Virus record (IMG/VR): IMGVR_UViG_3300037847_004028
Location: 1 to 50,392 of that record
DNA: 50,392 bases
From: a virus
Reading direction: 5' to 3' (one strand)
Positions 1-50,392 of this stretch are shown piece by piece (the stretch's first letter is position 1; each line of letters starts with the position of its first letter). The notes under the pieces were generated by a model. It worked only from the letters and a program-made list of their open reading frames with translations. It was not told the DNA's origin and made no database searches. Position numbers and translations under genes: made by a program.

Positions 1-1
1 T

Positions 2-99
2 GAACAAGAAGAAGTAAAGATTACAAAAATGCAAGAACAGTTAGAATGGTATGAAACAGAATTAAACTTAAATCCTTTATCTTGGGGTAAAAGAAAAAA
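2..99. repeat. Terminal direct repeat, left copy (98 bp)
   Basis: Bases 2-99 are identical to 50295-50392. The repeat lies within one open reading frame, and joining the two ends restores that frame exactly. This shows a circular or terminally redundant molecule. A repeat of 98 bp could be a physical terminal repeat, but it is also the size of an assembler overlap. Base 1 (t) does not match base 50294 (a). Confidence 0.95.
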
Positions 100-112
100 G
101 AAAAGAAAGTGA
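2..112 (+). CDS. C-terminal part of membrane/coiled-coil protein spanning the sequence join
   Basis: This is the last 36 codons of a 112-residue protein that begins at 50067 and reads through the end of the window into base 2. The piece is a charged helical region ending in a very basic tail (GKRKKKRK). The full protein has one membrane segment (about residues 31-48) followed by a coiled coil rich in Glu, Gln and Arg. It sits at the head of a probable lysis cassette that ends with the endolysin at 509-982. A spanin-like or holin-like role is possible but not shown by any diagnostic motif. Confidence 0.8.
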   Translation, partial: EQEEVKITKMQEQLEWYETELNLNPLSWGKRKKKRK

Positions 113-173
113 TATTGATAAAAAATGTTTACAATTATAATTACTTTATTAATAGAAAATTGCGGAGGATATG

Positions 174-254
174 ATGAATCCTAATTACTGTGCTGAATGT
201 GGACAACCAATTGAAAATGATGATGGTTGGTTATGTGATAAATGTAAACCATGA
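174..254 (+). CDS. 26-residue zinc-ribbon miniprotein
   Basis: The short frame encodes four cysteines in two CxxC pairs (CAEC and CDKC, residues 6-9 and 21-24), the minimal pattern for one zinc ribbon. The start at 174 is preferred over 171 because GGAGG at 164-168 then has a 5-base spacing. Its stop overlaps the next start by ATGA (251-254), so it is translationally coupled to the 71-residue membrane protein. The function is unknown; it could be a small adaptor or regulator expressed with the lysis genes. Confidence 0.65.
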   Translation: MNPNYCAECGQPIENDDGWLCDKCKP

Positions 255-466
255 AAAATTCAGATGAAATATTAGAAATATGTATAAGAAGTGAAGAGCG
301 TCTTAAAACTATATTTAATAGAGTAAATAGAATCGAAGGTCATTTATCTACACTTAATGGCAAAGTTGCAGAACATGAAAAATTTAAAATACAAATTAAA
401 TCATATTGGATTGTAATTTCAGTACTAACCCCACTATTAATTACTTTATTTATAAACTTTATGTAA
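251..466 (+). CDS. 71-residue C-tail membrane protein, XhlA/holin-accessory-like
   Basis: The N-terminal 45 residues form an amphipathic, coiled-coil-like helix. A single hydrophobic segment (about residues 50-70, ending LLITLFINFM) follows, so the protein probably faces the cytoplasm and is anchored by its tail. This is the layout of the XhlA family found beside phage endolysins. It starts on the ATGA overlap with the zinc-ribbon miniprotein and lies 42 bases before the endolysin, which supports a role in lysis. No sequence motif proves holin activity. Confidence 0.6.
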   Translation: MKNSDEILEICIRSEERLKTIFNRVNRIEGHLSTLNGKVAEHEKFKIQIKSYWIVISVLTPLLITLFINFM

Positions 467-508
467 CCCACGATACGCAGTCTCTCTTGATAAATAAAAA
501 GGAGAGTT

Positions 509-982
509 ATGCAAAACATAATTGCAAAAGTAATCGAAAGAGAAGGTGGCGATAAGCTAACTAAAGACCCTTCTGATCCAGGTGGTACAACAAAGTATGG
601 GATAAGTCAGAGAGCAAATCCTGATGTGGATATAGAAAATCTTACATTAGAACAAGCTATAGATATTTATAAAGATAAATATTGGCATCCTTCACGAGCA
701 ATTGATTTTCCAAAACATCTTATGGACATGTATTTTGATATGTGTGTCAACTTTGGTCAATTCAAAGCAGTAAAGATTGTACAGGAAGCAGTTAATCACA
801 AATCTAAAAATACCTTAAAAGTAGATGGTCGTATTGGTCCGAAGACTTTAGCAGCAGTACAAAACCTAGAGTTGAACAGATTAAAATCGTTTAGGGTAAT
901 GCATTATGCAAAAATTTGTATGGCGAATAAAAAATTGATGAAGTATTACTATGGTTGGTTTCGCAGAACAATGCACATATAA
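509..982 (+). CDS. Endolysin, glycosyl hydrolase family 108-type muramidase
   Basis: The 157-residue protein has the hallmark EREGGD motif (catalytic Glu12), then DPSDPGGTTKYGIS at residues 20-33, which is the GH108 lysozyme core. The C-terminal part (VDGRIGPKTLAAV) resembles the peptidoglycan-binding domain usually attached to this family. It should cut the glycan strands of host peptidoglycan at the end of infection. There is no signal peptide, so a holin is needed for release; the neighbouring small membrane proteins are candidates. AAGGAG lies just upstream of the ATG. The length fits the family. Confidence 0.9.
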   Translation: MQNIIAKVIEREGGDKLTKDPSDPGGTTKYGISQRANPDVDIENLTLEQAIDIYKDKYWHPSRAIDFPKHLMDMYFDMCVNFGQFKAVKIVQEAVNHKSKNTLKVDGRIGPKTLAAVQNLELNRLKSFRVMHYAKICMANKKLMKYYYGWFRRTMHI

Positions 983-992
983 GGATATATAT

Positions 993-2063
993 ATGGCAAA
1001 TCAAAATACAACGCCTCATATCGTAAAAGATAGTGATGGTCACATTATTGGATGTCCTTTTTGTGGTTCAAGAAACATAAGAAGAGATGGATTTGATTAT
1101 AGAGCAAAATCTAAAAGGCAACGATGGTTTTGCACAGCATGTTTGAAAAAAACACTTACTCCTAAAGTAATAGAAAAAAATCCATTTGTAGTAGAAAAAC
1201 TTGAAACAGAAGATATTCCTGTTGAAGATTTAATAAAACATAGATTAAAACTATATAAGCAAAAACAAGTAGCAAAAGACAGTAGACAACTTGTTAATAT
1301 AGATATAAACATCAATGGACCGATTGGAATTGCACATTTTGGTGACCCGCATGTAGATGATGATGGTACAGATTTATCACAGATCATTGCATATAGTGAC
1401 ATTATAAATGAAACAGAAGGTATGTTTGCTGGTAATCTTGGTGACATACAAAATAACTGGATAGGTAGACTGGCTACATTGTATGGTCAACAATCTACAT
1501 CTGCTAGAGAGTCATGGAAACTTAGTGAATACTTTGTAAATAAGCTTGATTGGCTTTATTTGGTAGCAGGAAACCACGATGTTTGGTCAGGTGATGGTGA
1601 CCCCTTAGAATTTATAATGCGTGACCATAAGGGCTTATATGAGCGTTGGGGTGCTAGAATGAATCTACGTTTTCCAAATGGGAAACAAATTCGTATAAAT
1701 GCTAGACACACTTTTAAAGGCAATAGTATGTGGAATACTGCACATGGTGTTGCTAAAGCAGCACAAATGGGTTGGAAAGACCATATCCTTACATGTGGAC
1801 ATACTCATGTATCAGGTTATCAAGTTTTAAAAGACCCAGCTAGTGGATTAATAAGTCATGCATTGCAAGTTGCATCATTTAAAATACATGATAATTATGC
1901 TGACAAGTTAGGTTTAGATGATAAAAACATATTTAATTGTCCTGTTACAATTATAGACCCACGATATGAAGATGATGATAATAGGTTAATTACTACGTTA
2001 TTTAATCCAATTGTTGCATCAGAGTATCTATCTTTTTTAAGGAAAGATTATAATGGAAAATAA
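993..2063 (+). CDS. Metallophosphoesterase with N-terminal zinc ribbon
   Basis: The 356-residue protein joins a zinc ribbon (C21, C24, C47, C50) of the kind seen in transposase InsA-like DNA-binding domains to a calcineurin-like phosphoesterase. The metal ligands are visible in order: GDPH (D118, H120), GD (D151), GNHD (N194, H195) and GHTH (H270, H272). It should hydrolyse a phosphodiester or phosphomonoester with two metals; the ribbon suggests a nucleic acid substrate. The start at 993 follows AAGG with an 8-base gap; an upstream in-frame ATG at 951 lies inside the endolysin gene and lacks a ribosome site. The actual substrate cannot be read from sequence. Confidence 0.85.
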   Translation: MANQNTTPHIVKDSDGHIIGCPFCGSRNIRRDGFDYRAKSKRQRWFCTACLKKTLTPKVIEKNPFVVEKLETEDIPVEDLIKHRLKLYKQKQVAKDSRQLVNIDININGPIGIAHFGDPHVDDDGTDLSQIIAYSDIINETEGMFAGNLGDIQNNWIGRLATLYGQQSTSARESWKLSEYFVNKLDWLYLVAGNHDVWSGDGDPLEFIMRDHKGLYERWGARMNLRFPNGKQIRINARHTFKGNSMWNTAHGVAKAAQMGWKDHILTCGHTHVSGYQVLKDPASGLISHALQVASFKIHDNYADKLGLDDKNIFNCPVTIIDPRYEDDDNRLITTLFNPIVASEYLSFLRKDYNGK

Positions 2064-2205
2064 ACCAATTAGATACGAAGAAGCAGATACAGATATGGAA
2101 TTTGAAGTTGATTGGGATGCAGTCTATGGCATGGATCAATGGAGCAGAAAATTAATTAGTGAGGGAAAGTTAAGCCCTCCAATGAAGAAAAAAACAAATG
2201 GCTAA
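2053..2205 (+). CDS. 50-residue acidic hypothetical protein
   Basis: This short frame starts inside the end of the phosphoesterase gene (overlap 11 bases) behind an AAGGAAAG ribosome site, and overlaps the next gene by 8 bases. The first 35 residues are acidic (EEADTDMEFEVDWD), and the tail is basic (MKKKTNG). The tight coupling between two real genes and the absence of any other frame here support translation. No family is recognised; a small virion or assembly factor is possible from context. Confidence 0.65.
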   Translation: MENKPIRYEEADTDMEFEVDWDAVYGMDQWSRKLISEGKLSPPMKKKTNG

Positions 2206-5200
2206 AAATAAAGCATTAGATATAATTGAGTTTGAAGGTGGAATGAATGACCACGCTGATGCAAGAGATATTGAAGATAATCAAGTTGCAATGCTTAAAA
2301 ATCTAATAGCAACTAACAAAGGTGTATTAAAAGTAGGATATACACTTAATAGTTTGTTAGCTGCAAATTATCCTAATATTTCAGATAGTGATATACCTAA
2401 TGGAGATATTCAAGGTGACAATGATGGTAATGTTTCAGGTTTTTATAAAAATATTTATGTATATAAAACTGATTTTAATATTGATAATAATAATGCATTT
2501 ACAGAGTATTTATTATTTGTAAGCAAAAAAAAATTATTTAGGCTAGAAAAAGACCTTAGTAATAATTCTACAACTTGGGAAGAAATATTAAATTTTAATA
2601 CTACTGGTGGTTCATTGCATCCAGCATTAATTATTTTTGATGGAAATATTCGTTTTTCTGATGGTATGTTTGAACTTAATGCAAACAGTCCTAAACTGCC
2701 ATTAACTAAAACTTTATTTTATGGTCAAGTTCGTAGAAAATATTTTACTGCAGTTGAAAATACAGTATCTACAATAACTGGAAATGCTTCTGTAATTAAA
2801 CCAACAGATGGCACTGTTGTTTATAATGATAATATAGAATCGAGTGCTAACAATCCTACTAGAGGTTTTCTTGGATTAGAAATAAATAAAGTAGAATATG
2901 GTCTTATAGATAAAACAACTTTTGGTACTGGTTCTAAACCAACTATATCTGTTAATCCGTCAACTTCTATAATTGGTGAAAACACAGCAGATGTTTTTAC
3001 TGAATATTCAGAAATTGGAGAAATAGATATAGTAACTAATAATAGTAATGTTGCTAATTCTACTATTTTTGATTTACATGGAAATACAAGTTATTCTTTA
3101 AGTGATATAGCACCTTCTAATCCTACTTTAGTAGAATTTGAAAACGTTACTCAAAACACAGGCGAAGATATTACATATTTAGTAATAGGAGATTTGTCAG
3201 CAAGTACAAGTTCATCAGCAGTAGGTTTTATTGTAACTAGAGATGCACAAACATTTGATGGTGTTAATTTTAACACAAATGAAAGAAGTATTCTTATACA
3301 TGGATTTTTTGCGGAAGGTAGTGATCTAACTGTTGATTGGAGCGAAATTAACGCTACTCCTGTAATATATCCAATGGCAGAGGATGGAACTTTAGGTTCT
3401 GCAGTAACAATTACTAGTCAAGATAATAATCAAAATAATTTTGCAATATATCGCTTTACGGATACTACAAATGCAAATAAGTATAAAGTAGTATTAAGTG
3501 CTGGCTCTAATCAAAGAATTCGATTTAGAAACTTACAATTGTTTAATAGTATTGCAACAGTCAGTCCAAGTGCTACTTCTCCAGCAATTTTAGAAATTAC
3601 TGTTGGTGGAACTAACTCAGGTACTCAAGTAAATAGTGCTACATTTAGTATTCATAATGGTTCATCTACTTCTGACCCAGCTTTTAATACAGGATTACAA
3701 TCATTAGATAGGGTAGTTTTTATTAGAATAGCTTTTCCTAAAGGTGCTGATGAAGAAGGTTTTCAACAATATCATCCAGAAAAAATAGAATTATTATTTT
3801 CTGAAAATAATTCTTTTAATAATAATTATAGGGTTTACACTATAGGAAATGATTTTATTTCAAAACATGCTGGTAAAGGCTGGGTTGATATAGTAATTAG
3901 ATTAGATGAAATTGCAGATATACAAGGTACAGCACCTATTGGTTCGTTAGATCATTTACAAATAAAATTATATAAAAATGAAAATCAATCTAGTGTTACA
4001 ACTGCAAGAGCTTATTTTGATATAATAGCTCAAGCAGACGATAGTAGTGGTTCTTGGGATGGGTATTATAAATTTTATTATTCATGGTTGTATGATAATG
4101 CACAAGAATCTTCTTTTTATGAATTTCAAAATCAAGGACAAGGAATATTTTTATCAAATAATCAAATAGAAGTAAAAACATTAATTCGTGAATTAGCAGA
4201 AGCTGATGGATTTGGTTTTGGAGCAAGAGGAAGAAGAATAACTGGTGCTAATATTTATTATGCTGAATTTGATGAAATAAATAATATTCCAAAATATGAA
4301 GACCCATTTAAGTTATTAGAGTGCAATTTTGAAAGAGGTGTTAAAAAACCTATTAGTTCTTCTTTAGAAGTATGGTCATTAGGCACAACTGCAACAGACC
4401 ATTTTACTCATTCTAAAGTAAAATTTATTGATGCTGAAGTATCTTCAACTTTTTCTATAAGCAGTGGTTATTCATATGACCAATTAAATTCAATAAAAGA
4501 ATTAAGATTTAGAACTGCTACAGTATTAAATAGAAGAATTTATTATGGCAATGTAGATATAGTGTGGGAAAAGGCAAATGGTGAAGTTAATTCTAAATAC
4601 AATAGATATGGAGATAGAATATATAAATCCTTATCTAATAAACCAGATATAGTACCTGCAAATAACTTTTTAGAAGTAGATGTTAATGATGGTGATGAAA
4701 TAACTGCATTAGAATCGTATGCAGATAGACTTCTTGTTTATAAAAAAGAAGTTATGTATATCATAAATGCTACAAAAGAATTAGAATATTTAGAAGATAC
4801 TCATAATTATAAAGGTGTTCTTTCAAGTCAATCTGTTGCAAAAACAGATTATGGAATAGCGTGGGCAAATAGAAATGGATGTTATATATATAATGGTGAA
4901 AAAGTAATTGACTTATCTAAAGAAAAAATAAGTAATAGTGTATTGCTTAATTATGTAGGTAATAATCCAATTATTGTATATAACCCACAAGAACAACATA
5001 TTTTAATATCAAATAAAAATACTAATCTTGGTATAATATATGATATAAATAAAAATGCTTTTTCTTTATGTACTAATTTTAATGATGGAGAAATTGGTTC
5101 ATCAAATATTGTTTTTTATAAAAATCAATTAATACAAAGTGCAAAAGAAACTGATAGTACTTTAGTATTTAAAAAATTAGATATTGTTCAAGACAGTACT

Positions 5201-5557
5201 AATACATCAGAAATAGAATTTAAAACAAAAGATTTTTCCTTTAATGAAATAGGAGGAAAAGTAAATATTAAACGAATTTATTTAACTTATAAAGGAACAA
5301 CTTCTACTGATCCTGATAGGTCTATTGTAGTGCGATGTTTATTTAATAAATCTTCAACCCCAGTTAATTTAACGAATGGAACATTAACAACTTCTCCTTC
5401 TGGTTTTACTACAGTTGAATTAATTCCTAATCCAAAATCAGATGGTAAATCTGTTTTTTCTATGCAATTACATATTAGGCAAGGTGATTCTATTGCTTAT
5501 ACAGATTTTGAATTACATGACATATCAATTATATATCAAGAAAAGAGTTTACGATGA
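2198..5557 (+). CDS. Large tail protein, probable beta-propeller nozzle
   Basis: The 1119-residue protein begins with IIEFEGGMNDHADARDIEDN, a start typical of phage tail proteins that thread onto the connector. Near residues 830-910 the blocks ITALESYADRLLVYKKE and GIAWANRNGCYIYNGEK resemble beta-propeller blades of P22 gp10 and T7 gp12 (tail stabilisation/nozzle proteins). The middle is Ser/Thr/Asn-rich beta structure that may be an inserted lectin-like domain. It is much longer than P22 gp10 (about 470 residues). Its place before the ejection proteins fits a short-tailed virion. The call rests on pattern, not a database match. Confidence 0.5.
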   Translation: MAKNKALDIIEFEGGMNDHADARDIEDNQVAMLKNLIATNKGVLKVGYTLNSLLAANYPNISDSDIPNGDIQGDNDGNVSGFYKNIYVYKTDFNIDNNNAFTEYLLFVSKKKLFRLEKDLSNNSTTWEEILNFNTTGGSLHPALIIFDGNIRFSDGMFELNANSPKLPLTKTLFYGQVRRKYFTAVENTVSTITGNASVIKPTDGTVVYNDNIESSANNPTRGFLGLEINKVEYGLIDKTTFGTGSKPTISVNPSTSIIGENTADVFTEYSEIGEIDIVTNNSNVANSTIFDLHGNTSYSLSDIAPSNPTLVEFENVTQNTGEDITYLVIGDLSASTSSSAVGFIVTRDAQTFDGVNFNTNERSILIHGFFAEGSDLTVDWSEINATPVIYPMAEDGTLGSAVTITSQDNNQNNFAIYRFTDTTNANKYKVVLSAGSNQRIRFRNLQLFNSIATVSPSATSPAILEITVGGTNSGTQVNSATFSIHNGSSTSDPAFNTGLQSLDRVVFIRIAFPKGADEEGFQQYHPEKIELLFSENNSFNNNYRVYTIGNDFISKHAGKGWVDIVIRLDEIADIQGTAPIGSLDHLQIKLYKNENQSSVTTARAYFDIIAQADDSSGSWDGYYKFYYSWLYDNAQESSFYEFQNQGQGIFLSNNQIEVKTLIRELAEADGFGFGARGRRITGANIYYAEFDEINNIPKYEDPFKLLECNFERGVKKPISSSLEVWSLGTTATDHFTHSKVKFIDAEVSSTFSISSGYSYDQLNSIKELRFRTATVLNRRIYYGNVDIVWEKANGEVNSKYNRYGDRIYKSLSNKPDIVPANNFLEVDVNDGDEITALESYADRLLVYKKEVMYIINATKELEYLEDTHNYKGVLSSQSVAKTDYGIAWANRNGCYIYNGEKVIDLSKEKISNSVLLNYVGNNPIIVYNPQEQHILISNKNTNLGIIYDINKNAFSLCTNFNDGEIGSSNIVFYKNQLIQSAKETDSTLVFKKLDIVQDSTNTSEIEFKTKDFSFNEIGGKVNIKRIYLTYKGTTSTDPDRSIVVRCLFNKSSTPVNLTNGTLTTSPSGFTTVELIPNPKSDGKSVFSMQLHIRQGDSIAYTDFELHDISIIYQEKSLR

Positions 5558-5721
5558 GTAGAAATAAAAAAATATTAAGAAGCCAAAGACATTTGTCTCA
5601 ACCAAAAATTAATAACATAAATAACAATCCTCAGGAAAACATTGAAATTAGTTCTACTGGACTGCAAAGGACAATTATATACAATGGCAAAAAATATAAA
5701 GTGGATTTAAAGGAAGGTTAA
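5554..5721 (+). CDS. 55-residue basic hypothetical protein
   Basis: It starts on an ATGA overlap with the tail protein and ends one base before the next gene's ATG, with AAGGAAGG serving as that gene's ribosome site. The product is Asn/Lys/Ile-rich with a C-terminal TIIYNGKKYKVDLKEG hairpin-like segment. No family is recognised. Strict coupling on both sides makes it a real gene, most likely a small structural or assembly protein. Confidence 0.65.
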   Translation: MSRNKKILRSQRHLSQPKINNINNNPQENIEISSTGLQRTIIYNGKKYKVDLKEG

Positions 5722-5722
5722 T

Positions 5723-6103
5723 ATGGAATATAAAGACATAGCACAAAAAGGTATTTACAAAGCAAAAAGAAGTATTAATAATGCTGAAAGAATTATTAAA
5801 GAAAAAGAACGTAAAGAAAAAAACTTAGAGGATATCAATGCTTTTTTATCATTAAAAAGATTAGAAAATGAAAATTTAAAAGATTTTGAAACTAGACTAA
5901 ATGATATAAAAGCAGATGCAAGTTTTGATAAACTGTTTGAAGATAAAAGTACTAGGTCTGCATATAAAGATGGATTTTTATCTACTAAAGAAGGTTTACA
6001 AATAAAAATAGAAGACATTGAAAAAATACGTCAATTTAGAAAAATGAGTACAAATCCCGTTGTAAAAGAAATAACACAATTATTGTTAAAGGAAGGAAAT
6101 TGA
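5723..6103 (+). CDS. 126-residue coiled-coil protein
   Basis: The product is almost wholly charged and helical (for example NNAERIIKEKERKEKNLEDI), with heptad-like spacing over its length and no membrane segment. It sits first in the row of helical proteins that leads to the giant polymerase-like protein, a position held by ejection or internal virion proteins in podoviruses. A GGAAGG ribosome site precedes the ATG by 5 bases. No family recognised. Confidence 0.65.
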   Translation: MEYKDIAQKGIYKAKRSINNAERIIKEKERKEKNLEDINAFLSLKRLENENLKDFETRLNDIKADASFDKLFEDKSTRSAYKDGFLSTKEGLQIKIEDIEKIRQFRKMSTNPVVKEITQLLLKEGN

Positions 6104-6105
6104 TT

Positions 6106-6852
6106 ATGGTTGATTTATACGGAAATAACTTAGAAGAAGAGTTAAAAGATATGGGTTCTCCGTTTAAACAAGAAGGTAATGGAGTAACAGGTGATATGAG
6201 AAATCCAAGTAATCGAAAGTATAATTCTTTATTTGATAATTTTGTTAAAGAAGATGGTAGTTTAGATTATGTATCTACAGGATTAGGAGTTGCACAAGCT
6301 GGTTTAATTACATCTCAAATGTTTGATGGTAGTTATGATAAGACAATCAATAATCTTCAAGACGCATTAGGCAATTTGCAAACTGCTAAATCAAATATAA
6401 GCTCACAATTAAATAAAAATTTAACTGAAGCAAGAAGCGATTTAAGCGATTTAAATACATTAACTAGTCTAAATTTAATGCAACAAAATAAATCTCAGTT
6501 TAGACAACTTGATAATGTAAATAGTGATTTTAATATGGGTAGAATAGAATCAATGAAAGATGATTTGCTTTCTAATATTAATAATAGATTAAAAAATCAA
6601 TTTGAGCAAAATCAAATGAAAACAGAAAAAATATTAGAAAAAAATATAAATGATGCTAAATCTAGTATTACAAAAGTAGATGCTAGTATGGATATGATTA
6701 AGGATGAAATATCACAAGTGAAAGAAGCAAAAGATAATAGATTAAGAAATACTCTTACAGATTTAACTGCTCTTGCTTCTACATATTATGATCCAACAGG
6801 AATATCTGCAGGTATAATAAGAAGTACAAAATTTAAAAATAAATATTCATAG
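6106..6852 (+). CDS. 248-residue helical protein, putative ejection/internal virion protein
   Basis: After a short Gly/Asp-rich head, residues about 60-80 are weakly hydrophobic (GLGVAQAGLITSQMF). The rest is a long polar coiled coil with many Asn, Gln and Lys, and the tail ends ALASTYYDPTGISAG. The ATG at 6106 is preferred to the TTG at 6100 because GGAAGG at 6091-6096 then has a 9-base spacing. The shape and its place before the 429- and 2345-residue proteins resemble internal virion proteins such as T7 gp14. The role is inferred from context only. Confidence 0.6.
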   Translation: MVDLYGNNLEEELKDMGSPFKQEGNGVTGDMRNPSNRKYNSLFDNFVKEDGSLDYVSTGLGVAQAGLITSQMFDGSYDKTINNLQDALGNLQTAKSNISSQLNKNLTEARSDLSDLNTLTSLNLMQQNKSQFRQLDNVNSDFNMGRIESMKDDLLSNINNRLKNQFEQNQMKTEKILEKNINDAKSSITKVDASMDMIKDEISQVKEAKDNRLRNTLTDLTALASTYYDPTGISAGIIRSTKFKNKYS

Positions 6853-6860
6853 GAGTTGTT

Positions 6861-8150
6861 ATGAACCTACAAAATATGATACAAAGACAAGTAGGAATTG
6901 AACAAGCTAAAAAAGAAGCTAATAAAGTAGGAAGCGTAACTGCAAATGACGTTATTAATCTTGCTACAACTAGCGATAGGTTATTAAGAGAATCTATTAA
7001 TACTGCTTTTAAAAATGCTCAAGAATTTCCAACATCAGAAAATTTACAAAAACAAATTGAAGATTTATCTACTTTTAAAGAACAAGCTATGTTACCTGCG
7101 ACTAAGATTGCATTTGATATGGGTATTAAGAATTTGCAAGATTATAAATTGATGCAAGAAACAAGAACTAAGAAAGGAATGGAACTTTTTACTAGTGCTA
7201 GAAATCTTGATACAGATGATTTAGAAAGTATTACTTCTTTAAGAAGAGATACCGATAGTGCATTTGCTAATCAATTAATTGGAAATAAACAATATGAAGC
7301 TATACTTGATATAACAGAACCTAAATATAAAGAAGCAGATAGTAGATTAGATTTCGCTAAAGAGTTTGCAGCAGTACAAAGGTTTGATGAAGTATTTGAA
7401 GAAAGTGGTACTCAAGGGGTAAATGAATTAATCTATAAAACATTTACAGAAACTGAAGACCCAAATACACTTACTAGATTAGCACCTTTTGCTAAAAGTT
7501 ATGTTGAAAGTGTTAATGCTAAAATAGAAGCTTTTCAAGAAAATCAAGAAGATGCACAAGAAATGCAAATGTTTACACTTGCATCACAAGCAAAAGAATT
7601 TTACGAAAATATACAACAACAAACACAAGGTGATACAAAAGGTAATCCTATTGCTGGGCAAGGTCATGCAAACAAATATCGCAGTAATTATGTATTAAAA
7701 AATACAAATAAAGGTTCATTTAATGAAAAATACTTTATGAAAGGTGCTGGTGTAGAATCGTTTAATTTTGATGCTTATTATGATGATGCATTACAGACTA
7801 TGAAAGCTTTGTTTATAATTGATGAAAAATTAAACATAAGTAAAAGTGCTAAAAAGAATTTAGATACTATGATGGACAAATCTAATCCAATGCATTTTGA
7901 TGTTGTTAGAAACATGTTAAATAATGCAATTAAAGAAATTGATGCTATTAAAATAGAAGACCCAAAGGATTTTGCATATGATCCATTAAAAGCAACTTTT
8001 GTAGAACTGGGAAAAGTAATTGATTTATATCAAAATAATAGAAAAGCAATGGGTGGTACGGCTCCTGTACAAACAGATACAGGTTCATCATATATGACTC
8101 CATCTTTTCAAGTTCCTGATTATTTAAATAATACAAGTCCACAAGAATAG
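6861..8150 (+). CDS. 429-residue helical protein, putative ejection protein
   Basis: The protein is soluble, acidic and almost entirely helical, with no signal peptide or membrane segment. Glu/Gln-rich stretches (for example ENQEDAQEMQMF) and a low-complexity Ser/Thr/Pro tail are visible. AGGAG precedes the ATG. It lies 8 bases before the giant gene and is surely co-expressed with it. The set of three helical proteins followed by two giant proteins matches the arrangement of ejection proteins in N4-like, T7-like and crAss-like phages. No conserved motif is recognised. Confidence 0.6.
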   Translation: MNLQNMIQRQVGIEQAKKEANKVGSVTANDVINLATTSDRLLRESINTAFKNAQEFPTSENLQKQIEDLSTFKEQAMLPATKIAFDMGIKNLQDYKLMQETRTKKGMELFTSARNLDTDDLESITSLRRDTDSAFANQLIGNKQYEAILDITEPKYKEADSRLDFAKEFAAVQRFDEVFEESGTQGVNELIYKTFTETEDPNTLTRLAPFAKSYVESVNAKIEAFQENQEDAQEMQMFTLASQAKEFYENIQQQTQGDTKGNPIAGQGHANKYRSNYVLKNTNKGSFNEKYFMKGAGVESFNFDAYYDDALQTMKALFIIDEKLNISKSAKKNLDTMMDKSNPMHFDVVRNMLNNAIKEIDAIKIEDPKDFAYDPLKATFVELGKVIDLYQNNRKAMGGTAPVQTDTGSSYMTPSFQVPDYLNNTSPQE

Positions 8151-8158
8151 GATATTAA

Positions 8159-11100
8159 ATGCCACAGTTAGATGCTATATATAGACGAAAAAATAGATTA
8201 GTAGAACAAGTACCTGGCTCTAGTCAAGAAACGTTAGGTGTAGAAACTGCTGAACCAGAAGTAGATGTTATTCGTTTTGACCCTGACTTAGAGTATGGCT
8301 CAGAAAAAAATAAAATATCAGCGTATAAATCATATTTTGATGCAATAAATATGGTATTAAAAAATGAAAAAATACCTCCTGTAAACTTTAATCACCCTAC
8401 AACATTCTTATTAAATAAGACTGAATCAAGTAAAAACCTTGATATGTATAATGTATATCGTGACCAAATGGAAAAAACACTTCGGTCTAATTTTTTGTGG
8501 AATGATAATGTACCATTAAATAAACAAGAACAAACTATAGATGCATGGACAGATGAAATCTATGGTCTTACTAAACATACACAAAAGTTTTTAAATGGAT
8601 ATGATATATCAGAAGATGGTAAAAAAGCTATTTACGAAATAACTAGAAATCAAATACGTAAAACATCTCCTACTATATTTGCATGGGCTGGAGAAGAATA
8701 TAATCAATTTCAAAATTCTAAAAGAGATGGTCTTATTAAAACTAGTAAACAAGCTGAATCATCATTTTATGAAGGGTTAGGTGCATTAGGGATAGAATCT
8801 GTATTGGGAAGAGATGTAAAACAATATGCTGACCAAATGAGATTAGAAGCTGAAAGTATATCAGAAGCACAAGGATATGGTGCTATGACTACAGGAGAGC
8901 TTTTTGGTATAGGTGGTGTTGAAGGTGTTGCTAAAGGTCTTACTAATATTTTATATAATGCATATCAATCTTTACCATATCAAGTTCCAAGTTTAGCTAC
9001 ATCATTAGTAGCAAGAGGTTTAAGTAGTAATCCTTTTACATTTGGTGCTGGTCTTGGTCTTTCTTTAGGTGCTGGTGGTATTATGGAAACTGGTTCATTT
9101 TTATATGAAACGCAAAAAATGTATCATCAGTTAAAATCACAAGCATTTCGTTCAAGAGAAATACTAATGAATCCTGAACATCCTGATTATAACCCAGAGT
9201 TATTTAGAAAATTATTTTCTATAGAAATGAGTGATGGCAGTCGCAAAGCATTAGACTTGGTAACAGATTTAGAAATACGACAAATGTCTGAGGGATTATC
9301 AAGAGTGTATGGTGGTTTAAGTACTGCAGTTGAAGGTTTAAGTTCTTTTGCAGAAAAAAACATATTTGGCAAAATAGGGTCAGGTATGATAAAAGGAATG
9401 AAAAATAATAATAAATCTGCAGTTAAAGCAGTATTTAAAAGTTATTTTAGAAAACCTTTTGTTTCTACATTTCTTGAAGGCGGTACAGAAGCTACTCAAC
9501 AAGGTATTTCCGAAGCATTAAAATATTATAATGTACCTGAATATTCTATTAGTAAAGGAGCAATAGCAGAATCTTTTGCAATAGGTGCAATTTATGGAGC
9601 AAGTTTTTCAGGAGCTGGTGCATTAGGAAGAAAAGCTGTTGATATGTACTCAAACAAAAGAGGTGATTTTAATCTTTCAGAAGAACAAGCATCTAGGTTA
9701 ACACAAACAGATAAAGAACGTAGCAAAATAAGACCATATGATAATGATATTATTCTTGGTACAAACAATGCAGGGTATATAGAACAAATAGCAAAACAAT
9801 ATGATATATCTGCTGATGAAGTAGTGCAAAGACAAAATGATCTTGGTCAAATGGATAAGCTTACTGCTAAAAATAAAAAGATTATTGCTAATGCTAATCC
9901 ACAAATATTTGAAAAATATGGTTGGACAAATATTTACAAAACTTTTGCAAAACAACAAAAGAAAACAGTTGTACAAAAACAAGGAAAAACAGTAAGTAAA
10001 GTTGCTAAGAAAACTCCTTCTAAAAGAATAAGTGGACAACCCGAAATGAGTCCCGAAGCAATTATTCAACAAGCAATGCAGTTTAACTTTGATGATTTAC
10101 CTAGTGGAATGCCATCGCAAATAGACCCTGATGCTCAAGCTGGATTAGATATTTTTGATAACGGTAATGAAATGAATATTGACCTAGTTATTGAACAAGA
10201 ATTAAGGTCACAAATTGAGTTTACAAAAAAGAATACTACGCTTACAAGCAATGAAAAAAGAGTAAAATTAAAAGAATTACAATCAAAGTTAGATAAAGCT
10301 ACACAGTCTCTTAAACAACCAGCTAAAGTAAAAAAGAAAATAAAAAAGAAAGTTGAAATAAAACAAAAAACTAAAGCAGTTGTCAAAAAAACATTACAAA
10401 AACCTGATACAATAGAAGGACTTAAAAGAAAATTAAATTATATAAAAACAAATTATGTAGATAATGTAAAAGATAAAAACAGCGATAATTATAAAACTGC
10501 ATTACAAACAGTTAATGAATACCAAAAAAGACTAGAACAATTAGAAAGTAAAACAAAAAAGAAACCTGTAAAAAAACAACAATTTAGTTCTTTTGACCAA
10601 CCTTTAGAACTTCCAAAGGATATACAATTTAGTGAAAAACCAACAGATTATAATGCTGTAAAAAAAATAAGACCAAAATCAAAAAGTTTGCTTAAAGATT
10701 TTAAAGATAGTAAGAAAAAATCTTTTGATGCATATATGTCTCTTGCACCTAGAGTTATCACTAAACCTGAACTTCGTAAATCTCCTATAACACAAGACAT
10801 TTTAATATTAGAAAATGGTAAAGCAATAGGTGAAATAAAAGCTAATGAAAATGAAAAAGGACTTAGAACAGAAAGTTTAATTCTAGGAAAGGGTAAAAAT
10901 GCAATTATAGTACCAAATGTTGTTAGTGTAAATAATATTAATACTCAATTAGATAAATATATATCACCAAAACAAACAAATGTACCTGAGTCAGACCCTG
11001 ATAAAATAGCAGATAGTGAAAAAAGAACAGGTAGTATGAAGGATATTCAAGCTCTTCTTGCAAAGAAAAAAGGCACTAGTCAATTAAACATTTTTGATAA

Positions 11101-14100
11101 ACTTAAAGAAGATGCACCTGATATTGTTAAAGGAGCTACTGGTAAACATATTAATGATTTGTTTAATAAAGGCAATACAGATGATTCAGATGTTTTATTA
11201 AGTGAAATAGAAGATATGCCTAGTATAATTCTTACAGGTAAGCGTAAAAGAGAATTTGACATGATGCAGAACAAACTATGGAATGCAACTAAAAGAGGGT
11301 ATGGTTTAACTGAACTTGATTTTCCTGATTATGTAGATGCATTTAAAAGTTATTGGGGTGCTACAGTATTTAAAGATGGATATGATACTTGGTCACAAGA
11401 AAGGTTAGCTAAGAGTCCAACAAAAACAAGTATTGCAAAAACTATTGGTAAAAAAATGCGAAGCATAGGAGATGTGTTTGCAAATGAACAAGACCTAGAT
11501 AGTGAATTTGATGATGCTTATGATAGTGCAATAGAATATATAAGAGAAAACATTGGTGATGTTAATAGTGATTTAGAATTTAATCAATTAAGTGCAAAAG
11601 ACTTTAGTAGAATAGCAAAAAGTCCTTTTGTTGTATATGATTTTAGTGTTGATGTTGAAAAGCTTAGTGAGATACAAGACATTGCATATACACTTATAGA
11701 AGAAAATGAACAAACTGCTTTTAACGATTTGTTAGAAATTATTAGTACTCCTGAGTTTGATCTTGTAACTCCTGATGGTTTAACATTAGCTGAACTTGTA
11801 GAAAGAAACGATAATGCTAGGCAGTTATTTAGAAGGTATTACAATTCTATACATCCTAGTAATACTGGTTCAGTAAATAAAGGTGTAGAAGGTGAGATAA
11901 TCGAATACGAAGCAAGACTTTCTACTGCTTCAAATAGTTTAGAACCTACACTTAGAGATGGTAAGCTAGTATATCCTATCCTTGATTTTAGAGCAACTGG
12001 TGAATCTAGTCTTAATGGTCAAACAAGACCAGAGGTAGGTGTAAAAAGACATTACTTGAGATATGCACAGGATAATGGCTCTGTCTTTGCTATGCTTAAA
12101 AACAAAGATATATATGTAAGTTATAAAGAAAATAAAATATATGGATTCTTAAAAACACCACAGTTAATGAACTTGTATAAATACAAGCTAGTTGATAATA
12201 ATCTCGTACCAATTGCATCTCGTGGTGAAGATGGTAATCTTATTATGGCTGCTATAACAGATAAAGTAAAAAATGCTAGTAAGGATATAGAAACATTTGC
12301 AATAGAAGAAATACAGCCTTATAAAAAATTTATGAATACAAATAAAAGCAAATGGGAAACTGTAAATAATATATTTGGACCCTTGCTAAGTCAAGACAAT
12401 ATGACTACAAAAGAAAGTGAGTATTTTGATTTTGTATTTGATGGTGATTACAATACATATAGACAACATGTAATAGCAAGGCATTATGCATTAAAAGATT
12501 TGTTTGGCTCTGATTATATCTTTATGAAGCCAGAGACTTTAATGAAAAGAATTAAAATACCATTTACTCCTGTGCAAACAAGTCCTTCACTTCCTCCTAG
12601 AAAAGTAATGTTCTTTGATTCTAAAAATGCGACAATAGAATATAAATCTACTCGTGTTGATGGAGATGATAAAATTAAGAAAGTAAAACTGCAACAAGCT
12701 ATAGATGGAGAAATGCAATATATAGGTGATGGTACTACACTTACATCGGGTAATGTGTTTACAGAAACATATCCTGAGCATTTTGGTACTCCTGAAAATG
12801 CAACAAGAGCTAAAACAGTTCATTACTATAAAAGAGGTGAAGATGTTCATATGGCTAAACACCAAGAAATGACATTGTTTTTACCTGAGGGAGAAAGTGC
12901 AGTATTAAAAGTAAATAACGAACCTTATGCTTATTTTGTAAGAGAAGGAAATAATGTAAATATTTATGATATGGAAAATAATCCTATCGATAATCTTATG
13001 TCTAATGATGAAGCTAAAGTAAGAAGTGGTGAATTACTTAAGGATGGAGTAATGCATGAAATAGCTGGTGAGTCTATAGGTATGGTTACATTTACAGATA
13101 GGTATCAAAAGAATACTAGCATATTTAGTGGGCAATTAAGTTATTACTTTGATGATCCAAGATTTCAAGAACTTATAATGGATAAGTTTGAAAATATAAA
13201 TCAAGGTACATTCTCTCCTAAAGCATTAGAAGCTACATTAAGAGCAATCTCTGAAAATGGCGAAAGAATGGATGCAATTATTAAAAACTTTTCTAATCGT
13301 TATGTAGATGTAATACCGCAAAATGTTGAAGAACTAGCAGAATTAGGTGCTGGTAAACATCCAGTAAATAGTGGATTTTTTAAAGAGACAATGAAGAATA
13401 AGTTTTTAAAACCTATGGTAGATTTTAAGATGAAAGGTTCTCACTTAGATTTTCGTGCTGACTACAGAGGATTAGTAAATCAAGACGAAACTATCATCGG
13501 ACCAAACAATGGTTTAATAAAAGAAATTACAAGAATAGCAGAGCTACCTAGTAAAATGAATACTAATGCTAAAATAGATGCAGTTAATGAGTGGCTTAGT
13601 AAAAATAAATTTTACACAATGATTGTAAGGCATCCTGTCGCAAGTAGTGTAGGATTTGGTTTATATAGAATTAAAAAGATTGAACCTTCAATAGGTGATT
13701 CATTTATATTGCATCCTAAAGAAGTTAAAGAGCGTTTTGAAGGTGACCATGACCATGACAGAGGACATTTAGTATGGCTTGACCAAGAGTTTTATAATCA
13801 ACTTAAACCACATGAAGTCCCTACTAGTGGATTAGGATTAAGTCAATTTAAAAAGTTTGATGAAGAAAGTACCTTAGAAAACCTTAGTGGTACAGCAGAG
13901 ATGATTGAAAGAATGACTTATGGTCAAACTGCTATTGGAGAAGTAGTGAACATTACTAGATATGCAGGTGCATTAAATGCAATGTTTGGTAAGGATGGTT
14001 TTATGCAATATACAGTTAACGGTAAAGTAATTAAACTCAAACCAAGACCATTTAATATGCAAGTAATGGATAATGATATTGTTTATAAAGATGGTAGAAG

Positions 14101-15196
14101 GTGGAAAGGTAAAGTAAAAGACCTTTTAAGATTATATCTGCAAGCAGCAGTTGACCACCCTAAAGTATTATTACTTGATAGATGGAATTATAGTAGAGAT
14201 AAATTAATTAACTATTTGTTCTATGACCCAGCATCTCCAAATGCTCCTTTAAACGCTACATTAGTCGAGTTTCTTAAAAAAGGTATATTGGATATACTTA
14301 ATATAAATGGACAAGTAGATAATCATCGTGTCTCTGGTGGTAAGTCTGTAAAGTTTGATGAATTGTTAAATAAAAGTGAAGAATACAATGAATTTGTTAA
14401 TGATAGAGCAGAGTATTTAAGAAATGACTTATTAAGAAAAGAAGAAGCATATTATGATAATGTAAATAGTAACATTGAATCTGCAACACGATCACAGGAT
14501 ATGGTTTTATTTGGTGAAGCAAAGTTTGCAAAAAACAGTAATCAACCTATGAGTTTACAAGAAAAGATTACAATCAAATATGCAGAAATGTTAGATAAAA
14601 TACCTGGTAAGCGTAATAGATTTTTTAACACACCTCGTGAATTAAGTCTGCCTGTACATAGAACTGCAGTTTACAATATATACCCTGAATTGTTTGAGCA
14701 AATTACAGAAATGGCTGGAGATGTAGATGCATTACCTCAAGAGGGAATAACGTATGCAAGTAATATTTCTAATAGCTTAACTAAACTATATGAGTCTAAA
14801 AAAAATAAAAACGAAACTGGTAGTACAATAAGTTTTATAGAAAGACTTACTCCTAAAACATGGGATTACAATAAACAATTTGTTGAGTTTTATAAGTTTT
14901 GGTCTAAAAAATATGAAGCATTATCTCCACTAGATAGAAAGTTAGCTACAATACAATATTTATTTGGAACTGTTGGTGGTAATAAAAGAGTACTAAAACA
15001 AGATTTAAATACATTACCTCCTATAAAACGTAAAGGCGGTACAACATTAGACCCAGAAATAATGGCAATATATTTTAAAGAATATAATAGTTTATTAAAC
15101 AAATTTGAAAAAGATACTAGCATATTGACTGAGCTTAGAAAATCACCAAAGATGTCAATGGCTGAATTAAGAAAGGACTTAGGTTGTGGCAAGTAA
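8159..15196 (+). CDS. Giant virion-type single-chain RNA polymerase with two-barrel (QDE-1/gp66-like) catalytic core
   Basis: The 2345-residue protein has motifs of double-psi beta-barrel RNA polymerases in family order. Barrel A: DGTTLTS (1524-1530), then K1558 and K1567. Barrel B: RADYRG (1766-1771, compare RVDYSG of bacterial beta-prime), R-H-P (1824-1826, compare NRAP/RNP), then DHDHD (1863-1867) followed by RGHLVWLD, matching the DLDGD-YFV-WD pattern of RDR enzymes. AVDHPK (1997-2002) matches the RDR motif AVDFPK about 130 residues downstream. The first about 1000 residues look like a delivery region: Gly-rich hydrophobic stretches (about 240-490) and Lys-rich linkers (600-624, 721-745). 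Size and place among ejection proteins match crAss-like gp66 (about 2180 residues). Likely role: injected polymerase for early genes. The glycine usual before the third Asp is His here. Activity is inferred. Confidence 0.8.
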   Translation: MPQLDAIYRRKNRLVEQVPGSSQETLGVETAEPEVDVIRFDPDLEYGSEKNKISAYKSYFDAINMVLKNEKIPPVNFNHPTTFLLNKTESSKNLDMYNVYRDQMEKTLRSNFLWNDNVPLNKQEQTIDAWTDEIYGLTKHTQKFLNGYDISEDGKKAIYEITRNQIRKTSPTIFAWAGEEYNQFQNSKRDGLIKTSKQAESSFYEGLGALGIESVLGRDVKQYADQMRLEAESISEAQGYGAMTTGELFGIGGVEGVAKGLTNILYNAYQSLPYQVPSLATSLVARGLSSNPFTFGAGLGLSLGAGGIMETGSFLYETQKMYHQLKSQAFRSREILMNPEHPDYNPELFRKLFSIEMSDGSRKALDLVTDLEIRQMSEGLSRVYGGLSTAVEGLSSFAEKNIFGKIGSGMIKGMKNNNKSAVKAVFKSYFRKPFVSTFLEGGTEATQQGISEALKYYNVPEYSISKGAIAESFAIGAIYGASFSGAGALGRKAVDMYSNKRGDFNLSEEQASRLTQTDKERSKIRPYDNDIILGTNNAGYIEQIAKQYDISADEVVQRQNDLGQMDKLTAKNKKIIANANPQIFEKYGWTNIYKTFAKQQKKTVVQKQGKTVSKVAKKTPSKRISGQPEMSPEAIIQQAMQFNFDDLPSGMPSQIDPDAQAGLDIFDNGNEMNIDLVIEQELRSQIEFTKKNTTLTSNEKRVKLKELQSKLDKATQSLKQPAKVKKKIKKKVEIKQKTKAVVKKTLQKPDTIEGLKRKLNYIKTNYVDNVKDKNSDNYKTALQTVNEYQKRLEQLESKTKKKPVKKQQFSSFDQPLELPKDIQFSEKPTDYNAVKKIRPKSKSLLKDFKDSKKKSFDAYMSLAPRVITKPELRKSPITQDILILENGKAIGEIKANENEKGLRTESLILGKGKNAIIVPNVVSVNNINTQLDKYISPKQTNVPESDPDKIADSEKRTGSMKDIQALLAKKKGTSQLNIFDKLKEDAPDIVKGATGKHINDLFNKGNTDDSDVLLSEIEDMPSIILTGKRKREFDMMQNKLWNATKRGYGLTELDFPDYVDAFKSYWGATVFKDGYDTWSQERLAKSPTKTSIAKTIGKKMRSIGDVFANEQDLDSEFDDAYDSAIEYIRENIGDVNSDLEFNQLSAKDFSRIAKSPFVVYDFSVDVEKLSEIQDIAYTLIEENEQTAFNDLLEIISTPEFDLVTPDGLTLAELVERNDNARQLFRRYYNSIHPSNTGSVNKGVEGEIIEYEARLSTASNSLEPTLRDGKLVYPILDFRATGESSLNGQTRPEVGVKRHYLRYAQDNGSVFAMLKNKDIYVSYKENKIYGFLKTPQLMNLYKYKLVDNNLVPIASRGEDGNLIMAAITDKVKNASKDIETFAIEEIQPYKKFMNTNKSKWETVNNIFGPLLSQDNMTTKESEYFDFVFDGDYNTYRQHVIARHYALKDLFGSDYIFMKPETLMKRIKIPFTPVQTSPSLPPRKVMFFDSKNATIEYKSTRVDGDDKIKKVKLQQAIDGEMQYIGDGTTLTSGNVFTETYPEHFGTPENATRAKTVHYYKRGEDVHMAKHQEMTLFLPEGESAVLKVNNEPYAYFVREGNNVNIYDMENNPIDNLMSNDEAKVRSGELLKDGVMHEIAGESIGMVTFTDRYQKNTSIFSGQLSYYFDDPRFQELIMDKFENINQGTFSPKALEATLRAISENGERMDAIIKNFSNRYVDVIPQNVEELAELGAGKHPVNSGFFKETMKNKFLKPMVDFKMKGSHLDFRADYRGLVNQDETIIGPNNGLIKEITRIAELPSKMNTNAKIDAVNEWLSKNKFYTMIVRHPVASSVGFGLYRIKKIEPSIGDSFILHPKEVKERFEGDHDHDRGHLVWLDQEFYNQLKPHEVPTSGLGLSQFKKFDEESTLENLSGTAEMIERMTYGQTAIGEVVNITRYAGALNAMFGKDGFMQYTVNGKVIKLKPRPFNMQVMDNDIVYKDGRRWKGKVKDLLRLYLQAAVDHPKVLLLDRWNYSRDKLINYLFYDPASPNAPLNATLVEFLKKGILDILNINGQVDNHRVSGGKSVKFDELLNKSEEYNEFVNDRAEYLRNDLLRKEEAYYDNVNSNIESATRSQDMVLFGEAKFAKNSNQPMSLQEKITIKYAEMLDKIPGKRNRFFNTPRELSLPVHRTAVYNIYPELFEQITEMAGDVDALPQEGITYASNISNSLTKLYESKKNKNETGSTISFIERLTPKTWDYNKQFVEFYKFWSKKYEALSPLDRKLATIQYLFGTVGGNKRVLKQDLNTLPPIKRKGGTTLDPEIMAIYFKEYNSLLNKFEKDTSILTELRKSPKMSMAELRKDLGCGK

Positions 15197-18100
15197 TAAA
15201 TGTAGCGATTTAGAACAAGATGATGTACTGGTAGCAGATTTACATAATGCCTCTAATTTAGAAAGTGAACTAAATAAGAAACAATTGTATGACCCTGATG
15301 TTTTACCTGTATTTAAAAAAATAGATCAATCTATTAAAAATACAATAGACAGAATGAAAAAATACTCAGGTGAGTATGACCCTTCTAAGTTTACGTTTAA
15401 TGAAAAGTATCTAAGAAAACTAATTAAAAGAAGAGAAGCAACAACAGACCAAGTAGAAAAACAAACTATTATAACTGCATTACAATCACAAGCAGATGCT
15501 GACCCAGGTTTTTTAGAAGCATTAAAAGAAAGTGCATATGAAATAACTAAGACAGAACAATACAAAGAGCAAAGAAAATACAAAGAAGCTAAAGTAGACC
15601 CTGTTACAAAGTTACCTAATTTTTATACACTTAGTTTACAAACGCTTAGAGTATTGTATCACGACTTAGCACCTTTAATGGATGTAAATGAAAATGGAGA
15701 TGTGCTTGGTAGGTTAGGTTCAAACATTGCATATGAGTTTGCATTACCTAAAACAATATTTAAAAGAGCAAAAGACACAGAAATATTTAAATACAAACAA
15801 GCATTGTATGATTATCGTAATGAAATGAATAGAAGGGTTTCTAGTTACTCTGGTCCGATAGACGTTCCTTCCAGTCAAGAAAGAGAAAGAGTACACCCTG
15901 ACACAGATATTCCTGTTATAGATAATATAAGAAGAAGTAAGGCAGGCTATGCTGATATACTTGACAATATAAATACAACAGTAAATGCATATCTAAAAGC
16001 TAGGGGCATGGTAGGAGATGGTAGTGATCAAGTACATGAATTAATTACAGATTTAATGCATGGCAGAGCGTTTATAAGGATGGATAAAAAAGGATTTGGT
16101 AAAGTATATCGATATGAAAACTGGGTTCCTACTGAAAGAAGATATAAAGAAAGTGGAGATAGAATATTTAGATGGAAAGGGAAAGAGTTTAACGAACAAC
16201 AACTTGAAAAATATAATAAACAATATGGTAATAAGTTTGATTTTACTGAATATGTAGTGCCTTATCAGTTTGGTAATAGACCACAAATAGATTTTGGTGC
16301 AGAAATGAAAAACGGAATGTCTATGGCTAATTCTGTAGACTCGTTATTAGAGCATTTAGACATTATATATAGGGAAGGTTTTGATGATGTAAAGACTGAC
16401 CTTACAAACGTAATAGAAGAAATGAATACTACTTTAAATGAATACAAGAAAAAAGGAATACAGATGCCACCTGAATTATTTCAGGAACTTGTTACAGATA
16501 AAGTAAATCAAGAAGAATTTTTAGATTTATTAAATAAAGATATATCTAATAGGAATGAAGAAAGAAATGAAAGACTAGTTGCTGGACAAAGAATGCAAGC
16601 TGTAGGAAAAGTACAAAAAAGAAAACAACATGCATTAGAAGATGGTACAATAATTATAGCAAGAGATTATAAAAGGTATTATCCTAAGATGTATTTTAGT
16701 GCAGATGTAGGTGAAGGAATTAATCAAGCTTTAATAAATATAGATAGTGAATTATTAGCATTACAAAATGCAATGGTAATTGACCCTGACCTTATTGATG
16801 AAAATACAGCAGCAAACTTAGATAAAGATTCTGATAGATTCAATGAACTAGTAAAAGGTAAAGCACATTTAGAACAAGCTTTAGTAAGATACTTAGATTT
16901 AAATGGGCAAACGTTAAAAGAAGATGAAGTAGCAGAGTTAATGACTCCATTTGAAAAGCATTTTAAACCTGTTACTAATTTTTTACCTTATGATTTAGTA
17001 AGAAAAGATAAAAGCGTAACTCCTGATTATTTTAATAGAATATCTAAAACAGTTGTTAAAGCACAATTGTTATCAAAGTTATTATCTGCTTATGGCAGGA
17101 TACAGAAACCAAGCTTTCAAAACTATTTAGTTAATAGATATAGGATTGCATGGAATAGTCCTAAATCAGAAGGTAGTTTTTTAGGAACAAGATTTGACAT
17201 GCCTTCATTAGCTAAAAAATTACATGTAAGTGAAGATGGCATTGTAAACCTATTAAATAAAATGAGGTCAATACAAACTTTTCAAGTATTAGGAGGGTGG
17301 TCTTCGGGATTTGGTCAGCTTACATCTATGGCTAACAAAATGATGGAACTTGGATATGATGCAACTATAACTGCATATCAAGATTCTCAGCTAACAGAAA
17401 ACAAAGCATTGATTGTAAAGAGTGGTATACTATCATTTGAAGATATGGTTGAAACGCATCTTCTTATGGAAGGTAATAGTGCTGAAGTAAAAAGAGTACA
17501 AGAACTTAAAAAGAAATATAAACAAGAATTAGAATCAGGAAAGATTCAAGGATTCGCTAAAGCGTTGTTAAGAACGTTAGAAAAAAATAATTCTGCTTGG
17601 GCTGAAGTACCAAGATCACTGGCAAACTATGCAATTACTGGAGAGTTTCCTATATATAGTACTGATAGTAAAACAGTAAAGAATGCTAAGTTTGTAGCAA
17701 ACTTTAGAAAATACGTTAGTATGTCATTAACAGAAAAAATACTTCGTAGTACATCTTTTATGATGGGTGTTAATTGGAGTATTGAATCTGGATATGCACA
17801 AAGTAAAGATGACCCAGTAGCTACAGAGTTTGGTAAACGTTTTGTACAAGAAATGGATTTTACACTTGGCAATGAAGGTGTAGGAGATTCTTTTGGTAAT
17901 TCATTAATGCAATGGTTTAATCAAGTAAGGGTTTGGAGTACACAAAGAATGGCTTATGGCAAAGATGCATACAAACGAGCATGGTTATCTGAGTATGCAG
18001 TAGACCCTGATCAAAGTAAAATTACTAGAAGTGCAAAAGCATCTATAAAATTTGCTAATGCATTAATGTTGGAAGCTAGTGGAAATGGTCTTACTGTTGC

Positions 18101-18824
18101 TAGTACGTTAGGAGGGGCGGCAGTTGCAGGTTCATTACTTGCTGGATATAGTGGCGTACTTGGTCCAATAGGAGCATTAGCTGGAGGTGTTGCAGGGTAT
18201 GGAACATCTTATTTAAGTAAAAAGATAACAAATCCTATAACGCATTTAGAAGAACGAAGAAAAGCTTTGCGTTTAACAAACCCTAGTACTTCTAAGGCTA
18301 GTCAAATGCTATTATTTCATGGTGCAACATCAGCATTATATGATTTTGTATTATACAATTTTGATTTTAGTTATGCTAAAGAAGGTGCATTAGCATCAGG
18401 TGTGTTAAAGTTTACTAGAAGATTTGCAGGTAATCAATCGTTTACAAGGCTTGGTAGTGGGTTTACTTCACCATTAATGAGAAGCACAATGATGAGTATG
18501 CACTTATTATATAAAGCTCTTAATGAAGAAGAAGATGTAGAAGCTTTAGATTTTGTTAAGTTGTTTGGAAGTTTCGCAGGGGTAGGATATATGCAATTTG
18601 CATATTTACTTATGGATGCATTTTATGATGAGCAGTCATTAGCAAAACATAAAAATAAAAATGCTCGTAATGGTATACGTCAATTTATTAGATTAAATAC
18701 ACCTAATATAGTTCCAAGCGAATTACTGGGTTCATTTGGTGCAGATTTTTTTGACATTACTGAAGCTGGTGCAAAAGTATTTGATGATATAAATAGATAT
18801 GGAATGGGATTAGGTAAAAAATAA
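15186..18824 (+). CDS. 1212-residue virion protein with Gly-rich membrane segment, putative ejection partner
   Basis: The gene starts with GTG inside the end of the polymerase gene (11-base overlap) behind AAGGA with an 8-base gap, so the two are co-translated. Most of the protein is charged and helical. A long Gly/Ala-rich hydrophobic stretch near residues 965-1010 (VAGSLLAGYSGVLGPIGALA) could insert into a membrane, as expected for a channel-forming ejection protein. The C-terminal 150 residues contain more amphipathic helices. I recognise no enzyme motif. It probably forms the trans-envelope conduit or anchors the polymerase in the capsid; this is inference from position and composition. 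Confidence 0.6.
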   Translation: MASNKCSDLEQDDVLVADLHNASNLESELNKKQLYDPDVLPVFKKIDQSIKNTIDRMKKYSGEYDPSKFTFNEKYLRKLIKRREATTDQVEKQTIITALQSQADADPGFLEALKESAYEITKTEQYKEQRKYKEAKVDPVTKLPNFYTLSLQTLRVLYHDLAPLMDVNENGDVLGRLGSNIAYEFALPKTIFKRAKDTEIFKYKQALYDYRNEMNRRVSSYSGPIDVPSSQERERVHPDTDIPVIDNIRRSKAGYADILDNINTTVNAYLKARGMVGDGSDQVHELITDLMHGRAFIRMDKKGFGKVYRYENWVPTERRYKESGDRIFRWKGKEFNEQQLEKYNKQYGNKFDFTEYVVPYQFGNRPQIDFGAEMKNGMSMANSVDSLLEHLDIIYREGFDDVKTDLTNVIEEMNTTLNEYKKKGIQMPPELFQELVTDKVNQEEFLDLLNKDISNRNEERNERLVAGQRMQAVGKVQKRKQHALEDGTIIIARDYKRYYPKMYFSADVGEGINQALINIDSELLALQNAMVIDPDLIDENTAANLDKDSDRFNELVKGKAHLEQALVRYLDLNGQTLKEDEVAELMTPFEKHFKPVTNFLPYDLVRKDKSVTPDYFNRISKTVVKAQLLSKLLSAYGRIQKPSFQNYLVNRYRIAWNSPKSEGSFLGTRFDMPSLAKKLHVSEDGIVNLLNKMRSIQTFQVLGGWSSGFGQLTSMANKMMELGYDATITAYQDSQLTENKALIVKSGILSFEDMVETHLLMEGNSAEVKRVQELKKKYKQELESGKIQGFAKALLRTLEKNNSAWAEVPRSLANYAITGEFPIYSTDSKTVKNAKFVANFRKYVSMSLTEKILRSTSFMMGVNWSIESGYAQSKDDPVATEFGKRFVQEMDFTLGNEGVGDSFGNSLMQWFNQVRVWSTQRMAYGKDAYKRAWLSEYAVDPDQSKITRSAKASIKFANALMLEASGNGLTVASTLGGAAVAGSLLAGYSGVLGPIGALAGGVAGYGTSYLSKKITNPITHLEERRKALRLTNPSTSKASQMLLFHGATSALYDFVLYNFDFSYAKEGALASGVLKFTRRFAGNQSFTRLGSGFTSPLMRSTMMSMHLLYKALNEEEDVEALDFVKLFGSFAGVGYMQFAYLLMDAFYDEQSLAKHKNKNARNGIRQFIRLNTPNIVPSELLGSFGADFFDITEAGAKVFDDINRYGMGLGKK

Positions 18825-18860
18825 TCTGTTACAATTAGGAATGTATGCTTAAAATATGTT

Positions 18861-18890
18861 GCACTCACTTATGTGTGTGTTGCTTAAACA
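18861..18890. other. Intergenic repeat motif copy 1 (ATGTGTGTG) in a small hairpin
   Basis: ATGTGTGTG lies at 18871-18879 followed by TTGC. CACTCAC (18862-18868) can pair with GTGTGTG (18873-18879) with one mismatch. Read on the minus strand the element is AAGCAACACACACATAA, almost the same as the copy at 21901-21912 (AAGCAACACACAAATAA). It lies in the gap between converging gene blocks. The function is unknown. Confidence 0.5.
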
Positions 18891-18901
18891 GGTCTATTTA
18901 A

Positions 18902-18949
18902 GAGGGAGCCACTCAGTCCAAATTACTTTGGTAATTGAGTGACTCTCTC
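18902..18949. terminator. Hairpin between converging transcription units, putative bidirectional terminator
   Basis: GAGGGAG plus CACTCA on the left pair with TGAGTG plus CTCTCTC on the right, with ATTAC/GTAAT pairing near the loop. This gives a long interrupted stem. It lies 78 bases after the last rightward gene and 89 bases after the last leftward gene, where a bidirectional stop is expected. No clear T-tract follows on either strand, so intrinsic termination is uncertain; it may instead protect the transcript ends. Confidence 0.5.
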
Positions 18950-19037
18950 AAACCCCACGAAAACGCCCTAACGCTCTCGATATCATTTTACTTATTTTTT
19001 ATTTGTTTTACAAGCTTTTTACACTTGATTTACAAAG

Positions 19038-19217
19038 TTATATAGTATTTTCATCTACTTTTTTTAAAATATGATAAGGAAGTACTTCTCTTATCTCAGG
19101 TATTAATTCATTATCAGGATAATTAACTGTTAACCAATGTAATATTGTTGCCATTATTTCTTCGTATTTAGCGTTTTTTGCGATTTCTTTTGCGACTTGC
19201 TCCATTGACATTGTCAT
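19038..19217 (-). CDS. 59-residue hypothetical protein at the end of the leftward block
   Basis: AAGGAG lies 7 bases before the ATG at 19217. The frame overlaps the 3' end of the resolvase gene by 50 bases. The product (start MTMSMEQVAKEIAKNAKYEE) looks like a compact helical protein with a central ILHWLTVNYP segment and no membrane anchor. It is the last gene of the leftward block. No family recognised; the strong ribosome site and good codon structure support it. Confidence 0.65.
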   Translation of the reverse strand: MTMSMEQVAKEIAKNAKYEEIMATILHWLTVNYPDNELIPEIREVLPYHILKKVDENTI

Positions 19218-19530
19218 TGTTTAACTCCTTTACTTTTATATAACGTTCTAGCCACGAATCAAAAGGTTCTACTACATAAGGTATTCCTCTATCTTCTTTT
19301 ATAACTTGTATGTCTACTTCTTCAGATGGTATCATCCATTGTGCAATCTTTTTACGACATTTAGCTTGTACTTTAATTACTTTATCTATTAATAAATCAA
19401 CTTCTTCATGCCAGCCCAATGATTGACCATTACTACCCCATGCTCTTTGACATTCTAAACCCATATCTTTTGTCATATCTCTTAATAAATATTCAAAGCG
19501 ATTACCTTTTGCTTTTGATTTGTTTGCCAT
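19168..19530 (-). CDS. Hjc-like Holliday junction resolvase / PD-(D/E)XK nuclease
   Basis: The 120-residue product shows the resolvase pattern: KGNRFEYLL (first acidic residue), GSNG, then EEVDLLI and KVQAKCRKK, giving E...D...QxK, the PD-(D/E)XK active site of archaeal Hjc and related phage enzymes. It would cut branched DNA produced by replication and recombination before packaging. The start at 19530 is preferred to an upstream in-frame start because GGAGAG precedes it. The C-terminus is very basic (RKRNRKKR), useful for DNA binding. Alternative: another small restriction-like nuclease. Confidence 0.65.
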   Translation of the reverse strand: MANKSKAKGNRFEYLLRDMTKDMGLECQRAWGSNGQSLGWHEEVDLLIDKVIKVQAKCRKKIAQWMIPSEEVDIQVIKEDRGIPYVVEPFDSWLERYIKVKELNNDNVNGASRKRNRKKR

Positions 19531-19648
19531 GATCTCTCCAATCCTCAAATATATTTATACTTAAAACAAATAACACACTACCTATACCAATACATAATAT
19601 GCTAAAAGACATAATTACTATGTTGATTATCCATTCTGCTAATATCAT
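19502..19648 (-). CDS. 48-residue single-pass membrane protein
   Basis: A frame starting at 19648 follows an AAGGAG site and encodes MILAEWIINIVIMSFSILC..., one long hydrophobic helix (about residues 5-33) and a short basic tail. It overlaps the resolvase start by 29 bases. The upstream structured element at 19671-19731 contains CTCCTT on this strand, which could pair with this gene's AAGGAG. The function is unknown; a small inner-membrane effector is plausible. Confidence 0.6.
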   Translation of the reverse strand: MILAEWIINIVIMSFSILCIGIGSVLFVLSINIFEDWRDHGKQIKSKR

Positions 19649-19670
19649 TTTATACTCCTTATTTAAACAT

Positions 19671-19731
19671 GCGAAGGGTCAAACTGGCGAGACTAAAACC
19701 AGACCAAGGAGGAGGAATCCTGACCCCTCGC
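19671..19731 (-). ncRNA. GC-rich structured leader element with anti-Shine-Dalgarno loop
   Basis: GCGAAGGGTCA (19671-19681) and TGACCCCTCGC (19721-19731) form an 11-bp stem with one A-C mismatch on + that becomes a G-U pair on the minus strand, so the RNA is probably leftward. Inside, CTGG/CCAG (19684-19687, 19699-19702) form a second hairpin. The remaining single strand reads CCTCCTCCTT on the minus strand. The element is about 57% GC in an AT-rich genome. It lies 7 bases past one stop codon and ahead of the 48-residue membrane protein, whose AAGGAG could be masked by CTCCTT. Regulatory role inferred. Confidence 0.55.
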
Positions 19732-19738
19732 TGTTATG

Positions 19739-19954
19739 TTATTTACATTTAGGACATGGTTGTTTCTTTTTTCCATAAGTAGGAAAATCATGTAAGTATA
19801 TTATTTTATGAGTGCCTCTTAGATATTCTTTTGTCTCTATACTTTCCCAGCATTGATTGCAAGATTTACAGTAGTTTATATTTCTATCTGCTCTTCTTGC
19901 ATCAGCTTTCCAACCATGTCTTTTTAATGCAAGTGCTTGTTTATACTTAATCAT
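19739..19954 (-). CDS. 71-residue zinc-ribbon protein
   Basis: Two cysteine pairs (CKSCNQC in the middle and CPKCK at the C-terminus) can form one zinc ribbon; the N-terminal third is basic (LALKRHGWKADARRADRN). It overlaps the helicase gene end by 8 bases and is likely co-translated. A DNA- or RNA-binding accessory to replication is plausible. No family is recognised. Confidence 0.65.
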   Translation of the reverse strand: MIKYKQALALKRHGWKADARRADRNINYCKSCNQCWESIETKEYLRGTHKIIYLHDFPTYGKKKQPCPKCK

Positions 19955-21335
19955 TTAATATATCAAACAATCTTTCTCCTGTTTTTTCTACAGGAAAAGC
20001 TTCAGGAATTATGACTTCAGTTTTGTTATGACGCACTATCATGTTTTCATGAAACTGACATTTATTACCATTAAATCCCATTGTTATCATACCACCTGTG
20101 CCATAACGCACCTTTGCAGCAACAATCTGATTTTGTTCGGGACCAAGTTCTGAATCAGCATATTTATCTTTGTATTCATAGTATACAAAAAGAATATTCT
20201 CAGCAACTTGCTCAATGCTACCACCTTCAGATAAATCAGACATTTTTGGTACTTTGTCAATACGAGCTTCAATGTTACGATTGAGCTGACTTACAAGAAT
20301 AGGTATGCAGTTATATCTTTTTGCAGTTTCTTTATAAGAACGCATGATTTCCTCAATTTCAAAACGTCTGCCTTCATTCTGTGATTTAACACGAATTAGT
20401 TGTATGTAATCATCAAGAATAATATCTGGTTTATATTTACTTATTACTGCATTACTATCATTAAGAGTGAATAGTTTGTCAAACATAAACAATTGGTCTT
20501 TGTATTGTTTAAAGTTTTTCATAGCAACATTCAAATGATTTATTGTTTTCTCATCCATATTCCTACCACCCATACGAATATTAGAGTAGTATAATTCTTT
20601 ATGAGAAAGAACAAGTAATTTCTTCATCATTTCTTTGTTATTCATCTCACGATTAATCATCATTACTTTCAAACCTTGTTGAAGTAGATTGTAGCATAGA
20701 TTAACAACAAGTGTTGTTTTGCCATGACCAGGTCTGCCACCAATCACAGTGATCTCACCACGAGTCATACCACCAGCCATTTTATTAAGACTATCAAAAC
20801 CATATTTAACAAGATTAACAGATTCATAAATACTATCTTCTGTTTCTGAAATAAGGTCTTCAAGGTCAAACTCTTGTCCTGTAGTTATACTTTGAAACTC
20901 TGAACTAACTTTATTTACATCATCTACAAGAGCATTAAATTCTTTATTATCTTTGAATGCATTGTCTTGTATCTTCATTGTAGACTTAATTAGTTTACGT
21001 TTGAGACTTTTTTCTGCAACGATTCTAGCATAATCTTTCATCTGATGATTCATACCTGTTTCAAGTAAACCAGTAAGAAAGTATGCATTAATATCATATT
21101 TCTTTTTGTCATTCTCAGTAAGAGATGCCATAATAGTAATAGGGTTTATTTCGCTTTCTTTCTTTTCTAGTTCTGCAATCTTTTGATAGATTCTTCTATT
21201 AGTCTCATTATAAAACATCCTTGAGTTTGTAATGTATTTTTTACATTCTTCTAAGGTTGTGTTGTCATTCATAATAATACCTAGTACTGCTTCTTCAGCT
21301 TCTAGGCTTTGTGGCATAAGTTGTAAATCACTCAT
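19947..21335 (-). CDS. dnaB: Replicative DNA helicase, DnaB family
   Basis: The 462-residue protein starts with a DnaB N-terminal domain (SLEAEEAVLGIIMND). It has Walker A GGRPGHGKTTL near residue 200, a Walker B-like DIILDDYIQLI, and the SQLNRNIE...DLSEGGSIEQVAENILF block typical of RecA-fold hexameric helicases. It unwinds DNA ahead of the replication fork. No primase domain or DNA polymerase gene was seen in the window, so host enzymes must supply them. It overlaps its neighbours by 8 bases on each side. Confidence 0.92.
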   Translation of the reverse strand: MSDLQLMPQSLEAEEAVLGIIMNDNTTLEECKKYITNSRMFYNETNRRIYQKIAELEKKESEINPITIMASLTENDKKKYDINAYFLTGLLETGMNHQMKDYARIVAEKSLKRKLIKSTMKIQDNAFKDNKEFNALVDDVNKVSSEFQSITTGQEFDLEDLISETEDSIYESVNLVKYGFDSLNKMAGGMTRGEITVIGGRPGHGKTTLVVNLCYNLLQQGLKVMMINREMNNKEMMKKLLVLSHKELYYSNIRMGGRNMDEKTINHLNVAMKNFKQYKDQLFMFDKLFTLNDSNAVISKYKPDIILDDYIQLIRVKSQNEGRRFEIEEIMRSYKETAKRYNCIPILVSQLNRNIEARIDKVPKMSDLSEGGSIEQVAENILFVYYEYKDKYADSELGPEQNQIVAAKVRYGTGGMITMGFNGNKCQFHENMIVRHNKTEVIIPEAFPVEKTGERLFDILND

Positions 21336-21546
21336 TTATTTTCCTCACATTTGTTTCTGCACCGATTCTAGTTTTTTCTTTTTTAACTGTAGGTTCTCCA
21401 TTTGCATCGAACCCTTTAGCATTATCAAGCATTACAAGACAACCAAACTCACTTTTAGTCAGAAGTGTGCCTGTAGTATCTTGTCCTTCAATGACAAACT
21501 TGTCACCTTCAACAAGGTCAGCTAGATACAGTGTTTTTTTCTTCAA
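21328..21546 (-). CDS. 72-residue hypothetical protein
   Basis: Translation probably starts at TTG (21546), with AGAGG about 8 bases upstream inside the preceding gene. The product looks like a small beta-barrel (LVEGDKFVIEGQDTTGTLLTKSEFGCLV), reminiscent of OB/SH3-like folds, with a basic C-terminus. It lies directly before the helicase gene and overlaps it by 8 bases, so a replication accessory role is possible. Not recognised. Confidence 0.55.
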   Translation of the reverse strand: MKKKTLYLADLVEGDKFVIEGQDTTGTLLTKSEFGCLVMLDNAKGFDANGEPTVKKEKTRIGAETNVRKINE

Positions 21547-21715
21547 TTAAATCACCTCTTATTTTTGTTAGGTCTTTTAATAATTTTTCAAAAGCATTTC
21601 TATAGTTTATATTATTAAATAGCCTTGAACTTGATATCCCTAACTGTAAAGCGATGATAAGCCAATTAATTTCAGATATATTAAATCTGATATTTGCGTT
21701 TGCTTCTTTACTCAT
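21518..21715 (-). CDS. 65-residue hypothetical helical protein
   Basis: The first gene of the helicase group, starting at 21715 downstream of a long structured gap. The product is a small helical protein with a moderately hydrophobic middle (INWLIIALQLGISSSRLF) and a charged C-terminus. The ribosome site is weak. On the minus strand TATAAT lies just upstream of the ATG region (about 21740), which may be a promoter -10 box. No family recognised. Confidence 0.55.
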   Translation of the reverse strand: MSKEANANIRFNISEINWLIIALQLGISSSRLFNNINYRNAFEKLLKDLTKIRGDLIEEKNTVSS

Positions 21716-21733
21716 AGTCTACTTTCTATAAAC

Positions 21734-21885
21734 AAACGACCATTATAGATTGTTATAATGACGCCAACCATTTATTAACACAATAGCAGTCCTGTATACC
21801 ACATACTAAAGGACACATTTATCAGCCTCCGATGACTTTTTTAAAAATCGTTTGTCAAAAGAGACAGACAATCAAATGGTCGTTT
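21734..21885 (-). ncRNA. Long inverted-repeat element upstream of helicase group
   Basis: AAACGACCATT plus GATTGT at 21734-21753 pair with ACAATC plus AATGGTCGTTT at 21868-21885: 17 base pairs with a small internal loop, enclosing 114 bases. Inside, GTCCT/AGGAC (21789-21793, 21810-21814) form a hairpin. The gap contains no coding frame. It may be a structured 5' leader, a replication-origin-like site or an operator. Strand is assumed from the flanking genes. Confidence 0.45.
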
Positions 21886-21900
21886 ATTTATTTTTTATTA

Positions 21901-21945
21901 TTTGTGTGTTGCTTTCGAGTGGAGTCCAAATCCACGTTTCGAAAG
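21901..21945 (-). terminator. 3' hairpin of DUF932 gene with adjacent repeat motif copy 2
   Basis: CTTTCGA-GTGGA (21912-21923) pairs with TCCAC...TCGAAAG (21931-21945) around the loop GTCCAAA, starting 10 bases past the stop codon of the 298-residue gene. Directly beyond lies TTTGTGTGTTGC (21901-21912), a divergent copy of the ATGTGTGTG motif. There is no clear U-tract, so this may be a terminator, a processing site or a stability hairpin. Confidence 0.5.
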
Positions 21946-21955
21946 GGTTACTAAT

Positions 21956-22852
21956 TTAGCCAAATAACATATTATATGCACGAAGTTTCAGCATGTTACC
22001 ACTACCAAACATTGCATAACCATTAGCTTTTCTTGTTTCAGAACTGCCATGATCTACAAGGTCTGTTACTGCATTAAACATACGCCAGTTACCATGTTCT
22101 ATTTCAGTATATTTCTCATAAGAATCCTCTAGTTTTTCTACAAGATTTATACCTCTAGTGCTATACATAGGAGGAGTCCATGTTGTTTGCTTTATACCAT
22201 TACTATCTGTTTTAGTAATAGGTCTTGGCTTTTCTTCTAATCTCCATAGTTTAGTACCAAACTCATGCGGTGATTTGTAGCTTCGTACAAGTGCTTTTTC
22301 TTTGATTGCATAAGTGTTTAGCCTTTGTATGTTAGCTATTTCACGAATGTTATCAGCAAATGCTTTAACTCTATCTTCACCAGACATTGTATGTTTTACG
22401 CTTAATGCAGTTCTAGCATTTTTATCTCTATTAGCAGCAGTCCATGTATTTGAACACCATATGCGAATCATACCAGCAAAAAGCTTAAATGCAAGTCCAC
22501 CATTATGTGAGTTTGCAAGAGTTACATAACCTTTTACATCACCTTGTTTATCGCCAGGGATAATATCTTCTACAAACTCATTGTTCTCCATTTGAACAAA
22601 TACTTCAGCTCCGTTCTTAAATGAACCAGCTTTCGTTACGACACAACCATATTCTTGTTCAAGTCTATCAACTGTATTCATAAAACTTGTATTAGTAATT
22701 GGAAAGTATCTTTTTGATGCGACATGTAAAGTTTCTTTCGTATCATCTCTAAATATCTCATGATAGTTTGATATTATTTTACCTCCAGCATCATATATTG
22801 GAGCTGTTTTTACATCCCAATCAAATGGGTAGTCTTCTGTTGGTTTAAACAT
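21956..22852 (-). CDS. DUF932 family protein
   Basis: The 298-residue product has the look of the phage/plasmid DUF932 family: an N-terminal YFPITNTSFMNTVDRLE block, then a GYVTLANSHNGGLAFKLFAGMIRIWCSNTW core and helical C-terminal half. Members of the family occur in many phages and plasmids near recombination and replication genes; their biochemical role is not established. It sits in the leftward block, is preceded by GAGAGGAAAA, and is followed by a hairpin that may end the transcript. Confidence 0.7.
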   Translation of the reverse strand: MFKPTEDYPFDWDVKTAPIYDAGGKIISNYHEIFRDDTKETLHVASKRYFPITNTSFMNTVDRLEQEYGCVVTKAGSFKNGAEVFVQMENNEFVEDIIPGDKQGDVKGYVTLANSHNGGLAFKLFAGMIRIWCSNTWTAANRDKNARTALSVKHTMSGEDRVKAFADNIREIANIQRLNTYAIKEKALVRSYKSPHEFGTKLWRLEEKPRPITKTDSNGIKQTTWTPPMYSTRGINLVEKLEDSYEKYTEIEHGNWRMFNAVTDLVDHGSSETRKANGYAMFGSGNMLKLRAYNMLFG

Positions 22853-22854
22853 AG

Positions 22855-23034
22855 TTATTTTCCTCTCGCTTTATCTATTTGGTTTTGTATTGCTATATCC
22901 TCTAGTCTTTCGGCTATTTTTTGTTCTTTAATATCTAAATCTAGCCAGGGATTATTCATTGCATGTTCGAAATAGTCATCTTCGTTTATGTTTTCTTCTT
23001 CCAAGTCCAATGCAAGGTTTTTTACTGCACCCAT
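22855..23034 (-). CDS. 59-residue acidic hypothetical protein
   Basis: GGAGG lies 6 bases before the ATG at 23034, one of the best ribosome sites in the window. The product is acidic and helical (LALDLEEENINEDDYFEHAM) with no membrane segment. Its stop lies 2 bases before the DUF932 start, so the two are coupled. Not recognised; may act with the DUF932 protein. Confidence 0.7.
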   Translation of the reverse strand: MGAVKNLALDLEEENINEDDYFEHAMNNPWLDLDIKEQKIAERLEDIAIQNQIDKARGK

Positions 23035-23050
23035 GTGTTGCCTCCTTTTA

Positions 23051-23425
23051 TTATTTGTTATTTGTTATGTTTGGTGGATTATTACCATATTTCGCAGACT
23101 CAATCTCTTTCTTCTTAGTCCATGCTTTTGCATTGCTTTGTATCATTGTTTTAAGATAAGGAAAACCTTTACCTTCTAAATGATACTGAGCTAATAGATA
23201 TTGTGTTACTGTTGTACTTACAATATCATAATCTATTATATCAATAAGATACATAAGTTGATTCCATTGTCTATTAAGAGTTGGTTTGTCAAAATGGCTT
23301 TTTAGTTTTTTGCCAATATACATAAGGTTTTCTCTTAGATGTTCAGGAATGTCCTTAAATATTATTTTTGCTTCAATCGATTGTTGTTTACGAGAATTGG
23401 TATATCCACATGATGGACACCTCAT
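23051..23425 (-). CDS. 124-residue hypothetical protein with CPSC motif
   Basis: The N-terminus carries one CPSC pair, not a full zinc finger unless it dimerises. The remainder is helical (LRENLMYIGKKLKSHF...LMYLIDIIDYDIV) and ends in a Lys/Asn-rich tail. It starts on an ATGA overlap with the upstream 70-residue gene. The layout resembles small replication or recombination accessory proteins, but no family is recognised. Confidence 0.6.
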   Translation of the reverse strand: MRCPSCGYTNSRKQQSIEAKIIFKDIPEHLRENLMYIGKKLKSHFDKPTLNRQWNQLMYLIDIIDYDIVSTTVTQYLLAQYHLEGKGFPYLKTMIQSNAKAWTKKKEIESAKYGNNPPNITNNK

Positions 23426-23634
23426 TCTTCTAGTATTCCTCTATTTCTTGACCATTTGTTAAAGTCAGTTAATAATACATCGTGGTCATATTTTGTTGGA
23501 AATTGACTTGAACAATGTTTACTAAATATCCAACTCATCATGTCTTCAAAATCACCACCATGATCCATTAACATTTTATCTAACATTTGGTATTGTTTTT
23601 TTAATCTTAGACCTTCGTATTCTCTTTTTCTCAT
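23422..23634 (-). CDS. 70-residue hypothetical protein
   Basis: A small basic-then-acidic protein (MRKREYEGLRLKKQYQMLDK...) preceded by AAAGG and coupled to the next gene by ATGA. Residues about 25-50 (GGDFEDMMSWIFSKHCSSQF) may fold as a helix pair. No family recognised. Confidence 0.6.
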   Translation of the reverse strand: MRKREYEGLRLKKQYQMLDKMLMDHGGDFEDMMSWIFSKHCSSQFPTKYDHDVLLTDFNKWSRNRGILEE

Positions 23635-23650
23635 ATTTACCTTTCTAATA

Positions 23651-23748
23651 TGAGGCTACGCTTAAACTAGGATATGCATGATTCATACGCAGGGTAATAA
23701 TTTCAACCCAGTATTTATTGTTTATTCCTATTTCAGTTAGTAGCCTCA
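23651..23748 (-). other. Intergenic segment closed by a 9-bp inverted repeat
   Basis: TGAGGCTAC (23651-23659) and GTAGCCTCA (23740-23748) are perfect complements enclosing 80 bases. GGGT/ACCC and TAGGA/TCCTA can pair inside, giving a multi-branched fold between the SSB-like gene and the 70-residue gene. On the minus strand the same bases also hold a 33-codon GTG frame without a ribosome site. Either a structured leader or a tiny gene; undecided. Confidence 0.35.
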
Positions 23749-23762
23749 CATTTGTTATCTAT

Positions 23763-24392
23763 TTAGAATGGCAAATCGTCATCTTCTTCTTTAACTGTGC
23801 CATTAGTATTTGTAGCTACTGGTTGGTCGTCAATAGGAAAAAGCAACATTTCTTTTGCAGTTACTCTTTCATTGCCTTCTTTATCAGTATATTTTTGATG
23901 TTTTACTTCGATAAAACAATGTCTACCTACAGCTAAATCAAGGTCTATTTCAACAGGTAATGTATATGCTTTACGTTTTTGTACATTACCTTTAGAGTCT
24001 TTTTGTTCAACAATACTTTCTTCAATCTCATAACCACCAACTTCAAGAAATTTCATATATCTTATATTATTGGATTGATTTGGTACATGTAACAATGTAT
24101 CTAAACCAATTGATTTAATATGTTCAGTATCTTTCCAAATCCATATTGCTGATGACCATACATGTCTTCTTGCCTCTGACGCATTATCATCTGTTATTTT
24201 ATATTCTACCTCAAGCATGTCAGCAACATGATAGACTCCATCTTCATTACGACTTTTTATCACTTTGTCTGATTGCTTCTTTGTTACTTTCACAATTTCA
24301 GCTTTGTATTTACCCTCTGCTACAGGTTCGTTTGAACGTTGTGGTTTATCATCAGGTATAAACGTTGTTGTTTCCATTTGTAACATACTCAT
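23763..24392 (-). CDS. Putative single-stranded DNA-binding protein
   Basis: The 209-residue product has a central beta-rich domain (GKYKAEIVKVTKKQ ... LEVEYKITDD ... HCFIEVKHQKY) and a flexible tail that ends EEDDDLPF. That acidic tail with terminal Phe is the classic SSB signature for docking partner proteins. It would coat single-stranded DNA during replication and recombination. It starts by TAATG overlap with the annealing-protein gene behind AAGGAG. It is longer than typical SSB but fits phage DUF669-like binding proteins. Confidence 0.7.
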   Translation of the reverse strand: MSMLQMETTTFIPDDKPQRSNEPVAEGKYKAEIVKVTKKQSDKVIKSRNEDGVYHVADMLEVEYKITDDNASEARRHVWSSAIWIWKDTEHIKSIGLDTLLHVPNQSNNIRYMKFLEVGGYEIEESIVEQKDSKGNVQKRKAYTLPVEIDLDLAVGRHCFIEVKHQKYTDKEGNERVTAKEMLLFPIDDQPVATNTNGTVKEEDDDLPF

Positions 24393-25081
24393 TAGTTGTT
24401 CTCCTTATAGTTGAACTCGTTTTTTACTTCGTTTAAGAACATTTCATAGTTAGTAACATTAACAGAACCAGCTTTGATCTTTGTGCCAAGATTCCGTTCT
24501 ATTGCTTCTATTTCTTTATTCTTCTTTGGTTGTTGTTGTTTTAGGTTGTCAAATAGCTCTCGAATGATTGCCAATTGTTCTTCACCTAAATCAAGTATTT
24601 GTTTGCGATATACATCATCAGCAATATTGCACAGTCTATTGACAGCTCTTTTAAAAGCATTTGCATTTGCAGCAGCAATATTGTAATCAATGTTTATAAC
24701 ATTCTCTGGTGTATGTGGTGATTCTTTTTTGAATTGAACTCTTGCAGAACCAGGAGAAAAGAAATGACGTTGCACACCATTATCATTAATTATAAGTGTA
24801 CCAGCTACATATACCCATTCACCACCAAGAAACTGCACAGGATTATCACCTGAGTGTACCCATGACCAATTAGGAAAATGTTTATTTAGCATATGACGCA
24901 TCCATGCTTCTTCAACATAATCTTTACCATCTTTTTGTTTTATTTGTTTCTTTGGTGTAGGTATTTCAGAGCGTAGGATTGCATCGTTTCTCATTAAATT
25001 TTCTCTAGCTTTCATCTCCACTAAATCATTTGGTAATTGTGGTTCTATTGCTACACTTTTATTTTGTGTTTTTCGTTTCAT
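24392..25081 (-). CDS. Putative single-strand annealing protein (Rad52/Erf-like)
   Basis: The 229-residue product has a domain with GGEWVYVAGTLIINDNGVQR followed by SARVQFKKE and then IAAANANAFKRAVNRLCNIADDVY. The last block matches the xDAxKRAxxxxGIxxxLY pattern common to Rad52, Erf and RecT-like annealing proteins. It would pair complementary single strands during phage recombination. Its neighbours, a PD-(D/E)XK nuclease upstream and an SSB-like protein downstream, are the usual partners. The family assignment is from motif pattern only. Confidence 0.55.
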   Translation of the reverse strand: MKRKTQNKSVAIEPQLPNDLVEMKARENLMRNDAILRSEIPTPKKQIKQKDGKDYVEEAWMRHMLNKHFPNWSWVHSGDNPVQFLGGEWVYVAGTLIINDNGVQRHFFSPGSARVQFKKESPHTPENVINIDYNIAAANANAFKRAVNRLCNIADDVYRKQILDLGEEQLAIIRELFDNLKQQQPKKNKEIEAIERNLGTKIKAGSVNVTNYEMFLNEVKNEFNYKENN

Positions 25082-25832
25082 GAATTACTCCTTCATAGTT
25101 TGCGTTTGCGGGATTATCACATACTTTATTAAAATTGCATAACTTGCAATCCCAATCAGTATATGGTACTGTTTTAGACTGTTGAGGTTCTATTGGATTA
25201 TCTACAATTTTTTGTGCTTCTTGCCAATAACGTTCAGCAAAAAGTATGTATTGTGTAGACACTTCAACTTTATTGATTTGGCTAGTGTTTTTATTATAAC
25301 CTATTAATGCCATTTCTTCAATATTTCTTAGTCCATATTGTTTACCATAGTTTTTCTCTAAGATATATCCGTATGTACCAAGTTGAAATCTGTAATGGTC
25401 ACCTGATGTTGTATCAATAGGTCTACGTTTACCAAATGTTTTAGTCCATGCCCATTGATTAGCAGTTTTGTAATCATACAGATAACCTTTACCTTCTTCA
25501 TCTATTATTAATAAATCAAAACTACCACCTATATTTAACTCTCTATCGAATATGTAATCTTCTGCATATTTACGAGGATAATCAGCAAGTGTAAGTGCAG
25601 CATCAAGGTCGATACCAATAAGATTACCAAGTTGAAATACTCTTAGTAGTTGCTTTGAAAATGGTTCTTCAAGTTCAGGTTTATATTTTTTATACCACAT
25701 TTTTTTAGAACATTGTCCACTCGAAGATGCAGACATTCTACCAGCTGATTGTGTGTCTCTTAACTGATTGTGTACTTTGTTTTTTTGTTCTAAATAGTAG
25801 TCATATGCTCCGATGATATCAGGCTTACTCAC
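25059..25832 (-). CDS. Cas4/RecB-like PD-(D/E)XK exonuclease with Fe-S cluster cysteines
   Basis: The 257-residue protein has GSFDLLII (D106), then LYDYKTAN (D120 and K122), the metal and catalytic residues of PD-(D/E)XK nucleases, followed by a Q-x-x-x-Y helix (RFQLGTYGY). C41 together with C229, C232 and C238 gives the four-cysteine pattern that holds an iron-sulphur cluster in Cas4 and AddB-type enzymes. It likely resects DNA ends for the neighbouring annealing protein. It overlaps the next gene by 23 bases. No CRISPR array was seen, so a recombination role is favoured. Confidence 0.8.
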   Translation of the reverse strand: MSKPDIIGAYDYYLEQKNKVHNQLRDTQSAGRMSASSSGQCSKKMWYKKYKPELEEPFSKQLLRVFQLGNLIGIDLDAALTLADYPRKYAEDYIFDRELNIGGSFDLLIIDEEGKGYLYDYKTANQWAWTKTFGKRRPIDTTSGDHYRFQLGTYGYILEKNYGKQYGLRNIEEMALIGYNKNTSQINKVEVSTQYILFAERYWQEAQKIVDNPIEPQQSKTVPYTDWDCKLCNFNKVCDNPANANYEGVIHETKNTK

Positions 25833-26203
25833 TTGTAACCAAGTTTGTTAATGTGATGTTGTGAATTGATTTCATGTCTTCTGCGATCCTCCCATTTGTT
25901 TGTTTCATTTACGATTGTTTTTTGATGTTTTTGCCTAGATTTCCACTTACTACCTCTAAGTTCTGCAAACGTTTCTTGTACTTTACGTCTTGCTCTAGTT
26001 ATTGAAGACATAGAAGTATATCGTTTAGTGTTTAATCTTTTAAAAAACTCAACGACATCTATAGCGTGATAAGGTTCACCTGGTATATAAAATACTGGGT
26101 CAATCTTAGCGTAATACATAAAACATAGTTTACTGTCGCTATCTCTAGTCTCTGGATGGTTGCGTAGTATTGTTTCAACTATTGTTATCGTGTCTTTATT
26201 CAT
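25829..26203 (-). CDS. 124-residue basic hypothetical protein
   Basis: The product has an N-terminal helical part (ITIVETILRNHPETRDSDSKL) and a basic middle (SMSSITRARRKVQETFAEL) that looks like a recognition helix, so DNA binding is plausible. It starts behind AAGGA and overlaps the nuclease start by ATGA. Similar short proteins are common in phage early regions, but I do not recognise a named family. Confidence 0.6.
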   Translation of the reverse strand: MNKDTITIVETILRNHPETRDSDSKLCFMYYAKIDPVFYIPGEPYHAIDVVEFFKRLNTKRYTSMSSITRARRKVQETFAELRGSKWKSRQKHQKTIVNETNKWEDRRRHEINSQHHINKLGYK

Positions 26204-26279
26204 AGCGTTCCTTTTCGTGATTTTTTGTTTGTTAAATATTACTAATAATTTACTCTAAATCCTAGTATTATTACACATA

Positions 26280-26321
26280 GAGCGAGAGAGGCATAGGGGT
26301 CGAGGCTATACCTCTCTGCTC
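26280..26321 (-). terminator. Strong hairpin downstream of the ParB-like gene
   Basis: GAGC and AGAGAGG (26280-26291) pair with CCTCTCT and GCTC (26311-26321), with one bulged base; ATAG/CTAT extend the stem towards the loop. It begins 11 bases past the ParB-like stop codon on the minus strand. There is no U-run after it, so it could be a terminator aided by other factors, or a stability or processing hairpin. Confidence 0.5.
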
Positions 26322-26331
26322 GTGGGGATGC

Positions 26332-28035
26332 TTACTTGCGTAAGTAATTTGATAAAGTGTTTAAACCACTGCCTTTATCAGTACATACTAATGTAAAATA
26401 CGGAATCTCAGGGTCATCTTGATTATCGTATGCTACATCACTTGCTTGTTCTATCAATGTATCTTTGCTTGTTTTAGAGTCTAACCCAGTTAGTTCTACA
26501 AGTTCAGATTTAGATAGTACTGCAAAGTATTTTTGACGTTCTTCTTTATCATTTAAGAATCTTGTCATCAATACATCATGTATACTATCTATTTCTAACT
26601 CTGTAAATAATGCATCAAGGTCTTCGTATGTACTATTTTCATAATGTTTTGTAAACCAATACGATGTCATTTCTTCAAGTAAATGTGCATCATCTTTAAT
26701 TTCAACATCATGAAGAGGGTGGAAAGATGGATGTTCATCATCAGCCCATCTGTATGGTTTATATAATTGTAAATCAGCTTCTCTTACATTTATAAGCCAA
26801 TCAAGTACAATTAAATTACCATTTCTATCTTTCTGTCTTGCAAATACATTTTTTTCAATATATTCTTGCACAATAGGTGCTGCCCATTTATTGAATTTAT
26901 TGTATTTTAGCTTATGTGGATCATTTGGTTCAGCAGTTGTGCTTTCTGTTTCTTCCACATCATTTATCACAGGTGCATCTTCTTTTGGTATATTGACATA
27001 CAGTACTGGATTAAACACACCACTAAAGCCTACAATTTCTGCTTTAGATAATGATATTCCACATTTTTTCTTTACTTTTGTTTTTAATGATGATAGTTTA
27101 TTTTTGAAATCAAAACCAATTGTATTATCAGAAATACTATAGTTAATATTACTGTTTACTGGTATTTCATTCTTTTGTAAAAATCTACCAATTTCTGTTT
27201 CAGCTAAGAATAATGTGAGTAGAAAATCATCATCTTGACACCATTGTTCTTCTGCATACTCTTCAAACAATGTAGATTGATATTCATGTACAATGCCATA
27301 ATCTCTTTCATATGCTCTAAATACATCTTCTCCTACACAGTCTTTTACATACTCCCATTTAGCTTCATCTCTTTCAAGATAAGATTCTACATCGTTTACA
27401 AATGATGAGAACCATTGGTCATCCCAATCATAATCTCTAATTTCTGTAATTACATTATCCTTCACCCAATCGCCTTCATCCTCAATTCGTAAATGATGTT
27501 TCATTGCTTTTTCTTGAGCAGCAATTGTATTTGTTGAAATGTTACGCAACGTACTCATTACATCTGCATTAAGATGTATCTCATCATTAATTGATTCTTT
27601 GATGAATGTATGTAGGTTCACAAATGCGAGTGCATTATTAATTACTGTACTACTTTTACCAAAGATTGTAGCTAGGTCTTTCTTTGTTCTAACTACACCA
27701 TCATTATTCAATGTTTGAATTGCATCAGCCATGTCAATGTAACTCATGCCAACAGTAAATACATTTGTAGATAACTGTTTGGTTGTATCATCAACACTGC
27801 CATTAGATTCAAATGCTGGTATTTCATCAAACCCTAAATCTTTAGCTATTTGTAATCTCATATGTCCATTGATTACGACATATTTATCATCTTTTTTACG
27901 GTATGTGATAGGGGTTAGAATACCAACTGATTTAATATTTTCTTTTAATGCTTTGTATTCAGCATTTTTTCCATTGATCTTTTGACTTCTTACATTGCCT
28001 AAAGATATAATTTTACTTACTGGTATTGTATTCAT
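26332..28035 (-). CDS. ParB/Srx-fold protein, large
   Basis: The N-terminal 65 residues match the ParB nuclease-like domain: IPVSKIISLGNVRSQ, then LKENIKSVGILTPITYR and VVINGHMRLQIAKDLGFDEIPAF, containing the nucleotide-binding NGHMRL (GHRR-like) box. A helix-turn-helix region follows (TKKDLATIFGKSSTVINNAL). The remaining 380 residues are acidic and unrecognised, making it about twice the length of ordinary ParB. In phages such proteins may act in regulation, DNA modification or nucleotide-dependent DNA binding. It starts by ATGA overlap with the upstream gene. Confidence 0.75.
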   Translation of the reverse strand: MNTIPVSKIISLGNVRSQKINGKNAEYKALKENIKSVGILTPITYRKKDDKYVVINGHMRLQIAKDLGFDEIPAFESNGSVDDTTKQLSTNVFTVGMSYIDMADAIQTLNNDGVVRTKKDLATIFGKSSTVINNALAFVNLHTFIKESINDEIHLNADVMSTLRNISTNTIAAQEKAMKHHLRIEDEGDWVKDNVITEIRDYDWDDQWFSSFVNDVESYLERDEAKWEYVKDCVGEDVFRAYERDYGIVHEYQSTLFEEYAEEQWCQDDDFLLTLFLAETEIGRFLQKNEIPVNSNINYSISDNTIGFDFKNKLSSLKTKVKKKCGISLSKAEIVGFSGVFNPVLYVNIPKEDAPVINDVEETESTTAEPNDPHKLKYNKFNKWAAPIVQEYIEKNVFARQKDRNGNLIVLDWLINVREADLQLYKPYRWADDEHPSFHPLHDVEIKDDAHLLEEMTSYWFTKHYENSTYEDLDALFTELEIDSIHDVLMTRFLNDKEERQKYFAVLSKSELVELTGLDSKTSKDTLIEQASDVAYDNQDDPEIPYFTLVCTDKGSGLNTLSNYLRK

Positions 28036-28289
28036 TTGTTGCTCCTTTTATATTTTATAATTGCTGGTAAATATTCTATTGGTTGACGAGTTTTTAATTC
28101 ATCATCTAATGCTTTATACATTTCAGTCTCTTCACCATATTTTTCTATTTTAACCTTACCATTGACTAATTCTGTATATACTGTGCTTCGTAGTTTATTT
28201 CGAGCATTATACAGGTATTTTGAGTCCATAGCACTTATTAGGTGGCGTTTACCTGTTGATTGACTTACATAATATTTTATTTTAGCCAT
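28032..28289 (-). CDS. 85-residue basic hypothetical protein
   Basis: The product starts MAKIKYYVSQSTGKRHLISA and is basic with alternating beta and helical segments. It overlaps the upstream 49-residue gene by 8 bases and the ParB-like gene by ATGA, so all three are co-translated. It may bind DNA or RNA with the ParB-like protein. No family recognised. Confidence 0.65.
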   Translation of the reverse strand: MAKIKYYVSQSTGKRHLISAMDSKYLYNARNKLRSTVYTELVNGKVKIEKYGEETEMYKALDDELKTRQPIEYLPAIIKYKRSNK

Positions 28290-28431
28290 TCATTTCCTCC
28301 ATTTTATGTAATTTGCGTGAATGCAGATATGTTATATCAGATAAGGCAACAATCAACTCGTGACTTGTATGCTCATCTTTGAATACTAAACTATCCTTTA
28401 ACTCAGCAAACTCTTTTTCTGTTATTTTCAT
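28282..28431 (-). CDS. 49-residue hypothetical protein
   Basis: AAGGAG lies 8 bases before the ATG at 28431; the product (MKITEKEFAELKDSLVFKDE...) is a short helical protein ending LHKMEEMNG. Its own end contains GGAGGAAATGA, the ribosome site for the next gene. It is the first gene downstream of the structured RNA run at 28470-28764, so its expression may depend on it. Not recognised. Confidence 0.7.
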   Translation of the reverse strand: MKITEKEFAELKDSLVFKDEHTSHELIVALSDITYLHSRKLHKMEEMNG

Positions 28432-28469
28432 TTGTTTTCTCCTTACGTTTGTTTATTGCTTAATTCTTA

Positions 28470-28575
28470 GGGATGAGTCTTGCAGTTACACCCATGTGTG
28501 TGCCTTAACTAATTTGTGTTATCTGATAAGCTCTGCTAAATCAGACCACGAGTTTTAATCTCGTAGACCCATCCC
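28470..28575 (-). ncRNA. Structured RNA element 1 (cloverleaf-like, 106 bases)
   Basis: GGGATGAGTCT (28470-28480) pairs with AGACCCATCCC (28565-28575) over 11 bp; the single A-C mismatch on + becomes G-U on the minus strand. Enclosed are three hairpins: ACGAG/CTCGT with a 7-base loop, TCTGAT/ATCAGA, and one containing the ATGTGTGTG motif copy 3 (28494-28502). The shape is tRNA-like, but there is no T-arm consensus and it is too long for a tRNA. It starts 39 bases upstream of the 49-residue gene. No frame of length runs through it. Confidence 0.55.
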
Positions 28576-28592
28576 TGTCGCGACTAATAAAA

Positions 28593-28681
28593 TGTGCCAG
28601 CTAGGCTTTGCGGTTAGGCAATACTTGCACCTCATTTGAAGTATCTCATGGCACAAAGCCCTTCCAATCTCACCTAGCTGG
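28593..28681 (-). ncRNA. Structured RNA element 2 with possible pseudoknot
   Basis: CCAGCTAGG (28597-28605) is complementary to CCTAGCTGG (28673-28681); GGCTTTG (28604-28610) to CAAAGCC (28654-28660); ATACTT (28621-28626) to AAGTAT (28639-28644). In addition TGTGCCA (28593-28599) is complementary to TGGCACA (28649-28655), which would cross the second stem as a pseudoknot or compete with the first. The segment is near half GC, far above the genome. No convincing gene lies in it. Confidence 0.55.
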
Positions 28682-28689
28682 TCTTCACC

Positions 28690-28764
28690 GAGACAACATA
28701 TTAGACTGCGGAGTCCTTCATACATGACGTTATATGTGTGTGTTGTCCCTTTTTATATTGTCTC
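28690..28764 (-). ncRNA. Structured RNA element 3 with alternative stems
   Basis: GAGACAA and ATAT (28690-28701, one bulged C) pair with ATATTGTCTC (28755-28764). The same left arm (GACAACA, 28692-28698) also pairs with TGTTGTC (28741-28747), so two mutually exclusive folds exist. Inside lie GACT/AGTC around GCGG and CATACAT/ATGTGTG, the latter holding motif copy 4 (28734-28742). A 42-codon minus-strand frame (28701-28829) also covers it but has only a weak ribosome site. Confidence 0.45.
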
Positions 28765-28775
28765 AACCCTATAAG

Positions 28776-28889
28776 TACGGCTGACATCAAGGCGAATATT
28801 CGGCTATAATATTCTTTAACGTACACCATTGTGACCTATCTGCTTGTTAATGAGACAAATTGAACGAGGGTGATATCCTATTATAGCAG
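28776..28889. other. Remainder of the non-coding gap: promoter-like sequence and hairpins
   Basis: CTGACA (28781-28786) and TATAAT (28805-28810) are spaced 18 bases on the + strand, like a sigma-70 promoter, but would point rightward against the nearby leftward genes. GAATATT/AATATTC (28794-28800, 28808-28814) form a perfect hairpin over it. AACGAGG/CCTCGTT (28863-28869, 28893-28899) form a further hairpin around the stop codon of the 54-residue gene. No supported gene lies here. Confidence 0.35.
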
Positions 28890-29054
28890 TTACCTCGTTT
28901 CTGTTTCTAGAATGTTTATACAATTTCGTATGCCTGTTACATATCCTTTATTCCATGAAGCATCCATTGATAATTCATTTCTAGCCTCTTGTTCTACAGT
29001 TGTATTTAATAAACCTTTGAGTCTTTTGATTGCTTTATTGCTGTATTTTGGCAT
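28890..29054 (-). CDS. 54-residue hypothetical protein
   Basis: The frame starts at 29054, sharing one base with the stop of the membrane-protein gene (TAATG), so it is translated by coupling. The product (MPKYSNKAIKRLKGLLNTTV...) is a basic-then-acidic helical peptide ending ILETETR. Not recognised. The coupling and sensible amino acid composition support it as real. Confidence 0.6.
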   Translation of the reverse strand: MPKYSNKAIKRLKGLLNTTVEQEARNELSMDASWNKGYVTGIRNCINILETETR

Positions 29055-29236
29055 TATAGACCTCTTGTAGTGTTTAACGTTGAGTGTATCTTATAATACT
29101 CTAATTCCTGTCTAAGTAGGTTTACTTCCTTGTTGTACGAATGTATTAGCACGAAAGCAAATAGCAGTGATGTTAGGCTTATAAAAGCTAAGAACTGATA
29201 CAAATAGTACAGGTTTGATTGCATTTTTGTTAGCAT
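29054..29236 (-). CDS. 60-residue membrane protein with coiled-coil tail
   Basis: GGAG lies 7 bases before the ATG at 29236. Residues about 8-32 form one hydrophobic helix (LYYLYQFLAFISLTSLLFAF) followed by NKEVNLLRQELEYYK, a short coiled coil. This is the topology of small phage inner-membrane proteins such as superinfection or lysis-timing factors, but no specific family is recognised. It lies downstream of a good terminator that ends the preceding gene, so it may have its own promoter. Confidence 0.6.
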   Translation of the reverse strand: MLTKMQSNLYYLYQFLAFISLTSLLFAFVLIHSYNKEVNLLRQELEYYKIHSTLNTTRGL

Positions 29237-29290
29237 GTGGGTTCTCCTTTTGGTTTGTCTTTTAGTTTGTTTGCAGTCTTTTATGTATGA

Positions 29291-29314
29291 TAAAAAGGGG
29301 AGCCGAAGCTCCCC
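29291..29314 (-). terminator. Rho-independent terminator after the first leftward gene
   Basis: On the minus strand GGGGAGC-TTCG-GCTCCCC is followed by TTTTT. This is a textbook intrinsic terminator with a stable tetraloop, 17 bases past the stop of the 91-residue gene. It is the clearest terminator in the window and would separate that gene's transcript from the rest of the leftward block. Confidence 0.9.
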
Positions 29315-29330
29315 AATGAATCACAAGCAA

Positions 29331-29606
29331 CTAGATCAATATCAACTCACCAGTCTCAGTGTTGAGTTTAGCCACCTCGCCAAATTCTTCAGCCATATCT
29401 TCCCTAGACAACTCATTGAGTTCCTCTGGCATGATAAATGATTTAATCGCATCAGGCGGTAATTGTCTCAAGTCTTGGTTACCAACAGGGGCTAAGCATT
29501 CATACGATTCACCTGATTTACCAACGATGGTATGTTCGATGAATTTTGATGAGCTATACCAATATCTACCTTTATCGCTTTTGTTTAAAAATACATTTAT
29601 TACCAT
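29331..29606 (-). CDS. 91-residue hypothetical, first leftward (early) gene
   Basis: AGGAGG sits just before the ATG, the strongest ribosome site in the leftward block. The product (MVINVFLNKSDKGRYWYSSSK...) is a small alpha/beta protein with an acidic C-terminal half (EELNELSREDMAEEFGEVAK). It is the first gene on the leftward side of the divergent promoter region and ends in its own intrinsic terminator, so it is probably made early and in quantity. An anti-host or regulatory role is plausible; no family recognised. Confidence 0.7.
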   Translation of the reverse strand: MVINVFLNKSDKGRYWYSSSKFIEHTIVGKSGESYECLAPVGNQDLRQLPPDAIKSFIMPEELNELSREDMAEEFGEVAKLNTETGELILI

Positions 29607-29654
29607 AATATCCTCCTATGGATTGTTATTTAATGAGTTTCTATCAAATTCAAC

Positions 29655-29680
29655 CGCTCAGAGAAACTCGAAACTGAGCG
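29655..29680. promoter_or_regulatory. Perfect inverted repeat in the divergent control region
   Basis: CGCTCAG (29655-29661) and CTGAGCG (29674-29680) are exact complements separated by 12 bases. They lie between the first leftward gene and the rightward promoter. A transcript leader hairpin or an operator for a dimeric repressor would both look like this. Confidence 0.45.
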
Positions 29681-29718
29681 TAAGGGGGATACCACACAAT
29701 ATAGAGTGAATACTAAAA

Positions 29719-29727
29719 TGCTATAAT
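29719..29727 (+). promoter_or_regulatory. Extended -10 host-type promoter for the rightward (late) block
   Basis: TG-C-TATAAT is a perfect extended -10 element for a sigma-70 polymerase; no good -35 box is present, as is usual for this class. It faces right, about 175 bases before the first rightward gene. It may start the packaging, structure and lysis transcript with host polymerase. Confidence 0.55.
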
Positions 29728-29803
29728 TTTTAAAAGTGATGCTTAAACGTAGTAATTATTATCCCTCATTTGCGAGAAAGAAAGGTATTTTGAGGTAATT
29801 ATT

Positions 29804-29838
29804 GGGTCTGCTTAATGTGTAATGTGTGTGCCTGACCC
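29804..29838. other. Stem-loop holding intergenic repeat motif copy 5
   Basis: GGGTC (29804-29808) pairs with GACCC (29834-29838), and the loop contains ATGTGTGTG (29822-29830). On the minus strand it reads AGGCACACACATTA, close to copy 3. Just upstream CCTCA/TGAGG give a second possible stem. It sits between the rightward promoter and the first rightward gene. Confidence 0.45.
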
Positions 29839-29902
29839 TATTCCCAATTTAATGGTAAAAACAACGTTTGTCAAGACAATTCAAACTTGTTTAAATTTTG
29901 CT

Positions 29903-30118
29903 ATGAAAAAATATGTGTTAACTATTATGTATGATGACGATAAAGACGAAATAGAATCAATACGAGAAACGATAGACGAAAACGTAGATGCATTGCTACC
30001 CGATGATATGTATCTAGTTAACAAATGTATTACCCCATTCTTCGATAACAACCCTAACCAATATGATGAATTAATATCTATTAGCGTAAAAAATGGGTTT
30101 GTTATTGGAGATGCGTAG
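29903..30118 (+). CDS. 71-residue acidic hypothetical protein, first rightward gene
   Basis: The product (MKKYVLTIMYDDDKDEIESI...) is acidic with an alpha/beta pattern. The ATG at 29903 is preferred because the peptide before it is poor, but no start in this frame has a good ribosome site; the true start could be 29852. It overlaps the small-terminase start by 8 bases. Its place before terminase suggests a packaging or late-switch accessory; not recognised. Confidence 0.55.
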   Translation: MKKYVLTIMYDDDKDEIESIRETIDENVDALLPDDMYLVNKCITPFFDNNPNQYDELISISVKNGFVIGDA

Positions 30119-30827
30119 CTATACAATAAAAAAAATAAACCACAAAGTATATGATGATGTAACCGAGGTTCCAGATGATCTTGTAGTACAACCTAATTGG
30201 AAAGTTGGAGAAATTGGAGATTGGGTCTTGTGCGATGATGGTTCTGTTATCGAAATTCTACGTACTGGTTGGGTAAAGTTTCGTAAAACTCGTTACCGAT
30301 ACGTTGGTACTTGCACAGGAACTTTTATTTGTAAACCCAGTATAAAAATGGATTCTTCTAAACGAAGGAACATTTATTCATTTGGTGGCGATAAGAATAC
30401 ATTGGATTCAATTCGTGACCGAAAAAACCTCACAACACAAGAATTGCTATTTGCTAAACATGTAGCACATGGCATGAACCCCGAAGAAGCCTATCTCAAA
30501 GTATATAAGACCAATAATGTCGCATATGCTAAAGAGCGTTCTGCAATTTTAGTTAAACAAGAAAGAGTTGTAATGGCTGTAAAAGAAGAACTTGATAGTG
30601 TATTTAAAGACCTCGGCATCGATTTAAAATATTTAATTTCCAAAGCTAAAGATGAATTAGAAATAAGCGACAGAGCCTCGGATAGATTAAAAGCACTACA
30701 AATGTTATGGGATGCTGCTGATGTAGTACCAAAAGGAACAAAAGTAACTGCAATGACAGGTGCAGTATTTCAAGGATTTAATCAGGACTTGTTAAACGAT
30801 GCCAAAAGACCACAACTCAAAGAATAG
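30111..30827 (+). CDS. Terminase small subunit
   Basis: Residues about 110-200 of the 238-residue product hold LTTQELLFAKHVAHGMNPEEAYLKVY and the following helices (ILVKQERVVMAVKEELDSVF), the helix-turn-helix and oligomerisation pattern of small terminase subunits, which recognise phage DNA and guide the motor. The N-terminal 100 residues are an extra beta-rich domain. The start is uncertain: 30111 (8-base overlap with the previous gene, GGAG very close) or 30093. The large subunit follows about 2.3 kb downstream, separated by small basic genes. Confidence 0.65.
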   Translation: MRSYTIKKINHKVYDDVTEVPDDLVVQPNWKVGEIGDWVLCDDGSVIEILRTGWVKFRKTRYRYVGTCTGTFICKPSIKMDSSKRRNIYSFGGDKNTLDSIRDRKNLTTQELLFAKHVAHGMNPEEAYLKVYKTNNVAYAKERSAILVKQERVVMAVKEELDSVFKDLGIDLKYLISKAKDELEISDRASDRLKALQMLWDAADVVPKGTKVTAMTGAVFQGFNQDLLNDAKRPQLKE

Positions 30828-30844
30828 TAAAATGAGGTATAAAG

Positions 30845-31162
30845 GTGGATTTTCTAGCGATTTACAGCGAAGCGGGTATGATAGGTGTCGTAGGGGCTTT
30901 ATTAGTGTATATGGTCTACTCTATGAACAAAAGAGGGTCGGAGCAGGCAGAAGCTTTGCAAGACCTAAAGATAGAAAACAAGGGTCAGAGTGAGACGCTT
31001 GAAAATATGGAAGGTATGATTATAAAACTTATAAATAGGTGGAATCAATCAGATGATAAACTTGATAGAAAATTTGATGATTTAAATAGAAATATAAACG
31101 ACCTTGATAATCAAGTGTCAGAAATAAAAGGTTCACTAAGTCGAGTGAATGGTAAACACTAA
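30845..31162 (+). CDS. 105-residue membrane/coiled-coil protein, holin-like
   Basis: GTG start with GAGG 7 bases upstream. One membrane helix (GMIGVVGALLVYMVYSM, residues about 11-27) is followed by a long coiled coil (LKIENKGQSETLENMEGMI...DRKFDDLNRNINDLDNQV). This topology resembles phage holin or XhlA-like proteins, and is similar in plan to the lysis-cassette proteins near the join, yet it sits in the packaging region. The role is uncertain. Confidence 0.6.
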   Translation: MDFLAIYSEAGMIGVVGALLVYMVYSMNKRGSEQAEALQDLKIENKGQSETLENMEGMIIKLINRWNQSDDKLDRKFDDLNRNINDLDNQVSEIKGSLSRVNGKH

Positions 31163-31171
31163 GGAATAAAA

Positions 31172-31327
31172 ATGAAAAAGAAAATACCAAAAGGAAAAGG
31201 AAGGATTGTAAGTTGGATGTTTGGTGGTAAGAAATATTATGGAAGATTCTTACGAGAAACAGCAACTCATATCTTTGCAAGAACTCATAATAATAAAATT
31301 AAAAAAATAAAAAAGAAAGGTAAATGA
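31172..31327 (+). CDS. 51-residue very basic protein
   Basis: AAGGA precedes the ATG. The product is dominated by Lys/Arg/Gly (start MKKKIPKGKGRIVSWMFGGK, end KIKKIKKKGK), so it should bind nucleic acid or neutralise DNA. It overlaps the next gene by ATGA and is the first of four basic small proteins in a row between the terminase subunit genes. Confidence 0.65.
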   Translation: MKKKIPKGKGRIVSWMFGGKKYYGRFLRETATHIFARTHNNKIKKIKKKGK

Positions 31328-31509
31328 TGGCTAAAGGTGTAAAACATTATTTTAAAACTGGTAAAGTCCATAATGGTGGGCATCATAAAATGCCAAATGG
31401 TCAACTTCATAGTGGTAAAACACATGGTAAAACTTCTCAAAGATTATATCATTATGGTGAACTTTCTAAAGCTGCCAAAGCAGTTGCAAAAAAAAGTTGG
31501 GGTAAATAA
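31327..31509 (+). CDS. 60-residue basic, His-rich protein
   Basis: The frame begins at the second ATG of ATGATG. The product (MAKGVKHYFKTGKVHNGGHH...) is rich in Lys, His and Gly in short repeats such as NGGHHK, NGQLHSGKTHGKT. It may be a condensed-DNA or virion protein. It ends one base before the next gene (TAATGG), so it is coupled to it. Not recognised. Confidence 0.65.
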   Translation: MAKGVKHYFKTGKVHNGGHHKMPNGQLHSGKTHGKTSQRLYHYGELSKAAKAVAKKSWGK

Positions 31510-31784
31510 TGGCTAAATCACCAGCATGGCAAAGAAAAGAAGGTAAATCTAAAAGTGGCGGACTTAACGCTAAAGGTCGTGCAAGTTATAATAGAGCCAC
31601 AGGTGGAAATTTAAAAGCTCCTGTTACTAAAAAAAATCCAACAGGTAAAGCTAAATCAAGACGTAAAAGTTTTTGTGCAAGAATGTGCGGAATGAAAAAA
31701 AGATTGACAGGAAAGAAAACTGCCAATGATCCAAATAGTAGAATAAACAAAGCACTTCGCAAATGGCGTTGTAAGTGTAAATAG
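31509..31784 (+). CDS. 91-residue basic Cys-containing protein of a type common in marine phages
   Basis: The product has SPAWQRKEGKSKSGGLNAKG, then YNRATGGNLKAPV, then SFCARMCGMKKRLTG and a C-terminal KWRCKCK. From memory this pattern recurs in marine and other phage genomes as a small conserved protein of unknown function. The four cysteines could bind zinc, and the strong basic charge suggests contact with DNA. It lies between the terminase subunit genes. Confidence 0.75.
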   Translation: MAKSPAWQRKEGKSKSGGLNAKGRASYNRATGGNLKAPVTKKNPTGKAKSRRKSFCARMCGMKKRLTGKKTANDPNSRINKALRKWRCKCK

Positions 31785-31796
31785 GAGATAAATCAA

Positions 31797-31895
31797 ATGT
31801 ATGGTGGAAAAAAATCATATGGTAAAACTAGTAAAAAAAAGAGTATGAGTAAAAAAGCGAAGCCAATGCCTAAACGTAAAAGGAAAAGCAAATAA
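31797..31895 (+). CDS. 32-residue Lys-rich peptide
   Basis: GGAG lies 9 bases before the ATG. The product is almost half Lys/Arg (MYGGKKSYGKTSKKKSMSKK... KRKRKSK). It ends on a TAATG overlap with the next gene. It resembles a protamine-like peptide; a DNA-condensing role is only a guess. Confidence 0.6.
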   Translation: MYGGKKSYGKTSKKKSMSKKAKPMPKRKRKSK

Positions 31896-32017
31896 TGAAC
31901 GAACCGAAACGCTCTGTCGAAGACGACATAATAGATGGTTTTAATTACGAAGATGCATATTGGCAGAGCGTATTCGATGTTAACGATACGGATGATGTAG
32001 ATGGAACCGAAGCGTAA
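31895..32017 (+). CDS. 40-residue acidic hypothetical protein
   Basis: The product is acidic (SVEDDIIDGFNYEDAYWQSV... DDVDGTEA), the opposite of the basic peptides before it, to which it is coupled by TAATG. It overlaps the metallopeptidase-like gene by 17 bases. It might pair with a basic neighbour; this is speculation. Not recognised. Confidence 0.55.
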   Translation: MNEPKRSVEDDIIDGFNYEDAYWQSVFDVNDTDDVDGTEA

Positions 32018-33116
32018 GACATTAGGACAGAAGGTAGTTGATTTTTTACCAAGTCAACATAAAGACCCAAAGCGTAAAGCGGAACAAGAAAGAGGGTTGC
32101 AAGAACTTGTTGATTTTTTTGTACCGCAAACAAAAACAGATATTGCTTTGTCTGTATTGCCAATTGGCTTTATTGGTAAACATGGTAAAAAAGGATTAAA
32201 AGATGCAGTTGAGGCATTTGACAAATATAAAAGAAGTGGGGGAATGGATCATGCCAAATTCAAAGCAGACAAACTAAGTGGTCAGCTTACTGCAGATATG
32301 CGTAGCGAATTTTACGAAATGAAAGAATATCTTACAGATTGGATAAGAACATACAGGGGTACAAGAATGAATCCGTATGAACGTATGCCAAATGTGTTAA
32401 AGCCTACAGGAAATAAAAAAAGATTAGATGTGGATAATTTTCAAGCAGTTAATGAAGACCTTTTAAAACCAGTTCAATTGTATTTTGATGATTTAAAAAT
32501 TAATGATAAAAGCATTACTCTAGGTCAATATAGACATGAATTTGAAAATAATATTTCTAGTAAAGTTTTTGCTAATAGAAAAGTTTTTTATGATTCTCAT
32601 TTAACTGAATCTATTTCAGAAGCTATAAAGAGAAGTCCAACAGATTTAAGAAGAGCTAATTATTTGCATGAGTTAGTACATGCTTTAACATTTGGTGAAA
32701 GACTACTTCATAAAGATATGAGAACTATAATAGAAAAAGCAAAGTTTGAAAGTATTGAAGAATTAGGTGCAATGGTTATGCCAGGGGCTCCTTTTAAAAG
32801 AATGTTGTCAGGTAGGATTGCACCAATAAGTAAAAAAACTCATGAATATTTAGCAAGTCCCTCAGAAATATTTGCACGAATATTTGAACTCAGATATGAT
32901 TTAGGTGAAACTGCAACAAACCTAACAAGACAAAAAGTGCGTTTAAAAACAGATTTATTTCAAGAAAATAAACCATACACAGAATTACGAGCAGTTTTAT
33001 CTCATAAACAAATAGAAAATTTATATAACAATTTACCTGCAATGCTTCCGTTAGGAATGTTTGGTAAAGGTCAGTTTGAGAATGCTAATAAAAAAATAAA
33101 TGACAAAGATAAATAA
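32001..33116 (+). CDS. Putative zinc metallopeptidase next to terminase
   Basis: The 371-residue product contains YLHELVHAL (H223, E224, H227), the HExxH zinc-peptidase signature, and further on EYLASPSEIFARIFELR, whose Glu is a likely third metal ligand. The N-terminal 180 residues are basic and helical and unrecognised. No signal peptide is present. Such a protein beside the large terminase could be a virion-packaged or maturation protease, or a toxin-like passenger. It overlaps the terminase start by 17 bases, so they are co-expressed. Confidence 0.65.
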   Translation: MEPKRKTLGQKVVDFLPSQHKDPKRKAEQERGLQELVDFFVPQTKTDIALSVLPIGFIGKHGKKGLKDAVEAFDKYKRSGGMDHAKFKADKLSGQLTADMRSEFYEMKEYLTDWIRTYRGTRMNPYERMPNVLKPTGNKKRLDVDNFQAVNEDLLKPVQLYFDDLKINDKSITLGQYRHEFENNISSKVFANRKVFYDSHLTESISEAIKRSPTDLRRANYLHELVHALTFGERLLHKDMRTIIEKAKFESIEELGAMVMPGAPFKRMLSGRIAPISKKTHEYLASPSEIFARIFELRYDLGETATNLTRQKVRLKTDLFQENKPYTELRAVLSHKQIENLYNNLPAMLPLGMFGKGQFENANKKINDKDK

Positions 33117-34647
33117 TATATCCGTACAAGAAGAAGCATTAGAACTTGCTAAAAAAGATTTAATATCATTTGGTAAATTATTTTTACCCGATGATTTTTT
33201 GCGAAGCGAAACTCCTCCGTTTCACTACGAAGTAGCAGATACTATTAATAATCCTAATGATAAACAGGTGGCAATTATATTACCTCGTGGTCATGGAAAA
33301 ACCGTACTTACAAAAGCCTCTATACTCCATGACTTTCTTTTTTGCTCAGAGCCACAGTTTTATGGATGGGTATCTGCTACTCAAAAACTTGCAACAGGCA
33401 ATATGGATTATGTTAAATATCATTTAGAGTTTAACGAAAAGATTCATTATTACTTCGGTCAACAAAAAGGCAAGAAGTGGACTGAAGAAGATATTGAATT
33501 ACAGAATGGATGTAAACTTGTCTGTAAATCGAACATCTCAGGCATTCGTGGTGGTGCAAAGTTGCACAAACGATATGACCTAATAATATTGGATGATTTT
33601 GAAGATGAGAATAATACACTTACTCCAGAAAGTAGAGCAAAGAACGGAAACCTTATCACTGCGGTTGTTTATCCTGCTTTGGAGCCTCACACTGGTCGTT
33701 TGCGTATCAATGGTACTCCTGTGCATTTTGATAGCTTTATTAATAATCTTTTAGTGAATAATGAAAAAGCTAAAAAAGAAAAAAGAAAATTTGCATGGAA
33801 TGTTATTACATATACTGCATTAGATAAAAAAGGTAATAGTTTGTGGAATAGTTGGTTTCCTGTTAGCAAACTAGAAGAAAAAAAGAAGTTTTATCAAGAT
33901 TCGGGTATGCCTCATAAGTTCTATCAAGAATACATGATGCAAGTACAGAGTGCTGAAGATTCTATATTTAATCGTAAACATTTACGATATCATGATGTAA
34001 AATTTTCTATAGACGATGAAACAGGCATACCTTATGCATATTATAATGGTAAAGAGTTGCCTTTAAATATATATGCTGGTGTTGACCCTGCAACAGATAG
34101 TATGCGTTCAAATAGCGACTATAGCGTTTTAATTGTTATAGGCGTAGATGAGCATAACAATATATATGTTTTAGATTATATACGAAAACGTGGACTTCCT
34201 GTGATCGGTATACAAGGAGAAGATAAACTTGGTATTGTAGATTATATGTTTCAACTCCAAGCTCAATATAGTCCTAATTTATTTGTTGTTGAAGATACAA
34301 CAATGTCAAAACCAATATTTCAAGCATTGCGTAGTGAAATGAGAAGGCGAAACGATTTTAGTGTAAAGTTTCGTGAAGAAAAGCCAGGAACAAGAATGAG
34401 TAAGCTAGATAGAATACAAACTATACTTGCACAACGATTTGCAATTGGTTCTGTACATATTAGAAAAACCCATTTTGATTTAGAGCATGAAGTGTTAACT
34501 TTTGGACCAAGAATGGCTCATGATGACACGATTGACGCATTAGCCTACGCATGTAAATATGCATCCCCACCTAAAAACCTAACTGTCTCTAAGCAAGGAA
34601 TATATTCAAAATATAAACCCAAACCTAAATCTTGGGTTGTTGCATAG
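33100..34647 (+). CDS. terL: Terminase large subunit
   Basis: The 515-residue motor-nuclease shows Walker A PRGHGKTV (62-69), Walker B YDLIILDDFED (159-169), and the RNase H-like nuclease residues D329 (GVDPATD), E398 (VVEDTT) and the C-terminal HDDTIDALAYA (474-484). It pumps DNA into the prohead through the portal and cuts the concatemer. Length and motif spacing are normal. It starts within the metallopeptidase gene without a strong ribosome site, so translation may depend on coupling. Confidence 0.95.
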   Translation: MTKINNISVQEEALELAKKDLISFGKLFLPDDFLRSETPPFHYEVADTINNPNDKQVAIILPRGHGKTVLTKASILHDFLFCSEPQFYGWVSATQKLATGNMDYVKYHLEFNEKIHYYFGQQKGKKWTEEDIELQNGCKLVCKSNISGIRGGAKLHKRYDLIILDDFEDENNTLTPESRAKNGNLITAVVYPALEPHTGRLRINGTPVHFDSFINNLLVNNEKAKKEKRKFAWNVITYTALDKKGNSLWNSWFPVSKLEEKKKFYQDSGMPHKFYQEYMMQVQSAEDSIFNRKHLRYHDVKFSIDDETGIPYAYYNGKELPLNIYAGVDPATDSMRSNSDYSVLIVIGVDEHNNIYVLDYIRKRGLPVIGIQGEDKLGIVDYMFQLQAQYSPNLFVVEDTTMSKPIFQALRSEMRRRNDFSVKFREEKPGTRMSKLDRIQTILAQRFAIGSVHIRKTHFDLEHEVLTFGPRMAHDDTIDALAYACKYASPPKNLTVSKQGIYSKYKPKPKSWVVA

Positions 34648-34655
34648 GAGAACAC

Positions 34656-34883
34656 ATGAGTTTAAAACTAATCGCCTTAAAGTTAGCTGAACAACAAGCT
34701 GACGAGTTAGGGAAAAAAGCAGTTGAGTGGGTTCAGTCTGATGAATTTCAGGAAGACCTCGCTAGTAAAATAAATAAAAAAATTGACATACCTTTTGTAT
34801 CTGAAGAAAAAGAACAAATATTTTTTGAGAAGTGTGTTGATTTAGTAGCTGATATAATCGAAGGTTTATTTAAGGATAAATAA
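34656..34883 (+). CDS. 75-residue hypothetical protein between terminase and portal
   Basis: AGGAG precedes the ATG at 34656. The product (start MSLKLIALKLAEQQADELGK) is a helical, mildly acidic protein with an amphipathic middle and no membrane segment. Small proteins in this position are common in podovirus-like genomes and may help portal or motor assembly. Not recognised. Confidence 0.6.
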   Translation: MSLKLIALKLAEQQADELGKKAVEWVQSDEFQEDLASKINKKIDIPFVSEEKEQIFFEKCVDLVADIIEGLFKDK

Positions 34884-34885
34884 CT

Positions 34886-37135
34886 TTGACTCAAAAAGAC
34901 AAAGCAAATCGAATTAAATCGTTATTTGATTCCTTAAATGATGACCATAGAGTTGATTGGGAAACAGTCAATCAAGAAGGCTACGATTTTTATTTAGATA
35001 ATCAATTATCTAAAAAAGAAGTTGAAGCTCTTGAAGAGCAAGGAATGCCTACGTTTACAGTAAACAGGATAATACCCGTAGTTGAAATGTTAAATTTTTA
35101 TGCGACTGCGAATAATCCTCGATGGCAGGCAGTTGCTCAAGAGGGTAGCGATAGTGATGTGGCTGCTGTGTTTAGCGATGTTGCAGATTATATTTGGTCG
35201 CAAAGCGATGGTGCTACCCTCTATAGCAATGTTATTAACGATGCAGTTACCAAAAGCGTTGGTTATTTAATGGTAGATGTAGATGCAAATGCAGATAGAG
35301 GTATGGGTGAAGTAGTACTTAAAAATCCAAACTCATTTGATTTATGGATAGACCCTAAGTCTCGTGATCCATTGTATCGTGATGCTAGTTTTATGATATG
35401 TAGAAAAGTTCTTCCTAAAGAACAATTAATTAATATGTATCCTGAGTATACTGCTAAGATAAAAAAAGCTACAGGAACATTTAGCGAATATAATTATTCA
35501 CCTAATGAAATAGTAAGTGCAGACTTTCAAACAAATGATATAAATACTGCATACAACAATAGCGGTGGAGATTCTCCACTTATTGATTATATAGAGTGTT
35601 TTGAAAAAGAATCAAGAGCGTTCTATAATGTATTTATATCTATACCTCCGTCACCAGAAGAATTACAAAATGCTCAAAAACAAATAGAAGTGCAATTAGA
35701 AGAAGCATCTAAAGAAATGCAAATACAGTTGCAAGAAGTTCAAAATCAATTACAACAAGCAGTTGATGGTGGACAAATGTTGCCTGATAGGATGGCAATA
35801 GAGCTTGAAAAGAAAATGAAACAAAACGAATCACAATTAGCACAAATGTCAACAAAGCTTATGAGTGAAGCACAATTAGCATTGACAAAAACAGATAATA
35901 AAGTGCTTAGTGAAAAAGCATATAACGTTTTGTTACAAGATGAACAAACTGCACAATTTATTACAAACGCAGTAAAATTTTATAAGAAGGTTATTAAATT
36001 AACCTGCACTGTTGGCGACCAGTTCATCAAGGAACGCGACCTTCCTAGTGAACACTACCCGATTATCCCATTCACATATAAATGGACTGGTACGCCATTC
36101 CCTATGAGTGCAGTATCGCCACTTGTAGGTAAACAAAAAGAAATCAACAAAGCACATCAATTAATGGTTCACAATGCATCATTAGGTTCAAGCTTACGAT
36201 GGATGTATGAAGAAGGTGCCATTGATACAAGTTATTGGGAACAATATAGTGCTTCTCCTGGGGCATTACTTCCAGTAAATAGTGGTTATCAAGCACCGCA
36301 ACCTGTTATGCCAATGCAACTTTCTAATGCCTTTGCAAATATTGTAGAAAGTGGTAAAAGAGAAATGGAATATTTAGCTGGAATTTTTAGCCAAGCTATG
36401 GGTAATCCAACAGGACAATCAGAAACGTATAGAGGAATGTTAGCTTTAGATGAATATGGTACTAGAAGAGTAAAGCAATGGATGAAATCAGCTATAGAAC
36501 CAGCATTAGTGCAAGTAGGTAAAGTTGTAAAAGATTATAGTCAGGCAGTTTATAAGGCACATAAAGTATTCCGATTGGTGCAACCAAATAATATGTCTGA
36601 AGAAAAACAAGTGCAGTTAAATATTCCAATGTATAACGATATGGGTGAAGCTATTGGCAAATTTATGGATTATAGTGCTGGAAAATTTGATGTACGAATT
36701 ATTGGTGGTTCTACATTGCCACTTAACAGGTGGGCATATCTATCTGAATTAAAAGAATTATTAAAGCTAGGTGTAGTAGATGATATTGCAGTTTTAGCTG
36801 AGACAGATGTAAAGCAAAAAGATAAAATTGCTGAACGAAAGTCATTATATGCACAAATGCAAAAGAAGATTTCTTCGCTTGAGAAACAAGTAAAAGACCA
36901 AGCGGGAATAAGGCAGACCCTTGAAAGGCAACTGATACAATCAGGAGTCAAAGCAAAGGTGATGCAAGTTGAGAATGAAGTGCGTAAGAATGCTGGTGAT
37001 ACAATGGTTAAGATGAAAGATACGCAAAGACGTATGCAGTCTGACCGAGATATGACTAGAGAAAAATTACGCTTAATCGAACAACAAACAAGGAAAGCAA
37101 ATGGAAATGGAAACAATGGTAAACCCAGAGACTGA
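34886..37135 (+). CDS. Portal protein
   Basis: The 749-residue product begins at TTG (34886) with AAGGA 9 bases upstream. The N-terminal third (TVNRIIPVVEMLNFYATANN, then LMVDVD and NSFDLWIDP) matches P22-type portal proteins of short-tailed phages. Residues about 255-350 are a long Gln/Glu-rich coiled coil, and the last 130 residues form another one, a plan like the crown/barrel of long portals. It forms the dodecameric ring at the packaging vertex. Scaffold and capsid follow directly. Confidence 0.88.
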   Translation: MTQKDKANRIKSLFDSLNDDHRVDWETVNQEGYDFYLDNQLSKKEVEALEEQGMPTFTVNRIIPVVEMLNFYATANNPRWQAVAQEGSDSDVAAVFSDVADYIWSQSDGATLYSNVINDAVTKSVGYLMVDVDANADRGMGEVVLKNPNSFDLWIDPKSRDPLYRDASFMICRKVLPKEQLINMYPEYTAKIKKATGTFSEYNYSPNEIVSADFQTNDINTAYNNSGGDSPLIDYIECFEKESRAFYNVFISIPPSPEELQNAQKQIEVQLEEASKEMQIQLQEVQNQLQQAVDGGQMLPDRMAIELEKKMKQNESQLAQMSTKLMSEAQLALTKTDNKVLSEKAYNVLLQDEQTAQFITNAVKFYKKVIKLTCTVGDQFIKERDLPSEHYPIIPFTYKWTGTPFPMSAVSPLVGKQKEINKAHQLMVHNASLGSSLRWMYEEGAIDTSYWEQYSASPGALLPVNSGYQAPQPVMPMQLSNAFANIVESGKREMEYLAGIFSQAMGNPTGQSETYRGMLALDEYGTRRVKQWMKSAIEPALVQVGKVVKDYSQAVYKAHKVFRLVQPNNMSEEKQVQLNIPMYNDMGEAIGKFMDYSAGKFDVRIIGGSTLPLNRWAYLSELKELLKLGVVDDIAVLAETDVKQKDKIAERKSLYAQMQKKISSLEKQVKDQAGIRQTLERQLIQSGVKAKVMQVENEVRKNAGDTMVKMKDTQRRMQSDRDMTREKLRLIEQQTRKANGNGNNGKPRD

Positions 37136-37991
37136 TGACAATACTGTTCCTCAAGAAGCAGTAGAAGATTCAATTTTTGGCTCCGAAGAAAACCAGTTCT
37201 TTGCCGATCTAGACCAAGAGGTCAATGGACTTATCCAAGATGATGATATTGTTGAGGATGTGTCCGAACTACCACAAGTGGAAGAATCGGTAACTCAGGC
37301 TCCTGTAGAAGGTAACCCTGACTCTGAACAACAATATGTGGATTATGAGAAAAGGTACAAAGACTCTTCAAGAGAAGCTCAAAAAATGAAAGCAAAGCTT
37401 GATGAGATTGAACCTTTTATGCCTATCCTTAATCGTATGAATGAGGATGAAGGCTTGGTAGAAACAGTTAAAGACTACTTAGTAAACGGAAAGACAACAG
37501 CGAACTCTCTAAATCTTCCTGAAGACTTTGATTTCGACATGGAAGATGCGATGAAAAATCCAACGAGTGATTCAGCTAAGTATTTTAACTCAGTTATGGA
37601 CAATGCAGTAAGTCAAAAAGTAAATAGCATATTAGGTGCAGAAAGAGAAGCCACACAAAGGCGACAAGCACAAGAAGAACAAAGCAAAAATGCTACAGAG
37701 TTCAAATCAAGAATGAATATATCAGATGAACAATTTGATGAAATGATGGATTGGGCAAATAAACACAATATGACTTATGATGATATTTATTACATGAAAA
37801 ATCGTGATAAAATATCTGCAAACGTTAGTAACGCAACGAGAAAAGATATGTTGAATCAAATGCAGTCTGTAAGGGAAATACCTACATCACAAAGTAATGT
37901 AAACTCTGTAGATGTAAAAACTGACCCAAACAAATCTGTGTTGGATGCTATCAAAAATTTAGATGGTGGAACTGATAACCTTTTCGGCTAA
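37101..37991 (+). CDS. Scaffolding protein
   Basis: The 296-residue product is acidic, helical and low in hydrophobic residues, with a long coiled coil (YEKRYKDSSREAQKMKAKLD) and a Gln/Asn-rich tail. It lies between portal and capsid genes and overlaps the portal end by 35 bases. These are the standard marks of a scaffold that guides capsid assembly and is then removed. The putative metallopeptidase upstream could take part in that removal, though P22-like phages need no protease. Confidence 0.75.
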   Translation: MEMETMVNPETDDNTVPQEAVEDSIFGSEENQFFADLDQEVNGLIQDDDIVEDVSELPQVEESVTQAPVEGNPDSEQQYVDYEKRYKDSSREAQKMKAKLDEIEPFMPILNRMNEDEGLVETVKDYLVNGKTTANSLNLPEDFDFDMEDAMKNPTSDSAKYFNSVMDNAVSQKVNSILGAEREATQRRQAQEEQSKNATEFKSRMNISDEQFDEMMDWANKHNMTYDDIYYMKNRDKISANVSNATRKDMLNQMQSVREIPTSQSNVNSVDVKTDPNKSVLDAIKNLDGGTDNLFG

Positions 37992-38014
37992 GATAAATAG
38001 AAAAGGAGTTTAAC

Positions 38015-39556
38015 ATGGCAGACAATCCATTTAAACTATCATCTTTAGGTCAACAACCTGCTGTAACTGCTGATCAAAGTAAGATTGGTGATTTACGCAG
38101 ACGGTATAACTTTGGTGCATCAGTATCTGAGTTAGCTATTGACCAAACCCCATTTTTCAGGTTTATTTCACAGGTTGGAAATGCTCCAACAGATGACCCT
38201 GAGTTCAAATCAACCGAAGAAAGACATAGCTTTCATAAAAGATATGCCTATGTAATTGGACACGATGCTGATTATGCTTCTGGTGACCCTAGCATAACAG
38301 ATAGTGATTATGCTGGTACAGCATTAGGTGAAGGCGAATTTGTAAAAGGTCAAGTATTCTCATTAAAGTTAGAAGCTGATTTTAAATCTGCTGGTAACGT
38401 ACAAAGCATACTTGGTCAAACTGCAATTGCAATTGGTGCAGATGGTACAAAACCAATTTGGATTTTAAAAGACCAATTGTTACGCATCCCTGTTGATATC
38501 GTAACAAGTGCTTCTGATGATACAAAGTTATCTGAAGATTACATTATTGTAAAGGTCTTAGCTACTAAAGATGGTACTACAGATAGTGGGTCTGATGCTA
38601 ATGCAGTATATGTAGGATGCGAAGTTGTTCGTGGAACTGTAGGTGCTAGTACTGCTATACCAGTATTTAAAGGTTCATCTTATGCTGATAGTGCATATAG
38701 CATAACTGCTGCTGCAGGTGAAGCTAATAAAGTATATGCAGTTGGTTCTGCACATGCTGAAGGTAGTTCTTTTCCAGCAACTTACAAAGATAGTCCATAT
38801 CTAGTTCGTACTGGGTACACGCAGATATTTAAGACTACTTGTCAAATGACAAATACTGCAAGAGCTACTCAACTAAAGATGGTTCCAGATGAGTGGGCAA
38901 GAATATGGAAGAACAAGCTAATTGAACATAAATACGACATGGAACAAGCGTTATTGTTTGGTCGTGGTTCTTATGATGCTTCTAACAGAATCGGTTATAC
39001 TCAAGGTATCGTAGACTTCGTACTACAAGAAGGTAATGTATTTTCTTGGGATGTAAATAAGTCACAAGACGATTTTCTAGAAGATATGAGTGATTTCTTA
39101 GACCCTCGCTACAACAATGCAAATGCTACTCTTTTTATGTGTAGTACTGCAGTGTATAACTGGCTACATAAGTTAGGTGGTTACATGACTGCTAATGCAA
39201 AAGAAGCTGGTGATGGTACGTTAGGAAACTCATTTGCAAGATTAGATATGAACATAATGAACAAGTCAAAGAAATTTGGTTTGGACATTACAACAATATC
39301 TACACCATATGGAGATATGAATGTTACTCGTAACATCCATCTCGATGGTGGTGCGGCTGGTGCTTCAATCGTTGCGGTAAACATGCAACATGTTAAGTAC
39401 AGACCACTTGCAGGTAATGGTATCAATCGTGACACTTCAATCTATGTTGGAGTTCAGTCACTTGAGAACACAGGTGTTGATAGAAGGATCGACCTCATTC
39501 AAACTGAGGCTGGTCTACAGTGCAACATGCCTGAAGCTCATGCGGTTTGGAAGTAA
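38015..39556 (+). CDS. Major capsid protein
   Basis: The 513-residue product follows a strong AAGGAG site, as expected for the most abundant protein. RRYNFGASVSELAIDQTPFF near the start, then EWARIWKNKLIEHKYDMEQALLFG, and the late STPYGDMNVTRN and TGVDRRIDLIQTEAGLQ blocks suit HK97-fold capsid proteins of the SU10/DUF5309 type. Residues about 90-240 hold a beta-rich insertion. A strong hairpin follows the stop codon. The family label is from motif memory. Confidence 0.85.
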   Translation: MADNPFKLSSLGQQPAVTADQSKIGDLRRRYNFGASVSELAIDQTPFFRFISQVGNAPTDDPEFKSTEERHSFHKRYAYVIGHDADYASGDPSITDSDYAGTALGEGEFVKGQVFSLKLEADFKSAGNVQSILGQTAIAIGADGTKPIWILKDQLLRIPVDIVTSASDDTKLSEDYIIVKVLATKDGTTDSGSDANAVYVGCEVVRGTVGASTAIPVFKGSSYADSAYSITAAAGEANKVYAVGSAHAEGSSFPATYKDSPYLVRTGYTQIFKTTCQMTNTARATQLKMVPDEWARIWKNKLIEHKYDMEQALLFGRGSYDASNRIGYTQGIVDFVLQEGNVFSWDVNKSQDDFLEDMSDFLDPRYNNANATLFMCSTAVYNWLHKLGGYMTANAKEAGDGTLGNSFARLDMNIMNKSKKFGLDITTISTPYGDMNVTRNIHLDGGAAGASIVAVNMQHVKYRPLAGNGINRDTSIYVGVQSLENTGVDRRIDLIQTEAGLQCNMPEAHAVWK

Positions 39557-39576
39557 CCTAACCTTATAATGTTGTT

Positions 39577-39596
39577 TGAGGGGAGCAATCCCCTCA
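39577..39596 (+). terminator. Hairpin after the capsid gene
   Basis: TGAGGGG and CCCCTCA pair around AGCAAT, 21 bases after the capsid stop. No U-run follows, so it is probably a partial terminator or an RNA-stability element that raises capsid mRNA over downstream genes. Confidence 0.65.
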
Positions 39597-39615
39597 TTCA
39601 ACTAAGGAGTTAATT

Positions 39616-40485
39616 ATGGCGAATTGGACAGAACAAATAACAGATATGGCTGGTACACTAGCAAATAGTGAAAGCGTTTCTACTCATATGGATAATGCAG
39701 TTATTGATGTTATAAATAAACTCTCACGAATTAATCCTAGTATGCTTTATTTGTTTGCTGATGAAGTAAAAAATTCAGGTGGTAGTAGCAACGTAGATTT
39801 AACTGATAATAATTTAATATTAAGAGTAAGTAGAAGATTTGATGCTACTGATAGTAGGTATAGAGACTGTAAAGAAATTATGCCTACTCAAGTAGGAGAT
39901 TATAGTGATTCTACTAGTTTATATAGTGCTTCAAAAGAATATCCAGTTTTTTACAGAGAGGAAAGTGCAATAAAAGTTTTACCTGCACAACTTACTGCTG
40001 AATATATTATAGTGGATAAAGTTGTTTATGGAACTGTGACCAATATAACGGGTGATCAAAATGGTGCAATAAATAATTTTCCAAGTGGGATGTATCCTAT
40101 GGTCGTTTGTCATGCATCAATGAATACAATTCTTGAAAAAATGGCTGAAACACTACCTGCAGGCGGTCTGCAAGAATTAGATTTATTAGAAATAAATGGT
40201 AATTCTTTTTCAGATAATGCATCGCCTACTAATGCAGAATTAGATGACCCTAAAAAATATTTTGCACGATTAAGGCTATTTATTAATGCAGATGAAGACA
40301 CAGAACTATCTGCAGTTCAATTAGAAAAAATTAAAGCATATTTAACTTGGTATAGTACAAGTATAGAAAAAAATAAAACTGATTATAATTGGTTGATGGA
40401 ACGTTTAGTGGTTTTAAAAGATAGGTATGAAAAAATGTTCTTGCCATACATACAACAAAAAGAAGATAACGATGGCAGAAATTAA
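39616..40485 (+). CDS. Head-tail connector (adaptor) protein
   Basis: The 289-residue product follows AAGGAG and begins with a helical block (VSTHMDNAVIDVINKLSRI) typical of adaptor proteins that dock under the portal. A beta-rich middle and helical C-terminus (ERLVVLKDRYEKMFLPYIQQ) follow. Its place directly after the capsid gene fits a podovirus adaptor or head completion protein. I cannot assign a family with certainty. Confidence 0.6.
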   Translation: MANWTEQITDMAGTLANSESVSTHMDNAVIDVINKLSRINPSMLYLFADEVKNSGGSSNVDLTDNNLILRVSRRFDATDSRYRDCKEIMPTQVGDYSDSTSLYSASKEYPVFYREESAIKVLPAQLTAEYIIVDKVVYGTVTNITGDQNGAINNFPSGMYPMVVCHASMNTILEKMAETLPAGGLQELDLLEINGNSFSDNASPTNAELDDPKKYFARLRLFINADEDTELSAVQLEKIKAYLTWYSTSIEKNKTDYNWLMERLVVLKDRYEKMFLPYIQQKEDNDGRN

Positions 40486-40654
40486 ACCTACAACAAATTG
40501 GTCAGTAAATACAGTAGGAAATACTTCTTGGTCAGTAAATATTATTGGTGGCACAACTACAACATATAAAATTGGTAGTGTGCTTATATGGGGAAGTGTA
40601 AGTACTAAAAATCTTGTATGGGAAACTATTACATCTAAATGGAGTGCTGAATGA
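40472..40654 (+). CDS. 60-residue Trp-rich repeat protein
   Basis: The ATG at 40472 lies inside the end of the connector gene. The product contains two near-repeats, NWSVNTVGNT and SWSVNIIGGT, plus LIWGSV and LVWETIT, so it is probably a small beta-sheet structural protein (decoration or tail). It overlaps the next gene by ATGA. No family recognised. Confidence 0.65.
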   Translation: MAEIKPTTNWSVNTVGNTSWSVNIIGGTTTTYKIGSVLIWGSVSTKNLVWETITSKWSAE

Positions 40655-40935
40655 AAGTAAAAGAATTAATGGAAAGAGTTGGTACTACAAATTTTGGTTT
40701 TACCAAAGCATTTATTGCCGATGGTCTTAGAGAAATAAATAGTATGACAGAAGAATCTGTAAGTGTTGCTAAAACTGATTTAGTAAAAGACCAACGTTAT
40801 TATGCTATGCAAGATTCTGATGTAAGTGGAATGGTAAAAATTTTAAATGTTTCTATTCTTGATTCAGATACTGGAACATATACAAATATCAATAGAGTAG
40901 TCGGAAGTGTAAGTGTAGATAAGGATCAATTATGA
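40651..40935 (+). CDS. 94-residue probable head-tail protein
   Basis: It is coupled by ATGA overlaps on both sides. The pattern of an N-terminal helix (FIADGLREINSMTEES) followed by beta strands (YYAMQDSDVSGMVKILNVSI) is that of small connector or neck proteins in marine phages. Function inferred from position. Confidence 0.6.
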   Translation: MKVKELMERVGTTNFGFTKAFIADGLREINSMTEESVSVAKTDLVKDQRYYAMQDSDVSGMVKILNVSILDSDTGTYTNINRVVGSVSVDKDQL

Positions 40936-41306
40936 ACAATCCAATTAGAATTAATGATACAAAGTATGGATATTATGTTGAAGGTGGAAACATTGGCATA
41001 ATAGAACAAAATATAGAAACAGGTAAGTATGATAGTCCTACAAAAAATATAACTAATGGATTAATGATACGTTTTACATCAATGCCTGTTTTACCTACAA
41101 GTGAATCTTCCACTTTAGATGTTGATGAATTATTAGCAATGGCTTTAGTTGATTATGTAAAGGCTAAAATATTTGAACAACAAGGTGATTATGATAAAAG
41201 ACAATTTCATATGAGAGAATTTAAAAAACATGTTATGCAACATCAGAAAAACAAAAATGGTGGTGCAAAAATAATAATTCCAACTGGTGTTGGAGCAATT
41301 AGATAA
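40932..41306 (+). CDS. 124-residue probable neck/tail completion protein
   Basis: The N-terminal half is beta-rich (KYGYYVEGGNIGIIEQN), the C-terminal half helical (LLAMALVDYVKAKIFEQQGD). It is coupled by ATGA to the gene before it. A similar alpha/beta layout is found in connector proteins that assess local structure between head and tail. Not recognised by name. Confidence 0.6.
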   Translation: MNNPIRINDTKYGYYVEGGNIGIIEQNIETGKYDSPTKNITNGLMIRFTSMPVLPTSESSTLDVDELLAMALVDYVKAKIFEQQGDYDKRQFHMREFKKHVMQHQKNKNGGAKIIIPTGVGAIR

Positions 41307-41315
41307 GGAGATAAA

Positions 41316-41570
41316 ATGGGCGTAATAGATTACGGAAATAAGACCATGAATAGCTGGTCAGCACAAGAGTCAGTAGCACCTTATATTAAAGCAGTTGTTA
41401 GTACTGGTGCTGAAGTAAGTGCTTCAAGAGCAGTTATAAATGTAGGTACTGCAGCTAACATTACTTTAACTATTGGCGGTAAAGATGTGGTTATTTTTTT
41501 AAATAAAGGAGAGATATATCCTATCTCAGCTACAAAATCAAGCAGTAACAATATCATATTTCTATATTAA
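41316..41570 (+). CDS. 84-residue small beta-rich structural protein
   Basis: AAGGAG precedes the ATG. The product has mainly beta strands (ASRAVINVGTAANITLTIGG and KDVVIFLNKGEIYPISA), as in small decoration or cement proteins. The stop overlaps the next start by TAATG. Function not recognised. Confidence 0.6.
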   Translation: MGVIDYGNKTMNSWSAQESVAPYIKAVVSTGAEVSASRAVINVGTAANITLTIGGKDVVIFLNKGEIYPISATKSSSNNIIFLY

Positions 41571-42754
41571 TGGCAGGTATACAAGGAAAATCAATAGGTA
41601 GTACCTATAAAGACTTATTAAATGTAAGTGGTTCTACACCTAATGAAGGCGTTACAAGTGCAACTAAAGTTGTATATGACGGAGATGGAACTGAAACTGC
41701 TATTCAGCTTGGTACAACTTCTTTAAAAATAGCTAGTGGCAAAATATTAGAAGTTCAAGGAACGCTTACTGTTCCAGGTATATTAAATATTTCAGGAACA
41801 TTAGAAAGTACTAATGCAACTTTAACTGGCGACCTATCAGTAGGAGATGATCTTACAGTTACTGACCTTATTTCAGGTCAAAGAATGGATATTACTGCTG
41901 GAATTACAAGTGGTGGTAATATAGAATCAGGAGCAAAGGTAGTTGCTACAGAAAATATAGAAACTCAAGAAGATGTTGTAGCTACTGGTAATGTTGAAGC
42001 AAATCAAGCATTAATAGGCGGTGGATATGGTTCAACTGGTGTCACAATAGAAGCAGATGGTGACATAAAAGCTGATGGTGCTTTACAACTTGGTGGGAAT
42101 ATACTAGGTAGCGGTGTATGTGAAATGGGAAGTGCTATTTTTGGTGGTGGATATGGTACATCAGCACCTAATAATACTGGTTTAACTATTCTTGGTACTG
42201 GAGAACTAAGAGCAAATGGTAAAATATTAACTGACCACAGTTTTGAAGTTGGGGGTGGTTTTGGTAGTACTGGATGCACAATTGGTAGCGATGGCTCTAT
42301 TAACTCAAATGGTTCTTTAACTGTGGATAATAGAGTAACGATTGGAGGTGGATATACTGGTTCAACAAGTGGTGGAACTGGAATAACTATTGAAGCTAGT
42401 GGCAGAATAAATACAGATGAAATAATTGTATGCCAAGCAGTTCAAACATCTGGAGGAACTATATCTTCAAGTGCAAGTGATTCTCCAAAAGTAAAATTAG
42501 ATGATGCTACAGAAATAAAACTTACTGTAAAAGATGGAACTAATGATAAAGAGATTTTAAAAGTAAAAGATGATGGAGAAGCTACATTTAAAAGCAAAGC
42601 TGGAGATACAAAATTTATAGTAAAAGACACTGGAGTGTTAAAATATACAGCAAAAACTACAGCAGAACTAAATGCGATTAAAGATGCTGGTAATGCAGTA
42701 GCTGGTGATATTGCTTACGATTCAGTAAAAGGATTTGTGGTATATGTACCATAA
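41570..42754 (+). CDS. Repeat-containing tail fibre/appendage protein
   Basis: The 394-residue product is built from Gly-rich beta repeats: GGGYGSTGVTIEADGDIKA, GGGYGTSAPNNTGLTI, GGGFGSTGCTIGSDGSI and GGGYTGSTSGGTGITIEASG in the middle, each about 35-45 residues apart, like a beta-helix. The C-terminal part (VKLDDATEIKLTV ... AGDIAYDSVKGFVVYVP) resembles the end of marine phage fibre proteins. It likely forms a trimeric fibre or base, next to the main fibre gene. Confidence 0.7.
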   Translation: MAGIQGKSIGSTYKDLLNVSGSTPNEGVTSATKVVYDGDGTETAIQLGTTSLKIASGKILEVQGTLTVPGILNISGTLESTNATLTGDLSVGDDLTVTDLISGQRMDITAGITSGGNIESGAKVVATENIETQEDVVATGNVEANQALIGGGYGSTGVTIEADGDIKADGALQLGGNILGSGVCEMGSAIFGGGYGTSAPNNTGLTILGTGELRANGKILTDHSFEVGGGFGSTGCTIGSDGSINSNGSLTVDNRVTIGGGYTGSTSGGTGITIEASGRINTDEIIVCQAVQTSGGTISSSASDSPKVKLDDATEIKLTVKDGTNDKEILKVKDDGEATFKSKAGDTKFIVKDTGVLKYTAKTTAELNAIKDAGNAVAGDIAYDSVKGFVVYVP

Positions 42755-42780
42755 TGTAAATAAACAAAGGAGAATGCATA

Positions 42781-42975
42781 ATGAATAAGTTAACTCAACA
42801 AGAAATGGAGTTCGTAATTCAGGCTATAGCAAATACAAGTATCCAAGCAAAGGATTCTGCTTTTGCTCAAGGTGTTCTTGAGAAACTTGGTTCGTCTTAT
42901 CAAGATATGATCAAGTCTTCACAAAAGAGCAATAAGAAGTCTGGCAAAGCGAACTCAGAGCAAGTGAGTGCTTAA
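42781..42975 (+). CDS. 64-residue hypothetical protein before the fibre gene
   Basis: AAGGAG precedes the ATG. The helical product (LTQQEMEFVIQAIANTSIQA) ends in a Ser/Lys-rich tail. It stops 2 bases before the fibre start. Small proteins of this kind often accompany marine phage fibre genes; no function is known to me. Confidence 0.65.
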   Translation: MNKLTQQEMEFVIQAIANTSIQAKDSAFAQGVLEKLGSSYQDMIKSSQKSNKKSGKANSEQVSA

Positions 42976-42977
42976 AT

Positions 42978-45900
42978 ATGGCTGATTGGAAAAAACTCTT
43001 AGTAGAGAATCCTCCAGCTAGCGACATAGCATCTTCCCCAAGTTCGGGGAAGGTGCTTAAAGTCTCCTCTAATGGTACTGGATTAGAATGGGCAGATGAT
43101 GCTGGAGGTGCATTTAGTGATAATGGTTCAACTGCAACTGTTACAGATAGAATTGTTACTATTGCTGGTAGCTCATCAGCTATTCCTACATTAGATATTA
43201 ATCCTCCTTTTAGTGTATCGGGAACATCATACAGTAGGATTCGTGTACAAACATCAGGCAGAGATTTACGATTTAATTTAAGAAATGGTGCTAGTACATC
43301 TGATGTGATGACCATTGCACATAATAATAAAGTCGGAATAGGAACTTCTTCTCCTGGTCAAACTCTTCATGTTGATGGTAACATAAGAGTAGGTGATTCC
43401 GCTGATTATATTTTTTCTAATAAATTTGCTGGTTTAAGTTCCGCTCTTGTAACTATTCAATCAAGTCCTAATAATGATATAGCATTTAACGCTGGTGGTG
43501 CTGAAACTGTAAGATTTACTAGTGATAGCAAAGTTGGTATTGGAACATCTTCACCTAGTACATCTTTAGAAATTAGTGGTGGTACAAGTAAGTCATTATT
43601 GGTCAATTCAACTTCGGGTACAAGCACTATATCTGCACAAAAAGATGGTAATTATGTCAAATTAGGTGCAAATGGTACGAGTGGATTTATAAAGTATGGA
43701 AATACAACTACTTCAACTGCAAGAGATTTAATATTTTTTGAAGGTGGTGGTAGTGAAACTATGAGATTAACTGATGCTGGGAAATTAGGCATTGGTACAA
43801 CTTCAGTAGATAGAACACTTCATGTAAAAGGCGCAAATCATCAATTATTAAAATTAGAAAGTTCAGATAGTACTTATATAGATATACAAGCTGGCTCTGG
43901 AATGGGTAGTGGTAATGCTTATATACAAAAGTATGCTGCTGATGGAACTGAAATAAATAGAATTTTCTTAGGCAACTCAACAGATTTTTATAGTAAAGGT
44001 AGTGGTGGAACAAATTTTTATGTAAGCTCAAATAATACTCAAGCATTAACAATTAAAAATAATGCAAATATAGGTATTGGTACAAATGCACCTAGCCATA
44101 AATTTCACATAAATCATAGTTCATCTACATCGCTTGGGTTGTATGTTGCACACTCTGCTGATGAATATGGTGGACTTGCTAAATTTTATACAAACTCATC
44201 AAACAATACTGCTAGAAGTTTAGTAGAGATTCATAGTGATAATGCTAGTTCTAGTAATATTATTCCTTTAAAAATTATTCAAGATGCTGGTAGTACTGCA
44301 CTTCATGTTGTTGGTGAAATATTAACTACTGGCAATTTTCAAGTTGAAAAATCATATCCCGATATAATGACTAAATCAAATGATGAAGGTCGTATTGGTT
44401 TTATGGATGCTGGTGGTTCAATACGAAGTGGGATGAAAAATGGAGGAACTGGGATATTAAAATTTATTGCTGGTGGTAATGTTGAAAGAATGAGAATTAC
44501 TACTGATGGTATAGTTGGTATTAATACAACCTCTCCTGACAGTAACTCAATTTTACATATAGTTGATGGTGCTGGAACAATGCCAACTACTCATGCTGGG
44601 GATTCTTTAATTGTACAAAATAATGCAAATACAACAGATGTTTCTGCTATATATGCGATTGCTGGAACTGATGGAAGTTCGCACATAGTTTTTGGAGATG
44701 CAGATAGTAAAAATCCAGGAAGAGTTTCATATTATCACAATAGTGATTATATGTCATTCCATACTAATACTACAGAGCAAATGCGAATTACCTCTGCTGG
44801 CAATGTTGGCATTGGGACAACTTCGCCTTTACAACCTCTGCATATTGAATCAAATAATAATAATTCTGATGCAAGTGTTATTATAAAAAATCATAATGCT
44901 GATGGTACTTGTGGTATATCGTTTCGTAGTGGTTCTGCTAATAATATTTCTATAGGCATAGAAAAAATTGGAAGCAATTTTGCAATACAAACTGGAGTTG
45001 GGTTAGGAAGTGGAACAAGATTATTTACAGTTACTCCAAATGGCTCTGTTGGCATCGGAACATCTTCACCTAGTGGTGCAAAACTTCATGTTTATGATGC
45101 TAGTTCTTCTGTTGGTTTAAAAGTAGAAAGGGGTAATGGCTCTCTTGGTTTAGTTTCTGCAGGTGGTTCTACAACATTTTTTGGAACTGGAGACGCTACA
45201 GATGTTGAAATAGGTACTAATTCTAGCACCTTAATGTTTTTTGACCATTCAAATAGTAATATTGGCATAGGCACATCTTCGCCTAGTGATAAGTTGCATG
45301 TCGCAGATACTGGTACTGATTCAGATGGTAGGATAAGATCTTCAAGTCAAAACGTAACTAGTTCTATTGGTTCAGCAGAAGGCGATAATAGATACTTTTT
45401 TGCTGGTGCTGGTTTAGAAATAATGACCAATACAAATCATGATATTAGATTTGGAACAAATGTTACTGCTGGTAATGCTACTCCTAAAATGGTACTTGAT
45501 ACAAGTGGTCGTTTGGGTATAGGCACATCTTCACCTACGGAAAAACTTCATGTTGCTGGTAACATTTTATTACCAACTAATGCTAGCAGTTTAAGTCATA
45601 AAATAAGACTTACTGGAGATTCTACTCACGAAATATATTCAGATTCTTATACACTTAGATATGATGCTAATGTTGGTCATCGATGGAATAGTGCTGGTGG
45701 TAATACAATGACTGGTGGTGCTGGTACTATTGAATTTAAACATAGTACTAGTCAAAAATATATTAGACCAGGATTTGCTGGATTTCATTTACAAGCCTCT
45801 CATGATGGTGGATTTGGATTTGTAACTGTTGGTTCAACTAGCACTTACACAGCAATCGAACCAGTTTATACGGACAATAATACTAGTGGTTTAAAATTCA

Positions 45901-48900
45901 ATTCAAGAGCTAGTGGTTCAACAACAGAAAGAATGAGAATTACTTCTGCTGGAAATGTCGGTATCGGAACAAGTTCACCAGCACGACCATTCCATGTTCA
46001 TGTCTCAAATACTGGTGCAAACTTTATTCATGTAACAAATACTTCAACTGGTAGCGGTGCTAATGATGGAATGGAATTTGGTGTAAATGGAACAGATGGA
46101 TATGTATGGAATAGAGAGAATGGTAATATCTATTTTGGTACTAATGATTCTACAACAATGTTTCTATCAAATACTGGTCGTGTTGGTATAGGTACAACAT
46201 CGCCTAGTACTTCTTTAGATGTAAATGGAAATATTAAAGCTGGTGGAACATCAAGGGTATATTTTAATACAAACGCAACTGGAATTGGTAGTTCAACAGT
46301 AAATGAATTAGATGTTTTTAGTTTTGGAAATATGGATATATCAACTGAAAACTCATCTACAAGTATAAGTTTTAAACCAGTTGGGACAACAAGATTTAAA
46401 CTTGATTCTACTTCTTTCATTAGCTTATCTAACAATGATAATGGTACTGCTAATACATTGTTTGGAAAATATGCTGGTTTATTAACGACTAGTGGCGCAC
46501 AACGAAATGTTTATGTAGGAGAATTAGTAGCATCGTCAAATGCTAAAAGCGGTGATTACAATGTTGGTGTTGGATATACTGCTCTTCAAACAATTTCATC
46601 TGCTAGTAACTGTATAGGAATAGGTAATGAAGCTGGTTTTAGAATTACTACTGGCTCTTCAAATACTGCGGTTGGTTCTAAGGCTCTAAAATATAATCAG
46701 ACTGGACAAAATAATACTGCTATTGGTACTGATGCAATGTTAGGAGTACTACAAAATTCATGTAGTTCTAATACGGCAGTAGGTGCATCAAGTATGTATT
46801 CAATAACTGATGGTGCTAATAATGTCGCTATTGGATATAATAGTGCTTATTCATTAACAGATGGCGATGCCAATATTGCTATAGGTAAAGATGCTTTATA
46901 TAGTCAAACAAGTAGAAATAATAATATTGCAATTGGTTATCTTGCTCTTTACGATTTAAACGATAAAGCTAAAAATGTTGCAATAGGTACTGAAGCATCA
47001 GAGCATTTAAATGGCGAAAATAATATTTCAATTGGGTATAGAACGTTAAAAGGTTCTAATGGTAATTCAGATGGAATTGGAAATGTTGCAGTAGGAGGTC
47101 AAGCATTAGAAGATATTACTACTGGTGATAATAATGTTGCTATCGGTATTAATGCTGGTAATAGCATTACTACTAGCAGTAGTTCAGTTTTTGTTGGATC
47201 TAGTGCTGGAAGTTCTACTATTGGTAATACTGGTTTAGTTTTAATAGGTAGAAATGCTGGACCAAATGTTACTGGGTCAAGAGTTATTGCTATTGGTAAT
47301 GCTAGTTTAAATACTGGTACTGCTGGTTCGTATTGTATAGCAATGGGTTATAATGCTTTAAATGTTGTTACTGGTGCAGATAATATTGGAATAGGTTACA
47401 GAACTGGTTATGAAACTACTGATGGAGAAGACAACATTTTTATTGGTTCTTCTGCTGGGAATAATGGAAATCTTTCTCAAAATGTATATATTGGTTATAC
47501 TGCTGGTAAAGGAGTAACTGGTAACGATAATAGTAAAAATGTAGCAATAGGTTTTGAAACTTTTAAAAGAGTTACTACTGGTACTCGTAATGTAGCATTA
47601 GGATATAATGCATTATCTTATAGCACAACTGGTGGATATAATGTCGCTATTGGGTATGAATCAATGAAAGGTGTTGTAACTGGAGATGGTGTAAATGTAG
47701 CAGTAGGTTATAATTCATTATTAAACTTAACTAGCGGAAATAATAATGTAGCTCTTGGTGGTAATTCACTAGAAGATATGACTACTGGATTTGCAAATGT
47801 TGCTATAGGAAGGTATAGTGCAAGAGATTTAGTCGGTGGCAGTTTAACTGTTGCTATTGGTCATGGTGCTTTAATTTCAGAAGCTGGTGCAGATACTACA
47901 GTAGCAGTAGGCGCTCAAGCTTTAAATAGTCAAAATATGACTACTGGGACAGATTCTAATAATGTTGGTATAGGTTATTTAACATCATATTACAATGTTA
48001 CTGGTGTAAGCAATACTGCTATAGGTGCATCAGCTATGAAAGGAGCAAATGGTCAGTCTCATTCTCAAAATACTGCAATAGGTGCTAACAGTATGTTATC
48101 AGTAACTACTGGTTCAAATAATAGTTCACTTGGTCAAAATTCATTATATAGTTTAACTACTGGGGCAAATAATGTTGCTCTTGGTAAAAGCAATTCATTT
48201 GGTATTACTACTGGTACTTACAATGTAGGCATTGGTAATAATGGTGGAAAATCAAATCAAACTGGTAGTTATAATGTTAGTATTGGAAATCAAGCAATGC
48301 AAGGAGTCAGTGGCAATTCGCATTCTAATAATGTCGCCATTGGAAATCAAAGTATGCTTGGTGTTACAACTAGTAGTGAAAATGTTGCTATAGGTTCTAG
48401 CTCATTACAATCTGCAACAACTGGTAATAAAAATATTGCAATAGGATATCAAACATTGCGTTACAATGTTACTGGAGCGCATAATATTGCTTTAGGACAT
48501 GAAGCGTTAGAAGGTTCAAGTGGCAATTCATACAGTCATAATACTGCTATTGGGGTTGCAACATTAAAAGGAATTACAACTGGTGGTCAAAATGTCGCAG
48601 TAGGAAATTATGCTGGAGATGCATTAACTACTGGAACTTCAAATGTAGTTGTTGGTTACAATGCTTTTAGTTCTGCCGATGGTAGTGAAAATAACAATGT
48701 TGTTATTGGATTTAATGCTGGTAGTTCTATAAATAGTAATTCTACTCAAGCAAATGTACTTATTGGTTCATTTTGTGGTGAAGGCGGTACTGGTTATATT
48801 ACTAGAACAGTAGCTATTGGAGATGATACTTTAAATAACACTAATAGTAGAAATGTTGGTTATGGAACTTTTGTAGGTTCTGAAGCTGGTGGTGGTACAT

Positions 48901-49643
48901 GGGCTGGTGGTGGTGATTACAATACTGCGATTGGTTATCAAGCATTTAAAGGTGCAGTAAATGGTGCGGATAATAATACAGCTATTGGTGCTACTGCTTT
49001 AAATGTTGTTACTACTGGAAGTGATAATGTGGCGGTAGGTACTGGAGCTGGTTTAAGCGTAACGACTGGATATGATAATTCATTACTAGGAAAATTTGCT
49101 GGTAAAGGTTTAACAACTGGCGATGGGAATACGCTTGTTGGCGATGGTGCTGGAAATAATATTACACAAGGTAGAAGAAATACAGTTATTGGAAAAGGTG
49201 CAACTACATCAGCAGATGGTGCATTAGACCAAATTGTTATTGGTTGGGGAGCAACTGGAGTTGGAGATACTTCTGCAATGATAGGTGGCTCACAAGTTAC
49301 TGATGTATATATGGGTGACAATGGATCGTCTTGGAGTACTACATCAGATGGTAGATTAAAAGAAAATATTAAAGAATGGACTACTGGCTTAGATGCAATA
49401 AATAAACTAAGGATCGTAGAATATAATTTTAAAGAAGATAATCCATATAATTATAACCATGAGAAAAAACGTCAAGGTATCATAGCACAAGAAGCTATAG
49501 AAGCAATACCTGAAATGATTAAAGATGATGGTGAATGGTTATCCGCTAACCAAGAGCCAATGATTTGGGCATTAGTAAATGCCGTACAAGAATTGACAAA
49601 GAAAGTCAATGAACTCGAAACTAAACTAAATAAGGAAAACTAA
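42978..49643 (+). CDS. Giant tail fibre with S74 intramolecular chaperone
   Basis: The 2221-residue protein has four parts. The N-terminus (MADWKKLLVENPPASDIA) probably attaches to the virion. Residues about 110-1110 carry some eleven modules with a VGIGTSSP...LHV core. Residues about 1170-2090 carry dozens of NVAIGxxAL/NTTG-type repeats, like YadA/Hep-Hag beta rolls. The C-terminal 99 residues are a Peptidase_S74 chaperone: SDGRLKENI with S2123 and K2128 as the self-cleavage pair, then GIIAQE and a coiled coil. It should trimerise, cut off the chaperone and bind host surface sugars or proteins. It is the main host-range determinant. Confidence 0.93.
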   Translation: MADWKKLLVENPPASDIASSPSSGKVLKVSSNGTGLEWADDAGGAFSDNGSTATVTDRIVTIAGSSSAIPTLDINPPFSVSGTSYSRIRVQTSGRDLRFNLRNGASTSDVMTIAHNNKVGIGTSSPGQTLHVDGNIRVGDSADYIFSNKFAGLSSALVTIQSSPNNDIAFNAGGAETVRFTSDSKVGIGTSSPSTSLEISGGTSKSLLVNSTSGTSTISAQKDGNYVKLGANGTSGFIKYGNTTTSTARDLIFFEGGGSETMRLTDAGKLGIGTTSVDRTLHVKGANHQLLKLESSDSTYIDIQAGSGMGSGNAYIQKYAADGTEINRIFLGNSTDFYSKGSGGTNFYVSSNNTQALTIKNNANIGIGTNAPSHKFHINHSSSTSLGLYVAHSADEYGGLAKFYTNSSNNTARSLVEIHSDNASSSNIIPLKIIQDAGSTALHVVGEILTTGNFQVEKSYPDIMTKSNDEGRIGFMDAGGSIRSGMKNGGTGILKFIAGGNVERMRITTDGIVGINTTSPDSNSILHIVDGAGTMPTTHAGDSLIVQNNANTTDVSAIYAIAGTDGSSHIVFGDADSKNPGRVSYYHNSDYMSFHTNTTEQMRITSAGNVGIGTTSPLQPLHIESNNNNSDASVIIKNHNADGTCGISFRSGSANNISIGIEKIGSNFAIQTGVGLGSGTRLFTVTPNGSVGIGTSSPSGAKLHVYDASSSVGLKVERGNGSLGLVSAGGSTTFFGTGDATDVEIGTNSSTLMFFDHSNSNIGIGTSSPSDKLHVADTGTDSDGRIRSSSQNVTSSIGSAEGDNRYFFAGAGLEIMTNTNHDIRFGTNVTAGNATPKMVLDTSGRLGIGTSSPTEKLHVAGNILLPTNASSLSHKIRLTGDSTHEIYSDSYTLRYDANVGHRWNSAGGNTMTGGAGTIEFKHSTSQKYIRPGFAGFHLQASHDGGFGFVTVGSTSTYTAIEPVYTDNNTSGLKFNSRASGSTTERMRITSAGNVGIGTSSPARPFHVHVSNTGANFIHVTNTSTGSGANDGMEFGVNGTDGYVWNRENGNIYFGTNDSTTMFLSNTGRVGIGTTSPSTSLDVNGNIKAGGTSRVYFNTNATGIGSSTVNELDVFSFGNMDISTENSSTSISFKPVGTTRFKLDSTSFISLSNNDNGTANTLFGKYAGLLTTSGAQRNVYVGELVASSNAKSGDYNVGVGYTALQTISSASNCIGIGNEAGFRITTGSSNTAVGSKALKYNQTGQNNTAIGTDAMLGVLQNSCSSNTAVGASSMYSITDGANNVAIGYNSAYSLTDGDANIAIGKDALYSQTSRNNNIAIGYLALYDLNDKAKNVAIGTEASEHLNGENNISIGYRTLKGSNGNSDGIGNVAVGGQALEDITTGDNNVAIGINAGNSITTSSSSVFVGSSAGSSTIGNTGLVLIGRNAGPNVTGSRVIAIGNASLNTGTAGSYCIAMGYNALNVVTGADNIGIGYRTGYETTDGEDNIFIGSSAGNNGNLSQNVYIGYTAGKGVTGNDNSKNVAIGFETFKRVTTGTRNVALGYNALSYSTTGGYNVAIGYESMKGVVTGDGVNVAVGYNSLLNLTSGNNNVALGGNSLEDMTTGFANVAIGRYSARDLVGGSLTVAIGHGALISEAGADTTVAVGAQALNSQNMTTGTDSNNVGIGYLTSYYNVTGVSNTAIGASAMKGANGQSHSQNTAIGANSMLSVTTGSNNSSLGQNSLYSLTTGANNVALGKSNSFGITTGTYNVGIGNNGGKSNQTGSYNVSIGNQAMQGVSGNSHSNNVAIGNQSMLGVTTSSENVAIGSSSLQSATTGNKNIAIGYQTLRYNVTGAHNIALGHEALEGSSGNSYSHNTAIGVATLKGITTGGQNVAVGNYAGDALTTGTSNVVVGYNAFSSADGSENNNVVIGFNAGSSINSNSTQANVLIGSFCGEGGTGYITRTVAIGDDTLNNTNSRNVGYGTFVGSEAGGGTWAGGGDYNTAIGYQAFKGAVNGADNNTAIGATALNVVTTGSDNVAVGTGAGLSVTTGYDNSLLGKFAGKGLTTGDGNTLVGDGAGNNITQGRRNTVIGKGATTSADGALDQIVIGWGATGVGDTSAMIGGSQVTDVYMGDNGSSWSTTSDGRLKENIKEWTTGLDAINKLRIVEYNFKEDNPYNYNHEKKRQGIIAQEAIEAIPEMIKDDGEWLSANQEPMIWALVNAVQELTKKVNELETKLNKEN

Positions 49644-49645
49644 AA

Positions 49646-49885
49646 ATGGCAGATAAGTATACTAAAAAAGCCGTTGAATCTTCAGAAAGTTCTGCACCAG
49701 CAGATGCTTGGAAAGATGCTTTAGTTGAAAAAGAACATCAACCAGCTAAAGTAAAATCTGAAGTTTCATATAGGCAACTTGAAAACGAAGTAGCAAATCT
49801 TAATGCTGAAGCTAAAAGAATAGCTGATAGAAAATCTGAACTTGAAGCTGAAATGGCTAAAGTAAAAGCAGCAGTTGAAGCATAA
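49646..49885 (+). CDS. 79-residue coiled-coil protein after the fibre
   Basis: AAGGAAAA precedes the ATG. The first 40 residues are Ser/Ala/Lys-rich and flexible; the rest (LENEVANLNAEAKRIADRKS...) is a perfect heptad coiled coil. It may be a fibre assembly factor or a small virion protein. Not recognised. A hairpin follows the stop codon. Confidence 0.7.
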   Translation: MADKYTKKAVESSESSAPADAWKDALVEKEHQPAKVKSEVSYRQLENEVANLNAEAKRIADRKSELEAEMAKVKAAVEA

Positions 49886-49897
49886 TGAAAAATAACT

Positions 49898-49932
49898 TAT
49901 AACTGCTCATTCATTTTGTTTGGGCAGTTATA
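49898..49932 (+). terminator. Hairpin between fibre operon and lysis cassette
   Basis: TATAACTGC (49898-49906) and GCAGTTATA (49924-49932) are exact complements with a 17-base loop that may pair further. Without a U-tract, termination is probably partial. It may set the level of lysis genes relative to structural genes. Confidence 0.5.
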
Positions 49933-49953
49933 TAATAATGGAAGATGGTACTT

Positions 49954-50070
49954 ATGAAAAAAGATTATACAGATGAAGCAAAGGTATTGTTAATAGTTGC
50001 AATAATCTTTTATGTTTTAATCTTTGTCGCTTGTGATGGTAGTTGGAGCATTGCAGGGTACGAAATATGA
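49954..50070 (+). CDS. 38-residue membrane peptide in lysis cassette
   Basis: The peptide has a charged N-terminus (MKKDYTDEAK), one hydrophobic helix (VLLIVAIIFYVLIFVAC) and a short polar tail. The FVAC segment is only a poor match to a lipoprotein box. The stop overlaps the next start by ATGA. By size, membrane helix and position before the endolysin it may be a holin or spanin component; unproven. Confidence 0.6.
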   Translation: MKKDYTDEAKVLLIVAIIFYVLIFVACDGSWSIAGYEI

Positions 50071-50392
50071 GTGATGAGAAGAGTTATTCTTCACAAACAG
50101 CGAGAAGTTACAAGACAAGATTGGTTGATGATAATTTTTCTATTCATCTTAATATCAAGTGGCTTTTACAAATTTGTGTTGCCATTTCTGGTATTGTTTA
50201 TGGATACGTACAAATTACAAATAGAATTACAGATCTTGAGCGAAGAATGGAACTCGCTGATACCAACATTGAAGAACTTGTAGAAAAGCATATAGAACAA
50301 GAAGAAGTAAAGATTACAAAAATGCAAGAACAGTTAGAATGGTATGAAACAGAATTAAACTTAAATCCTTTATCTTGGGGTAAAAGAAAAAA
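50067..50392 (+). CDS. N-terminal part of 112-residue membrane/coiled-coil protein (continues at base 2)
   Basis: The frame starts at 50067 on an ATGA overlap and runs off the window end; the overlap of the two ends lets it continue to the stop at 110-112. Residues about 31-48 (KWLLQICVAISGIVYGYV) form the only membrane helix, then ITNRITDLERRMELADTNIE begins a coiled coil. A competing frame at 50071-50283 also has a membrane segment but is shorter and ends early. A spanin- or holin-like role is inferred from the cassette. Confidence 0.75.
   Translation, partial: MSDEKSYSSQTARSYKTRLVDDNFSIHLNIKWLLQICVAISGIVYGYVQITNRITDLERRMELADTNIEELVEKHIEQEEVKITKMQEQLEWYETELNLNPLSWGKRK
50295..50392. repeat. 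Terminal direct repeat, right copy (98 bp)
   Basis: Identical to 2-99. It shows that the window is a full unit with overlapping ends rather than a fragment. It lies within the coiled-coil part of a coding gene. Confidence 0.95.

Follow-up and report, generated by a model that had tools for sequence, protein, structure and literature searches.

A giant gene in a run of structural-type genes

The window, i.e., the whole stretch of DNA analyzed here, is a 50,392-base IMG/VR virus record from a phage known only from metagenomes. An exact 98-base repeat lies at both of its ends (positions 2 to 99 and 50295 to 50392), so the genome is probably complete and circular or circularly permuted. On the plus strand, an intact open reading frame (ORF) runs from the ATG at 8159 to the stop at 15196 and encodes a protein of 2,345 amino acids (aa); this long ORF is also intact in relatives. 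We divided the protein into an N-terminal half (residues 1 to 1234; 8159 to 11860), which is predicted with low confidence to be mostly helical, and a putative RNA polymerase (RNAP) half (residues 1235 to 2345; 11861 to 15193).

The gene follows those encoding an endolysin, a phosphoesterase, and a 1,119-aa protein of large structural size, and it lies in a structural-type run on the plus strand, between genes for a 250-aa protein (6100 to 6852) and a 429-aa protein (6861 to 8150, directly upstream) on one side and an overlapping gene for a 1,212-aa protein (15186 to 18824) on the other. Judged by position, these three are candidate ejection proteins, with homologues in five, four, and nine related loci, respectively. 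Neither the 429-aa nor the 1,212-aa protein matched a known family, and hydropathy placed a hydrophobic, glycine-rich segment at residues 968 to 986 of the latter. A leftward block on the minus strand (19168 to 29606) encodes a nuclease, a DnaB helicase, a DUF932 protein, an SSB-like protein, a Cas4-like exonuclease, and a ParB-like protein, and is presumed to be early, a timing that is inferred.

No phage-specific promoter was identified in the window. Sigma-70-like promoters in the leftward region were as frequent as expected by chance (76 found versus 74.5 expected), and the search for a phage-promoter motif gave only a weak CAACACACA element that is unconvincing as a promoter. Three exact CAACACACA copies were found on the minus strand (18874 to 18882, 21903 to 21911, and 28737 to 28745; 0.64 expected, and 0 of 100 shuffles reached three), all intergenic and on the leftward strand. 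Two of them come immediately after a hairpin-like stretch that lies behind a leftward gene, an arrangement also seen in contig G002, and the element might serve the phage polymerase as a terminator or processing site.

Two other features of the window were observed. On the minus strand, 28460 to 28880 is a gap without a long ORF, where 311 nt fold with −92.6 kcal/mol (z = −3.07 against shuffles). The gap had no Rfam match; a 306-base stretch of it is 96% identical in G006, and in G002 both sides of a missing segment of approximately 100 nt are conserved. It could conceivably be a structured phage RNA. A 2,221-aa repetitive protein (42978 to 49643) ends in a Peptidase_S74 chaperone domain and is probably a tail fiber.

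Conservation of putative catalytic residues

Searches of Pfam, PHROG, PDB sequences, and phages (tblastn) with the single 2,345-aa sequence gave no match, and no copy of the protein was found in the bacterial and archaeal genomes searched. Profile searches of the PDB (profiles A2 and A5) returned chance matches only, and no significant sequence or profile match connected the window protein to solved polymerases or to Pfam polymerase families. Iterated searches of IMG/VR identified the polymerase gene on the nearly identical contig L001 and on twelve others, down to L029. Over the whole length, the protein of L002, which is full-length, was 90% identical to the window protein and the others were 21 to 42% identical; that of L029 was approximately 20 to 26% identical to the other homologues.

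We aligned 22 sequences, namely, the window protein, 12 homologues (approximately 20 to 90% identical), and 9 more distant ones. D1524, K1552, K1567, R1824, P1826, D1863, D1865, and D1867 were kept across all of them, and S1530 in 21 of the 22. D1524, S1530, K1552 (codon 12812 to 12814), and K1567 (12857 to 12859) belong to a predicted lysine-side barrel region (residues 1505 to 1580; 12671 to 12898; limits approximate). A predicted aspartate-side barrel (residues 1757 to 1874; 13427 to 13780) contains R1824-x-P1826 and the G-D-x-D-x-D metal loop, whose DHDHD (13745 to 13759), with the invariant D1863, D1865, and D1867, is the predicted Mg2+ site. Further downstream, a C-terminal motif, QAAVDHPK (residues 1995 to 2002; 14141 to 14164), has Q1995, A1996, and D1999 invariant in the near family.

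A first-pass annotation, made from sequence alone, had pointed to DGTTLTS (1524 to 1530), RADYRG (1766 to 1771), RHP (1824 to 1826), DHDHD (1863 to 1867) followed by VWLD, and AVDHPK (1997 to 2002) as polymerase motifs, and all of these strings are present at those residues. The alignment supports some of them only in part. The annotation had paired K1567 with K1558, but only K1567 is conserved, and its invariant partner is K1552. Around RADYRG, good conservation is limited to DFR(A) (1764 to 1767) and to the near family. The R and P of RHP are kept but the middle residue is not, and AVDHPK reduces mainly to QA...D (1995, 1996, and 1999), which is missing in the most distant subgroup.

Bare DxDxD counts were rejected as evidence for a polymerase because chance occurrences are common; up to four such strings occur per relative. 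A single DxDxD position, within E-[GA]-D-x-D-x-D, is common to all 22 sequences, and its conservation in register, together with the other invariant residues, is beyond chance. In the window protein, the metal loop is FEGDHDHD; in L018 it is FEGDGDGDK and in L029 YEADGDGDK, with EGDGDGD and EADGDGD among the further forms and LEGD-x-DGDEVxVE in those relatives that most resemble RDRs. The textbook form of the motif appears in relatives as EADGDGDKASITFL, LEGDGDGDEVHVELL, and others. The bacterial beta-prime subunit reads NADFDGDQMAVH, a resemblance that is a lead rather than a test.

These data bear on the possibility that the polymerase fold persists in a noncatalytic protein that serves in ejection or as a scaffold. 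The sequence is very divergent, and odd metal-loop variants such as DADYDFD occur in the most distant relatives, which would fit such a protein. However, few residues are better conserved in the 22 sequences, some of them less than 25% identical, than the three aspartates and the two lysines, and we regard a noncatalytic protein as very unlikely.

Predicted fold of the two halves

An AlphaFold2 model of residues 1235 to 2345, built from 13 sequences, had a pLDDT of 76 and a pTM of 0.69. In this model, neighboring predicted strands (model residues 318 to 325 and 328 to 335) carry K1552 and K1567, and the aspartate-side barrel is made of strands 523 to 533, 543 to 546, 585 to 589, 599 to 607, 614 to 617, and 634 to 640. 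A 35-residue helix (residues 1909 to 1943, model residues 675 to 709; 13883 to 13987) carrying G-x-x-A-I-G-E is a candidate bridge helix, a role inferred from its position.

All nine Foldseek matches in the PDB with an E value below 0.001 were two-barrel RNAPs. The best was the virion RNAP gp66 of phi14:2 (6vr4; E = 1.1e-9), followed by QDE-1 (3e-7), maize RDR2 (2.3e-6), P74-26 gp62 (3.5e-5), and P23-45-type gp64 (1.8e-4), with the phiKZ, AR9, and cellular RNAPs ranking lower (E > 0.001). Among viral models, the best matches were unnamed proteins (E = 3e-48), followed by many crAss-like polymerases, a phi14:2 structural protein, and P23-45 A7XX94. The TM-scores were modest (0.2 to 0.4), so the fold class is supported but not a close relation. 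The root mean square deviations were large, as is expected for multidomain proteins, but the superposition is not precise.

It is therefore the model that predicts, and makes likely, a single-chain two-barrel RNAP fold for residues 1235 to 2345; the barrels and the active-site geometry were not seen in coordinates. Three features of such enzymes were met, namely, a fold similar to those of QDE-1, gp66, and gp64 (by the model and Foldseek, without inspection of the barrels), a conserved DxDxD on one barrel, and two conserved lysines on the other (K1552 and K1567; 22 sequences).

The model of residues 1 to 1180 was mostly helical, with a pLDDT of 55 and a pTM of 0.32. It had no structural match in the PDB, and the N-terminal half did not match known ejection proteins. 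Its probable role as an ejection or assembly part is inferred, with only a low-confidence model behind it.

A polymerase family in a large uncultivated phage group

As a marker of the phage group, we used the terminase large subunit (33100 to 34647, plus strand; phrog_38), which is encoded by all 13 polymerase contigs at approximately 62 to 100% identity; the major capsid protein of the window is also found in 11 of the 13. IMG/VR contains more than 590 relatives of this terminase, a lower bound, and the terminase is less than 29% identical to those of the best-ranked isolated or named phage records. In the terminase gene of one relative (G007:C1:28024-29706; a 573-aa frame), residues 286 and 296 flank an in-frame insertion that is possibly intein-like.

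Thirteen long contigs were chosen by their terminase, not by the polymerase, and then checked for the polymerase. The polymerase profile matched in six of them, with E values of 2e-78 to 2e-208. Three more (G019, G020, and G023) have a 2,874- to 2,908-aa ORF with FEGDYDID and were joined to the core family by profile-profile alignment (probability 94%, E = 1.2e-7; reversed control, 0.5). G024 and G025 have giant ORFs with DxDxD. Profile-profile alignment connects G025 with the FEGDYDID group (probability 77%, E = 2e-5); the link of G024 is not secure. The incomplete contigs G022 and G026 gave no polymerase match, nor did profile A5 find any in 18 more terminase relatives, most of which are short fragments around the terminase.

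No sequence link to the crAss-type polymerases was secure. Hmmsearch found no match between the polymerase family and the Crassvirales RNAP, and hhalign against a nine-sequence crAss-type profile reached P = 0.05 at best for the whole family, with only the distant relative G025 reaching P = 0.0012; profile-level homology to the gp66 sequence family was thus not met. Nor does the window phage have a crassvirus terminase, portal, or major capsid protein: its own belong to phrog_38, phrog_156, and phrog_1328, those of phi14:2 to phrog_6681, phrog_6547, and phrog_11589. Shine-Dalgarno-like sites precede 24 of 33 window genes versus 4 of 37 in phi14:2 (approximately 6 to 8% by chance), and no crassvirus hallmarks were found in the window phage. 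Assignment to the crassviruses by gene order (endolysin, phosphoesterase, large structural gene, and polymerase, as in phi14:2) was rejected, as no structural-protein homology was detected. Given the other PHROG families and the Shine-Dalgarno sites, the phage is not a crassvirus, and, in the absence of a profile link, we regard its polymerase as a separate family within a large uncultivated podovirus-like group. Two claims of the first-pass annotation are thereby supported: that the polymerase is of the QDE-1/gp66 type, by the predicted fold (including the favorable, though only predicted, result for two double-psi beta-barrels, with gp66, QDE-1, and RDR2 as the best solved matches) and by the conserved residues; and that the lineage may be separate from crAss, by profiles, head and packaging PHROGs, and Shine-Dalgarno sites. 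Separately, a 4,401-aa structural protein of Flavobacterium phage Fpv1 (KU599877.1, 34368 to 47573), which is not classed in Crassvirales, shows similarity to crAss-type polymerases.

The Pfam RdRP family (PF05183) matched the relative G016 over a stretch ending at DGDGD, with an E value of 1.8e-5 for the genome and 0.0049 in hmmscan. At 16 to 18 bits, this is below the gathering cut-off of 23.8. G016 was the only one of 42 viral records tested to be picked up; nine of the 42 were phage records with gp66-type polymerases, none of which matched. The window protein did not match PF05183 either and is not a member at the gathering cut-off. A bolder reading, which we consider unlikely, is that no phage polymerases are closer to the eukaryotic RNA-silencing enzymes than those of this group, which would also form a graded series bridging RDR-like and crAss-like enzymes (LEGDxDGDEV, EADGDGDK, FEGDHDHD, FEGDYDID, and QRDFDTD).

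A putative virion RNA polymerase

Taken as a whole, the observations are likely best explained by a packaged, injected DNA-dependent two-barrel RNAP that makes the first transcripts. The analysis shows the ORF and how it is conserved, a predicted fold with predicted catalytic residues, and the gene neighborhood; activity, packaging, injection, template, and targets are inferred. In this view, the 2,345-aa protein would be a DNA-dependent RNAP with both double-psi barrels in one chain, D1863, D1865, and D1867 on one barrel would form the Mg2+ site, and K1552 and K1567 would lie on the other. The polymerase, joined to the long helical N-terminal half, would be made late with the structural proteins, packaged, and released from the virion with the neighboring ejection proteins and the DNA. 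It may then make the first phage transcripts, most likely those of the leftward replication block, before or without the host RNAP. No other RNAP was recognized among the window proteins scanned.

Because the polymerase gene is in the position of injected proteins, the phage probably delivers a polymerase of its own to the host. Packaging, ejection, and transcription of the first genes are proposed because of this position and the analogy to N4, gp66, and P23-45; the first-pass annotation's claims of injection and leftward early transcription have no other basis. Virion status is likewise an inference that gene position alone supports, as there is no virion proteomics.

Alternatively, the protein may be an active two-barrel RNAP that is not in the virion but is made during infection for later genes, like P23-45 gp64 or YonO. 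The fold also matches the nonvirion P74-26 gp62 and P23-45 gp64, and packaging is unproven. However, the gp62 and gp64 chains are approximately 600 aa, and gp64 is undetectable in virions (PMC10770324), whereas the window protein has 2,345 aa with a predicted helical half of 1,200 residues, and its gene lies in the structural block, with the same neighborhood in near relatives. We consider this alternative unlikely. Another possibility is that, instead of transcribing early genes in general, the protein mainly primes or melts DNA at replication. The scanned window proteins include a DnaB-type helicase and an SSB-like protein, but none was recognized as a primase or DNA polymerase, and in N4 the virion RNAP takes part in replication. 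However, priming is compatible with transcription and no structural feature favors it, so that we find this very unlikely as the main function. A virion RNAP making early transcripts remains our preferred reading.

Comparison with known two-barrel and virion polymerases

Single-chain two-barrel RNAPs of phages have been described in crAss-like phages, P23-45-type phages, and SP-beta (YonO), with those in virions documented in crAss-like phages and P23-45-type Thermus phages. The window's group was undescribed in the literature searched, although one survey (PMC10770324) lists further two-barrel families in its supplementary data and an earlier mention is not excluded. If our reading is true, another phage group, without a sequence link to those, uses a two-barrel virion RNAP; its hosts use Shine-Dalgarno sites, and it is common, judging by its terminase relatives. 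Published comparisons have been structure based, since outside the DxDxD region the sequences are too dissimilar (PMC10770324). The group offers a large and diverse set of natural variants, including classical DGD motif forms, that would help to relate two-barrel enzymes among themselves and with the eukaryotic polymerases of RNA silencing.

The closest counterpart is phi14:2 gp66, which is carried in the virion and enters the cell to transcribe early genes (PMC7886860), and whose neighbors are among the virion proteins detected by mass spectrometry. It is the best PDB fold match of the window model and shares with the window protein a giant single chain (2,180 versus 2,345 aa) and a DxDxD; both are encoded downstream of endolysin and metallophosphoesterase genes, amid large structural genes. 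In contrast, no sequence or profile similarity is detectable, except weakly for G025, and Crassvirales genomes are approximately 100 kb, whereas that of the window is 50 kb with strong Shine-Dalgarno sites.

QDE-1, which uses K743, K767, and D1007/D1009/D1011 (PMC1750930), has the same order of a lysine pair and then DxDxD, and QDE-1 and the eukaryotic RDRs (7y7q and 7w82; PF05183), the second and fourth fold matches, likewise have the lysine barrel before the aspartate barrel. They differ from the window protein in that the latter is a phage protein with a long N-terminal half and is presumably DNA templated. P23-45 gp96, a virion RNAP, is a two-barrel RNAP fused to the tape measure (PMC10770324), so both proteins join such an RNAP to a long virion-type part. 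However, the RNAP of gp96 is N-terminal in a 5,002-aa tape measure of a long-tailed phage, whereas that of the window is C-terminal in 2,345 aa, in a phage with a P22-like portal type. P23-45 gp64 and its homologue gp62, both fold matches of the window model, are nonvirion RNAPs. The polymerase fold of N4 gp50 is T7-like and has no relation to the two-barrel one. In N4, the adjoining genes 50 to 52 encode the injected polymerase together with two ejection proteins (PMC12633501), and by analogy the window would have the same kind of operon, in which a giant polymerase that is injected is joined by two smaller ejection proteins.
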